From: Pyrus communis
Lineage: Eukaryota; Streptophyta; Magnoliopsida; Rosales; Rosaceae
Assembly: GCF_963583255.1 (NCBI RefSeq)
Contig: NC_084804.1
Span: 24,114,061 to 24,178,060 of the forward strand
Direction: 5' to 3'
Length of the DNA stretch: 64,000 bases
Position 1 is the stretch's first letter, and the number at the start of each line of letters is the position of its first letter. A program made the translations under genes and the position numbers. The notes under the pieces are model-generated. The model made no database searches, was not told where the DNA came from, and saw nothing but the letters and a program-made list of their open reading frames with translations. Below, piece by piece: positions 1 through 64,000 of this stretch.

Positions 1-890
1 ACTGACTCAAAGATACAAAAATATGCTTAAAAACACTTAAACAAACTCAAAGACTCTTAACTAAACTTATATGACTCAAAACAAACTCAAAAGACTCAAA
101 ACAACACAAAACAACCAAATAGACTCAAACTGGACTCTAGGACTCAATTTGGACGAAAATAGAATTGGTTTTGACTCAAAATACTCAAAAACACACTTTA
201 GGACAGATTTGAAACAAGTAAGTAAAGGGGATTGGGTTTTGGACGAATTTAGGACAAAAATAAGTAACTAAAAGACTTAAATGCAATTTGGACGAATTTG
301 AGAAAAACAATGGATGATTAGATAGCTAGAGGATACTTTTCCACACATGATACATTCAAACACAAATTGATTTCTAGTTGCTCTTTCGATAAACCATGAA
401 CCTCAACACCCCAGATTAACCGTGACATCACTAATTAACCCTCAGATTTTCCTTTAGTTATTGGATTGGATGACATCATTCGACAACCCAAAACATTCTT
501 CAAAAGTCCCCTACATGACATCATAATAGAGATACAATCAAAGATCATTACGTTCTATGAAAATCATAAGTATTGACAAAGCACTTGTAACTATGACATC
601 ATGATACTCATGCTAGGAATTTACTTAACATGATTGTGAAAACAACCTTAACAACTTGTGAATATAAGTTTGTAATGATTATGTGAAACACCCTTATATT
701 CTAGCACCAAATTGATGCATGCAAACTAAGTGTGTACCCTTAATCAACAAATCAGAATAAGTTATCCATCAAACGGTTAAGTAAATTGCTCCACAATTTA
801 TGAAATCACAATTCGAATTAATCAATTCATATTGCAAGTATAATCATGGTTTCAAAGCTTCCCCTAGCTAAAACAAGTTTAGCTCCTCAT
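1..890 (-). mobile_element. Partial LTR of an outer Athila-like element, cut by the window edge
   Basis: Read on the minus strand, this stretch matches the U5-side half of the other LTRs: the GAATATAAG stem, the conserved AAGTAGT block and four TGATGTCA-type sites are all present. It resembles the solo LTR at 25580-27370 most closely. The LTR is entered at 891 by another minus-strand LTR end (TGATGTGATA), so it is the oldest layer at the left edge. No reading frame here is credible. Confidence 0.8.
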
Positions 891-1096
891 TGATGTGATA
901 AATAATAGCACTCAAATTAAACCCTCTTTTTGACAATTGTAGTATAGATGTTATGCAATCAATATCATGCTTTGAATGAAATGGGCATGAGTTCTAGTAT
1001 TTGGAACTATAATGATGAAATGCATTCTAAGTAGCAACCAAGCAAAGAATGATGAGATCATGCAATGACTTTAGAAAACAAGAAATCACAGATTTA
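891..1096 (-). repeat. 3' end remnant of host A: LTR terminus fused to internal DNA
   Basis: 891-957 is the reversed last ~67 bp of an LTR (TGATGTGATA onward, then the TTTGACAATTGTAGTA block). From 958 it changes abruptly into the 3' internal noncoding region seen again near 32100-32250 and 36890-37020. A deletion has removed the rest of the internal region and nearly all of the 3' LTR. Confidence 0.75.
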
Positions 1097-3144
1097 TGAT
1101 AGGACCATATTCATGCGACTTAAATGGCTTGTTCTCGTACATTTACGTTATGTTTCTTTAGTTAGTTTAGTCCTTTATGTTTCTTTTGTGTGTTTTCAGG
1201 ATCGAAAGACGTGTTTTGGCGGAAGGATGCATTGTGGAGTGTTTTGGGGCCTTTTGGAGCACTATTGGGCTAAGGATAGATAGCTTATGCTTGGAGCCCA
1301 AGTGTTGGATGAAATTGAAGGCCTTGTATGCACTTGAGGATACAAAACAATGGCCCTAACCCAATTACATAACACCTTGCCATGGGCTCAACACAAACAC
1401 CATTCCTTGCCATGCAAGGGGGAGCAATTTGGGTCCATTTCATGCACTTAAAACCTAGCCCAATTACACACCATTGCAGCCAAATCCATTCTTTGACATG
1501 CACATTCATCACCAATTCAACCACATGCACTTATTCCTCCATCATTGCACAACAATGCAGCCACATGCACCTAAAACTAATCAATGCCGTGCACTTCCCT
1601 TGCATTTTCAGCCATCACACTTCATCATTGCAGCCACCATTCACCTTAATTGTCAATCACATACTTTCCCATTGTATAATACATCCACATGCATCTTTAA
1701 CCAACAAACATTGCAGCCACAACACTCAAACACAATCAATGCCGTGGGGTACATTACAATTCCAGCAATTCCAGCTTTCCAACCTAGCCACATTCACATG
1801 CATTCACTCATAATCATTCACCAAACTTGCAGCCACATTTCCACCTATTCCAAGCTGTCATGTTCCCTCTCATTTACCTATAAATAAGCATGCAACCTAG
1901 CCACAATTCACTCATTCATTTCACAACACAACACACAACACAAATACACATCCATTGCCGTGCATATCCTTCCAATCTGTGCAGTTTTTATCCTCCATTG
2001 CAGCCACTATCCAACCACTTCCCATCCCTCCAAAACACTTCACATAATCCCCAAAGCTCACCTTAGACCTTGTGCTACAACAACGAGGAAGAGAAGAGTG
2101 CCTAAACGTTCATACAATTCAAGTTTGAGTTGTTGGAATGTTTAGGTGTTTCTTTGATTTCAATGTTTAAATTAAATTTTCTTTGTTTTGTAATGGAAGA
2201 GAAGAGTGCCTAAACGTTCATACAATTCAAGTTTGAGTTGTTGGAATGTTTAGGTGTTTCTTTGATTTCAAAGTTATGAGGAACTAAACCCCCCTTTAGC
2301 TAGGGGTGATTCAAAATACATGTTTATGCTTACAATATGAATTGATTACTTTTGGTTGAAATTTCATAAGTTGTGGATTCAATTTGTTTAACCGTTTGAA
2401 TGAATATGACGCTAGAATATAAGTGAGTTTCACCTAATAGTTACGAACTTATATTCACAAGTAGTGGAGGTTGCTTATAAACAATCGCGTTAAACGAATT
2501 CTTGGCATAAGTTTCATGCGTATTCCATAGTAACGAATGCCTCGTCAACACTTATAATTTTCATTGAACTTAATGATCTTTGTTGAATGTCTCTATCATG
2601 CGTATTCCATAGTTAGGGACTTTGATTAAGAATAATTTGGTTGTAATGCGTATTCCATTCAATCCAACGAATCTAGGGAAATCTGAAAGTTAATTTAAGC
2701 GGACCTAATTAACTTGGAGCATTGAGTTTCATAATTTATCGAAAGACCAACCGAAAATCAATCTTGTATGCAAGTGTAACATGTGTGGAGAAGAACCCCT
2801 TAGCTATTCCATCATCCATATTTTCATCACATTCATCTTTACTATCTGTTTTAAATTATAATCTTTCCGTTTAATTTAATCTCGTCCAACCACAATCCCC
2901 CCCCCCTATTTTGTTAAGTCTTAATCATTTGATTTGTCTTATTTTATGTTTTTAAGTATTTGGAGTCTTTTGAACTTGTTTTGAGTCTTTTAGTTTGTCT
3001 TAGTGTTTTAAAAGTTAGTTTTATTTATTTGAGTCAAGTGCTTAGCATCCCTAGTTAATCCCCGGTTAGAACGATCCCTACTTACATCATTACTACAATT
3101 GTCACAAATAGGGTTTAGTTTGTGTGCGTATAAATATCGCATCA
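1097..3144 (+). mobile_element. Solo LTR S1, 2048 bp, TSD ATTTA
   Basis: It starts TGATAGGACC and ends CGCATCA. The flanks ATTTA at 1092-1096 and 3145-3149 are identical, so this is a clean solo LTR left after LTR-LTR recombination. The U3 is CATGCA-rich and has TATAAAT at 1879-1885. A duplicated block of about 106 bp (around 2094 and 2200) follows. Three ATGCGTATTCCAT sites lie at 2516, 2598 and 2646. It interrupts the 3' noncoding region of host A. Confidence 0.95.
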
Positions 3145-3149
3145 ATTTA

Positions 3150-3851
3150 TACTCTCTAAAGAACGTTATAGGCTTAAGTCTCTCGAGGATGTAGCGTTAG
3201 TTTGAGTTCCTTCCTTCAAGCATGTTACAAAAATTGATTTTCTCTTTGTGATTACATGTGAATTCATAGGCTATAACCATAACCAAGCATAAATCAAACT
3301 TCCATCCACGCTTACAACATTCTTTAATAGTCATGCAATTAAAAACCAAATCCTCATCATTGTGTTGGAAGGTACCCTAAGACACAAACAAACACACAAA
3401 AACAACTTTAAAACAATTCTTTTTGGGTTTTTCAAAACTGTTTTGCAACTTTTGATTTTTGTAAATTTTCGGATTTTCTGAATCAAACACACTAAAAACA
3501 CTTGAAAACAGTGAGAAACAACATTATAAGTGATAGGTGATAAAAACCCACGAAAATTATGTAAAATCATGCAAAAGCAACTTGTTTACCCCCCCCCCCC
3601 CACACTTAAATCAAACATTGTCCTCAATGTTTCAAACAAAGACTCACTTTCAAACGAGTAACACAAACTAATGAACTTGACGAAATCAAAACAATAAAGA
3701 GAGAGAGAGAGAGAGAGAGTTAGGAACGCAAATCTGATTGGGTGGAATGAATTGGTGAATTGCCCAAATCCTCTCTAGTTGAATGCATGGGTTGCCTCCC
3801 AAGAAGCGCTTGCTTTAACGTCGTGCAGCCAGACGAACATTCTTCTTAGCC
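3150..3851 (-). other. 3' noncoding region of host A
   Basis: No gene. On the minus strand it holds the conserved post-pol block: the GGGAGGCAACCC motif (about 3787-3800), a (GA)n tract at 3697-3718, the perfect hairpin AAACATTGAGGACAATGTTT (3613-3632) and an adjoining G-run (C-run at 3590-3601 on plus). The same order is seen after pol in the other elements. Confidence 0.8.
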
Positions 3852-4782
3852 TCAAGTAGAGCCCACGGCATGGAGAGTGATGTCCTCCACAACCTGCCCT
3901 TCAACATTTGCATAATAGGGCTTCAAACGATGCCCATTCACCTTGAATTCTTGGCCATTCCTCAAGCTTTGGATTTGAACTGCACCATATGGAAAAACAT
4001 TAGTAGTTACAAAGGGCCCAATCCACTTAGAACGTAACTTACCGGGAAATAAACAAAGGTGAGAATTAAAAAGTAAAACTTTTTGCCCTATGGAGAATGT
4101 TTTGCTTTAGATCATCTTGTCATGGAAAGCCTTGGTCTTTTCCTTGTAAATGCAAGCATTCTCATATGCTTCAAGCTTAATCTCCTCAAGTTCATTCAAT
4201 TGCAACTTCCTATGCATTCCAGCCGCATCTATGTCCATGTTGAATGTCTTGATTGCTCAATGAGCCTTGTGTTCTAACTCTACGGGGAGATGGCATGGCT
4301 TGCCATAGACTAGCCGAAATGGTGACATCCCTATGGGTGTTTTGTAGGCCGTTCGATAAGCCCACAATGCATCTTCCAAACGTAAGCTCCAATCTTTTCT
4401 TGTTGGCCCAATAGTCTTTTCTAAGATTTGCTTGATTTCTCTATTAGACACCTCGGCTTGGCCATTGGTTTGAGGATGATAAGGTGTGGAAACCTTATGT
4501 GTGACTTGATACTTCTTAAGCAATGCCTCGATGGTACGATTGCAAAAGTGAGACCCTCCATCACTAATAAGCACTCGAGGCATCCCAAATCTAACAAAGA
4601 TGTTAGTTTTTATAAAATCTGCAACAACTTTAGAATCATTAGTACGGGTGGCCTTGGCTTCCACCCATGTTGAGACATAATCAACCGCAAGCAAAATATA
4701 AGTAAAACCAAACGAAGAAGGGAAAGGGCCCATGAAATCAATGCCCCAAACATCAAAAATTTCAACATTAAAGATGGGTGTT
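3852..4782 (-). pseudogene. pol: Host A pol, integrase catalytic core and C-terminus (broken)
   Basis: On the minus strand this encodes the integrase part that inserts cDNA into the genome: the GIDFMGPF region with the first Asp, the SDGGSHF motif with the second Asp, the QAEVSNREI motif with the Glu, and the GPF motif of the C-terminal domain. A stop at 4257-4259 replaces the Trp of the HKAHW motif, and another stop lies near the MIRTK motif (about 4110), so the frame is dead. The reading resumes beyond element E1 at 15681. The natural stop is at 3852-3854. Identity rests on close similarity to the intact pol at 49917-54671. Confidence 0.9.
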
Positions 4783-6053
4783 TGATAGGAGCATATTCAT
4801 GCGACTTAAATGGCTTGTTCTCGTGCATTTACGTTATGTTTCTCTCGTTATTTTAGTCCTTTATGCTTCTTTTGTGTGTTTTCAGGTTCTAAGGGCCTAG
4901 GGAGCATGAAAGTGCATTTTGAGGCCATTTGGAGCATTTTTGGGCATGGATTGGATAGCTTATCCATGGAGCCAAGAGGATGGACGAATTTGAAGGCCTT
5001 GTATGCACTTGAAGACACAAAACAATGGCCCTAACCCAATCACATAACACCTTGCCATGGGCTTAACACAAACACCATTCCTTGCCATGCAAGGAGGAGC
5101 AATTTGGGTCCATTTCATGTACTTAAACTCTAGCCCAATCCACAATCACATTATGCCATACAAACCAACCTATTTTAGGCCCATTCTATGTACTTAAACC
5201 CTAGCCCTTTAAACTAGTTCATTTATCACTTATCAAACCATTCACTTATCACTCACCACATATCATTCACTTATCACTTAACATATCATTCATTTATTTC
5301 ACTTCCATACTCCTCTTAATTCCACATGCATTCTCACACATGCACATCATTCACTCACATTTCCACCATTCATTCTTTATTCCTTTCCAAACATCTCACA
5401 TGCATTTCCACCTTCCTACTTCATCATTTCCACCACTCATTCTTCATTATTTCCTAACCCTACATGCATTATTTATTGCATCTACACATGCACATTCACA
5501 CACACTTCACACAAACAACATTCACATGCAAACACAAGCTTTAACCAACAAACAAAACAGCCAACACATGCACCAAAACACCTTTGCCGTGGCCTTCACT
5601 CCCCCTTGCATTTTCAGCCATTCCACTTCATCATTACACCACCTTCTCCATCTTTAATCACATGCACCACCAATTCAACACATGCACTTGTTCCTCCATT
5701 AAATCAACCACATTCATCACCAAAGAACCTTTGTGCCGTGAGTTCCATTGCATTTCCAGCATCCTCACATGCATTCCCTTCACATTCACCCACATGCACA
5801 TTCAATCATTCACACATCCACCACTCATTCTTCATCATTTCAACCACCTACATGCATTAATTATTAAACTCTTCATCATTGCATCCAGAAAATGAGCAAG
5901 AAAGCTTCCCAAACACATGCAAATCCATCCATGTCGTGGGTTCCCTTTGCTCCCCTTGTGCAATTCCAGTTTTCACATGTATCCTAGCTGTTTTTCCATC
6001 ATTCCTCCACACAAATGCTTAAACAAACAGCCATATGTTCCCTCCACTACCCC

Positions 6054-6060
6054 TATAAAT
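6054..6060 (+). promoter_or_regulatory. TATA box of the E1 5' LTR
   Basis: TATAAAT sits in a C-rich context after the CATGCA-rich U3. It recurs at the same place in the other plus-strand LTRs (1879, 14243, 17552, 19638, 47600, 59716, 61263). Transcription of the element RNA should start about 30 bp downstream. Confidence 0.75.
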
Positions 6061-6663
6061 ACCCTAGCATTCATTCATTCACTCCCCATTCAATTCATAT
6101 CTCATATTTCCATTCACAACACTTCACACAACACAAATACCATTCCATTGCCGTGAGTCCCACTTCATTTTCTGCATATTTTCTCTTCATTCTTCCATCT
6201 CCAACCACTCCCTACTCCATTCCACATACACCTAAAGCCCTTAAGCTCACCTTAGACTTTGTGCTACAACAACGAGGAAGAAAAGAGTGCTTAAACGTTC
6301 ATACAATTCAAGTTTGAGTTGTTGGAATGTTTAGGTGTTTCTTTGATTTCAAAGTTTAAATTTAATTCTCTTTGTTTTGTACGTATGAGAAGGGAAGAGA
6401 AGAGTGCCTAAACGTTCATACAATTCACGTTTGAGTTGTTGGAATGTTTAGGTGTTTCTTTGATTTCAAAGTTATGAGGAACTAAACCCCCTTTAGCTAG
6501 GGGGTGATTCGAAACTATGTTTATATTTGCATTTTGAATTGATTACGTTTGGTTGGAATTTCATAAGTTGTGGATTCAATTCGTTTAACTGTTTGATTGA
6601 TAACTTATTTATGTATGTTCATTGAGATTGCAAGCTTAATTTTCATGCATAAATATGACGCTA

Positions 6664-6705
6664 GAATATAAGTGAATTTCACCTAATCGTTATGAACTTA
6701 TATTC
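6664..6705 (+). repeat. Conserved LTR hairpin GAATATAAGT...ACTTATATTC
   Basis: Arms at 6664-6673 and 6696-6705 are perfectly complementary. Inside the loop lies a second small palindrome, GTGAATTTCAC (6672-6682). The same structure is found in nearly every LTR here, including diverged families, so it is probably selected as a DNA site or an RNA fold. Confidence 0.7.
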
Positions 6706-6764
6706 ACAAGTAGTAGAGGTTGCTTATAAACAATCGCGTTAAACGAATTCTTGGCATAAGTTTC

Positions 6765-6907
6765 ATGCGTATTCCATGGTAACGAATGCCTCGTCGATGT
6801 TTATGATTTCCGTTGAACTTAATGATCTTGGTTAAATGTCTCTATCATGCGTATTCCATAGTTAGGGACTTTGATTAAGAACAATTTGGTTGTAATGCGT
6901 ATTCCAT
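6765..6907 (+). promoter_or_regulatory. Three iterated inverted-repeat sites in the E1 5' LTR
   Basis: ATGCGTATTCCAT occurs at 6765-6777, 6847-6859 and 6895-6907, with start-to-start spacing of 82 and 48 bp. The outer ATG and CAT form an inverted repeat. In other LTR families the same positions hold a different core, shared among the sites of that LTR (see the findings). The binding partner is unknown. Confidence 0.6.
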
Positions 6908-7368
6908 TCAATCCAACGAATTTAAGGAAATCTGAAAGTTAATCTAAGCGGATCTAATTAACTTGGAGCATTGAGTTTCACAACTTATCGAAAGACCAAC
7001 TGAGAATCAATTTTGTTTGCAAGTGTAACATGTGTGGAGAAGAACCCCTTGGCTATTCCATCATCCATATTTTTATCACATTCATATTTACATTTTGCCT
7101 TTAATTATATTCTGTCTTTTTAATTTAATATCGTCCAACCACAATTCCTCCCCCCGTATTTGTTTAATTTTTGTATCTTTAAGCTTGTGGAGTCATAAAC
7201 AATTGCAAATTCGTCTAAATCAAGTTCTAGCTTCTATTTGAGTCAATTTGATTGTTTTAGACAATTTGAGTTTTTCAAAGCCATTCTGAGTCATAGTAGT
7301 CTTGTTAAGAGTATTTTAATTTAGTTTTTATGTTTTTAAGTCAATTTAGAAGGTTTTAGCAAGCCCTC

Positions 7369-7379
7369 CTAATCCCCGG
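7369..7379 (+). promoter_or_regulatory. U5 segment complementary to the primer-binding site
   Basis: CTAATCCCCGG lies about 90 bp before the LTR end and is the exact complement of CCGGGGATTAG, which spans the end of the primer-binding site and start of the leader. In the RNA the two could pair and control primer annealing or reverse-transcription start. Confidence 0.5.
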
Positions 7380-7466
7380 TCTAGAACGATCCCTCACTTA
7401 TCCATTCTACTACAATTGTCAAACGAGGGTTTAATTTGAGTGTCAAGTAAATCTCGCATCAAATTT

Positions 7467-7484
7467 TGGCGCCGTTGCCGGGGA
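7467..7484 (+). other. Primer-binding site (tRNA-Asp) of E1
   Basis: TGGCGCCGTTGCCGGGGA starts five bases after the LTR end and is complementary to the 3' end of plant tRNA-Asp(GTC) including CCA. A perfect hairpin (7482-7503, GGATTAGCAA / TTGCTAATCC) overlaps its last bases. Confidence 0.93.
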
Positions 7485-7596
7485 TTAGCAACTTTGCTAA
7501 TCCTTTGTCTTTATTTTTTATATTTTTTTGTTTTTCGTGCATTCTTATTTCAGATTCTTAGTTTGTTTGTTTCCTTGTTTTTTTTAGGTACTGTGT

Positions 7597-7731
7597 ATGA
7601 CTCGTAACTCTCGGCCTATTATAGAGAACATCTCCGACTTTGACGGTGATTTTGAACGCACTTTGAGGAGAACGAGGAGTCAACAAAAGCCACCCGTACT
7701 AACGATTCTAAGGTGGTTGCAGATTTCGTGA
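7597..7731 (+). pseudogene. gag: gag remnant of E1 (44 codons)
   Basis: The start codon and first ~31 residues (beginning MTRNSRPIIE) match the gag start of element F. The sequence then jumps at AAAAGCCACC into integrase coding sequence in the wrong frame and stops at 7729-7731. The Retrotrans_gag core and zinc knuckle are missing. The peptide is probably a by-product. Confidence 0.9.
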
Positions 7732-8495
7732 AAACTAACATTTTTGCTAGGTTTGGAATGCCGAGAGTAATCATAAGTGATGGAGGGTCTCACTTTTGCA
7801 ATCGGACCATTGAGGCGTTGCTAAGAAAGTACCATGTCAACCATAAGGTCTCCACACCTTACCATCCTCAAACAAATGGCCAAGCCGAGGTGTCTAACCG
7901 AGAAATCAAACAAATTTTGGAGAAGACCGTTGGACCAACAAGGAGGGATTGGAGCTTACGTTTAGATGATGCACTGTGGGCATATCGTACGGCATACAAA
8001 ACACCCATTGGGATGTCACCTTTTCGGCTCGTCTATGGTAAGCCATGTCATTTGCCCGTAGAGTTAGAGCACAAGGCACATTGGGCCGTGAAGATTTTCA
8101 ACATGGACATAGATGCAGCGGGAGTTCATAGGAAGCTCCAATTGAATGAACTTGAGGAGATTCGGAATGAAGCCTATGAGAATGCCCGGATGTACAAAGC
8201 CAAGACCAAAGCATTCCATGATAAAATGATTCGAACCAAGACCTTCACAGTTGGGCAGAAAGTGTTACTTTTCAACTCTCGCCTACGTTTGTTTCCTGGT
8301 AAGTTGCGTTCTAAATGGATTGGCCCGTTTGTTGTTACTAATGTTTTCCCTCATGGTGCAGTGCAAATCAAAAGTTCAAAGACGCAGCAAGAATTCAAAG
8401 TGAATGGGCATCGATTGAAGCCCTATTACGAGATGTTTGAGGAGCATGTCGTGGAGGAGGTACCCCTCCATGCCGTGGAACCTAGTCAAGCTTAA
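7690..8495 (+). pseudogene. pol: Integrase C-terminal half of E1
   Basis: The frame encodes the integrase core from just after the first catalytic Asp: ISDGGSHF with the second Asp, QAEVSNREI with the Glu, then the GPF motif and the end HAVEPSQA. It matches element F almost residue for residue. The HHCC zinc domain, the first Asp, RT, RNase H and protease are absent, and the gag start codon upstream is in another frame, so no active integrase is expected. The open frame survives only because the deletion is recent. Confidence 0.93.
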
Positions 8496-9180
8496 ACGGA
8501 GGTACCGTCCGGCTGCAAGACGTAAAAGAAAGCGCTTCGTGGGAGGCAACCCATGCATCCGAATAGAGAAGAACTTGGAAAACCCTTTAAGAGATTTATT
8601 TTTATTCCTTTCTTTTTCTTTACTGCCTTTACTTTGCTTTCTTTCTCGTATTTGTTTATTTGCTTGCTCTGTTGTGACTTTCTGCTTAAAACATTGAGGA
8701 CAAAGTTTGATTTAAGTGTGGGGGGGTAAACAATTTGTATTTGCATGAATTTCGTGGGATTTATTCACCTATCACTTAGAATGTTGTTTCTTGCTGTTTT
8801 AAGCGTTTTTAGAGTGTTTTAGTGTGTTTTATAGTGTCTTGGTATAAAACTCCGAAAATTAAAAAAATAAAATAAAATAAAAAAATAAAAAAATAAAAAA
8901 ATAAAAAAAAATTCTTTTGAAAAACCCAAAAATATGTGTTTTTAGAGTCATTTGAGTCATTTTGGTGTTTGTTTGTGTCTTAGCGCTACTTGGGAGGCAA
9001 CCCATGCATTCAACAAAGGAAGACTTAGAAAGCACTCCAGATCCAGATTTCTAAAAAAAAAAACCCTTCTCTTTGTTGCTATTTCGTTTATGCCTTGTTA
9101 GGTTGTTTAGTTGTTATTGTTTGTTTGTTTATTAATTGTGTGAGTCTATGATTGTAACATTGAGAAAATGTTTGATTTAT
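8496..9180 (+). other. Post-pol noncoding modules of E1
   Basis: No gene. It holds two successive copies of one module. Each begins with GGGAGGCAACCCATGCAT (near 8540 and 8992) and ends with an AACATTGAG hairpin. The first hairpin (8689-8708, one mismatch) is followed by TTTAAGTGTGGGGGGG. The second (near 9157-9175) is degenerate and is followed by the accessory insert instead of the G-run. An A-rich tract lies at 8860-8910. Element F lacks about 190 bp of this stretch. Confidence 0.75.
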
Positions 9181-9214
9181 TGATAGGCACTGCTAAACAA
9201 AGAAAGATGGTGCT

Positions 9215-9892
9215 TCACAAAGGTTGTTTGCTTGAGGCCCCACTACGTGGCTTTACTCTTGAAGCGGAAGGCGTAGGAACAGAAGGCATCGGAGCGGAAG
9301 GCGTAGGAACAGAAGGCATCGGAGCGGGAGGCATCGAAGATAGAGCATTCCAGGCCTCAATACTTGGCCAAGCGTTGGATGAGCCAGGAAAAAGCTGCCT
9401 CTGGAGGAAAGACGAAAACCTTTGACGGTCACTGTGAATTCGACCTTCAGACTCTTGCAGCTCATCAAGCTTCCTCTTCATGCCCGTCGAATAGTTGTTT
9501 GCAAGCACGTGCAAACTTCTATTCTCATACTTCAGCTGCTGGATCTCCTGCTTGAGACTTTCCACCTCTGCCATCAATGATTCCACCTGACGGGAGCGGG
9601 CAAGCAGGCGTTGGCCCATGTTGGACACAGAACTCGCACACTGAACACTAAGTGCGAGGGACTCTTGAACGGCCAACTCATCGGACCGTCCTGACAGCAG
9701 CCTACTATCTTTCGGAGTGAGGAGGTTCCTAGCTACTATTGTAGCTGTTGTGGCGTCCTGCATCACGGAGTCTTCACCTGTGAGAGGACCGTTAGAAGAA
9801 AAGAAAGAAGGGCGCCATACGTTACCTTGACGCGGCACGCCCGCATCACTGCTAAGGCTCAATTCCAAGCTAAGGTTCGATGAGTTTGCCAT
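9215..9892 (-). CDS. Antisense accessory ORF, 225 aa, coiled-coil protein (unknown function)
   Basis: I do not recognise this protein. It starts MANSSNLSLE with a Ser/Leu-rich N-terminus. About residues 85-150 form a likely coiled coil, with heptad-spaced Leu/Val (QVESLMAEVESLKQEIQQLK region) and many Glu, Lys and Gln. The C-terminus is a Pro/Ser-rich repeat (PMPSVPTPSA) ending in a basic tail. No signal peptide or membrane segment is seen. The copy in element F is 210 aa: three seen substitutions are conservative and the length difference is an exact 15-residue loss in the repeat, so the frame is kept. Antisense accessory frames between pol and the 3' LTR are known in some plant Ty3 elements (for example Grande); equivalence to those is inference. 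Confidence 0.6.
   Translation of the reverse strand: MANSSNLSLELSLSSDAGVPRQGNVWRPSFFSSNGPLTGEDSVMQDATTATIVARNLLTPKDSRLLSGRSDELAVQESLALSVQCASSVSNMGQRLLARSRQVESLMAEVESLKQEIQQLKYENRSLHVLANNYSTGMKRKLDELQESEGRIHSDRQRFSSFLQRQLFPGSSNAWPSIEAWNALSSMPPAPMPSVPTPSAPMPSVPTPSASRVKPRSGASSKQPL
9262..9336. repeat. 30-bp minisatellite inside the antisense ORF
   Basis: Two and a half units built of two 15-mers (GGAGCGGAAGGCGTA and GGAACAGAAGGCATC type). They encode the Pro/Ser-rich tail on the minus strand. Element F keeps one unit (55261-55291). Related 15-mers appear at the abnormal junction at 63756-63795. Confidence 0.8.
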
Positions 9893-10064
9893 TTTTCAAA
9901 AGTGTTCAAGGAGAAGGGATGGAGTTAAATTTCAAAGGGCCGGAGTCGATTTTCAAGAATGGGAAATCTTCAGAGTGTGTTTGTTGTGGTGATCGATAGC
10001 TCAATAAAAAAGCCAAGGCGACGCGTCCACCAATTCAAAAAGCCGGAATTTCCGGCGTAATTTA

Positions 10065-10349
10065 GGCGACGCTTTCTCGGCTTTTCAGAAGGCGCGTTCA
10101 ACTTTGTCAAAAGATTTCTTCTTTTCAGACAACACGTGGAGGCCATCATCACAACTACACATCTTTAGCCGACAAGCGCAAAGTTCGGCGACGCTTTCTC
10201 TGCTTTTCAGAAGACGCGTGCAGCTTTGTCAAAAGGAGCTGCATCTGCACTACCACGTGTCGTTCAGCAAGCGAAGGGGCGTCGTTCAGAAATCGAAGGG
10301 GCGCCTGCTCAGAAATCGAAGAGGCGTGTTCAGAGATCGAAGAGGCGCC
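10065..10349. promoter_or_regulatory. Promoter-like repeat cluster in the accessory segment
   Basis: A ~49-bp direct repeat (10065-10113 and 10187-10235, ...TTTTCAGAAG...CTTTGTCAAAAG) carries GCGCG/ACGCGT cores. Each copy is followed by a CACGTG G-box (10133-10138, 10254-10259). Then come four ~21-bp GAAATCGAAGAGGCG units (10263-10349). A TATATAT lies on the plus strand 80 bp further on, and the antisense ATG lies 170 bp to the left, so the cluster could drive either strand. Confidence 0.45.
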
Positions 10350-11182
10350 ATTATTTCAAAAAGCCGGATTTGCGGGATCAAAACGTTTGTCGACAAAGGT
10401 AAAAAGTACCACCACTTGATATTATCTCTATATATGTCGACCTTCGTCTTTTATGGCAGGGCAAACCTGAAGAAAATGCCCAACTCTCTCTCACCTCTGA
10501 GGGCGCACTCCCAGCAAAACCTTTCGAAATACTCAAGTCTTTCTTCTTCCCCAAAGATGATACCAGATGCCTGGAGTACAGATGACCCAGGAGGAATCAG
10601 CACAACAAATACATGTGCTGATTCATTCACCGCTTCTTCAAAAGCAAAGGTATCTCATATCATCAAGGTCAAAAGCAAAAGTATCTCATATCATGCTCTT
10701 TCCCTGTCTTTTTCTTTGTCCTTGTTCTTACTCGCATGGCAAAGTAAAACAAGCAATCAGCCGGCACTTGGAGTCAGTCTTCCGTTCTGGAGCCAACTGC
10801 CTGGAATCTATTCCTGATTGCTTACCTAGCGTTGCTCTCGAGTAGTCATCTTCAACGGTTGATACACTTCCGGAGAAGGGACCACTTCTGCAAAGGGGAG
10901 CGAGTAAGGCAAGTGCAAATGATACATTGAAGCATGTGGAGACAAACATAGGCTGAGTTATCCTCCAACCCTTTTCAATACGAATTGGAAAGATTGAACA
11001 AAGAAACAGATAAAAGGGATAAGCTCAGACCTTCGGGGAAGACCAAAAGAATCCTCCAGCCCAGTAGCACAAAGGAAAATCAATGATGGGCGGAAACCAG
11101 TTCAAGAGTAAGCCTGTGGAATCACAAAGATCAAAGCCTCAATGCAATTACCAAGGAGAAGATGGAATTTGCACTCTATAAC

Positions 11183-12221
11183 CAGATTTGCGTCTCTAAA
11201 CTCTTCTCTTTGTTAAATACATTCTGCCATGTTTAGTATGTTTAGTTGTTGTTTGTGTGTTTACTTATGTTTTGTATGAATCTATGCTTAAAACATTGAG
11301 GACAATGTTTGATTTAAGTGTGGGGGGGTAACTAATGTTGTTAATGCAAATTCGTGGGATTTTATCACCCATAACTTCAAATGTTGTTCCTTGCTGTTTT
11401 AAGGTGTTTTTAAGTTGTTTTAGAGTGTTTTAGTATGTTTTGTTTTTATAACTCCGAAAAGCACATAAAAATTTGAAAAATTGTTTTGAAAAGCCTAAAA
11501 AGAGTGTTTTGAGTCGTTTTTGTGAGTTTGTGTCTTAGGGTACCTTCCAACACAATGTTAAGGATTTGGTTTATAATTGCATGACGGTTAGAAAGAGTTA
11601 TAAACATAGAGAAAAGTTTGATTTACTCTTGGTATATGCTTGGTTATGGTTATAATGTATGACTTCACATGCAATCATAAAAGAAAAAAAAAAATCGTTT
11701 TTGTAACATGCTTGAAGGAAGGAACTCAAACAAACGCTACAACCCTGAGAGACTTGAGCCTATAACGTTCTTTGGAGAGTATAATCTGTGATTTCTTGTT
11801 TTCTAAAGTCGTTGCATGATCTCATTATTCTTTGCTTGGTTACTACTTAGAAGGCGTTTCATCATATAGTTCCAAATGCTAGAACTCATGCCCATTTCAT
11901 TCAAAGCATGTTATTGATTTGCATAACACATATTCAAGATGAAGTTGTGTAGTTGCCACCATAGCCAAATAGCCTCACTTCCCATATTTCGTATATGTTG
12001 TAAGTTGTACCCCCGTTGAGCCGTGTTAGCCCATGTTCTTTGTTAACCCGCTTTTTCCTCACCTAGCCTAGTTTAGGACAATCCCCACCCTTGTTCTTAA
12101 AAGATAGTGAGCATGACTTAATTGAATTCCTTTTGAGTTACATTATGAAAGAAAATAAGTGTGGGGGAGAGAATGTTTAAGTGTTTATGTTTTGAGATTC
12201 AAAAGAAAAGAAAAAGAAAAG

Positions 12222-12258
<37 letters not shown>

Positions 12259-12971
12259 AAAGAAAAGAATAAGTGATTGAAACACCAATTCTGGGCGTAA
12301 ATTGTCTAAATTCTCCCTTTTTGTTCAAAAGTTGAGTTTTCATTCAAAAGTGAATTCTAAGTTGATTCAAATGCTTTGCTCACTATTTCTTTAAGAACCT
12401 TTGTTTTCCATATCCCTTCTTTGTTATCCACATACCCCAAGCCCCGTTACAACCCTTGACTTCTATCTTGAGTGTTGTGTATTTCAATTTGTGGAGTTTG
12501 AACTTGGTATGAGCTTATGGTGTCACTGGTTCTCGCGTCTAAGTAGTAGCATTCCATTCATGAGATCATATCTAAACATGCATTAACTCCAGAAATTGCG
12601 TGTTCGTTTTCATGTTACATCAATCTTCTCACATATGACTAGATTAGGGTGTGTAGTTAGAAATTCTGAGTGAAAATCGAGTGCATATCTTGTAAGGAAT
12701 TGAGCAAATTCTCTAAGGCATGTTACTACATTCAAAACATGGTTTTAAATGCTTAATTGTGAACTAGTATATGGTGACTATGATTAAGAATGTACTTAAG
12801 TGTGAAGATGACTAAAATCTGTGAGAATGATGATTTTTAACATGTCATTGGAAATCCCTAAGACGGTTGTTGGAAGGTTTAGGTTGTGTTTTACGTGTTT
12901 AGTGTCGTTTTTTTTATTTGTTTTTATTCTGTTTTGCTCGAGGACTAGCAAAAGCTAAGTGTGGGGGTATT
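11183..12971 (+). other. 3' noncoding region of E1
   Basis: No gene. It contains the perfect hairpin AAACATTGAGGACAATGTTT at 11291-11310 followed by TTTAAGTGTGGGGGGG, a second AAGTGTGGGGG near 12162-12172, a long A-rich tract (about 12205-12260), and the third AAGTGTGGGGG directly before the 3' LTR. The same blocks are found in minus orientation in A, A2 and E. Confidence 0.8.
12958..12971 (+). other. Polypurine tract of E1
   Basis: AGTGTGGGGGTATT abuts the 3' LTR start at 12972. Its position is that of the plus-strand primer in reverse transcription. It is unusually G-rich and interrupted by T. Confidence 0.6.
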
Positions 12972-15675
12972 TGATAGGAGCATATTCATGCGACTTAAAT
13001 GGCTTGTTCTCGTGCATTTACGTTATGTTTCTCTCGTTATTTTAGTCCTTTATGCTTCTTTTGTGTGTTTTCAGGTTCTAAGGGCCTAGGGAGCATGAAA
13101 GTGCATTTTGAGGCCATTTGGAGCATTTTTGGGCATGGATTGGATAGCTTATCCATGGAGCCAAGAGGATGGACGAATTTGAAGGCCTTGTATGCACTTG
13201 AAGACACAAAACAATGGCCCTAACCCAATCACATAACACCTTGCCATGGGCTTAACACAAACACCATTCCTTGCCATGCAAGGAGGAGCAATTTGGGTCC
13301 ATTTCATGTACTTAAACTCTAGCCCAATCCACAATCACATTATGCCATACAAACCAACCTATTTTAGGCCCATTCTATGTACTTAAACCCTAGCCCTTTA
13401 AACTAGTTCATTTATCACTTATCAAACCATTCACTTATCACTCACCACATATCATTCACTTATCACTTAACATATCATTCATTTATTTCACTTCCATACT
13501 CCTCTTAATTCCACATGCATTCTCACACATGCACATCATTCACTCACATTTCCACCATTCATTCTTTATTCCTTTCCAAACATCTCACATGCATTTCCAC
13601 CTTCCTACTTCATCATTTCCACCACTCATTCTTCATTATTTCCTAACCCTACATGCATTATTTATTGCATCTACACATGCACATTCACACACACTTCACA
13701 CAAACAACATTCACATGCAAACACAAGCTTTAACCAACAAACAAAACAGCCAACACATGCACCAAAACACCTTTGTCGTGGCCTTCACTCCCCCTTGCAT
13801 TTTCAGCCATTCCACTTCATCATTACACCACCTTCTCCATCTTTAATCACATGCACCACCAATTCAACACATGCACTTGTTCCTCCATTAAATCAACCAC
13901 ATTCATCACCAAAGAACCTTTGTGCCGTGAGTTCCATTGCATTTCCAGCATCCTCACATGCATTCCCTTCACATTCACCCACATGCACATTCAATCATTC
14001 ACACATCCACCACTCATTCTTCATCATTTCAACCACCTACATGCATTAATTATTAAACTCTTCATCATTGCATCCAGAAAATGAGCAAGAAAGCTTCCCA
14101 AACACATGCAAATCCATCCATGCCGTGGGTTCCCTTTGCTCCCCTTGTGCAATTCCAGTTTTCACATGTATCCTAGCTGTTTTTCCATCATTCCTCCACA
14201 CAAATGCTTAAACAAACAGCCATATGTTCCCTCCACTACCCCTATAAATACCCTAGCATTCATTCATTCACTCCCCATTCAATTCATATCTCATATTTCC
14301 ATTCACAACACTTCACACAACACAAATACCATTCCATTGCCGTGAGTCCCACTTCATTTTCTGCATATTTTCTCTTCATTCTTCCATCTCCAACCACTCC
14401 CTACTCCATTCCACATACACCTAAAGCCCTTAAGCTCACCTTAGACTTTGTGCTACAACAACGAGGAAGAAAAGAGTGCTTAAACGTTCATACAATTCAA
14501 GTTTGAGTTGTTGGAATGTTTAGGTGTTTCTTTGATTTCAAAGTTTAAATTTAATTCTCTTTGTTTTGTACGTATGAGAAGGGAAGAGAAGAGTGCCTAA
14601 ACGTTCATACAATTCACGTTTGAGTTGTTGGAATGTTTAGGTGTTTCTTTGATTTCAAAGTTATGAGGAACTAAACCCCCTTTAGCTAGGGGGTGATTCG
14701 AAACTATGTTTATATTTGCATTTTGAATTGATTACGTTTGGTTGGAATTTCATAAGTTGTGGATTCAATTCGTTTAACTGTTTGATTGATAACTTATTTA
14801 TGTATGTTCATTGAGATTGCAAGCTTAATTTTCATGCATAAATATGACGCTAGAATATAAGTGAATTTCACCTAATCGTTATGAACTTATATTCACAAGT
14901 AGTAGAGGTTGCTTATAAACAATCGCGTTAAACGAATTCTTGGCATAAGTTTCATGCGTATTCCATGGTAACGAATGCCTCGTCGATGTTTATGATTTCC
15001 GTTGAACTTAATGATCTTGGTTAAATGTCTCTATCATGCGTATTCCATAGTTAGGGACTTTGATTAAGAACAATTTGGTTGTAATGCGTATTCCATTCAA
15101 TCCAACGAATTTAAGGAAATCTGAAAGTTAATCTAAGCGGATCTAATTAACTTGGAGCATTGAGTTTCACAACTTATCGAAAGACCAACTGAGAATCAAT
15201 TTTGTTTGCAAGTGTAACATGTGTGGAGAAGAACCCCTTGGCTATTCCATCATCCATATTTTTATCACATTCATATTTACATTTTGCCTTTAATTATATT
15301 CTGTCTTTTTAATTTAATATCGTCCAACCACAATTCCTCCCCCCCTATTTTGTTAAGTCTTAATCATTCGTATTTGTTTAATTTTTGTATCTTTAAGCTT
15401 GTGGAGTCATAAACAATTGCAAATTCGTCTAAATCAAGTTCTAGCTTCTATTTGAGTCAATTTGATTGTTTTAGACAATTTGAGTTTTTCAAAGCCATTC
15501 TGAGTCATAGTAGTCTTGTTAAGAGTATTTTAATTTAGTTTTTATGTTTTTAAGTCAATTTAGAAGGTTTTAGCAAGCCCTCCTAATCCCCGGTCTAGAA
15601 CGATCCCTCACTTATCCATTCTACTACAATTGTCAAACGAGGGTTTAATTTGAGTGTCAAGTAAATCTCGCATCA
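12972..15675 (+). repeat. 3' LTR of E1 (2704 bp)
   Basis: It has the same ends as the 5' LTR. Apart from a 25-bp segment present only here (near 15345-15370) few differences are visible, for example at 13775 and 14122. TATAAAT is at 14243-14249. The TSD GTGTT follows. Confidence 0.96.
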
Positions 15676-15680
15676 GTGTT

Positions 15681-16522
15681 TGCGGCATTTGGTCCCTTGC
15701 ACCTATATTTCCCATTCTTTGACAACGATCACAAGTTAAACAAAAAGTTCTAGCATCTTTAAAGATTGTAGGCCAATAAAAACCACATTCTAACACCTTA
15801 AGGGCATTACATTGTGTGCCAAAATGTCCACCACATGCATAAGTGTGACAAAAGGTTAGAATTGAATTAAATTCACAATCATGCACATAACGACAAAGAA
15901 TCTGATCCGCACAATATTTCCACAAATATGGGTCATCCCATACATAAAACCGGGCCTCCTTCTTAAGTTTATCACGTTGGTGCTTAGCTATGGTGTTTGG
16001 AACACGATTTGACACCAAAAAGTTCACCAAATCGGCATACCAAGGTTCACTTACCTTAATGGACATCAATTGCTCATCAGGGAATGTCTTTTGGATGGGT
16101 AAGGAGTCCTCATTGCACACCAAACGACTTAGATGGTCAGCAACGTTCTCACTCCCTTTCTTGTCTCGAATTTCAATGTCAAACTCTTGGAGGAGAAGCA
16201 TCCATCGAATGAGCCTTGGTTTGGCCTCATTTTTGGTGAATAAGTTCCTTAAAGCTGCATGGTCAGAATATACAATGACTTTAGTGCCAAGTAAATATGA
16301 ACGAAACTTATCTAAAGGAAATACAATGGCAAGAAGTTCTTTTTCAGTGGTAGAGTAGTTTAATTGAGCATCATTTAAGGTCTGGGAAGCATAATATAAG
16401 ACATGTGGTTGCTTGTTCTTCCTTTGGCCCAAAATAGCTCCTATTGCATAATCAGATGCATCACACATTAGCTCAAAAGGCAACGTCCAATATAGTGGTA
16501 GGATAATTGGTGTCGTGGTAAG
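15681..16522 (-). pseudogene. pol: Host A pol, RNase H and integrase zinc domain
   Basis: On the minus strand this shows the RNase H motifs CDASD, TTEKE and YSDHAAL, then VADHLSR, then the integrase zinc domain (CHTYACGGH ... CDRC). Compared with element F one residue is missing before the VADHLSR motif. The frame continues on the other side of E1 at 4782. RNase H would remove the RNA template and the zinc domain helps integrase bind DNA. The fragment is separated from its start and end, so it is dead. Confidence 0.9.
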
Positions 16523-18781
16523 TGATAGAAGCTTATTTAGGCGACTTACTTTGCTTATTCTCGTGCATTTACGTTGTGTTTCTTTAGTTATTTTAGTCCT
16601 TTATTCTTCTTTTGTGTGTTTTCAGGATAATAAGACGTGTTTGACGAAAGGATGCATTGTGGAGTGTTTTGGAGCACTATTGGGCTAAGGATGGATAGCT
16701 TATACTTGGAGCCCAAGTGTTGGATGAAATTGAAGGCCTTGTATGCACTTGAAGACACAAAACAATGGCCCTAACCCAATCACATAACACCTTGCCATGG
16801 GCTTAACACAAACACCATTCCTTGCCATGCAAGGAGGAGCAATTTGGGTCCATTTCATGTACTTAAACTCTAGCCCAATCCACATTCACTTCAAAGCCAT
16901 GCATAACCTTTCAACACCCTTTAATCATCCCCCTTTAAGTTATGATTTTATTTCCTAACCCTACATGCATTATTTATTGCATCTTCACATGCATTCACAC
17001 ACACTTTACACATTCAAACACTAGCCAAACCGTGAGCTCCCATTCCTTTATGCCATTTTCAGATTTTCACCCACTAACCTAGTCATCAACACATGCATTT
17101 CCACCTTTCATCCACAATGATTCATGATTCATTCACTTTGCATCCTTTAATTCAATCACATACTTTCCCATTGTATAATACATCCACATGCATCTTTAAC
17201 CAATAAACATTACAACCACATGCACCCTTTTCTCCACATTCCAAACATTGCCGTGTATCCCCTTCATCAATTCCAGCATCTTCACATGTCTTCTAGCTTT
17301 CCCTTTCATTTCCACCACTCATTCTTCATCATTTCAGCCACCTACATGCATTAATTATTAAACTCTTCATCATTGCATTCAGAAAATGAGCAAGAAAGCT
17401 TCTCAATGCCGTGTATCCCCTTCACCATTTCAGCACATTCCAACACCTTCACATGCAATTCCAGTTTTCACATGTTTTCCTAACTGATTTTCCATCATTA
17501 ATTAGCCACTTGCATCTTAAACAAACAGCCATATGTTCCCTCCACTACTCCTATAAATACCCTTGCATTCATTCATTCAACATCATCTCATTTCATACAC
17601 AACACACCACAAACACTTCCATTCCTTCTCTTTGCCGTGAGTCCCCTTAGAATCCAAAACCATCTTTCCATTTCCACCACTTCCCAACCCTCCAAACCAC
17701 TCCTCTACCATTTCCATAATCCCCCAACCCTCACCTTAGACCTTGTGCTACAATAACGAGGAAGATAAGAGGGCCTAAACGTTCATACAATTCAAGTTTG
17801 AGTTGTTGGAATGTTTAGGTGTTTCTTTAATTTCAAAGTTATGAGGAAATAAACCCCCCTTTAGCTAGGGGGTGATTCGAAACTATGTTTATATTTGCAA
17901 TATGAATTGATTAACTTTCGTTGGAATTTCATAAGTTGTGGATTCAATTCGTTTAACTGTTTGATTGATAACTTATTTATGTATGTTCATTGAGATTGCA
18001 AGCTTAATTTTCATGCATGAATATGACGCTAGAATATAAGTGAGTTTCACCTAAACGTTACGAACTTATATTCACAAGTAGTGGAGGTTGCTCATAAACA
18101 ATCGCGTTAAACGAATTCTTGGCATAAGTTTCATGCGTATTCCATAGTAACGAATGCCTCGTCGATGTTTATGATTTCCGTTGAACTTAATGATCTTTGT
18201 TGAATGTCTCTATCATGCGTATTCCATAGTTAGGGACTTTGATTAAGAATAATTTGGTTGTAATGCGTATTCCATTCAATCCAACGAATCTAGGGAAATC
18301 TGAAAGTTAATTTAAGCGAACCTAATTAACTTGGAGCATTGAGTTTCATAATTTATCGAAAGACCAACTGAGAATCAATCTTGTATGCAAGTGTAACATG
18401 TATGGAGATGAACCCCTTAGCTAGCATTCATCCATAAACTTCATATTTACATTCTGTCTAGTTTATTAACTTGTTTCGTTATTTCAATTTTCGTAAAAAC
18501 CTCAATCCCCCTTTTGCTTTAATGTTCATTTTAGTTAGAATTCAATTTAGTTTGTGTTTTTAAAGCATTTTGAGTTTTTGGTTTGTCTTAGTGTTTTAAA
18601 TTTTAATTTTGCATTCTTTGAGTCTAGTTTAGTGTTTTAAACTTTATTTTACGTTTTTGAGTCAGTTTCCAAGAGATTTGCAATCCCTCCTAATCCCCGG
18701 TCCAGAACGATCCCTACTTGAACTTATACTACAAATCGTCAAAAAGAGGGTTTAATTTGTGTGCGCATAAATCACGCATCA
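16523..18781 (+). mobile_element. Solo LTR S2, 2259 bp, TSD GTAAG
   Basis: It starts TGATAGAAGC and ends CACGCATCA, with GTAAG at 16518-16522 and 18782-18786. TATAAAT is at 17552-17558. The U5 half matches E1 and F closely, including three ATGCGTATTCCAT sites. The U3 has many CATGCA motifs. No internal region remains. Confidence 0.95.
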
Positions 18782-18786
18782 GTAAG

Positions 18787-19022
18787 CATGTCCTTGAGAT
18801 GCTTGAATGCCTTCTCACACTCCTCGTTGAACTCAAAAGCCACTTCTTTTTGTAGGAGACGGCATAGGGGTTGTGCAATCGTGGAAAAATCCTTGATAAA
18901 TCACCTATAATATCCTGCATGGCCAAGAAAAGAACGAACCTCTTTAACTGAAGTAGGAGAGGGAAAGTAACGAACAAGATCTATTTTAGACTTATCAACT
19001 TCAATTCCTTTTTCAGAAGGAT
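18787..19022 (-). pseudogene. pol: Host A pol, end of reverse transcriptase
   Basis: The minus strand encodes the segment after the RT catalytic box (SPTS, SFLGHAG and CRLLQKEVAFEF type motifs). A stop replaces an Arg in the FYRRFIKDF motif near 18898. It links 20776-21946 to 15681-16522. Confidence 0.85.
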
Positions 19023-20775
19023 TGATAGGAGCATATTTCTGCTACTTAGTTATGCTGTTTCCTTGCATTTAGTTACTTAATTACTATCTATTTTAGTCTT
19101 TTAAGCTATTTTCGTATGTTTTTAGGTCCTAATGGCAAAAGGAGCAAGAAAGTGCATTTTGAGGCTAATTGGAGCAGTTTTGTGCATGGATTGGATAGCT
19201 TAACTATGGAGCAATGTGGATGGACAAAATTGAAGTCAAGAGTTGCTAGGAAAGGCTAAAAATCTGGAGAAAGAAGTCCAAATGCAAAGAAGATAAGGAA
19301 AGAGCAAGAAATAAGGAACCTTATCCAAATTTCCTTATCTTATCCAAACCTTATCCAACTTTATCTTATCTTATCCTATCCTCATCTTTTCCTACCTTAA
19401 TTCCAACTTCAAAGAGGACTCCTTTTCACATTGAATCACCTAAATATCAAGTTCTAGAAGCCCTATTTTCGTGCATTAAGTTTATGCCACATGTAACCCT
19501 TCTAGAAGTTCTAGAATCTGCCACAAGGACCATTCCTTGTCTTCCTTGGAATCTAATTGAAAGTATCCTTGTTCTTTGGTGATTTGGAGTCCTAATTCCT
19601 CTCCTTTTCAGCCCGAATTCGTGCCTCCCCTTCACCCTATAAATACTTGATGCCACAACACTCAAAAACCACCACCCTCTACCACAAATTCACACCACAC
19701 CATCCACCACACCTCAAGAGCCTAAATTCACGCAAATCCCCATTGTTGGCAGCAAGGAAGGAAGGAGGAGCCACCTGGAGTGTTTCTAGGTGTATTCTAT
19801 CTTTGTTTTGCGAACATGTGGAACTAATTTCTTTTTAGTTAGAGGTGAATTCGAAGCCATGATTATATGTTTTATATGAATTGATTACATCCAGTTATTG
19901 TTTCTTAAGGCATGAATGTGATTTGCTTATCTAAGTTATTAAAACTTGTTTATGTATGTGGGTTAGGGGTCGACACTTAATTTGCATGCATGAATTTGAT
20001 GCTAGAGTATAAGGGGGGTTCACGTAAGAGTTATTCACTTATATTCACAAGTAGTGGAGGTTGCTAGTCACAATCGTGTTAAGTAAATCCTTGGTATGAG
20101 TCTCATGCATTTCATAGTGATGAATGCCTTGTCAATGCTTATGATTTTCACAAAACTTAATGGCTTTTGATATGTATCTTTATCATGCATTTCATATAGG
20201 GAGCTTGAGAAAGATAATTTGGTTTAGATGGATATTCCATCTAATTCAATGAAATAAGGAAAATATGATGGTTAATTGTGCGATGCAACTAACTTGGGGT
20301 CTTGTCATTCATAGTCTAAAGGAAAAATAACTAGAAATCTGTTCGTATGCATATATCATGTGTGGAGAAGGACCCTCTAACTAGCCTTTCACCCATTTAT
20401 TTCACTTAAATTCGTTTTTCCAAAGTATTTTCTACAAAGTTTTTGTTTTTAGTTTTAAATTCGTCAAAAACAATCCCCCTTTCATTTAGTCTTGTTATTT
20501 GAGTCAAAATCTGTTTTCTTTGAGTCTTTTGAGTCAAGTTAAGGTTTATTTTCGTCCAAAACACTTGTTAGGTCTAAAATTGAGTCTTTTTAAGTGTTTG
20601 TTGCTGTTTTGAGTGTTTTAAGTTAGTTTAGAGTCTATAGAGTCTATTTTAGTGTTTTTTTTGAGTCTTAATTGTGTTGATTAGCATCCCTTCTAATCCC
20701 CGACCTAAAACGATCCCTACTTTCATATACTACAATCATAGGGTTTTAATTTGAGTGTTAGAATATTTCACATCA
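19023..20775 (+). mobile_element. Solo LTR S3, 1753 bp (different LTR family)
   Basis: It starts TGATAGGAGC and ends TTTCACATCA. The flanks are AGGAT (19018-19022) and ATGAT (20776-20780), a TSD with one mismatch. U3 differs from E1/F: it has three TTCTAGAA sites (19452, 19500, 19509) and a CTTATC-rich tract (19319-19384), then TATAAAT at 19638-19644. U5 sites are ATGCATTTCAT (20105, 20185) and ATGGATATTCCAT (20228). Confidence 0.9.
19452..19516 (+). promoter_or_regulatory. Cluster of three TTCTAGAA motifs upstream of the S3 TATA box
   Basis: TTCTAGAA at 19452-19459, 19500-19507 and 19509-19516 fits the TTCnnGAA core of heat-shock elements. It lies 120-190 bp before TATAAAT. Heat response is inference. 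The motif is also a simple palindrome that could occur by chance. Confidence 0.4.
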
Positions 20776-21946
20776 ATGATATGACCCAAAACTATGCCTA
20801 GTTTGACCATAAAATGACACTTTTCCCAATTTAAAACAAGGTTAGTTTCCATGCATCTTTTCAAGATTAGAGTAAGATTATGCAAACAATCATCAAATGA
20901 GTCCCCAAACACACTAAAATCATCCATAAACACCTCAATTATTTTCTCAACATAATCCGAGAATATACTTACCATGCAATGTTGGAAGGTAGCCGGTGCA
21001 TTGCGTAACCCAAATGGCATACGACGATATGCAAAAGTACCAAATTGACAAGTAAAGGTGGTCTTTTCTTGATCATCCGGCGCTATGACAATTTGATTAT
21101 AACCCGAATAACCATTAAGAAAGCAATAAAAAGAATGACCGGCTAACCTTTCAAGCATTTGATCCATGAATGGCAAAGGAAAGTGATCTTTCCTTGTTGC
21201 GGCATTTAGCTTCCTATAGTCAATGCACACTCTCCAACCGGTTTGAATGCGTGTGGGCACAAGTTCATTCTCTTCATTCTTCACCACCGTGACTCCGGAC
21301 TTCTTGGGAACTACTTGGACCGATAAAACCCAACAACTATCCGAGATAGGATAGATGACGCCGCAATCAAGTAATTTGATGATTTCCTTCTTCATGACTT
21401 CCATCATTGGTGGGTTGAGTCGACGTTGTGCTTCCCTTGATGGTTTAGCTCCTTCTTCTATGAGAATTTGGTGCATGCATGTGGTAGGGCTTATGCCCTT
21501 GATATCGGCCAAAGTCCACCCAATGGCCGTCTTGTGCTCTTTGAGTTCCCTCACTAGTTTCTCCTCTTCTTGTGCCATGAGTGATGATGCCACAATGATA
21601 GGCAATGTGTCTTGCTCGCCCAAGAACACATACTTCAAGTGATTTGGCAACGGTTTAAGCTCAAGGGTAGGTGGTTGTTCTATAGAAGGAAGCAACTTGT
21701 TAGTTGAAATTGGAATTGAGATTGGACTAGGGGACTTACCATTGAGCCGTGGCAAGGACTCAAGGGCAGCCACGGTCTCAATAACTTCATCATTAAAGGC
21801 CACGGCATGATATTGCATGTGTGTGCCGTGGGGTGCTATGGTGCCAGCCACTTGATCCATCACTTCTATGCCATTCGTAAGGACCGTTTCAAGTGTATCT
21901 TCACGTAATTGATCAAGATGTGCCTGTGCCAAAGAATCAAGAATAT
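20776..21946 (-). pseudogene. pol: Host A pol, protease-RT linker and reverse transcriptase
   Basis: Read on the minus strand, the frame carries [44 protein letters not shown] and the catalytic FMDDFSVFG box, which is the normal form in this lineage (in place of YVDD). The substitutions N for D in FLDGYSGY, R for C in LCNAPATF and W-V-L for W-V-S are visible. The frame is lost close to the solo LTR insertion point at about 20776. RT would copy element RNA into DNA. Confidence 0.92.
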
Positions 21947-22952
21947 TGATGTGAAAATTATGTTGACACACAAATTAAACCTTATTTGTGACAATTGTAG
22001 TATATATGCAAGTAGGGATCGTTCTAACCAGGGATTAACTAGGGATGCTAATCTACTCTAAACTGACTTAAAAACACAAAATTAAACTTTAAAACACTTA
22101 CCTAGACCTATATGACTCAAAACAACTTAAAAAGACTCCAAACAGCCCAAAACACTCAAATAGACTCAAACTAGACTCTAAAGGGTGATTTGGACGAAAT
22201 TTAACTAACTTAGACTCAAAACACTAATTTGGACAGATTCAAACACTTTTCTAACTAATCTAACACACTTAATAAAATGGGGAATTGATTTGGACGAAAT
22301 TAATTAAAATGGACAGATTGTAAATTAAACAGATTAGGCACTAAACTAGGTGAATTGAATGGGAAAAAGGTTAGTTAGGGGATTCTTCTCCACACATGCA
22401 CATATGTAACATAAATTGATTTCCAGATTTTATCCCTTTTAAACCATGAATGACAATGCCCCAAATTAATTGTGACAGGCACAAATTAACTTTCAGATTT
22501 TCCTAGTTTCATTGCATTGGATGGAATATGCATCGACAATCAAATTATTCTTATCAAATTCCCTACATGAACTGCATAATAGAGATAAAATCAAAGATCA
22601 TTAAGCTTTTTGAAAACCCTAAGCATTGACTAGGCATACGTAACTATGAATTGCATGATACTCTTGCCTAGAATTTACTTAATACAATCATGACTAGTGA
22701 TTTCCACTACTTGTGAATATAAGGTCCTAACGATTAGGTGAAATTTCCTTATATCCTAGCATCAAATTCATGTATGAAAACTAAGTATGCATCCTTAATC
22801 AACACACACGAACAAGTTCTCAATAAATCAATTAAGTAAATCACATCCACAATTCAAGAAACAAAATCTGGAGGAAATCAATTCATATAAAACATATGCC
22901 CATGGTTTCGAATTCACCCCTAACTAAGAAAAACTTAGTTACACATGTTCAT

Positions 22953-25394
22953 TGATGTGAAAATTAACTTGAGACACAAATTAAACCCTATTTGTGACAA
23001 TTGTAGTAGATATGTAAGTAGGGATCGTTCTAGACCGGGGATTAACTAGGGATGCTAATCTATGTAAATAAGACTCAAAAACACTAAACTAGACTCAATG
23101 GACTCAAAACTAACTTTAGACACTTAAAACAGCAACCAATACTCAAAAAGACTCACTTTTAGACTCAATAAAGGTTTTGGACGAAAATAGTACTTGACTC
23201 AAAAGACTCAAGGAAAACAAGTTTTGACTCAAATAAGAAGAGTAACATGGGGATTGTTTTTGACGAATTTTAGACTCAAAACAAAAACTTTGTAGAAAAC
23301 ACTTTTGAAAAACGAATTTAAGTAAAGTAAATGGGTGGAAGGCTAGTTAGAGGGTCCTTCTCCACACATGATATATGCATACGAACCAATGTCCAGTTAT
23401 TACTCCGTTAGACTATGAATGACAACGCCCCAAATTAATTGCATCGCACAACTAACGCTCAAGTTTTCCTTATTTCATTGAATTGAATGAAAACGCATTA
23501 CAACCAAATTATCTTTTTCAAGTTCTTTATATGAGATGCATAACAAAGATACATATCAAAAGTCATTAAGCTTTGTGAAAACTATAAGCGTTGACAAGGC
23601 ACTCATCACTATGAAACGCATGAGATTCATACCAAGGATTTACTTAACGTGATTGTGACTAGCAACCTCCACTACTTGTGAATATAAGTGAATAACAATT
23701 ATGTGAAACCCTCCTATACTCTAGCATCAAGTTTATGCATGCAACTTAAGTGTCCCACATACATAAACCAGTTTTAACAACTTAGATAAGCAAATGACAT
23801 TCATGTCTTAAGAAATAATAACCGGACGTAATTAATTCATATAAAACATATAATCATGGCTTCAAATTCTCCTCTAACTAAAAAGAAGTTAGTTCCTCAT
23901 GTTCGCAAAACAAAGATAATTAAATTTAAACATTGAACTAAGACTAAGGATAGAAAGAACCAAGAAAAACGCTCCACACTTCAATGGCATGCACGGCACT
24001 CCCTTGGATGGCAGATTGCACAAGTCCTCCTCTCCTTGCTTCCTTGCTTGCGGCACTAGGGTGTTGTAGAATGGATTGTGGTGTTTGATGGATGAAAGTA
24101 TGAATGAATGAATGTGTGAGTGGATGAATGAATGGTGCGGCATAGGGCTGTTTATATAGGCTATTAGGCACACTTAGTGAAGGAGAAGGATTGCACAATC
24201 CCATTGAAAAAGGGTTAATTCAAGGCAGAAACCAAATGGGAAATGGATTAGGTAATGCACGGCTAAGATTTAGGGAATTCTAGAAGGTTTGGTGCGGCAT
24301 GTTTATAGGGATGAGATAAGGTGTTCTAGAAGGAGTGTTTAGGGCAGATTCCTAAACCTAAAGGGACGAGAACATATGATATAAGTGTAGGAGAAGGATT
24401 GCAATTCCTAAACCTACAAGGAATGGTGTTCATGCGGCATTTTAAATGGATAAGGCTTCTAGAAACTGAAATAGGTGTTTATTTATGTAATTAATCCCCT
24501 CTAATTAGCTAGGGTTAATGTAGTATCCCACATCGCCCGTGAGGGCGTGGTCTTTGGGCCTTATATATCCATGCCCAGAGCTTTAACTTCAAGGAGGCCT
24601 TTTGGGGCTATGGCCTGCAAGAACAAAACCGTGCGGTAGCTGGGTGGCTGCGACATAGTCCAGGCCCAGAATGCCAAAGTGGACAATATCCGAGAGGTTG
24701 GAGTCTGGGATGTGACAATTTGGTATCAGAGCCAGACTCACGGTCGTGGTGTGCCGACGAGGACGTCGGGCTCCCTAAGGGGGGTGGATTGTAGTATCCC
24801 ACATCGCCCGTGAGGGCGTGGTCTTTGGGCCTTATATATCCATGCCCAGAGCTTTAACTTCAAGGAGGCCTTTTGGGGCTATGGCCTGCAAGAACAAAAC
24901 CGTGCGGTAGCTGGGTGGCTGCGACATAGTCCAGGCCCAGAATGCCAAAGCGGACAATATCCGAGAGGTTGGAGTCTGGGATGTGACAGTTAAGTCCTAA
25001 CCTGATTTGGATAGGATAGAATAGGATAATGTTAGAGTTAGGAAAGGATAATGTTGGTTAGGATAAGATAAGATAAGGTTGGATAAGGTTGGATAAGGTT
25101 CCTTGTTTCTTGCTTCTTCCTTATCTTCATTGCATTAGGACTTCTTCCACCAGATTTGTAGCCTTTCCTAGCCCTTCTTGACTTCAATTTCGTCCATCCT
25201 CTTTGCTCCATGGTTAAGCTATCCAATCCATGCCCAAAAATGCTCCAAATAGCCTCAAAATGCACTTTCTTGCTCCTTTTGCCATTAGGACCTAAAAACA
25301 TACGAAAATAACTTAAAAGACTGAAATAAATAGTAATTAACTCCATAAATGCAAGGAAACAACATAACTAAGTAGCATAAATATGCTCCTATCA
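22953..25394 (-). mobile_element. Solo LTR on the minus strand, TSD TTCAT, carrying a TRIM
   Basis: TTCAT at 22948-22952 and 25395-25399 is an exact duplication. The LTR (about 1970 bp without the TRIM) belongs near family S3: it has TTCTAGAA sites around 24268, 24313 and 24458 and a GATAAG-rich tract (25050-25105). U5 sites on plus are ATGAAAACGCAT (23487), ATGAGATGCAT (23531) and ATGAAACGCAT (23611). Confidence 0.93.
24519..24988 (+). mobile_element. TRIM element, 470 bp, TSD GTTAA
   Basis: Two 199-bp LTRs (24519-24717 and 24790-24988, TGTAGTATCC ... GATGTGACA) differ at one seen base. Between them are 72 bp with a primer-binding site TGGTATCAGAGC (24721-24732, initiator tRNA-Met) and a purine tract AAGGGGGGTGGA before the second LTR. 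GTTAA is duplicated at 24514-24518 and 24989-24993. There is no coding capacity, so it is mobilised by another element's enzymes. I do not assign it to a named TRIM family. Confidence 0.95.
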
Positions 25395-25579
25395 TTCATA
25401 ACAATTGAAAACCAAATTAAAATAAACATGGAAACGAAACAAGGGAAGAAAGAACTCTGAAAGTCTCCAATGGATGTAGATTTCTTGCGGCACAAGATGG
25501 TCTTTCTCCTCCCTAGGACTTACAGCACAAAGTGTATTTTCTGAATGAATTGCGGCTGATGTGAATGGATGAATGAATT

Positions 25580-27370
25580 TGATACGATCATATTTAGGCG
25601 ACGTAGTTAGCTTGTTTTCGTACATTTATGTTGTTAGTTCATAGTTACTTTAGTAGTTTAAGCTATTTTCGTGTGTTTTTAGGTTCATATGTCTAAGGAA
25701 GCAAAAAGGTGCATTTTGGAGCATTTTGGAGCAAAATTGGGCTTGGAATGGATAGCATATGCTTGGAGCAAAAGGAATGGACGAAATTGAAGACTTAAAG
25801 ATGTTAGGATTCCTAATCAAAGTAGGATTCCTAATCAAAGAAGGATTCCTAATCAAAGAAGGATTCCTACTTGAAGTAGGAAAGTTAAGCCAAGGTTTCC
25901 AATTTTTGTTTGACCTTTCCTAATCCTAAATATCCCTAAGTTCCAGCAACTTTGAAGGTATCTTATGCATTTTAGGACACAAACCAAAGATTCCTTGCAC
26001 TATCCTAGTCTATGCCGCACCTTTCTTACCCTTTTCTTCCAAAATCTGCCACATATCTTCTTTCCCCTTTATTCTAGTCAATGCTGCAACTTTCCTTCCC
26101 TTTTCCATTGGGATTCTGATTTGTTACACTTTTTCCTTGAGGATTTGGACCTAAAAACCTTCCCAAATTAATTACTTATTGCCTTAACCTTTCTCCCTCT
26201 ATATATACATAATATGCCGCAACAAAGAAGGAGAAAGAAGAGAGGAGAAGCCTTGGACGTTTTGGCCATTCAAGCTTGGATTGTTGGAGCGTTTCTAGGT
26301 GTATTCAATCTTTGTTTTCAATGTTTAATTTATATTCTCTTTGTTTTGTTGTAAACATGAGGAGCTAAACTTGTTTTAGCTAGGGGAGGCTTTGAAACCA
26401 TGATTATATTTGCAATATGAATTGATTAATTTCAGTTATGATTTCATAAATTGTGAATGCAATTTACTAAACCGTTTGATGGATAACTTATTCTTGTTTG
26501 TTGATTAAGGGTGCACACTTAGTTTGCATGCATGAATTTGGGGCTAGAATATAAGGGTGTTTCACATAATCGTTACAAACTTATATTCACAAGTAGTTAA
26601 AGTTGTTTTCACAATCATGTTAAGTAAATTCCTAGCATGAGTATCATGATGTCATAGTTACAAGTGCTTTGTCAATACTTATGATTTTCATAGAACGTAA
26701 TGATCTTTAATTGTATCTCTATTATGATGTCATGTAGGGGACTTTTGAAGAATGCTTTGGGTTGTCGTATGATGTCATCCAATCCAATAACTTAAGGAAA
26801 ATCTAAGGGTTAATTAGTGATGTCACGGTTAATCTAGGGTGTTGAGGTTCATGGTTTATCCAAAAGCAACTGGAAATCAATTTGTATGCAAGTGTGTCAT
26901 GTGTGGAGAAGGACCCTCTACCTAGCTAATCACCCATCCATATTCCCCAAATTCGTTCTTAACTTTGTCTAGTTTAGTTTCTGTTTTGTTTTAATTCAAA
27001 TTCGTCAAAACAAAAACCCCCCTTTGTTTTAAGTGTCAATTAGGTTAGAATCTGAGCTATTGTGTGTTTTTAAGTGTTTTGAGTCAAAACTAATTCAATT
27101 TTCGTCCAAAGTAAGTCTTAGAGTCTAGTTTGAGTCTTTTTGATTGTTTTGTGTTGTTTTGAGTCTTTTGAGTTTATTTTGAGTCATATAGGTTTAGTTA
27201 AGAGTCTTTGAGTTTGTTTAAGAGTTTTAAGCAGATTTTTGTATTTGTGAGTCAGTTTTCATTAGATTAGCAATCCCTCCTAATCCCCGGCCTAGAACGA
27301 TCCCTACTTATATCTATATTACAATTGTCAAAAAGAGGGTTTAATTTGAGTGCTATTATTTATCACATCA
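25580..27370 (+). mobile_element. Solo LTR D, 1791 bp, TSD GAATT
   Basis: It starts TGATACGATC and ends TATCACATCA, with GAATT at 25575-25579 and 27371-27375. U3 contains an 18-bp tandem repeat (GGATTCCTAATCAAAGAA type, 25806-25872) and a TATATATA box at 26200-26207. Four TGATGTCA sites lie in the U5 half. Confidence 0.94.
26646..26825 (+). promoter_or_regulatory. Four TGATGTCA sites in solo LTR D
   Basis: ATGATGTCAT occurs at 26646-26655, 26724-26733 and 26769-26778, and GTGATGTCAC (core 26818-26825) is the fourth. These are the positions that hold ATGCGTATTCCAT in E1/F. The core resembles bZIP-type sites (TGACGTCA), but that link is only a suggestion. Confidence 0.6.
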
Positions 27371-28172
27371 GAATTCAATGTTGAATGGCTGCCTAGGGTG
27401 TCTAAAGGGTACGGCACACTAATAGACCTATATATATAGCATGGCCGAAACCCTAGCAATCAGATTTAGGGTTAAACCTAGCTGATACAAGTGTTTTTGG
27501 GCCCCTAAGTTGTGGCAAGGGTTTGGGAATTAAGTCCTAGCCCAATCAATCTCAGATATGGACTTATACAATCCAACTCCAAGAGAAAAAGGGCCAAATA
27601 AAATCAGAATCCAATTAGAAATAGGTTTAAGAATTTTCGTCCAAAATTGGGCCTTCTAGAAACTAAGTGTCTTATGGCTGATTTTGGGTGTTCTAGAAGG
27701 CATAAAAGGGGGGGGGGGGGGGGGGGGGAAGGTGTGGCACCCTTTTAGGGTCAGATAGGGCTTCTAGAAATTAGATTTTTAGGTCCACTTGCCGCTAGGA
27801 TTAAGGTGGAACAAGATTAGGTTAGGATAAGATAGGATAAGGTTTGGATAAGATAAGGTTTTGGATAATGTTTCCTCTTTTCTTGCACTTTCCTTATCTT
27901 CTTTGTCATGAACTTTCCTTTTCTGATTTGTAGCATGTTTCTAACATCTTTTGACTCCAAATTCGTCCATCCATGTTGCTCCATATACAAGCTATCCAAA
28001 ATAAGCCCAAAACTGCTCTAAAAGGCTCAAAATTGCCTTTTCTTGCCAAGTTTGTTATTAGGACCTACAAACAAACGAAAATAGCTCAAAACACTATGAT
28101 AAGTAGTAATTAGCTCACTAAATGTAAGGAAATAACATAACTAAGTAGCATAAATATGCTTTTATCAATTAT

Positions 28173-28885
28173 CAATAGAGAAACATGAGTGATCATCATT
28201 AGGAAATCTCATGGTTTCAGAAATATTAAAATCAATCACTTCGCCATCAAATTCCATTGTTAAAGGGCCCTTAAACACGTCGATCTTAGTTCGGGCCGTC
28301 TTCATGAATGGCCTCCCAAGAAGGAGCGGCAAGAATGGAGCATGGGTGGTTTCTTCCATCTCAAGAACGTAGAAATCCGCCTGAAAGATCAAGTTATTCA
28401 CCTGCACTAAGACATCTTCCAATTCTCCCTCTGGATAGGCATTAGATCTATTGGCCAATTGAATAATCACACCATCATTTTTTAATTCACCAAGGTTCAT
28501 GGATGCATAAATAGAATATGGCATGACGTTAGTTGAAGCTCCTAAGTCTAACATAGCATGTTCGAACTTAGTTTGGCCAATAATACAAGGAATTGTAAAG
28601 CTACCTGGATCTTTGCACTTTGGTGGTAACTTTCTTTGTAAAACAGCGGAAACGTTTTCACTTACCCTAACCACCTCTTTATTTGAAGCCCTCTTCCTGG
28701 TGGTGCATAGTTCCTTCAAGAACTTGGCGTATTTGGGCACTTGCTTGATGGCATCTAGGAGCAGGATATTAACTTGAACTTTCCTAAACGTCTCCATAAT
28801 GTCTTTCTCATGGTCCTCCTTCTTTGTTTGCAAAAATCTGTGAGGAAAAGGAGCATTGGGTGGAACGGGGTTAGAATTATCGAAT
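28173..28885 (-). pseudogene. pol: Host A gag end and aspartic protease
   Basis: The minus strand encodes the tail of gag (APFPHRF motif), the [18 protein letters not shown] segment and the protease with DLGAS (AMLDLGAS) and [16 protein letters not shown]. The protease would cut the Gag-Pol chain. The frame runs open to the break at about 28885, where a truncated LTR follows, so the gag start and the leader are lost. Confidence 0.9.
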
Positions 28886-30964
28886 TAACCCTCTCGTTGT
28901 CAAATTGTAGTAAGGATGCAAGTAGGGATCGTTCTAGACCGGGGATTAGGAGGGCTTGCTAAAACCTCTAAACTGACTCAAAAACATAAAAACAAAGTTA
29001 AAAACGTTCACAAAGACTCAAAGGACTCAAAACAGGTTCAAAAGACTCAAAACTGCCTAAAAACACTAAATAGGCAGTTTCTGACCTTAAACACAATTTT
29101 GGACGAATTTAAGGTTATGGTTTGATTCAAAACACTTTAAAACACAAATTAAACAGATTCTAAACAATATAGAACAAGAAAGTAAAGGGGGGTTTTGATT
29201 TGACAAAAATTGAAATAACAAAACAAAGTATAGAACTAGGCAGATTGTAAAACGAATTTTGAAAACAAGATGATGGATGGATTAGTTAGAGGTCCATTCT
29301 CCACACATGACACATTTATATATGAATCGATTTTCCAATTGCTTTTCATTAACTATGATGCTCAACACCCCAAGTTAGCCGTGGACAGCACTTTTCTAAC
29401 TTTCAAGTTTTCCTTAAGTTATTGAATTGGATGGGAATGCGCATACAACAACTCAAAACATTCTCTAAAAGTCCCTTACGTGAAAAGCACAATAAAGGTA
29501 CAATCAAGGATCATTAAGTTTAATGAAAACTATAAGTATTGACGAGGCAATTATTACTATGAAAAGCATGAAACTCTTGCCAAGAATTCAATTAACGCGG
29601 TTGTGACTAGCAACCTTCACTACTCATGTTTATAAACTTGTGACGATTAGGTGAAACTCGTTTATAAACTAGCATCGAGTTTATGCATGAAGACTAAGTA
29701 TGCATCCCTAATCAACATACAAAAACAAGTTTTTAATAAACAGATAATTGAATTGCTATCACAACTTAACAAATCACAATTGGAAGAAATCAATTCATAT
29801 TTCAAACATGTTCATGGCTTCAAACTTTCCCCTAACTAATTAGGGGTTTAGCCACTCATGATTACAGCAAACTTAGAAAGTAATAGCAAAGTAAACATTG
29901 AAAACAAGAACGAAGTACACCTAAAACACTCCAATCTGCAAGCATGAAACGTTTTAGGCCTCCTTCCTCTCCTAGTTGCTGCGGCACAAGGGGTTATGGT
30001 GAGTTTTGGGGATTATGGATGATGTAGAATGATGTGTTTAGGATAGGGATGGACGTAGGGGACGGCAAGGGTTGTTTTTGGGCAGAAAGTATGAAGAATG
30101 GTGAAGTATGGATGTGTTAGAGGGAGGGGATGAATTTCTGGCGTGAATGGTGAATGAATCAATCTTTTGTGGCTGCAACAAGGAGGTTTATTAATAGGAT
30201 TTCAGGAATTAAAACCCTAGGTTATGTAGGTAATCAGAAATTAAGTCAAAGACTCTAGAAAATAGGAAAGAATCCTCCCCCTTGCACGACAAGGAAGAGG
30301 AAGAGTCCAAGGAAGTGCACGGCAAGGGTTTTCAGAAATAGGTAAGTGTTTTAATTCCCTAAATCAATTCTAAGAATCAGGAATTAAGTTAAATCCCTTT
30401 AGAATAGGTAATTGAAATCAGGAATTAGGGGAAAAAGGCTAAGTCTTGCGGCACAAGGGAGGAAAAGAAAGGGAAAGTGCAGAACTTGCAGATTTTTGGA
30501 GAAAAGGAATGTATAGGTTCGGCTAAGGCTTTTAAGAAAGGGATTGTGACATAATCTTGCAGATTTTAGGAGAGAAGAGGAAGGTATGGTGCGGCACATG
30601 TCTAGGGCTTCTAGAACATGTGATTTAGGCAACCACATTATATGGAAACTTGCATAATTGGAAACCTTTCAAGAATAGAAACTCCCCATAATGGAAACTA
30701 GTTTCCAATTCTTGATTCCTCCTTCTTCCTTCGATTCTAGGCTCACTTGGTCTTCAATTTCGTCCAATGCTTTGGCTCCAAGCATAAGCTATCCATCCTT
30801 AGCCCAAAAGTGCTCCAAAAGGCTCCAAAATGCACTTCTTTGCTCCTTTAGCCCTTAGAATCTGAAAACATACGAAAATGGCTTAAAAGACTTAAAGAAC
30901 TAAGAAATAACAACGTAAATGCACAAGAACAAGCTAACTAAGTCGCCTAAATATGCTCCTATCA
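28886..30964 (-). mobile_element. Minus-strand LTR shared by host A and host A2, end truncated
   Basis: It starts (minus) at 30964 with TGATAGGAGC, directly after the polypurine region of A2, so it is A2's 3' LTR. Its last ~40 bp are missing: the CAAATTGTAGTA block runs straight into host A gag at about 28885. U5 sites on plus are GTGAAAAGCAC (29480) and ATGAAAAGCAT (29559). Confidence 0.8.
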
Positions 30965-32957
30965 AATTCCCCCACACTTAGCTTTTGCTAGTCCTCGAGC
31001 AAAACAAAACAACAAAAGAACACAAAACTAGACAAAACGAACAAAACAAAACCTAAACCTTCCAACATTTGCCTCAGGGGTTTCCAATGCACATGACATG
31101 TTAAAAATCATCATTCCCACATATTTTAGTCATCTTCACACTTAAGTACATTCTTAATCATAGTCACCACATACTAGTTCACAATTAAGCATTTAAAACC
31201 ATGTTTTGAATGTAGTAACATGCCTTAGAGAATTTGCTCAATTCCTTACAAGATATGCACTCAATTTTCCCTCAGATTTTCTAACTACACACCCTAATCT
31301 AGTTATATGTGAGAAGATTGATGTAAACATGAAAACGAACACTCACATATATGTATTACAAAGAAGGCAATTTCTGGAGTTAATAAGCATGTTTAGATAT
31401 GATCTCATGAATGGAATGCTACTACTTAGATGCGAGAACCAATGACACCATATGCTCATACCAAGTTCAAACTCCACAAATTGAAACACATAACACTCAA
31501 GATTGAAGTTAAGGGTTGTAATGGGGCTTGGGGTGTTTGGCTAACAAAGAAGTGATATGGAAAACAAAGGTTCTTAAAGAAATAGTGAGCAAAGCATTTG
31601 AAACAACTTAGAATTCACTTTCGAATGCAAACTCAACTTTTTGAACAAAAGGGAAGAATGTAAACAATTTAGGGCCAGATTTGGTGTTTTGGACCCTTTC
31701 TTCAACATTCAACACTTAATCACTCATTCTTACATCTTTTCAAGCTCTTTTTCCTTTCTTTCTTTCTTTTATTTTCTGTTTTTCTTTTTCATACGTTTTT
31801 CACAACTTTTTCTTTTCTTTTGACTCTCAAACATACATATAAACTTTAAGAACAAACATTCCCTCCCCCACACTCATTTTCTTGCATAATGTAACTCAAA
31901 AGGAATTCATTTAAGTCATGCTCACTATCTTTTAAGAACAAAGGTGTGGACTGTCCTAAACTAGGCTAGGTGAGGATAATATGGGTTAACAAAGAATAAA
32001 GGCTAAACAAGGCTCAACGGGGTTAACTTAAACATAAAATGAGGTAGGATACACGGCAATTTGGCTCTGGTGGTGGTTACTACACAACTTCTTCTTGAAT
32101 ATGTGTTATGCAAATCAATAACATGCTTTGAATGAAATGGGCATGAGTTCTAGCATTTGGAACTATATGATGAAACGCCTTCTAAGTAGTAACCAAGCAA
32201 AGAATAATGAGATCATGCAACGACTTTAGAAAACAATAATGCACAGATTTTAACTCTCCAAATAACGTTTAGGCTCAAGTCTCACAAGGTTGTAGCGTTT
32301 GTTTAAGTTCCTTCCTTCAAGCATGTTACAAAAACGAATTTTTCTTTAATGATTGCATGTGAAGTCATACATTATAACCATAACCAAGCATATACCAAGA
32401 GTAAATCAAACTTTTCTCCATGTTTATAACTCTTTTTAACAGTCATGCAATTACAAACCAAATCCTCATCATTGTGTTGGAAGGTACCCTAAGACGCAAA
32501 CACACAAAAACGGCTCAAAACACTCTTTTTAGGATTTTCAAAACATGTTTTTCAAATTTTTATGTGATTTTCGGAGTTATAAAACAAAACACACTAAAAC
32601 ACTCCAAAACAGCTTAAAAACACTTTTAAAACAGCAAGGAACAACACTTGAAGTTATGGGTGATAAAATCCCATGAATTTGCATCAAATATACTTAGTTA
32701 CCCCCCCCCCCCCCCCCCACACTTAAATCAAACATTGTCCTCAATGTTTTAAACATAAATTCACACAAAACACAAGTGAACACACCAACAGAAACTAAAC
32801 AACCTAACATGGCAGATTAGAAACAACAACAAAGAGAAGGGTTTTAGGAACGCAAATCTGGAATTTGGGGGATTCCTAGGGCTTCCTTTGTTGAATGGAT
32901 GGGTTGCCTCCCACATAGCGCTTGCTTTAATGTCGTACAGCCGGACGAAGAACACTT
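30965..32957 (-). other. 3' noncoding region of host A2
   Basis: No gene. On the minus strand it has the polypurine AAGTGTGGGGG next to the LTR (30965-30980), a pyrimidine-rich tract (31735-31820 on plus), a second AAGTGTGGGGG-like block near 31865, the hairpin AAACATTGAGGACAATGTTT (32730-32749) with an 18-bp G-run (C-run 32701-32718), and the GGGAGGCAACCC motif near 32900. It lacks the 2-kb accessory segment. Confidence 0.8.
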
Positions 32958-33640
32958 TCACTCCAAGTTGGAACCCACGGCATGCAAGGGAAGCTCTTCC
33001 ACAACATGCTCCACGAAGTTCTCATAGTAGGGCTTGAATCTATGTCTGTTCACCTTGAAGTCTTGCCCTGTTCTTAAACTCTTAATTTGGACTGCACCAT
33101 GCACAAAAAGATTAGTAATAACAAAAGGGCCAACCCACTTGGAACGTAACTTACCAGGGAAGAGACGAAGACGTGAGTTGAACAACAACACTTTCTGCCC
33201 TAATGTAAAAGTCTTGCCTCTAATCATCTTATCATGGAATGCTTTGGTCTTCTCTTTGTAAATTCTAGCATTCTCATAAGCTTCATGTCGGATTTCATCA
33301 AGTTCACATAATTGAAGCTTCCTATGAATTCCAGCTTGGTCCACATTCAAATTGAATGTTTTGATAGCCCAATGAGCTCTATGTTCTAATTCCACAGGGA
33401 GATGACATGGTTTACCATAAACAAGACGAAAATGAGACATACCAAGGGGAGTTTTGTACGCTGTCCTATATGCCCAAAGAGCATCGTCCAAACGTAAACT
33501 CCAATCTTTTCTATTTGGCCCAACGGTCTTCTCCAAAATCTATTTGATCTCTCTATTGGACACCTCGGCTTGCCCATTGGTTTGAGGATGGTAAGGTGTG
33601 GAAACCTTATGCGTCACATGGTACTTCTTGAGTAAGGCTT
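32958..33640 (-). pseudogene. pol: Host A2 pol, integrase C-terminus
   Basis: The minus strand encodes the end of the integrase core and the GPF C-terminal domain (KWVGPFVI), ending [12 protein letters not shown] replaces the Gln in the REIKQILE motif near 33540. The rest of integrase lies across element E at 45536. Confidence 0.9.
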
Positions 33641-35797
33641 TGATGTGTAAATTATGTTGACACACAAATTAAACCCTATTTGTGACAATTGTAGTAATGA
33701 TGTAAGTAGGGATCGTTCTAACCGGGGATTAACTAGGGGTGCTAATCTAATTTGAATTGACTTAAAAACACAAAAACTAAACTTAAAGACTCTTAACAAG
33801 ACTACTATGACTCAAAACAGATTTGAAACACTCAAAACTGCCTAAAACAATCAAATTGACTCAAACAGAAACTAGAACTTGATTTGGACGAATTTGAAAG
33901 TGTTTATGACTCCAAATGCTTACAAACACAAAATAAAACAGATTTGAATGACTAAGACTCAACAAAATATGGGGGGATTGTGGTTGGACGAATTTAAACT
34001 AAATGGGCAGATTGTAAAGAAAACAGATTGTAAGACAAAATTGTGATGAATCAATGGATGATGGAATAGCTAAGGGGTTCTTCTCCACACATGAAATATA
34101 TGCAACGTAAATCAATTTCCAGTTATCACTTCAATAAGTTATGAACCTCGACACTCCAAGTTAATTAGGTCCGCTTAAATTAACCTTCAGATTTCCCTAG
34201 AATCATTGAATTGGATGAATATGCATCGCAAACAAATTATTCCTAACAAATTCTCTATATGAACAGCATGATAAAGACATAAGTTAGAATCATTACATTC
34301 TTTGGAAATCATAAGCATCGACAAGGCATTTGTAACTATGAAAAGCATGATACTCTTGCCAGGAATCTACTTAACATGATCGCGAGTAGGGACCTTCACT
34401 ACTTGTGAATATAAATGCATAACGATTAGGTGAAACAAACTTATATCCTAGCACCAAATTCAAGCATGCAAATTAAGCGTGCACTCTTAATCAACATACA
34501 AGAATAAGTTCTAAATCAAACGGTTAAGCAAATTGTATTCACAACTTATGCAACGATAACTGGAAGTAATCAACTTAATTCACATATATAATCATGGTTT
34601 CGAATACACCCTTAGCCAAAACGAATTTAGCCAATCATTCTCAAAGAAAAACAAAGATTACATGAATTAAACATTGAAATTTAAGATAGAATACACCTAA
34701 AATTGTTCAACAACTCAGAATGAAGAGCCAAACAATTGTGTGAAACTGTCTCCTTTCCTTTGCTTGCGGCAGATTGGATGATGATGGTTTCTGGGCTGTT
34801 TTGATGATGTAGAATGGATTTTGGGTGGTGTAGAGGCACGGCAAGGGGTGTAGGTTGAGTGTGGATGGGTGTTTAATGGTTGGAAGGTGGTGGAGAACTC
34901 GGCAAAGAGGTGGAAGAAGGTGGAGCGGCTGCTTGTATTTTCTGGGCGCTAGAATGGTGTTTTGGGGTGTTTTTCTGCCCTAGGGTGTTTTTGGACGAAT
35001 TTCTGTGATGAATGATGAATGGCTGCGTAGGTTATGTGTTGGGGGGTGCGGCACACTAATGGGTATATTTATATAGCATGGCCGAAACCCTAGCAAACAG
35101 ATTTAGGGTTAACCTAGCTGATACAAGTGTTTTTGGGCCCCTAAGTTGCGGCATGGGTTTGGGAATTAAGTCCTAGCCCAATTGGTTTCAGATATGGACT
35201 TACACAATCCAAATCCAAGAGAAAAAGGGCCAATTAAAATCAGAATCCAATTAGAAATAGGTTAAGAATTTTCGTCCAAAATTGGGCCTTCTAGAAACTA
35301 AGTGTCTTATGGCTGATTTTGGGTATTCTAGAAGGCATAAAAGAGGGAAAGGTGTGGCACCCTTTTAGGGTCAGATAGGGCCTCTAGAAATTAGGTTTTT
35401 AGGTCCACTTGTAGCTAGGATTAAGGTGGAACAAGATTAGGTTAGGATAAGATAGGATAAGGTTTGGATAAGATAAGGTTGGATAAGGTTTTGGATAATG
35501 TTTCCTCTTTTCTTGCACTTTCCTTATCTTCTTTGTCATGAACTTTCCTTTTCTGATTTGTAGCATGTTTCTAACCTCTTTTGACTCCAAATTCGTCCAT
35601 CCACCTTGCTCCATATACAAGCTATCCATAATAAGCCCAAAACTGCTCTAAAAGGCTCCAAAATGCATCCTTTTGCCAAAATACGTCTTATGAACCTGAA
35701 AACACACAAAAGAGGCTCAAAGAACTAAAATAACTAAGAACTAATAACATAAATGCACGTAAACAAGCAACTAAGTCGCATAAATATGCTCCTATCA
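33641..35797 (-). repeat. 3' LTR of element E
   Basis: It reads TGATAGGAGC to ...TTTACACATCA on the minus strand. U3 has CTCTAGAA/TTCTAGAA motifs (35290, 35327, 35381) and a GATAAG-rich tract (35440-35510). U5 sites are variants of ATGCTTTTCAT. Confidence 0.95.
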
Positions 35798-37687
35798 AAT
35801 TCCCCCACACTTAGCTTTTGCTAGTCCTCGAGCAAAACGGAAAAACAAAACAAAACCTAAACCTTCCAACAATGGTCTCAGGGATTCTTAATGCACATGA
35901 CATGTTCAAGATCATTACCCACATAGATTTTAGTCATCCTTACGCTTAGGCACATACGTAATCATAATCACTACTTACTAGTTCTCATTTAATCAATTTA
36001 AAACAACATTTGAATGTAGTAATATGCCTTAGAGAATTCACTTAATTCCTTACAGGATACTCTCTTATTTTCACACAGAATTTCTGGTTACACACCCTAC
36101 ACTAAGTATATGTGAGAAGATTGATGTAAATATGAAACTAAACACCCACATATGTTTATAACAAGGAAAGCACTTTTCTAGGATGTATATGAATATGATC
36201 TCATGAAAGGAATGCTACTAATTAGATGCGAGAACCAGGGACACCATATGCTTACATCAATTCCAAACTCCACATTATTGAAAACATAATGATCAAGATT
36301 AAAGCATAAGGGTTGTAATGGGTTAAGGGCGATTGGCTAACAATGAAAGGTAAGGATAACAAACGTTCTTTAAGAAATAGCAAGCAAAGTATTGAAATTT
36401 GACACTTAGAATCACTTATGATTACATAAACTCACTTAGACACACAAGGGGAAAAATTTACACAACTCTTAGGGCCATATTCCACGTTTTGGGCCCTTTC
36501 TTCAACTACCACAAACATGTGAGCATATTTTCCCTTATTTCATACTCTTTTCCTTTCTTTTCACAACTTCTTCTTTTCTTTTTCTTTTTCCACGATTTTT
36601 TTTTTTTTCATGCCTTATTTCTTTTCGTGGCATATCAACACACACACACAAATTCCCCCACACTTGTTGTTTTGCATACTCGAAGGATTCCCTCTACCTC
36701 ATGTTTACTATGCTTCAAGAACAAGGGTATGGGTGGTCCTAATCTAGGCTAGGTAGGGATGATAAGGGTAAACAAGGAACAAAGGCTAACAATGGCTCAA
36801 TGGGGGTTATGACCTACAATATATAGTGCATGGGTTGGCTGTTTGGTTGATGGCTTCACTACACATTTCATCTTGATATATATTATGCACTCAATATCAT
36901 GCTTTGAATGGAATGGATGCAAGTTCTAGCATTTGGAACTAAGTGATGAAACGCCTTCTAATTAGCAACCAAGCAAGAATAATGAGATCATGCAACGAGT
37001 TTGAAAACAAGAATCACAGATTAATACTCTCCAAAGAATGTTTAAAGCTCAAGTCTCTCAGGGTTGTAATGTTATTCTAAGTTCCTTCCTTCAAGCATAT
37101 TACAAAAACTTTTTTTTTTTTCTTTGGGATTAAACATGAATTCATAACACAACAACTATAACCAAGTATAAACCAAGAATATATCAACTTCCATCCATGT
37201 TTATAACACTCTTTCACAGCCATGCACATAAAAATCAAATCCTCATCATTGTGTTGGAAGGTATCCTAAGACACAAACACACAAAAACAAACATAAAACT
37301 TACTCTTTTTAGTTGTTTCAAACTGTTTTTCGGATTTTTCAAAATAACACATAAAAAGACTTCAAAACATGTTAAAAACACTCAAAAACAGTGGGAAACA
37401 AGTTTAGACATGTTAGGTGGTAATACCCTACGAATTTCATCCAAAAATATCTCAAAACAGAATGTTACCTCCCCCCCCCCCCCCACACTTAAACTAAACA
37501 TTGTCCTCAATGTTTTAGACACAATTGAACACATTACACATAACATAAAGTAAGCAACAAAGGAAAGGGTTTAGGGACGCAAATCTGAGTGTGGAGCGAT
37601 TCCCAAGTTCTTCCTTTGTTGATTGCATGGGTTGCCTCCCAAGTAGCGCTTTCTTTTACGTCTTGCAGCCGGACAATGCCACATTGA
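35798..37687 (-). other. 3' noncoding region of element E
   Basis: No gene. It has the polypurine block AAGTGTGGGGG next to the LTR, a T-rich tract (36590-36610 on plus), a second AAGTGTGGGGG-like block near 36655, and the hairpin AAACATTGAGGACAATGTTT (37496-37515) with its G-run (C-run 37471-37484). Confidence 0.8.
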
Positions 37688-40600
37688 TCAACCTTCATGG
37701 GAACCCACGGCATAGTGGGTTGTCTCCTCCACATCATGTTCTACAAAGCTCTCGTAGTAAGGCTTCAAGCGATGCCCATTCACCTTGAACTCTTGACCTG
37801 TTTTGAAACTACGAACTTGGACTGCACCATGAGGAAAAACATTAGTAATAACAAAGGGTCCAATCCAACGTGAACGTAACTTACCCGGAAATAGACGAAG
37901 ACGAGAATTAAACAACAACACTTTTTGTCCAACAGAGAAGGACTTGGTGCGAATCATCTTGTCATGAAAGGCCTTTGTCTTTTCCTTGTAAAGTCGACAT
38001 TCTCGTAAGCTTCATTCCGTATTTCCTCAAGTTCATTCAATTGAAGCTTACGATGAATTCTCGCCTCATCTACATCCATGTTGAACTTCCTCACGGCCCA
38101 ATGAGCCTTGTGCTCCAACTCCACAGGTAAATGACATGGTTTGCCATACATAAGCCGAAAGGGGGACATTCCTATGGGTGTTTTGTAGGCGGTCCTATAA
38201 GCCCACAATGCATCCTCTAACCTCAAGCTCCAATCTTTTCTTGTTGGGCCAACCGTCTTCTCAAGAATCTGTTTTATCTCGCGATTCGACACCTCGGCTT
38301 GCCCGCTTGTTTGAGGATGATAGGGTGTCGAAACCCTATGTGTAACATTGTACTTCTTGAGCAGTGCCTCGATTGTGCGATTACAAAAATGTGAACCTCC
38401 ATCACTTATAAGGACTCGAGGCATTCCAAACCTAGCAAAAATGTTAGACTTCACAAAATCTGCAACCACTTTGGAATCGTTAGTACGGGTGGCTTTTGCT
38501 TCCACCCATTTGGAAACATAATCTACCGCTAACAAGATATAGAGAAAACCATGTGAGGAAGGAAAAGGACCCATAAAATCAATTCCCCACACATCAAATA
38601 TTTCAACAGAAAGTATAGGGTTTTGTGGCATTTGATCCTTAACACTTATAGTACCCATTCGTTGACAACGATCACATGTAAGGCAAAATGTCTTAGCATC
38701 CCTAAAAATGGTTGGCCAATAAAACCCACATTCTAAGACTTTAAGGGTAGTGCGTTGGGTGCCAAAATGTCCCCCACATGCATATGAATGACAGAATGTT
38801 AAAATAGATTGAAAGTCAGATTCATTCACACAACGTCGTACAATTTGATCAGGACAAAATTTCCAAAGGTATGGGTCATCCCAAACATAAAACCTAGCAT
38901 CCTTTTTAAGCTTATCACGTTGATTCCTATTAAGTGTGCTAGGGGTATGTTTAGACACCAAAAAGTTCACCAAATCTGCATACCAAGGCTCACTTACCTG
39001 GATAGACATTAATTGCTCATCAGGAAAGGTTTTAGAAATTGGCGATGCTTCCTCATGTACCATTCGACTTAGGTGGTCAGCCACCACATTCTCCACGCCC
39101 TTCTTATCCCGAATCTCAATGTCAAACTCTTGTAAAAGCAACAGCCATCGAATTAGTCTAGGCTTGGCCTCCTTTTTCGTGAGCAAATACTTGAGAGCTG
39201 CATGATCAGTAAAAATAATAACTTTAGTACCAAGTAAGTATGACCGAAACTTATCTAATGCAAATACCACAGCAAGTAATTATTTTTCAGTGGTTGAGTA
39301 ATTTAATTGAGCATCATTTAGTGTCCTAGATGCATAATAAATAACATGAGGTTGTTTGTTCTTTCGCTGCCCCAAAACAGCACCAATCGCATAGTTCGAA
39401 GCATCGCACATCAACTCGAATGGAAGGCTCCAATCTGGAGGTGTGATAATGGGAGCCGAAGTGAGAGCCTCCTTTAAGTGCTTGAATGTCGTGGAGCATG
39501 CATCATCAAACTCGAAAGCCACCTCTTTTTTAAGCAATCGGCATAGTGGCTGGGCAATCTTGGAGAAATCCTTTATGAAACGCCTATAAAAACCTGCATG
39601 ACCAAGAAACGAACGAACCTCTCTAACCGAAGTTGGAGAGGGTAAGTGACGAACAAGGTCTACCTTAGATTTATCCACTTCAATGCCTTTTTCAGAAATA
39701 ATATGTCCTAGAACAATACCTTGCTTAACCATGAAGTGACATTTTTCCCAATTAAGCACAAGATTCGTTTCAACACAACATTTCAAAATTAAGGTCAGAT
39801 TATTCAAGCAATGATCGAATGAATTACCAAACACGCTAAAATCATCCATGAATATCTCAATAATCTTCTCCACATAATCAGAAAATATACTCACCATGCA
39901 TCGTTGAAATGTCGCAGGGGCATTGCACAAACCAAATGGCATACGCCTATATGCAAAGGTGCCAAAGGGGCACGTGAAGGTTGTCTTTTCTTGGTCCTCC
40001 GGAGCTATCACAATTTGGTTGTATCCGGAATATCCATCAAGAAAGCAATAAAATTTATAACCGGCTAACCTTTCTAGCATTTGGTCCAGGAATGGCAATG
40101 GAAAGTGATCCTTCCTTGTCATGGCATTTAATTTCCTGTAATCAATACAAACACGCCAACCTGTCACAACACGAGTGGGTACAAGCTCTTGTTCTTCATT
40201 CTTCACCACCGTGACTCCGGACTTCTTTGGAACAACCTGCACGGGTGACACCCAACGACTATCAGAAATAGGATATATAACACCACAATCAAGCAATTTT
40301 ATAACCTCCTTTTTTACTACTTCCAACATGGGTGGATTAAGGCGACGTTGAGCTTCACGAGATGGCTTGGCTCCCTCCTCCAAAAGGATGCGATGCATGC
40401 ACGTGGTGGGACTAATGCCTTTGATATCCACCAAGGTCCATCCAATGGCAGATTTATGCTCCTTTAACACCCTTATCAACTTGTCTTCTTCTTGGGCCGT
40501 GAGTGAGCTAGATATGATGACAGGTAGTGTCTGATCTTCTCCCAAGAAAACATACTTCAAGTGACTAGGTAATGGCTTTAACTCAAGTGTAGGTGGCTGC

Positions 40601-43203
40601 ACAATTGATGGAAGTAACTTGTTAGTCAAAACCGAATCTAAAATTGAGAGTGGAGACTTACCAGAGTGTGAGGGCAATGACTCAAGGGCCGCGACCATTT
40701 CAAACACTTCACTACAAGGGGGCACGGCAATATGGTCAGATTCCATGCCGTGGATTGCAAGGATTCCCCCACCCTCATTTCTTGCTCCTATGCCGTGCAC
40801 TAAGGCTACTTCAAGTGCATCTTCGTTCATTCGATTCAAATGTACCTATGCCAAAGAATCAACAATGTCAATAGCAAAACAAGAATGGTCCTCAATTGGA
40901 TATTTAATGGTTTCAGAAAGATTAAAACGAATAATGTCCCCATCAAATTCCATGGTTAATGTTCCCGTAAACACATCTATCTTTGTTCTTGCTGTTTTCA
41001 TGAATGGACGGCCTAGCAAGATTGGCAATGATGGAGCATAGCTCGAATCCTCCATTTCTAAGACATAAAAATCTGCAGGAAAGATAAGATGATTGACCTG
41101 CACTAAAACATCCTCAAGGACTCCCTTGGGATAAGCGTTAGAACGATCGACCAATTGAATTATAATGCCATCTTGTTTTAACTCACCTAGGTTCATAGAT
41201 GCATAAATGGAATATGGCATAACATTAATAGAAGCACCTAAATCTAACATGCATTGCTCAAATCTAGTGTTTCCAATTATGCATGGGATAGTAAAGCTCC
41301 CTGGATCCTTACACTTTGGAGGTAACTTTCGTTGCAAAACCGCAGATACATTTTCACTTACTTTCACAACTTCCTTGTTTGAAATTCTTTTCCTAGTTGT
41401 GCATAACTCTTTTAAAAACTTTGCATACCTGGGCACTTGCTTAATAGCATCAAGTAAAGGAATGTTTACTTGGACTTTTCTAAAGGTATCCAAAATATCC
41501 TTTTCGCTTTCTTCCTTCTTCGATTGTGCAAATCTGCGAGGGAAAGGAACATTGGGCAGATTAGTGTTCGAAATCACAACATTTGGGACAACCTTACCTG
41601 AGGTGGATGGATGGGAGGTCTTAGATGGCTGCGGCATGGGTGGTGCCACCCTTGCCGTAGGGTAATTTTGCTCCTCTTCTTCGATTTGTATCTTCTCATC
41701 TTCCTTGTTTCCCACTTCTTTTCCACTTCGTAGTGTGATAGCTTTTGCAGATTCGAAACCACCCTTGGGATTGACCACCGTAGTGCTTGGTAACTTACCA
41801 TTTTCACGGAATTGTCCCAAAAATTCGGCCATTTGGCCCATTTGCTTCTTTAGCTCATTAACCTCCTTTGCTTGGTTCTGCATTCCCTGCGCCATTGTGG
41901 TTAGTAACTGATATGTTTTATCGTCATTCATAGACGTACCTGAGTTGGTTTGGGATGATTGTGCTTGAGGAGGTGGTTGTGGTGCCATTGGCCTTGGAAA
42001 GAAACCCTGGGGTTGTCGGAATCCACTTTGTTGGGCATATTGTGGTGCATCTCTCCATCTGAAATTGGGGTGGTCACGCCATCCATGATTGTATGTATTG
42101 GAGAAAGGATCACCCCTTGGTTGGTTTTGATTCTCATAGCCCACGGCATTGGCAGATTCCCACGCTCTATTCTCAATTAATTGAGGGCATTGATCAGATT
42201 GGTGTCCTTGAATGGAGCATACACCACAGATTGTAGTTCCTTGCGTTTTAGGGCCTTCAACAAACTGCGATAACATAGACGTAAGGTTAGCCATATGAGA
42301 TTGTAACTCAGAAATAGAACTTACCTCATTTACATGTTGTGGCCATGGGGTGTCTCTCTGCCCAACACCTTCGTATTGTTGTGCATTGAGTGCTCGATTA
42401 GCAATGAGAGTTTTGGCATCCCTAGGTGTCTTGTCCACTAGAGCTCCTCCCGCGGATGCATCTAACATTTGCCGTTCAAGTGGTAAAAAACCTTCGTAAA
42501 AATATTGAAGAAGTAGCTCCTCCTTCATTTGGTGTTGTGGACATGAAGCAACAAGAGTTTTAAAACGTTCATAATAAGTTGGAAAAGATTCACCTTGGCT
42601 TTGCTAAATTCCACTAATCTTCTTGCGCAGAAGAATGACTCGTGATGTCGGAAAGAACTTCTCTAAGAAGGCTCGCTGCATACTCTCCCATGATGTGACA
42701 GTTCCGGGAGCCAACTCATACAACCAATCCTTGGCATTCTCCAACAAAGAAAAAGGAAAAGCCTTCATCTTCAATATGTTGCTGTCCACGTTCACCGGTG
42801 TCATACTGGAGCATACGACTTCGAACTCCTTTAAATGCTTATTGGGGTCCTCCATTGATAACCCATGGAACTTGGGTATATGATGTAGCAAACTGGACTT
42901 CAACTCAAATTCATCGGTCTTCTCAGGGGCTGCCCTAGGGTATTGGATGCAAGGAGGGGCTGCATTGGCCAAACCCGAGGCAGAAAGCTCCTTGATGGTT
43001 CGATTATCCACTGCCATGGTTGGTACTTCCTCTTCAAACCTTGTCGTGGCCTCCTCTTCAACCTCAACTTCTTGCTCTTCTAATTCAGGTTCGGGACTAG
43101 GAGGATTAGACGCTTGCAATGTCTTTTTCCTTCTCAAAGTCCTCTCGAAATCACCGTCAAAGTCGGAGATATGCTCACGAACAGGTTGTGAGCTACGGGT
43201 CAT
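37688..43203 (-). pseudogene. gag-pol: gag-pol of element E (three stops, one frameshift)
   Basis: One frame runs from the gag start at 43203 (MTRSSQPVRE) through Retrotrans_gag, a CCHC knuckle ([14 protein letters not shown]), protease (DLGAS), RT (FMDDFSVFG), RNase H and integrase ([20 protein letters not shown]). In-frame stops are TAG at 42604-42606, TAG at 40846-40848 and TAA at 39280-39282. One base is missing near 37997, after which the last 89 codons are in another frame to the stop at 37688. The two TAG codons stand where relatives have Gln, fitting CAG to TAG. Translation would give only a 199-aa Gag fragment. Confidence 0.94.
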
Positions 43204-43349
43204 AAGCTAGTACCTGCACACAAGAGCAAACAAGGTTAGCAATCAACCTAATAGACTCGGCACAAGTAAGGAAATAAGGTGCCTATACACGGCACAAAAG
43301 CAAAACAATGTAAACAAGACTCAAGACAAGGGATTAGCAACTTTGCTAA

Positions 43350-43367
43350 TCCCCGGCAACGGCGCCA
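43350..43367 (-). other. Primer-binding site (tRNA-Asp) of element E
   Basis: The minus strand reads TGGCGCCGTTGCCGGGGA. It overlaps a perfect hairpin (43331-43352). Confidence 0.93.
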
Positions 43368-43373
43368 AAAATT

Positions 43374-45530
43374 TGATGTGTAAATTATGTTGACACACAA
43401 ATTAAACCCTATTTGTGACAATTGTAGTAATGATGTAAGTAGGGATCGTTCTAACCGGGGATTAACTAGGGGTGCTAATCTAATTTGAATTGACTTAAAA
43501 ACACAAAAACTAAACTTAAAGACTCTTAACAAGACTACTATGACTCAAAACAGATTTGAAACACTCAAAACTGCCTAAAACAATCAAATTGACTCAAACA
43601 GAAACTAGAACTTGATTTGGACGAATTTGAAAGTGTTTATGACTCCAAATGCTTACAAACACAAAATAAAACAGATTTGAATGACTAAGACTCAACAAAA
43701 TATGGGGGGATTGTGGTTGGACGAATTTAAACTAAATGGGCAGATTGTAAAGAAAACAGATTGTAAGACAAAATTGTGATGAATCAATGGATGATGGAAT
43801 AGCTAAGGGGTTCTTCTCCACACATGAAATATATGCAACGTAAATCAATTTCCAGTTATCACTTCAATAAGTTATGAACCTCGACACTCCAAGTTAATTA
43901 GGTCCGCTTAAATTAACCTTCAGATTTCCCTAGAATCATTGAATTGGATGAATATGCATCGCAAACAAATTATTCCTAACAAATTCTCTATATGAACAGC
44001 ATGATAAAGACATAAGTTAGAATCATTACGTTCTTTGGAAATCATAAGCATCGACAAGGCATTTGTAACTATGAAAAGCATGATACTCTTGCCAGGAATC
44101 TACTTAACATGATCGCGAGTAGGGACCTTCACTACTTGTGAATATAAATGCATAACGATTAGGTGAAACAAACTTATATCCTAGCACCAAATTCAAGCAT
44201 GCAAATTAAGCGTGCACTCTTAATCAACATACAAGAATAAGTTCTAAATCAAACGGTTAAGCAAATTGTATTCACAACTTATGCAACGATAACTGGAAGT
44301 AATCAACTTAATTCACATATATAATCATGGTTTCGAATACACCCTTAGCCAAAACGAATTTAGCCAATCATTCTCAAAGCAAAACAAAGATTACATGAAT
44401 TAAACATTGAAATTTAAGATAGAATACACCTAAAATTGTTCAACAACTCAGAATGAAGAGCCAAACAATTGTGTGAAACTGTCTCCTTTCCTTTGCTTGC
44501 GGCAGATTGGATGATGATGGTTTCTGGGCTGTTTTGATGATGTAGAATGGATTTTGGGTGGTGTAGAGGCACGGCAAGGGGTGTAGGTTGAGTGTGGATG
44601 GGTGTTTAATGGTTGGAAGGTGGTGGAGAACTCGGCAAAGAGGTGGAAGAAGGTGGAGCGGCTGCTTGTATTTTCTGGGCGCTAGAATGGTGTTTTGGGG
44701 TGTTTTTCTGCCCTAGGGTGTTTTTGGACGAATTTCTGTGATGAATGATGAATGGCTGCGTAGGTTATGTGTTGGGGGGTGCGGCACACTAATGGGTATA
44801 TTTATATAGCATGGCCGAAACCCTAGCAAACAGATTTAGGGTTAACCTAGCTGATACAAGTGTTTTTGGGCCCCTAAGTTGCGGCATGGGTTTGGGAATT
44901 AAGTCCTAGCCCAATTGGTTTCAGATATGGACTTACACAATCCAAATCCAAGAGAAAAAGGGCCAATTAAAATCAGAATCCAATTAGAAATAGGTTAAGA
45001 ATTTTCGTCCAAAATTGGGCCTTCTAGAAACTAAGTGTCTTATGGCTGATTTTGGGTATTCTAGAAGGCATAAAAGAGGGAAAGGTGTGGCACCCTTTTA
45101 GGGTCAGATAGGGCCTCTAGAAATTAGGTTTTTAGGTCCACTTGTAGCTAGGATTAAGGTGGAACAAGATTAGGTTAGGACAAGATAGGATAAGGTTTGG
45201 ATAAGATAAGGTTGGATAAGGTTTTGGATAATGTTTCCTCTTTTCTTGCACTTTCCTTATCTTCTTTGTCATGAACTTTCCTTTTCTGATTTGTAGCATG
45301 TTTCTAACCTCTTTTGACTCCAAATTCGTCCATCCACCTTGCTCCATATACAAGCTATCCATAATAAGCCCAAAACTGCTCTAAAAGGCTCCAAAATGCA
45401 TCATTTTGCCAAAATACGTCTTATGAACCTGAAAACACACAAAAGAGGTTTAAAGAACTAAAATAACTAAGAACTAATAACATAAATGCACGAAAACAAG
45501 CAACTAAGTCGCATAAATATGCTCCTATCA
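43374..45530 (-). repeat. 5' LTR of element E
   Basis: It is the same length as the 3' LTR (2157 bp) and nearly identical. It ends TTTACACATCA beside the primer-binding site. A duplicated target GGCTT follows at 45531. Confidence 0.96.
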
Positions 45531-45535
45531 GGCTT

Positions 45536-46811
45536 CAATGGTACGGTTACAAAAATGAGACCCCCCATCACTGATTAGCACCCTAGGTATTCCAAATCTT
45601 GAAAAGATATTAGTTTTCACAAAATCTGCCACAATTTTAGAATCATTAGTTCGAGTGGCTTTCGGTTCAACCCACTTTGAAACATAATCAACGGCAAGCA
45701 ATATGTAATTGAAACCAAAAGATGAAGGAAACGGACCTATAAAATCAATTCCCCACACATCAAAAATTTCAACAACACAAATGGGTACCTGCGGCAATTG
45801 GTCTCTTTGGCCTATATTACCTGTCCTTTGGCATCGATCACAAGCTAAACAAAAGGTTCTTGCATCTTTAAATAAAGTAGGCCAATAAAAATCACATTCA
45901 AGAACTTTTAAAGCTGTCCTTTGGGTGCCAAAATGACCTCCACTAGCATATGTGTGACAAAAACTTAAAATTGAATGAAAATCTGATTCATGCACACATC
46001 TCCTTATAATCTGATCTGGACAATGTTTCCACAAGTAGGGGTCATCCCAAACATAAAATCTAGCATCCTTTTTAAGTTTATCACGTTGGAATTTGTTGAG
46101 GGTGCTAGGAACTTGTCGAGATACCAAATAATTGACCAAATCGGCATACCAAGGGGTACTTACTTGAATGGACAGAAGTTGCTCATCGGGAAATGATTCT
46201 AAAATGGGAATAGGCTCTTCCTCACGCACCATTCTACTTAGGTGGTCAGCCACCACGTTTTCACACCCTTTCTTGTCTCGAATTTCAAGATCGAACTCTT
46301 GAAGTAGGAGCATCCATCGAATGAGTCTTGGCTTGGCCTCCTTTTTCCTGAAAAGATACCTCAAGGCTGCATGGTCAGTGAAAACAATGACTTTAGTACC
46401 AAGAAGATATGATCTAAACTTATCTAATGCAAATACAATAGCCAAGAGTTCTTTTTCGGTTGTAGAATAATTTAGTTGTGCATCATTCAACGTCCGTGAG
46501 GCATAGTAGATGACATGCGGCCTCTTGTCTTTTCTTTGCCCTAAAACAGCCCCTAGAGCATAATCAGAGGCGTCACACATCAACTCAAAAGGGGAGACTC
46601 CAATCCGAGGGAGCAATGATTGGTGCCGTGGTCAACAACTCCTTGAGTTGATTGAATGAAGCCATGCACTCCTTGGTGAATTTAAACGCCACTTCTTTTT
46701 GTAGGAGACGGCAAAGAGGTTGTGCAACTTTTGAGAAGTCTTTGATAAACCTACGATAGAATCCTGCATGGCCAAGAAAAGAACGAACCTCTCTAACCGA
46801 AGTTGGAGAAG
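45536..46811 (-). pseudogene. pol: Host A2 pol, RT end, RNase H and integrase start
   Basis: The minus strand encodes the post-catalytic RT segment ([16 protein letters not shown]), RNase H (CDASD, TTEKE, FTDHAAL, VADHLSR) and the integrase zinc domain (CHTYASGGH ... CDRC) up to [14 protein letters not shown], where element E is inserted. One extra base near 46594 breaks the frame between RT and RNase H. At 46811 it is cut by element F. Confidence 0.9.
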
Positions 46812-46816
46812 GTAAG

Positions 46817-49027
46817 TGATAGGAGCATATTCATGCGACTTAAATGGCTTGTTCTCGTGCATTTACGTTATGTTTCTCTCGTTATTTTAGTCCTTTATGC
46901 TTCTTTTGTGTGTTTTTAGGTTCTAAGGGCCTAGGGAGCAAGAAAGTGCATTTTGAGGCCATTTGGAGCATTTTTGGGCATGGATTGGATAGCTTATCCA
47001 TGGAGCCAAGAGGATGGACGAATTTGAAGGCCTTGTATGCACTTGAAGACACAAAACAATGGCCCTAACCCAATTACATTCACCTTGCCTTGGGCTTAAC
47101 ACAAACACCATTCCTTGCCATGCAAGGGGGAGCAATTTGGGTCCATTTCATGTACTTAAACTCTAGCCCAATCCACAATCACTTCAAAGCCATGCAAAAC
47201 CTTTCAACACCCTTTAATCTTCCCCCTTTAAGTTATGATTTTATTTCCCAACCCTACATGCATTATTTATTAGTATCTTTACAAGACATTATCATTGCAT
47301 AACATTCCATTTCCACCTCTTTCCCACCTAATTCACATGCCTTCATTCATTCTTTATTCCACTTACACTCATCATCACACACCTTAGCAATCAACACATG
47401 TAATCACATGCATCACAACCACAAAGAACCATCCCCAAAACACTTTGCCGTGAGTTCCCACTCCCATTTCCAGCTTTTCATAACTTTTCCTAGTTGTTTT
47501 ATTACATACATTCCCCCTTCATTATTCCAAACACATGCACCCATAATCATTCATCCCCTCCTAGCTGCAATATTCCCTCTTTTGTTCCCCCATTTCACCT
47601 ATAAATAAGCATCCAACACTCCTCAAAATTCACTTACTCTTCCATAGACATTTTCAGTTACAAACACCAAGCAACAAACCCATTGCATTGCCGTGAGTCC
47701 CACTTCATTTTCTGCATATTTTCTCTTCATTCTTCCATCTCCAACCACTCCCTACTCCATTCCACATACACCTAAAGCCCTTAAGCTCACCTTAGACCTT
47801 GTGCTACAACAACGAGGAAGAAAAGAGTGCTTAAACGTTCATACAATTCAAGTTTGAGTTGTTGGAATGTTTAGGTGTTTCTTTGATTTCAAAGTTTAAA
47901 TTTAATTCTCTTTGTTTTGTACGTATGAGAAGGGAAGAGAAGAGTGCCTAAACGTTCATACAATTCACGTTTGAGTTGTTGGAATGTTTAGGTATTTCTT
48001 TGATTTCAAAGTTATGAGGAACTAAACCCCCTTTAGCTAGGGGGTGATTCGAAACTATGTTTATATTTGCAATTTGAATTGATTACGTTTGGTTGGAATT
48101 TCATAAGTTGTGGATTAAATTCGTTTAACTGTTTGATTGATAACTTATTTATGTATGTTCATTGAGATTGCAAGCTTAATTTTCATGCATAAATATGACG
48201 CTAAAATATAAGTGAATTTCACCTAATCGCTATGAACTTATATTCACAAGTAGTGGAGGTTGCTTATAAACAATCGCGTTAAACGAATTCTTGGCATAAG
48301 TTTCATGTGTATTCCATAGTAACGATTGCCTCGTCGATGTTTATGATTTCCGTTGAACTTAATGATCTTTGTTGAATGTCTCTATCATGCGTATTCCATA
48401 GTTAGGGACTTTGATTAAGAATAATTTGGTTGTAATGCGTATTCCATTCAATCCAACGAATTTAGGGAAATCTGAAAGTTAATCTAAGCGGATCTAATTA
48501 ACTTGGAGCATTGAGTTTCACAACTTATCGAAAGACCAACTGAGAATCAATTTTGTTTTGCAAGTGTAACATGTGTGGAGAAGAACCCCTTGGCTATTCC
48601 ATCATCCATATTTTTATCACATTCATATTTACATTTTGCCTTTAATTATATTCTGTCTTTTTAATTTAATATCGTCCAAACACAATTCCCCCCCCCTATT
48701 TTGTTAAGTCTTAATCATTCGTATTTGTTTTATTTTTGTATCTTTAAGCTTTTGGAGTCATAAACAATTGCAAATTCGTCTAAATCAAGTTCTAGCTTCT
48801 ATTTGAGTCAATTTGATTGTTTTAGACAATTTGAGTTTTTCAAAGCCTTTCTGAGTCATAGTAGTCTTGTTAAGAGTATTTTAATTTAGTTTTTATGTTT
48901 TTAAGTCAATTTAGAAGGTTTTAGCAAGCCCTCCTAATCCCCGGTCTAGAACGATCCCTCACTTATCCATTCTACTACAATTGTCAAACGAGGGTTTAAT
49001 TTGAGTGTCAAGTAAAATCTCGCATCA
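46817..49027 (+). repeat. 5' LTR of element F (2211 bp)
   Basis: It starts TGATAGGAGC and ends CTCGCATCA. U3 is CATGCA-rich but about 470 bp shorter than in E1. The duplicated 117-bp block is present (around 47825-48010). The first iterated site has a C-to-T change (ATGTGTATTCCAT near 48305) not seen in the 3' LTR. Confidence 0.95.
47600..47606 (+). promoter_or_regulatory. TATA box of the F 5' LTR
   Basis: TATAAAT follows the CATGCA-rich U3. The same box is at 59716-59722 in the 3' LTR. Confidence 0.75.
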
Positions 49028-49032
49028 AATTT

Positions 49033-49050
49033 TGGCGCCGTTGCCGGGGA
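49033..49050 (+). other. Primer-binding site (tRNA-Asp) of element F
   Basis: TGGCGCCGTTGCCGGGGA, five bases after the LTR. A perfect hairpin GGATTAGCAA / TTGCTAATCC (49048-49069) overlaps its end, and CCGGGGATTAG (49044-49054) is the exact complement of U5 bases 48934-48944. Confidence 0.94.
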
Positions 49051-49157
49051 TTAGCAACTTTGCTAATCCTTTGTCTTTATTTTTATATTTTGTTTTTCGT
49101 GCATTCTTATTTCAGATTCTTAGTTTGTTTGTTTCCTTGTTTTTTTAGGTACTGTGT

Positions 49158-49916
49158 ATGACTCGTAGCTCTCGGCCTATTATAGAGAACATCTCCGACT
49201 TTGACGGTGATTTTGAACGCACTTTGAGGAGAACGAGGAGTCAACAAGAGCCACCACAACCTCCACCACAACCTGGGCTTGAAGAAGACGAAGTAGGTGT
49301 AGAAGAAAAGCCCACGGATCAGATTTTTGAAGAAGAACAAGCCATGGCAGCAGATAATAGAACCATCAAGGAGCTTTCGGCCTCGGGTTTGGATAATGCA
49401 TTGCCTCTTTGTATCCAATACCCCACGGCTGCAGAGGGGAAGACTGAGGAATTTGAACTCAAATCCAGTTTGTTACACCATATTCCGAAGTTCCATGGCT
49501 TGTCTATGGAAGACCCCAACAAACACTTGAAAGAGTTCGAGGTGGTTTGTTCGAGCATGACCCCCGTCAATGTGGATGGGAGTATATTGAAGATGAAGGC
49601 CTTTCCATTTTCACTTATGGACAAGGCCAAAGATTGGCTCTACGAACTAGCCCCGGGAACTGTGACTTCGTGGGAGAGTATGAAGCGTGCTTTCTTGGAG
49701 AAATTCTTCCCTACTTCGAGAGTGATTCTCCTACGGAAGAAAATTAGTGGTATTCAACAGAATCATGGTGAGACATTCCCGGCTTATTATGAGCGCTTCA
49801 AGGGCCTTGTAGCTTCATGTCCTCAACATCAAATGAAGGAGGAACTTCTCCTTCAATATTTCTATGAGGGCCTCCTTCCTATCGAACGTCAAATGCTTGA
49901 TGCATCAGCGGGATGA
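49158..49916 (+). CDS. gag: Gag, N-terminal and capsid part (252 aa before TGA)
   Basis: Gag forms the cytoplasmic particle that packages element RNA. Residues 1-60 are acidic and Pro-rich. Residues about 110-240 match the Retrotrans_gag core (HLKEFEVVC, FPFSLMDKAKDWL, SWESMKRAFLEKFFP, YYERFKGLVASCP, QYFYEGL). It ends at DASAG with TGA (49914-49916), where element E has Gly in DASAGGALVDKTP. The same frame continues into the zinc knuckle and pol. The ATG at 49158 follows a 107-nt leader and matches the starts in E and E1. The TGA is either a nonsense mutation or, less likely, a readthrough site. Confidence 0.9.
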   Translation: MTRSSRPIIENISDFDGDFERTLRRTRSQQEPPQPPPQPGLEEDEVGVEEKPTDQIFEEEQAMAADNRTIKELSASGLDNALPLCIQYPTAAEGKTEEFELKSSLLHHIPKFHGLSMEDPNKHLKEFEVVCSSMTPVNVDGSILKMKAFPFSLMDKAKDWLYELAPGTVTSWESMKRAFLEKFFPTSRVILLRKKISGIQQNHGETFPAYYERFKGLVASCPQHQMKEELLLQYFYEGLLPIERQMLDASAG

Positions 49917-52900
49917 GCATTGGTGGACAAAACACCAAGGGATGCCAAGATTCTCATAGCCAACCGAGCGCTCAACGCTCAACAATATGAAGGAGTGGGC
50001 CAAAGGGAAGCCCCACGGCAACAAAGTATAAATGAGGTGAGTGCTATTTCTGAAATTCAATCACAACTTGCTAATCTTAATTCTCTTGTTTCTCAGGTTG
50101 TGATTGGTCCAAAAGCACAAGAACACCAAGTTTGTGGCGTGTGCTCAATTCAAGGGCATCCATCCGACAAGTGCCCTCAACTAATCGAGAATGGTGGTTG
50201 GGAATCTGCCAATGCAATTGGTTTCCAAGGACAAAATCAAAACAACCCATACTCGAACACTTACAATGCCGGATGGAGGGACCATCCAAACTTCAAATGG
50301 AGGGAGCCACAACAAGCTGCCCAACAAGGAGGATTTAGGCCAAACCCCCCTGGTTTTTATTCCAAGCCGTATGCACCCCAACAATCCCAACAACCTTCGG
50401 CATCATCTCATTCAGGTACGTCTTTGGAAAGTAATCAAGCTATGCAATTACTAACCTCTATTTCGCAGGGGTTGCAAAATCAAAACAACCGGATAGAAAA
50501 TAACGAGAAGGAGATGATGGATATGAAGAAACAAATAGGGCAGATTTCTGAGTTCCTTGGACAGATTAGAGAGCAAGGAAAGCTTCCTAGCTCAACCACA
50601 GTCAATCCAAAGGGAGGATTCGAATCCGCCAAGGCCATCACCCTAAGGGGTGGAAAAGAAGTTGGGACCAAGCCAAACAATCCCAAATCTGCCCAGAAAG
50701 TAGATGAAGAGAAGACACAACCTGAGGCAGATCACCCTAACTCGGCCAAATCAGGTAATTTAAGTTCAAATTCATGTACTTCACGTCCTAATCTGCCCAA
50801 TGTACCTTTTCCTCGCAGGTTCATGCAAGAAAAAAAGGAAGAAAGCGAGAAGGACATTCTTGAAACGTTCCGGAAGGTGCAAGTGAACATACCGCTTCTC
50901 GATGCAATCAAACAGGTTCCAAAGTATGCTAAATTCCTCAAGGACCTATGCAATACAAAGAGAAGGAGGACAAACAAAGAGGTAGTGAAGGTAAGCGAGA
51001 ATGTGTCCGCTGTTTTGCAATGTAAACTGCCTACCAAGTGCAAAGACCCCGGTAGTTTCACGATTCCTTGTGTGATTGGACATAATCGTTTTGAACATGC
51101 CATGCTTGATTTAGGTGCATCCATAAATGTCATGCCTTATTCTATTTATGCATCTATGAATTTGGGTGAATTAAAACAAGATGGTGTAATTATACAATTG
51201 GCCGATCGTTCTAACGCGTATCCAAAAGGAGTTTTGGAAGATGTGCTTGTGCAGGTGAACCATTTAATTTTTCCAGCTGATTTCTACGTCCTAGACATGG
51301 AGGATTCAGCCCATTCTACATCTTTGCCGATTCTCCTTGGTAGGCCATTCATGAAGACGGCCCGAACAAAGATTGATGTATACAAAGGCACCTTGACAAT
51401 GGAATTCGATGGGGAAGTGATTGATTTTAATATTTCTGAAACTATGAGATATCCCGTTGATGACCATTCTTGTTTTTCCATTGATGTTATCGATTCTTTG
51501 GCGCAGGTATACCTTGAAGAATTGAACGAGGACGCCCTGGAAACAACCATCACTAAGGCCATAGAGCGCAAAAATGAAGGATTTGGGCCAATGCAAGGCC
51601 ACGGCAAGGAGGAGGAATTCTTTGCAATGGGTTCTAGTGAAGAAATAATTGAGGTTGTGGCAGCCCTTGAGTCATTGCCACAACAATATGGTAAGGTTCC
51701 ACTCTCACTTTCCAATTCAGTTTCCACTAAGATGCTACCTTCTGTTGTTCAGGCACCATCGCTTGAACTTAAGCCGTTGCCGGACCATTTGAAGTATGTG
51801 TTTTTGGGAGAAAGCGAAACATTGCCCGTCATCATTTCATCAAGTCTCACGGCAATGGAGGAGGAGAAGCTTGTGAGGGTGCTGCGAGAGCACAAAACGG
51901 CCATAGGGTGGACTTTGGCCGACATTAAAGGAATAAGCCCTACCACATGCATGCACCGTATACTTCTTGAGGAGGGGGCTAAACCAACTCGAGAGGCTCA
52001 ACGCCGTCTCAACCCTCCGATGATGGAAGTGGTGAAGAAGGAAATAATCAAGCTTTTGGATTGCGGAGTGATCTACCCTATCTCCGATAGCCGTTGGGTC
52101 TCTCCAGTTCAAGTCGTTCCCAAGAAGTCCGGAGTAACTGTTATCAAGAATGATGAGAATGAGCTCGTGCCTACACGCATTCAGACTGGATGGCGAGTAT
52201 GTATCGATTACCGGAAGCTAAATGCCATGACTAGGAAAGATCACTTTCCTTTGCCATTCATCGACCAGATGCTCGAAAGGTTAGCCGGTCATGCTTTTTA
52301 CTGTTTTCTTGATGGATACTCTGGATATAACCAAATTGTGATAGCCCCGGATGATCAAGAGAAGACCACATTCACATGTCCCTTTGGAACATTTGCCTAT
52401 CGTCGCATGCCATTTGGCTTATGCAACGCACCGGCCACTTTCCAAAGGTGTATGGTAAGTATATTTTCCGATTTTGTTGAAAAGATCATTGAGGTTTTCA
52501 TGGATGATTTCAGTGTATTTGGGAGTTCATTTGATAATTGCTTGGATAATCTGACCTTAATTTTGAAACGATGTGTTGAAACTAACCTTGTCTTGAATTG
52601 GGAGAAATGTCACTTTATGGTGAAACAAGGTATAGTTTTAGGACATATTGTTTCAGAAAAAGGAATTGCAGTAGATAAATCGAAAATAGACCTTGTACGT
52701 CACTTACCCTCTCCTACTTCGGTTAGAGAGGTATGTTCGTTTCTTGGCCATGCAGGGTTCTATAGGCGTTTTATCAAGGACTTCTCCAAGATGTCCAACC
52801 CTCTTTGCCGATTGCTTCAAAAAGATGTGCCATTTAAGTTTGATGAAGAGTGTAATTCGGCATTTAACCAACTCAAGGAGAAGCTAGTCTCGGCCCCCAT

Positions 52901-54671
52901 TATTGTACCTCCAGATTGGAGCCTTCCGTTCGAGCTCATGTGCGATGCATCCGACTATGCATTAGGAGCTGTTCTAGGACAAAGAAGAGACAAGCGGCCG
53001 CATGTCATATACTATGCCTCTCGGACTCTCAATGATGCCCAATTGAACTACTCCACGACGGAAAAAGAACTTCTAGCTGTGGTTTTTGCTTTAGATAAAT
53101 TCCGTTCATATTTAATTGGTACTAAAGTAATCGTTTATTCTGATCATGCAGCTTTGAGGTACTTGCTCACGAAAAAGGAAGCAAAGCCGAGGCTTATCCG
53201 TTGGATTCTTCTTCTTCAAGAATTTGATATTGAAATCCGGGATAAGAAAGGAAGCGAGAATGTAGTGGCTGACCATTTAAGCCGAATGATCCACGAGGAG
53301 CATGAACATGCCGTACCTATCCCTGAAACTTTTCCCGATGAGCAGCTGCTATCCATTGAGGTAAGTGAACCATGGTATGCAGATTTAGTGAATTACTTGG
53401 TGGCTAAACAAATTCCAAATGAACTAAACAAGCACCAACGTGATAAGCTTAAAAATGATGCACGTTTCTATGTTTGGGATGACCCTTATTTGTGGAAGTA
53501 TTGCTCAGATCAAATTGTATGTAGATGTGTGCATGATTCTGAATTTCACTCAATTCTAAACTTTTGTCACACATATGCATGTGGTGGTCATTTTGGCACA
53601 CAACGCACTGCCCTCAAGGTTCTAGAGTGTGGTTTTTATTGGCCGACTATATTTAGGGATGCTAGAACCTTTTGTATGTCTTGTGATCGTTGCCAACGAA
53701 TGGGTAACATAGGTACCAAGGACCAAATGCCGCAAACCCCTGTCTTTAATGTTGAAATTTTTGATGTTTGGGGCATTGATTTCATGGGCCCTTTCCCTCC
53801 ATCTTATGGTTTCACTTATATCTTGCTAGCCGTTGATTATGTTTCTAAATGGGTGGAAGCAAAAGCCACCCGTACTAACGATTCTAAGGTGGTTGCAGAT
53901 TTCGTGAAAACTAACATTTTTGCTAGGTTTGGAATGCCGAGAGTAATCATAAGTGATGGAGGGTCTCACTTTTGCAATCGGACCATTGAGGCGTTGCTAA
54001 GAAAGTACCATGTCAACCATAAGGTCTCCACACCTTACCATCCTCAAACAAATGGCCAAGCCGAGGTGTCTAACCGAGAAATCAAACAAATTTTGGAGAA
54101 GACCGTTGGACCAACAAGGAGGGATTGGAGCTTACGTTTAGATGATGCACTGTGGGCATATCGTACGGCATACAAAACACCCATTGGGATGTCACCTTTT
54201 CGGCTCGTCTATGGTAAGCCATGTCATTTGCCCGTAGAGTTAGAGCACAAGGCACATTGGGCCGTGAAGATTTTCAACATGGACATAGATGCAGCGGGAG
54301 TTCATAGGAAGCTCCAATTGAATGAACTTGAGGAGATTCGGAATGAAGCCTATGAGAATGCCCGGATGTACAAAGCCAAGACCAAAGCATTCCATGATAA
54401 AATGATTCGAACCAAGACCTTCACAGTTGGGCAGAAAGTGTTACTTTTTAACTCTCGCCTACGTTTGTTTCCTGGTAAGTTGCGTTCTAAATGGATTGGC
54501 CCGTTTGTTGTTACTAATGTTTTCCCTCATGGTGTAGTGCAAATCAAAAGTTCAAGGATGCAGCAAGAATTCAAAGTGAATGGGCATCGATTGAAGCCCT
54601 ATTACGAGATGTTTGAGGAGCATGTCGTGGAGGAGGTACCCCTCCATGCCGTGGAACCTAGTCAAGCTTAA
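49917..54671 (+). CDS. pol: Gag C-terminus and Pol polyprotein (protease, RT, RNase H, integrase)
   Basis: Residue numbers count from codon 49920. Zinc knuckle CCHC at 72-85 ([14 protein letters not shown]). Protease with DLGAS at 397-401. RT about 700-880, catalytic FMDD at 860-863. RNase H about 1000-1125, with Asp 1009 in CDASD, TTEKE and Asp 1075 in YSDHAAL. Integrase zinc domain about 1215-1260 (CHTYACGGH ... CDRC), catalytic Asp 1287, Asp 1346 and Glu 1382 with exact DX35E spacing, then a GPF C-terminal domain, ending HAVEPSQA. No further stop or frameshift is seen. It is in frame with gag and separated only by one TGA, so enzymes would be made only if that stop is read through or by a corrected sister copy. 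Codon 49920 is TTG, so no independent start is implied. Confidence 0.95.
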
Positions 54672-55180
54672 ACGGAGGTACCGTCCGGCTGCAAGACGTA
54701 AAAGAAAGCGCTTCGTGGGAGGCAACCCATGCATCCGAATAGAGAAGAACTTGGAAACCCCTTTAAGAGACTTATTTTTATTCCTTTCTTTTTCTTTACT
54801 GCCTTTACTTTGCTTTCTTTCTCGAATTTGTTTATTTGCTTGCTCTGTTGTGACTTTCTGCTTAAAACATTGAGGACAAAGTTTGATTTAAGTGTGGGGG
54901 GGGTAAACAATTTGTATTTGCATGAATTTCGTGGGATTTATTCACCTTTCACTTAGAATGTTGTTTCTTGATGTTTTAAGCGTTTTTAGAGTGTTTTAGT
55001 GTGTTTTATAGTGTCTTGGTATAAAACTCCGAAAATTTGATAAAAAAAAAAAAAAAAAAAAATTTCTTTTCTTTGTTGCTATTTCGTTTCTGCCTTGTTA
55101 GGTTGTTTAGTTGTTATTGTTTGTTTGTTTATTAATTGTGTGAGTCTATGATTGTAACATTGAGAAAATGTTTGATTTAT
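54672..55180 (+). other. Post-pol noncoding modules of element F
   Basis: No gene. GGGAGGCAACCCATGCAT lies near 54717, hairpin AAACATTGAGGACAAAGTTT at 54865-54884, a G-run at 54895-54902 and an A-run at 55042-55061. About 190 bp found in E1, including most of the second module, is missing. Confidence 0.75.
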
Positions 55181-55214
55181 TGATAGGCACTGCTAAACAA
55201 AGAAAGATGGTGCT

Positions 55215-55847
55215 TCACAAAGGGTGTTTGCTTGAGGCCCCACTACGTGGCTTTACTCTTGAAGCGGAAGGCGTAGGAACAGAAGGCATCGAAGATAGAG
55301 CATTCCAGGCCTCAATACTTGGCCAAGCGCTGGATGAGCCAGGAAAAAGGTGCCTCTGGAGGAAAGACGAAAACCTTTGACGGTCACTGTGAATCCGACC
55401 TTCAGACTCTTGCAGCTCATCAAGCTTCCTCTTCATGCCCGTCGAATAGTTGTTTGCAAGCACGTGCAAACTTCTATTCTCATACTTCAGCTGCTGGATC
55501 TCCTGCTTGAGACTTTCCACCTCTGCCATCAATGATTCCACCTGACGGGAGCGGGCAAGCAGGCGTTGGCCCATGTTGGACACAGAACTCGCACACTGAA
55601 CACTAAGTGCGAGGGACTCTTGAACGGCCAACTCATCGGACCGTCCTGACAGCAGCCTACTATCTTTCGGAGTGAGGAGGTTCCTAGCTACTATTGTAGC
55701 TGTTGTGGCGTCCTGCATCACGGAGTCTTCACCTGTGAGAGGACCGTTAGAAGAAAAGAAAGAAGGGCGCCATACGTTACCTTGACGCGGCGCGCCCGCA
55801 TCACTGCTAAGGCTCAATTCCAAGCTAAGGTTCGATGAGTTTGCCAT
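55215..55847 (-). CDS. Antisense accessory ORF, 210 aa, coiled-coil protein (copy in F)
   Basis: It has the same start (MANSSNLSLE), coiled-coil middle and basic tail as the 225-aa copy at 9215-9892. Seen differences are Val to Ala at about residue 19, changes around the FPGSS motif (Gln to His, Asn to Ser), a Gln to His change in the tail and a 15-residue in-frame loss in the Pro/Ser repeat. Frame retention in two separate elements argues against chance. Function, transcript and host origin are unknown; it could be a captured gene or a protein that serves the element. Confidence 0.6.
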   Translation of the reverse strand: MANSSNLSLELSLSSDAGAPRQGNVWRPSFFSSNGPLTGEDSVMQDATTATIVARNLLTPKDSRLLSGRSDELAVQESLALSVQCASSVSNMGQRLLARSRQVESLMAEVESLKQEIQQLKYENRSLHVLANNYSTGMKRKLDELQESEGRIHSDRQRFSSFLQRHLFPGSSSAWPSIEAWNALSSMPSVPTPSASRVKPRSGASSKHPL

Positions 55848-56217
55848 TTTTCAAAAGTGTTCAAGGGGTGGATGGAGTTAATTCTCAAAGGGCCGGAGTC
55901 GATTTTTCAAGAATGGGATTTCTTCAGAGTGTATTTGTTGGGGTGATCGATAGCTCCATAAAAAGCCATGGCGACGCGTCCACCGATTCAGAGATCCGGA
56001 TTTTCCTCCGCAAATTTCGACGACGCATTCGCGGCTTTTCAGAAAACGCATTCAGCTTTGTCAAAAGATATCTGACAAAGCTGATAACACGTGGAGGCCA
56101 TCATCTCAATTACACGTCTTTAGCCGACAAGCGCAAAGTTCGGCGACGCTTTCTCTGCTTTTCAGAAGACGCGTGCAGCTTTGTCAAAAGGAGCCGCATC
56201 TGCACTACCACATGTCG

Positions 56218-56325
56218 TTCAGAAAGCGAAGGGGCGTCGTTCAGAAATCGAAGGGGCGCCTGCTCAGAAATCGAAGAGGCGTGTTCAGAAATCGAAGAGG
56301 CGTGTTCAGAGATCGAAGAGGCGCC
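56218..56325. repeat. 21-bp tandem repeat in the F accessory segment
   Basis: Five units of the type TCAGAAATCGAAGAGGCG(TGT). E1 has four (10263-10349). They lie in the promoter-like cluster upstream of the antisense ORF. Confidence 0.8.
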
Positions 56326-57149
56326 ACTATTTCAAAAAGCCAGATTTGCGGGATCAAAACGTTTGTCGACAAAGGTAAAAAATACCACCACTTGATATTA
56401 TCTCTATATATGTCGACCTTCGTCTTTTATGGCAGGGCAAACCTGAAGAAAAATGCCCAACTCTCCCTCACCTCTGAGGGCGTACTCCTAGCAAAGCCTT
56501 TCGAAAGACTCAATTCTTTCTTCTTCCCCAAAGATGATACCCAGGAGGAAACAGCACAACAAATACATGTGCTGATTCATTCACCGCTTCTTCAAAAGCA
56601 AAGGTATCTCATATCATCAAGGTCAAAAGCAAAAGTATCTCATATCATGCTCTTTCCCTGTCTTTTTCTTTGTCCTTGTTCTTACTCGCATGGCAAAGTA
56701 AAACAAGCAATCAGCCGGCACTTGGAGTCAGTCTTCCGTTCTGGAGCCAACTGCCTGGAATCTATTCCTGATTGCTTACCTAGCGTTGCTCTCGAGTAGT
56801 CATCTTCAACGGTTGATACACTTCCGGAGAAGGGACCACTTCTGCAAAGGGGAGCGAGTAAGGCAAGTGCAAATGATACATTGAAGCATGTGGAGACAAA
56901 CATAGGCTGAGTTATCCTCCAACCCTTTTCAATACGAATTGGAAAGATTGAACAAAGAAACAGATAAAAGGGATAAGCTCAGACCTTCGGGGGAGACCAA
57001 AAGAACCATCCTGCTGCCCAGTTCAAGAAGTAGCACAAAGGAAAATCAACGATGGGCAGAAACCAGTTCAAGAGTAAGCCTGTGGAATCACAAAGATCAA
57101 AAGCCTCAATGCAATTACCAAGGAGAAGATGGAATTTACACTCTATAAC

Positions 57150-58932
57150 CAGATTTGCGTCTCTAAACTCTTCTCTTTGTTAATTACATTATGCCATGTT
57201 TAGTATGTTTAAGTGCTTTTTGTGTATTTACTTATGCTTTGTGTGAATCTATGCTTAAAACATTGAAGACAATGTTTGATTTAAGTGTGGGGGGGTAACT
57301 AAGTATATTTGATGCAAATTCGTGGGATTTATTCACCTATCACTTCACATGTTGTTTCTCACTGTTTTAAAACTGTTTTAGTGTGTTTTGTCTTAAAAAT
57401 TCGAAAATCCCATAAAAATTTGAAAAATTGTTTTGAAAAACCCAAAAAGAGTTGTTTTAAAGTTGTTTTTGTGTGTGTGTTTGTGTCTTAGGATACCTTC
57501 CAACACAATAATAAGGATTTGGTTTGTAATTGCATGACTGTTAAAAAGAGTTATTAACATAGAGAAAAGTTTGATTTACTCTTGGTATATGCTTGGTTAT
57601 GGTTATAATGTATGACTTCACATGCAATCATAAAAGAAAATTTAGTTTTTGTAACATGCCTGAAGGAAAGAACTCAAACAAATGCTACAACCCTGAGAGA
57701 CTTGAGCCTATAACGTTCTTTGGAGAGTATAATCTATGATTTCTTGTTTTCTAAAGTCGTTGTATGATCTCATTATTCTTTGCTTGGTTACTACTTAGAA
57801 GGCGTTTCATCATATAGTTCCAAATGCTAGAACTCATGCCCATTTCATTCAAAGCATGTTATTGATTTGCATAACACATATTCAAGATGAAGTTGTGTAG
57901 TTGCCACCATAGCCAAATAACCTCACTTCCCATATTTCGTATATGTTGTAAGTTGTACCCCCGTTGAGCCGTGTTAGCCCATGTTCTTTGTTAACCCACT
58001 TTTTCCTCACCTAGCCTAGTTTAGGACAATCCCCATCCTTGTTCTTAAAAGATAGTGAGCATGACTTAATTGAATTCCTTTTGAGTTACATTATGAAAGA
58101 AAATAAGTGTGGGGGAGAGAATGTTTAAGTGTTTATGTTTTGAGATTCAAAAAAAAAAAAAGAAAAAAAAAAAAAAAGAAAAAAAAAAAAAATGAAAGAA
58201 TAAGTGATTGAAGAAAGGTTCCAAAACACCAATTCTGGGCGTAAATTGTCTAAATTCTCCCTTGTTTTCATTCAAAAGTGAATTCTAAGTTGATTCAAAT
58301 GCTTTGCTCACTATTTCTTTAAGAACCTTTGTTTTCCATATCCCTTCTTTGTTATCCACATACCCCAAGCCCCGTTACAACCCTTGACTTCTATCTTGAG
58401 TGTTGTGTATTTCATTTTGTGGAGTTTGAACTTGGTATGAGCTTATGGTGTCACTGGTTCTCGCATCTAAGTAGTAGCATTCCATTCATGAGATCATATC
58501 TAAACATGCTTATTAACTCCAGAAATTGCTTCCTTTGAAATACATATATGTGAGTGTTCGTTTTTATGTTTACATCAATCTTCTCACATATAACTAGTTT
58601 AGGGTGTGTAGTCAGAAAATCTGAGTGAGAATCGAGTTCATATCTTGTAAGGAATTGAGCAAATTCTCTAAGGCATGTTACTACATTCAAAACATGGTTT
58701 TAAATGCTTAATTGTGAACTAGTATATGGTGACTATGATTAAGAATGTACTTAAATGTGAAGATGACTAAAATCTGTGAGAATGATGATTTTTAACTTGT
58801 CATGTGCATTGGAAATCCCTAAGACGGTTGTTGGAAGGTTTAGGTTGTGTTTTACGTGTTTAGTGTCGTTTTGTTTATTTGTTTTTATTCTGTTTTGCTC
58901 GAGGACTAGCAAAAGCTAAGTGTGGGGGTATT
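57150..58932 (+). other. 3' noncoding region and polypurine tract of element F
   Basis: No gene. Hairpin AAACATTGAAGACAATGTTT (57258-57277) and G-run, a second AAGTGTGGGGG near 58105, an A-rich tract (58148-58192), and the polypurine tract AGTGTGGGGGTATT ending at 58932 beside the 3' LTR. Confidence 0.8.
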
Positions 58933-60560
58933 TGATAGGAGCATATTCATGCGACTTAAATGGCTTGTTCTCGTGCATTTACGTTATGTTTCTCTCGTTA
59001 TTTTAGTCCTTTATGCTTCTTTTGTGTGTTTTTAGGTTCTAAGGGCCTAGGGAGCAAGAAAGTGCATTTTGAGGCCATTTGGAGCATTTTTGGGCATGGA
59101 TTGGATAGCTTATCCATGGAGCCAAGAGGATGGACGAATTTGAAGGCCTTGTATGCACTTGAAGACACAAAACAATGGCCCTAACCCAATTACATTCACC
59201 TTGCCTTGGGCTTAACACAAACACCATTCCTTGCCATGCAAGGGGGAGCAATTTGGGTCCATTTCATGTACTTAAACTCTAGCCCAATCCACAATCACTT
59301 CAAAGCCATGCAAAACCTTTCAACACCCTTTAATCTTCCCCCTTTAAGTTATGATTTTATTTCCCAACCCTACATGCATTATTTATTAGTATCTTTACAA
59401 GACATTATCATTGCATAACATTCCATTTCCACCTCTTTCCCACCTAATTCACATGCCTTCATTCATTCTTTATTCCACTTACACTCATCATCACACACCT
59501 TAGCAATCAACACATGTAATCACATGCATCACAACCACAAAGAACCATCCCCAAAACACTTTGCCGTGAGTTCCCACTCCCATTTCCAGCTTTTCATAAC
59601 TTTTCCTAGTTGTTTTATTACATACATTCCCCCTTCATTATTCCAAACACATGCACCCATAATCATTCATCCCCTCCTAGCTGCAATATTCCCTCTTTTG
59701 TTCCCCCATTTCACCTATAAATAAGCATCCAACACTCCTCAAAATTCACTTACTCTTCCATACACATTTTCAGTTACAAACACCAAGCAACAAACCCATT
59801 GCATTGCCGTGAGTCCCACTTCATTTTCTGCATATTTTCTCTTCATTCTTCCATCTCCAACCACTCCCTACTCCATTCCACATACACCTAAAGCCCTTAA
59901 GCTCACCTTAGACCTTGTGCTACAACAACGAGGAAGAAAAGAGTGCTTAAACGTTCATACAATTCAAGTTTGAGTTGTTGGAATGTTTAGGTGTTTCTTT
60001 GATTTCAAAGTTTAAATTTAATTCTCTTTGTTTTGTACGTATGAGAAGGGAAGAGAAGAGTGCCTAAACGTTCATACAATTCACGTTTGAGTTGTTGGAA
60101 TGTTTAGGTGTTTCTTTGATTTCAAAGTTATGAGGAACTAAACCCCCTTTAGCTAGGGGGTGATTCGAAACTATGTTTATATTTGCAATTTGAATTGATT
60201 ACGTTTGGTTGGAATTTCATAAGTTGTGGATTCAATTCGTTTAACTGTTTGATTGATAACTTATTTATGTATGTTCATTGAGATTGCAAGCTTAATTTTC
60301 ATGCATAAATATGACGCTAAAATATAAGTGAATTTCACCTAATCGCTATGAACTTATATTCACAAGTAGTGGAGGTTGCTTATAAACAATCGCGTTAAAC
60401 GAATTCTTGGCATAAGTTTCATGCGTATTCCATAGTAACGATTGCCTCGTCGATGTTTATGATTTCCGTTGAACTTAATGATCTTTGTTGAATGTCTCTA
60501 TCATGCGTATTCCATAGTTAGGGACTTTGATTAAGAATAATTTGGTTGTAATGCGTATTC
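58933..60560 (+). repeat. 3' LTR of element F, cut by element G
   Basis: It aligns base for base with 46817-48444 of the 5' LTR. It stops inside the third iterated site (ATGCGTATTC|CAT), where element G starts. The remaining ~580 bp are not in the window. Confidence 0.94.
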
Positions 60561-61041
60561 TGATAGGAGCATATTCATGCGACTTAAATGGCTTGTTCTC
60601 GTACATTTACGTTATGTTTCTTTAGTTATTTTAGTACTTTAAGCTATTTTCGTGTGTTTGTAGGTCCAAAGGGCTAAAGGAGCAAAAAGATGCATTTTGG
60701 AGACTTTTGGAGCACTTTTGGGCTAAGGACGGATAGCTTATGCTTGAAGCCAAAGTGTTGGACGAAATTGAAGACCTAATTGGAGCCAAAGTGTTGGAAC
60801 CTTGTTCTCTTTAGTTTTAGGACATTTAAACCTTTCCTAATCCCAATCATGCCATGCATAACACACATCCATTCTAACACATTGTCATTGCACATGCATT
60901 TCCTTCATTAGTTAACCCACATGCACTTATCACTTATCATCACCACATATCATATCACTTAATCACTTATCATCACCACTTAACCACTTATCATATCATA
61001 ACCACATATCATATCACTTATCACTTATCACTTAACATATC

Positions 61042-61229
61042 ATCCACCTACTTCACCTACAACATCCACCTACTTCACCTACAACATCCACTTCACCTAC
61101 AACATCCACCTACTTCACCTACAACATCCACCTACTTCACCTACAACATCCACTTCACCTACAACATCCACCTACTTCACCTACAACATCCACCTACTTC
61201 ACCTACAACATCCACCTACTTCACCTACA
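61042..61229. repeat. 22/18-bp minisatellite in the G U3
   Basis: Tandem units of CCACCTACTTCACCTACAACAT with occasional shortened 18-bp units. A CACTTATCA-type low-complexity run precedes it (60920-61035). Confidence 0.85.
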
Positions 61230-62253
61230 AATGACATAGCCATATGTTCCCTCCACTACTCCTATAAATACCCTTGCATTCATTCATTCAATTCACATCT
61301 CATTTCATACACAACACATTACAAACACATTCTCCCTTCCCTAGCCGTGAGCTTCCCATCCATTCCCTTATAATCCAAACACCACTCCTCATCCATTTCC
61401 ATAATCCCCCAAACCTCACCTTAGACCTTGTGCTACAACAACGAGGAAGATAAGAGGGCCTAAACGTTCATACAATTCAAGTGTGAGTTGTTGGAATGTT
61501 TAGGTGTTTCTTTGATTTCAATGTTTAAATTCAATTCTCTTTGTTTTGTATGAGGAACTAAACCCCCCTTTAGCTAGGGGGGGATTCGAAATATATGTTT
61601 ATGCTTGCATTTTGATTTGATTACTTCTAATTGCGTTTCATAAGTTGTGGATTCAATTTGTTTAACCGTTTGATTGATAACTTATTTATGTATGTTTATT
61701 AAGAATGCGCGCTTAATTTTCATGCATGAATATGACGCTAGAATATAAGTGAGTTTCACCTAATCGTTATGAACTTATATTCACAAGTAGTGGAGGTTGC
61801 TTATAAACAATCGCGTTAAACGAATTCTTGGCATAAGTTTCATGCAATCATAGTAACGAATGCCTCGTCAACACTTATAGTTTTCATGATGCTTAATGAT
61901 TCTTGCTTGTTTCTCTATTATGCAATTCATGTAGGGAACTTGTGAGGAATGCTTTGGGTTGTCGTATGCAATCATCCAATTCATTAACTTAAGGAAAACT
62001 TGACGGTTAATTTAAGCGGACCTAATTAACCCGGGGTGTTGAGAATTCATGGTTTATTGAAATGCAATTGGAAATCATTTTATTATGCAAGTGTAACATG
62101 TATGGAGATGAACCCCTTAGCTAGCCATACCATCCATTCATTTCCGTCAATTTCATATTTACAATTTGTTTTCTTTACAATCTATCCATTTTAGTTTAAA
62201 TTCGTCCAAAATCAATCCCCCCATATTTCGTTTAAGTCTTAGTCTTAATCTTT

Positions 62254-63225
62254 ATTGCATAATAGAGATACAAGCAAGAATCATTAAGTTCTTTGAAAAC
62301 TATAAGTGTTGACGAGGCATTCGTTACTATGATTGCATGAAACTTATGCCAAGAATTCGTTTAACGCGATTGTTTATAAGCAACCTCCACTACTTGTGAA
62401 TATAAGTTCATAACGATTAGGTGAAATTCACTTATATTCTAGCGTCAAATTCATGCATGAAAATTAAGTGTGCACTCTCAATAAACATACATAAATAGGT
62501 TATCAATAAAACAGTTAAACAAATTGAATTCACAACTTATGAAACGTAATTAGAAGTAATCAAATCAAAATGCAAGCATAATCATATATTTCGAATCACC
62601 CCCTAGCTAAAGGGGGGTTTAGTTCCTCATACAAAACAAAGAGAAATGAAATTAAACATTGAAATCAAAGAAACGCCTAAACATTCCAACAACTCAAACT
62701 TGAATTGTATGAACGTTTAGGCTCTCTTCTCTTCCTCTTTATTGTAGCATAAGGTCTAGGGATAATTGGTTTGGGGGATGGAAGTGTGGAATGGAAGAGG
62801 AGTCGTTTCTTTGATTTCAATGTTTAATTTCAATTCTCTTTGTTTTGTATGAGGAACTAAACCCCCCTTTAGCTAGGGGGTGATTCGAAATATATGATTA
62901 TGCTTGCATTTTGATTTGATTACTTCTAATTACGTTTCATAAGTTGTGAATTCAATTTGTTTAACTGTTTTATTGATAACCTATTTATGTATGTTTATTG
63001 AGAGTGCACACTTAATTTTCATGCATGAATTTGACGCTAGAATATAAGTGAATTTCACCTAATCGTTATGAACTTATATTCACAAGTAGTGGAGGTTGCT
63101 TATAAACAATCGCGTTAAACGAATTCTTGGCATAAGTTTCATGCAATCATAGTAACGAATGCCTCGTCAACACTTATAGTTTTCAAAGAACTTAATGATT
63201 CTTGCTTGTATCTCTATTATGCAAT
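62254..63225. repeat. 421-bp near-perfect inverted repeat with 130-bp spacer
   Basis: Arms are 62254-62674 and 62805-63225, of equal length with very few mismatches seen. Both are copies of the LTR U5 region. The outer arm ends fall inside the second iterated site (ATGCAAT|TCAT). Transcription through it would give a long hairpin RNA. Confidence 0.85.
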
Positions 63226-63742
63226 TCATGTAGGGAACTTGTGAGGAATGCTTTGGGTTGTCGTATGCAATCATCCAATTCATTAACTTAAGGAAAACTT
63301 GACGGTTAATTTAAGCGGACCTAATTAACTTGGAGTGTTGAGAATTAATGATTTATTGAAATGCAATTGGAAATCGTTTTATTATGCAAGTATAACATGT
63401 ATGGAGATGAACCCCTTAGCTAGCTTCCCATCCATTCATTTCCGTCAAATCCATATTTACAATTTGTTTTGTTTCCAAGTATCCATTTTAGTTTAAATTC
63501 GTCCAAATCCAATTCCCCCCTATTTCGTTGAAGTCTTAGTCTTAATCTTTCTTATTTTTAGTTTTGCTTTCTTTGAGCATTAAATAGTGTTTTATATTGT
63601 GTTTTTACGTTTTTAAGTCAAATCCAAGTGATTAACAATCCCTCCTAATCCCCGGTCCAGAACGATCCCTACTTATACACTTCACTACAATTTGACAAAA
63701 AGAGGGTTTAATTTGTGTGCGTATAAATCTCGCATCAAATTT

Positions 63743-63755
63743 TGGCGCCGTTGCC
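63743..63755 (+). other. Truncated primer-binding site of element G
   Basis: TGGCGCCGTTGCC, then the sequence departs from the tRNA-Asp complement (no GGGGA). The leader and gag are missing. Confidence 0.8.
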
Positions 63756-63795
63756 TTCCGCTCCAATGCCTTCCGCTCCGATGCCTTCCGCTCCG
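63756..63795. repeat. 15-bp repeat at the G junction, related to the antisense ORF
   Basis: Nearly three units of TTCCGCTCCRATGCC. The reverse complement matches the 15-mers of the minisatellite in the antisense ORF (9262-9336). Confidence 0.7.
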
Positions 63796-63942
63796 AAAGT
63801 CTCCAAAATGCATCTTTTTGCTCCTTTAGCCCTTTGGACCTACAAACACACGAAAATAGCTTAAAGTACTAAAATAACTAAAGAAACATAACGTAAATGT
63901 ACGAGAACAAGCCATTTAAGTCGCATGAATATGCTCCTATCA
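63796..63942 (-). repeat. Inverted copy of an LTR start (147 bp)
   Basis: The reverse complement begins TGATAGGAGC and matches the first ~147 bp of element G's own LTR (60561 on) without a seen difference. It is followed at 63943 by a polypurine region in minus orientation. Confidence 0.85.
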
Positions 63943-64000
63943 AATACCCCCACACTTATCTTTTGCTAGTCCTCGAGCAAAACAAAACAAAAGAACACGA
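63943..64000 (-). mobile_element. Polypurine end of a minus-strand element, cut by the window
   Basis: On the minus strand this reads ...TTGCTCGAGGACTAGCAAAAG, then AAGTGTGGGGGTATT before the LTR start, as in the other elements. The rest lies beyond the window. Confidence 0.8.

Follow-up and report, generated by a model that had tools for sequence, protein, structure and literature searches.

The window, the whole 64-kb stretch of DNA analysed here, is a nest of LTR retrotransposons. Its best-kept gag-pol region encodes Retrotrans_gag, RVT_1, RNase H, Integrase_H2C2 and rve domains, which Pfam places in Ty3/gypsy order (PF03732, PF00078, PF17917/PF17919, PF17921 and PF00665 across 49158-54671). 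The landmarks of the element to which this region belongs, termed E, are as follows.

46817..49027, plus strand: 5' LTR of element E, its ends placed by TG..CA; the gag and pol ORFs are long and open
47600, plus strand: TATA motif of E, TATAAATA (sequence)
from 49033, plus strand: primer binding site of E, TGGCGCCGTTGCCGGGG (sequence)
49158, plus strand: gag ATG of E (ORFs, Pfam)

The primer binding site of E is presumably tRNA-Asp-like, a kind typical of Athila; the name Athila is given here from the look of the proteins and from this site. The host elements are accordingly called Athila-like Ty3/gypsy retrotransposons, with the class resting on the domain order and the name on these two resemblances. 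In E, a long leader with several AUGs lies ahead of gag. Within the LTRs, a TATA motif occurs 171-451 nt upstream of the domain described below in 12 of 17 copies and is absent from the other five. Because the domain lies downstream of this motif, it is probably part of the 5' leader of the genomic RNA, and transcription would then pass through it.

Short sites with inverted outer bases (ATG...CAT) recur in these LTRs. The preliminary description had reported three, often four, such sites at corresponding places in each LTR, with a core that is particular to the family and alters jointly within an LTR, and had read them as binding sites for one dimeric protein. All 12 motif sequences that it listed are present in the 64 kb by sequence search, at exactly the positions that it gave (6765, 6847 and 6895; 2516, 2598 and 2646; 26646 onward). 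In the LTR termed D, ATGATGTCAT occurs at 26646, 26724 and 26769, followed by a fourth site, GTGATGTCAC, at 26817 with its end at 26826. The sites lie at 20105, 20185 and 20228 in S3, at 61842, 61920 and 61966 in G, at 23611, 23531 and 23487 in the minus-strand LTR at 22953-25394, and at 29559 and 29480 in the LTR at 28886-30964 (termed J). Across the whole window, ATGCGTATTCCAT is found 16 times on the plus strand and never on the minus strand, each time inside an aligned LTR stretch; arithmetic with equal base frequencies gives a chance expectation of about 0.002. Shorter cores are less specific: off the aligned sites, ATGCAATCAT occurs also at 11669 and 57622 on the plus strand and 32349 on the minus strand, and ATGCATTTCAT at 1015 on the minus strand.

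The iteration of the sites stands, and a fourth site with the same core is found in D only. In H and J, the fourth site has the form RTG..CAY with a core that differs from those of their other sites; the equivalent position holds AGCGGATC, AGCGGACC or AGCGAACC in E, G and K, and GTGCGATGC in S3 and I. The copy at 48305 reads TGTATTC and not CGTATTC. Core length varies from 4 to 8 nt within the window. In J, the reported change of both arms is indeed present, the hairpin called HP2 below having GTG..CAC. Short upstream ORFs were considered as an explanation of the sites and rejected: two E sites read ATG CGT ATT CCA TAG, but 11-nt cores elsewhere break the frame.

There is strong support for a structural model in which the motifs form the tips (RUG-loop-CAY) of predicted hairpins, three or sometimes four in number, in an RNA domain of about 560 nt within the LTR. 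The inverted repeats extend beyond the motifs as longer, imperfect repeats, with both sides changing together; HP1, for example, has GUU:AAC, GUA:UAC, GUC:GAU or AUC:GAU, depending on the family. Seventeen LTR stretches were aligned, and when the alignment was extended outward, a multi-branched interior emerged, closed by a stem of about 60 pairs. The whole-domain alignment (A3) comprises 14 rows, 13 of which were folded with RNAalifold. The copies of the domain and their main parts, located by the alignment and, for the helices, by the consensus structure, are listed below.

26377..26924, plus strand: RNA domain of the D LTR, the LTR of the preliminary description (alignment A3, consensus structure)
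26490..26537, plus strand: H5 of D, DIS-like, palindrome GTGCAC at 26511-26516 (alignment, structure)
26634..26668, plus strand: HP1 of D, loop ATGT (site 1, 26646-26655)
26716..26740, plus strand: HP2 of D, loop ATGT (site 2, 26724)
26757..26782, plus strand: HP3 of D, loop ATGT (site 3, 26769)
26807..26835, plus strand: HP4 of D, loop ATGT within GTG..CAC (site 4, 26817-26826)
48034..48596, plus strand: RNA domain of E (alignment, structure)
48034-48114/48517-48596, plus strand: closing stem of E
48118-48127/48280-48289, plus strand: H4 of E
48293-48330, 48379-48408, 48426-48451 and 48476-48504, plus strand: HP1, HP2, HP3 and HP4 of E
48147..48194, plus strand: H5 of E, DIS-like, palindrome TTGCAA at 48168-48173
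2297..2806, plus strand: copy S1, H5 deleted
6494..7055, plus strand: copy F (also folded singly, z -9.23)
14677..15250, plus strand: stretch with copy E2, almost identical to F and outside A3
17862..18423, plus strand: copy Fb
19836..20383, plus strand: copy S3, palindrome GTCGAC at 19969-19974
61571..62123, plus strand: copy G1, fixed column without palindrome, GCGCGC two bases on
62870..63422, plus strand: copy G2, palindrome GTGCAC at 63004-63009
323..870, minus strand: copy Dr, palindrome one base off
22372..22926, minus strand: copy H, palindrome ATGCAT at 22787-22792, held out of model R1 and matched by it
23344..23880, minus strand: copy I, H5 loop partly deleted
29283..29838, minus strand: copy J, palindrome ATGCAT at 29700-29705, HP2 with GTG..CAC (also folded singly, z -6.87)
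34067..34618, minus strand: copy K1, palindrome GTGCAC at 34479-34484
43800..44351, minus strand: copy K2, palindrome GTGCAC at 44212-44217, held out of R1 and matched by it
60144..60560, plus strand: partial copy, cut in HP3
62254..62615, minus strand: partial G-family copy, cut in HP2

The consensus fold is far more stable and more covarying in the sense orientation than in its controls. RNAalifold gives -112.6 kcal/mol and 57 compensatory pairs for the whole domain (13 rows), as against -39.9 kcal/mol and 23 compensatory pairs for the antisense strand and -19.2±4.2 (lowest -29.3, at most 21 compensatory pairs) for 100 column shuffles. The inner 399 or so columns (14 rows) reach -47.25 kcal/mol with 30 compensatory pairs in sense and -22.6 in antisense. 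Structure-free tree simulations of these columns (n=119) give -9.1±3.8 and at most 18 compensatory pairs, and column shuffles (n=115) give -13.8±3.4 and at most 15. When the structure is held fixed across the 14 copies, its 165 pairs are formed in 95.6% of 2285 cells and two-sided changes occur at 51 of the 165; all 500 shuffles fall short on each of five measures, and sliding the partners gives 8-14. At the paired columns of alignment A1, the minority states include 88 G.U and 13 A.C; since these counts refer to a structure predicted on the sense strand, comparing the energies of the two strands is fairer. With G.U tolerated and A.C much less so, the sense strand seems to be constrained as RNA.

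Individual sequences give a more varied picture. The F domain folded alone has a z of -9.23 (-3.11 in antisense) and the J domain one of -6.87, with none of 100 shuffles as good in either case; over the inner stretch alone, a single sequence does not outfold its shuffles. When single domains are folded without constraints, they recover 37-94% of the consensus pairs. In E, the local signal fades past about 48590. Antisense local windows sometimes beat their shuffles, with z down to -10 near 47980, where the energies are just -2 to -3, and about -4 at 48117-48237. Folded alone, the motif hairpins form their closing three pairs in 20 of 24 cases and not in the other four. The weakest consensus helix is HP3 (90.5% of cells, zero two-sided changes, mean pair probability 0.34), where loop lengths are unequal and the MAFFT alignment shifts. 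The loop of H7 is near-invariant. Among the unpaired columns, no further covarying helix of at least four pairs was found, and Rfam 15 returned no known ribozyme or RNA family, either at the gathering score across the window or at E<=5 for 47950-48650.

One arm of the domain is the hairpin H5, in whose eight-base loop lies a palindrome of six bases. By family, this palindrome is TTGCAA, GTGCAC, GTCGAC or ATGCAT in the window, where nine of 11 scored rows are palindromic, and the H5 loop is the sole position of 497 in the window alignment with at least two palindromes in at least five rows. When the genome rows described below are added, 41 of 53 rows are palindromic at the fixed column, with six versions among them, as against two at the next best position. 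A palindrome anywhere in the ten-base core occurs in 47 of the 53 rows, in eight versions: GTGCAC (17 rows), ATGCAT (9), TTGCAA (5), GTCGAC (5), GCGCGC (4), AGGCCT (4), GTGTACAC (2) and GTTAAC (1), the last two each deriving from one copy, since the GTGTACAC copy is counted twice. In the GCGCGC rows, the palindrome is shifted by two bases and lacks flanking purines. Four of the six non-palindromic rows are rearranged, and two are one base off. Within the J family, the H5 loop is identical in all 31 rows, which represent 30 distinct copies since L003 is the copy in the window itself.

Loops that change from family to family and stay self-complementary would be expected if two RNA copies pair through them. 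In the dimerisation initiation site (DIS, in SL1) of HIV-1, a hairpin presents a six-base self-complementary loop between purines, and GUGCAC and GCGCGC are also versions of that site. H5 resembles this retroviral site in its self-complementary six-base hairpin loop between purines and in its apparent location in a 5' leader, and by analogy it may serve in dimerisation. It differs in belonging to plant Ty3/gypsy elements, in having several palindromes in one genome, in being one arm of a 560-nt domain and in lacking the purines in the GCGCGC rows.

Further copies were sought with a covariance model, R1, built for the 3' part of the domain from seven rows of families E, G, S3, I and D. H, J and K, the families left out of it, are matched at 148-165 bits, which is 36-52 bits higher with structure than without, although the two models carry different information per position. 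The model without structure matches these families too, and the E-values do not improve with structure: with and without it they are 7.4e-30 and 1.3e-33 for H, 5.6e-30 and 9.6e-31 for J, and 1.6e-33 and 4.3e-34 for K, and two cut copies score higher with the structure-free covariance model. The genome of the window (487 Mb, 29 contigs) was sampled in 19 stretches totalling 188 kb, some picked for their nearness to J-family copies and others arbitrarily, and R1 found 36 copies in 16 of them. To these were added seven of 38 matches from a second search, the remainder being 30 J-family matches (one per locus) and one 33.9-bit fragment, to give 43 rows; L014_515 and L042_4892 are one copy counted twice. 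All these LTRs come from one genome, and many are copies of the same families.

The fixed structure is kept in 5998 of 6602 cells (90.9%) of the added rows, whose paired cells include 967 G.U and 115 A.C. Thirteen rows with 75-83% identity to the nearest window copy keep 88-96% of the pairing, and five rearranged or cut rows drop to 59-74%. For 14 diverged representatives, the pairing is 93.6%, two-sided changes occur at 64 of the 165 pairs, and the consensus folds at -96.1 in sense and -16.8 in antisense; these are 14 of 17, after exclusion of three rearranged rows (59-71% pairing), with six short rows left out of consideration. Elsewhere, gag and RT peptides and two LTR patterns yielded no confirmed relatives in viral contigs, one LTR pattern yielded none in genome contigs and one LTR piece none in plasmids. 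The C-terminal half of pol did retrieve two loci from genome contigs (L001 and L002), which are internal region and have no match to R1, a model of the 3' part of the domain only.

The claim that the sites are iterated, specific to the family and altered together within an LTR, with flanks that do not follow, holds up when loops and arms are compared by permutation, in the window as in the wider sample. Among the eight window families, with all 40320 pairings evaluated and families treated as independent, loops are alike within an LTR for HP1-HP2 (P=0.0003), HP1-HP3 (P=0.0035) and HP2-HP3 (P=0.026). The 7-nt arms give P=0.13 to 1.0 in the same test, and 0.48-1.0 in the wider sample, so that the cores are more similar within an LTR than their flanks, as the preliminary description had proposed to check. 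Leaving out one family at a time gives P<=0.0024 for HP1-HP2 and P<=0.028 for HP1-HP3. In the wider sample, all three loops are present in 50 of 57 rows, with 21 distinct triples that collapse to 13 when near-identical ones are merged. For these 13 codes, with families again treated as independent, 35 of 200000 permutations are as good for HP1-HP2, and 1063 and 807 for the other two loop pairs; HP1 equals HP2 in five codes and HP3 in three. Two new codes, CGCTTT/CGCTTT/CGCTAATTC and CAAT/CATT/CAT (with CAT also in HP4), fit the pattern. Mixed codes occur in L037_4739, L040_7270, L043_9347 and L033_4575, and HP3 often retains a longer ...ATTC loop of its own.

Loops, palindromes and backbones occur in different combinations. 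The ATGT and CGTATTC codes each occur in at least two backbones, and ATGT is combined with four palindromes. G1 has the HP1 arms of Fb (38 of 38 bases) and is closer to D or J around HP2 and HP3, yet its loops are its own and match each other (CAAT, CAATT and CAAT). No complement of the HP loops common to the families was found in the domain, U5 or leader stretches of 12 LTRs. Scattered matches in cis that include G.U occur in G, H, I, J and K, J also has one exact match, and the D sites are mutual matches if G.U is allowed. Where one loop is repeated and its copies change jointly, with no complement in cis common to the families, the pattern argues for a single reader acting in trans. The nucleocapsid (NC) part of Gag does not track the loop code in the seven NC stretches compared, a small sample from mosaic elements: identity is 78% for the same code (E and L035) and 91% for different codes (L035 and L046; J and the CGCTTT element). 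This counts against Gag as the simplest partner, and since the NC sample is small, Gag may be kept as a candidate reader.

It is quite likely that the domain works like a retroviral dimerisation and packaging leader. H5 would pair two genomic RNAs through its self-complementary loop, and HP1 to HP3, with HP4 in some families, would present the same or a similar loop repeatedly to a single trans-acting RNA-binding factor. Recognition of that loop would allow the RNA of the element itself to be picked out among those of the many related families in the same nucleus. What favours the packaging part of this reading is the palindrome, together with the analogy and a probable place in the leader; Gag does not contribute to it. 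The likeness to packaging signals is one of working only, with no claim to membership in the psi or DIS class.

The main alternative makes the domain an element for nuclear export or translation, comparable to the MTE of musD, the RTE of IAP, the caulimovirus leader or an IRES, which binds host proteins and whose loops drift under host pressure. Its size and place resemble those of the structured caulimovirus leader of 482-608 nt described in a review (PMC12786077), and a long multi-AUG leader ahead of gag and NC that does not track the loops would also suit it. It is nevertheless unlikely, as it leaves unexplained both a loop that stays palindromic through several versions and the joint change of loops when the host factor stays constant. 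A mechanical origin of loop identity, by template switching or gene conversion between hairpins and with no selection on the loops, would agree with the mosaic nature of the LTRs and with the TCATG..CATAG flanks common to HP1 and HP2 in some families. However, HP3 and HP1 have little in common beyond ATG..CAT, the 7-nt arms are not homogenised (with the P values given above for both samples), and the palindrome points independently to selection on the RNA, so that such an origin is decidedly improbable.

Still less probable is the interpretation first proposed, in which a single dimeric protein, specific to the family, binds the sites as inverted repeats in the DNA. The ATG...CAT dyads are iterated and correlated within the LTR, as it would predict, but they extend into longer helices with compensatory changes and lie within a fold of 165 pairs, 51 of them covarying, with a spacer that varies from 4 to 8 nt. 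A DNA array should moreover treat both strands alike, and the fold energies and G.U/A.C counts are strongly strand-specific. VANDAL transposons have family-specific DNA motif arrays that are read by a transposon protein, VANC. The arrays here are likewise specific to the family, but they are RNA hairpins; and in agreement with the preliminary description, none of the six protein pieces scanned with Pfam is VANC-like or a candidate DNA-binding protein, and an antisense ORF has no Pfam match. Finally, the fold might arise incidentally from inverted repeats that supply small-RNA silencing and have no function for the element, and an Athila small RNA is the subject of a published paper (PMC3276544). 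This is scarcely credible, because long perfect duplexes would be expected in place of a multi-branched, bulged fold with a near-invariant H7 loop and a covarying palindrome.

It may be that co-resident retrotransposon families in one plant genome carry an RNA identity code, in which a common 560-nt leader scaffold bears two swappable parts, a self-pairing loop that sets which RNAs pair and a recognition loop, shown three to four times, that sets which factor takes the RNA up. Recombination would then reshuffle the parts, so that partner choice and recognition evolve as separate modules; this is offered tentatively. Little is known, according to the literature consulted, of how RNA is chosen, paired and packaged among co-resident Ty3/gypsy families of plants. 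A single genome here offers natural leader variants with pairing and recognition loops in several combinations, which make genome pairing, packaging specificity and cross-family parasitism testable in vitro. A large covarying RNA domain from this abundant class of plant repeats is apparently undescribed, and among the titles and abstract openings found in the open-access literature, none reports for Athila LTRs either a dimerisation site or a structured domain of RNA.

Several described systems have parts in common with this one. The core encapsidation signal of HIV-1 is a structured leader with several sites for Gag NC (PMC7395439); the domain described here differs in having three to four hairpins with a common, family-specific loop, and in an NC that does not track the loops. 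In yeast Ty3, the palindrome PAL6 near the 5' end is needed for dimers in vitro; it occupies nt 391-396 and comes last among the six palindromes of one element, half of which lie within the GAG ORF (PMC11381356). Both are palindromes of Ty3-type elements, and that of H5 lies in an LTR hairpin that covaries across families. Among plant LTR retrotransposons, BARE, which is Ty1/copia (PMC12786077), is stated to have conserved dimerisation and packaging signals, and the portion of its description consulted contains no large covarying domain or loop code (PMC3735527). The caulimovirus leader, compared by description, is a structured leader of similar size in a plant reverse-transcribing element and has been linked to TREX-dependent export (PMC12786077). 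Iterated dyad motifs in plant LTRs are also known from Sireviruses, where they are described at the level of DNA, lie ahead of the TATA box and in most cases have a CGG-CCG core (PMC2829016). The sites described here, by contrast, lie downstream of the TATA motif where one is present, have ATG..CAT ends and a family-specific core, and appear to act at the level of RNA.

The LTRs look like mosaics when their copies of the folded domain are compared by sequence. Across columns 1-585 of the alignment of window copies (A3), and in three copies from other stretches of the same genome (L040_7270, L037_4739 and L043_9347), the nearest family differs from block to block of the domain, and recombination between families therefore seems to be frequent. 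The loop of another hairpin of the domain, H7, is almost unchanged between families, unlike the loops of the HP hairpins, and is possibly a site for a factor common to the families. This hairpin and two open reading frames (ORFs) beyond pol lie in the window as follows:

48199-48255 and equivalents: hairpin H7, loop TTCACNTAA
55215-55847, minus strand: antisense ORF downstream of pol
9215-9892, minus strand: antisense ORF downstream of pol

Immediately 5' of the domain in the LTR of element E, about 90 nt appear by eye to be duplicated in tandem (window about 47812-47905 and 47928-48015).

The two antisense ORFs encode an almost identical protein of 210-225 aa in two elements. A Pfam scan of the product gave no matches; judged by eye, it looks like a coiled-coil. 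In the Gag of related elements (window 44055, minus strand, and 48333; L033, L035, L038, L043 and L046), CA shares 82-92% identity with that of family E, the zinc knuckle is almost fixed, and the NC linker is more variable than CA.

A plant-type gag-pol element is shared by contigs from assemblies of the bacteria Solirubrobacter and Geminicoccus (L001, NZ_QPKJ02000021.1, and L002, NZ_JABGCL010000066.1), with 99.6% identity over the 9,025 bases compared, and is most likely contamination.
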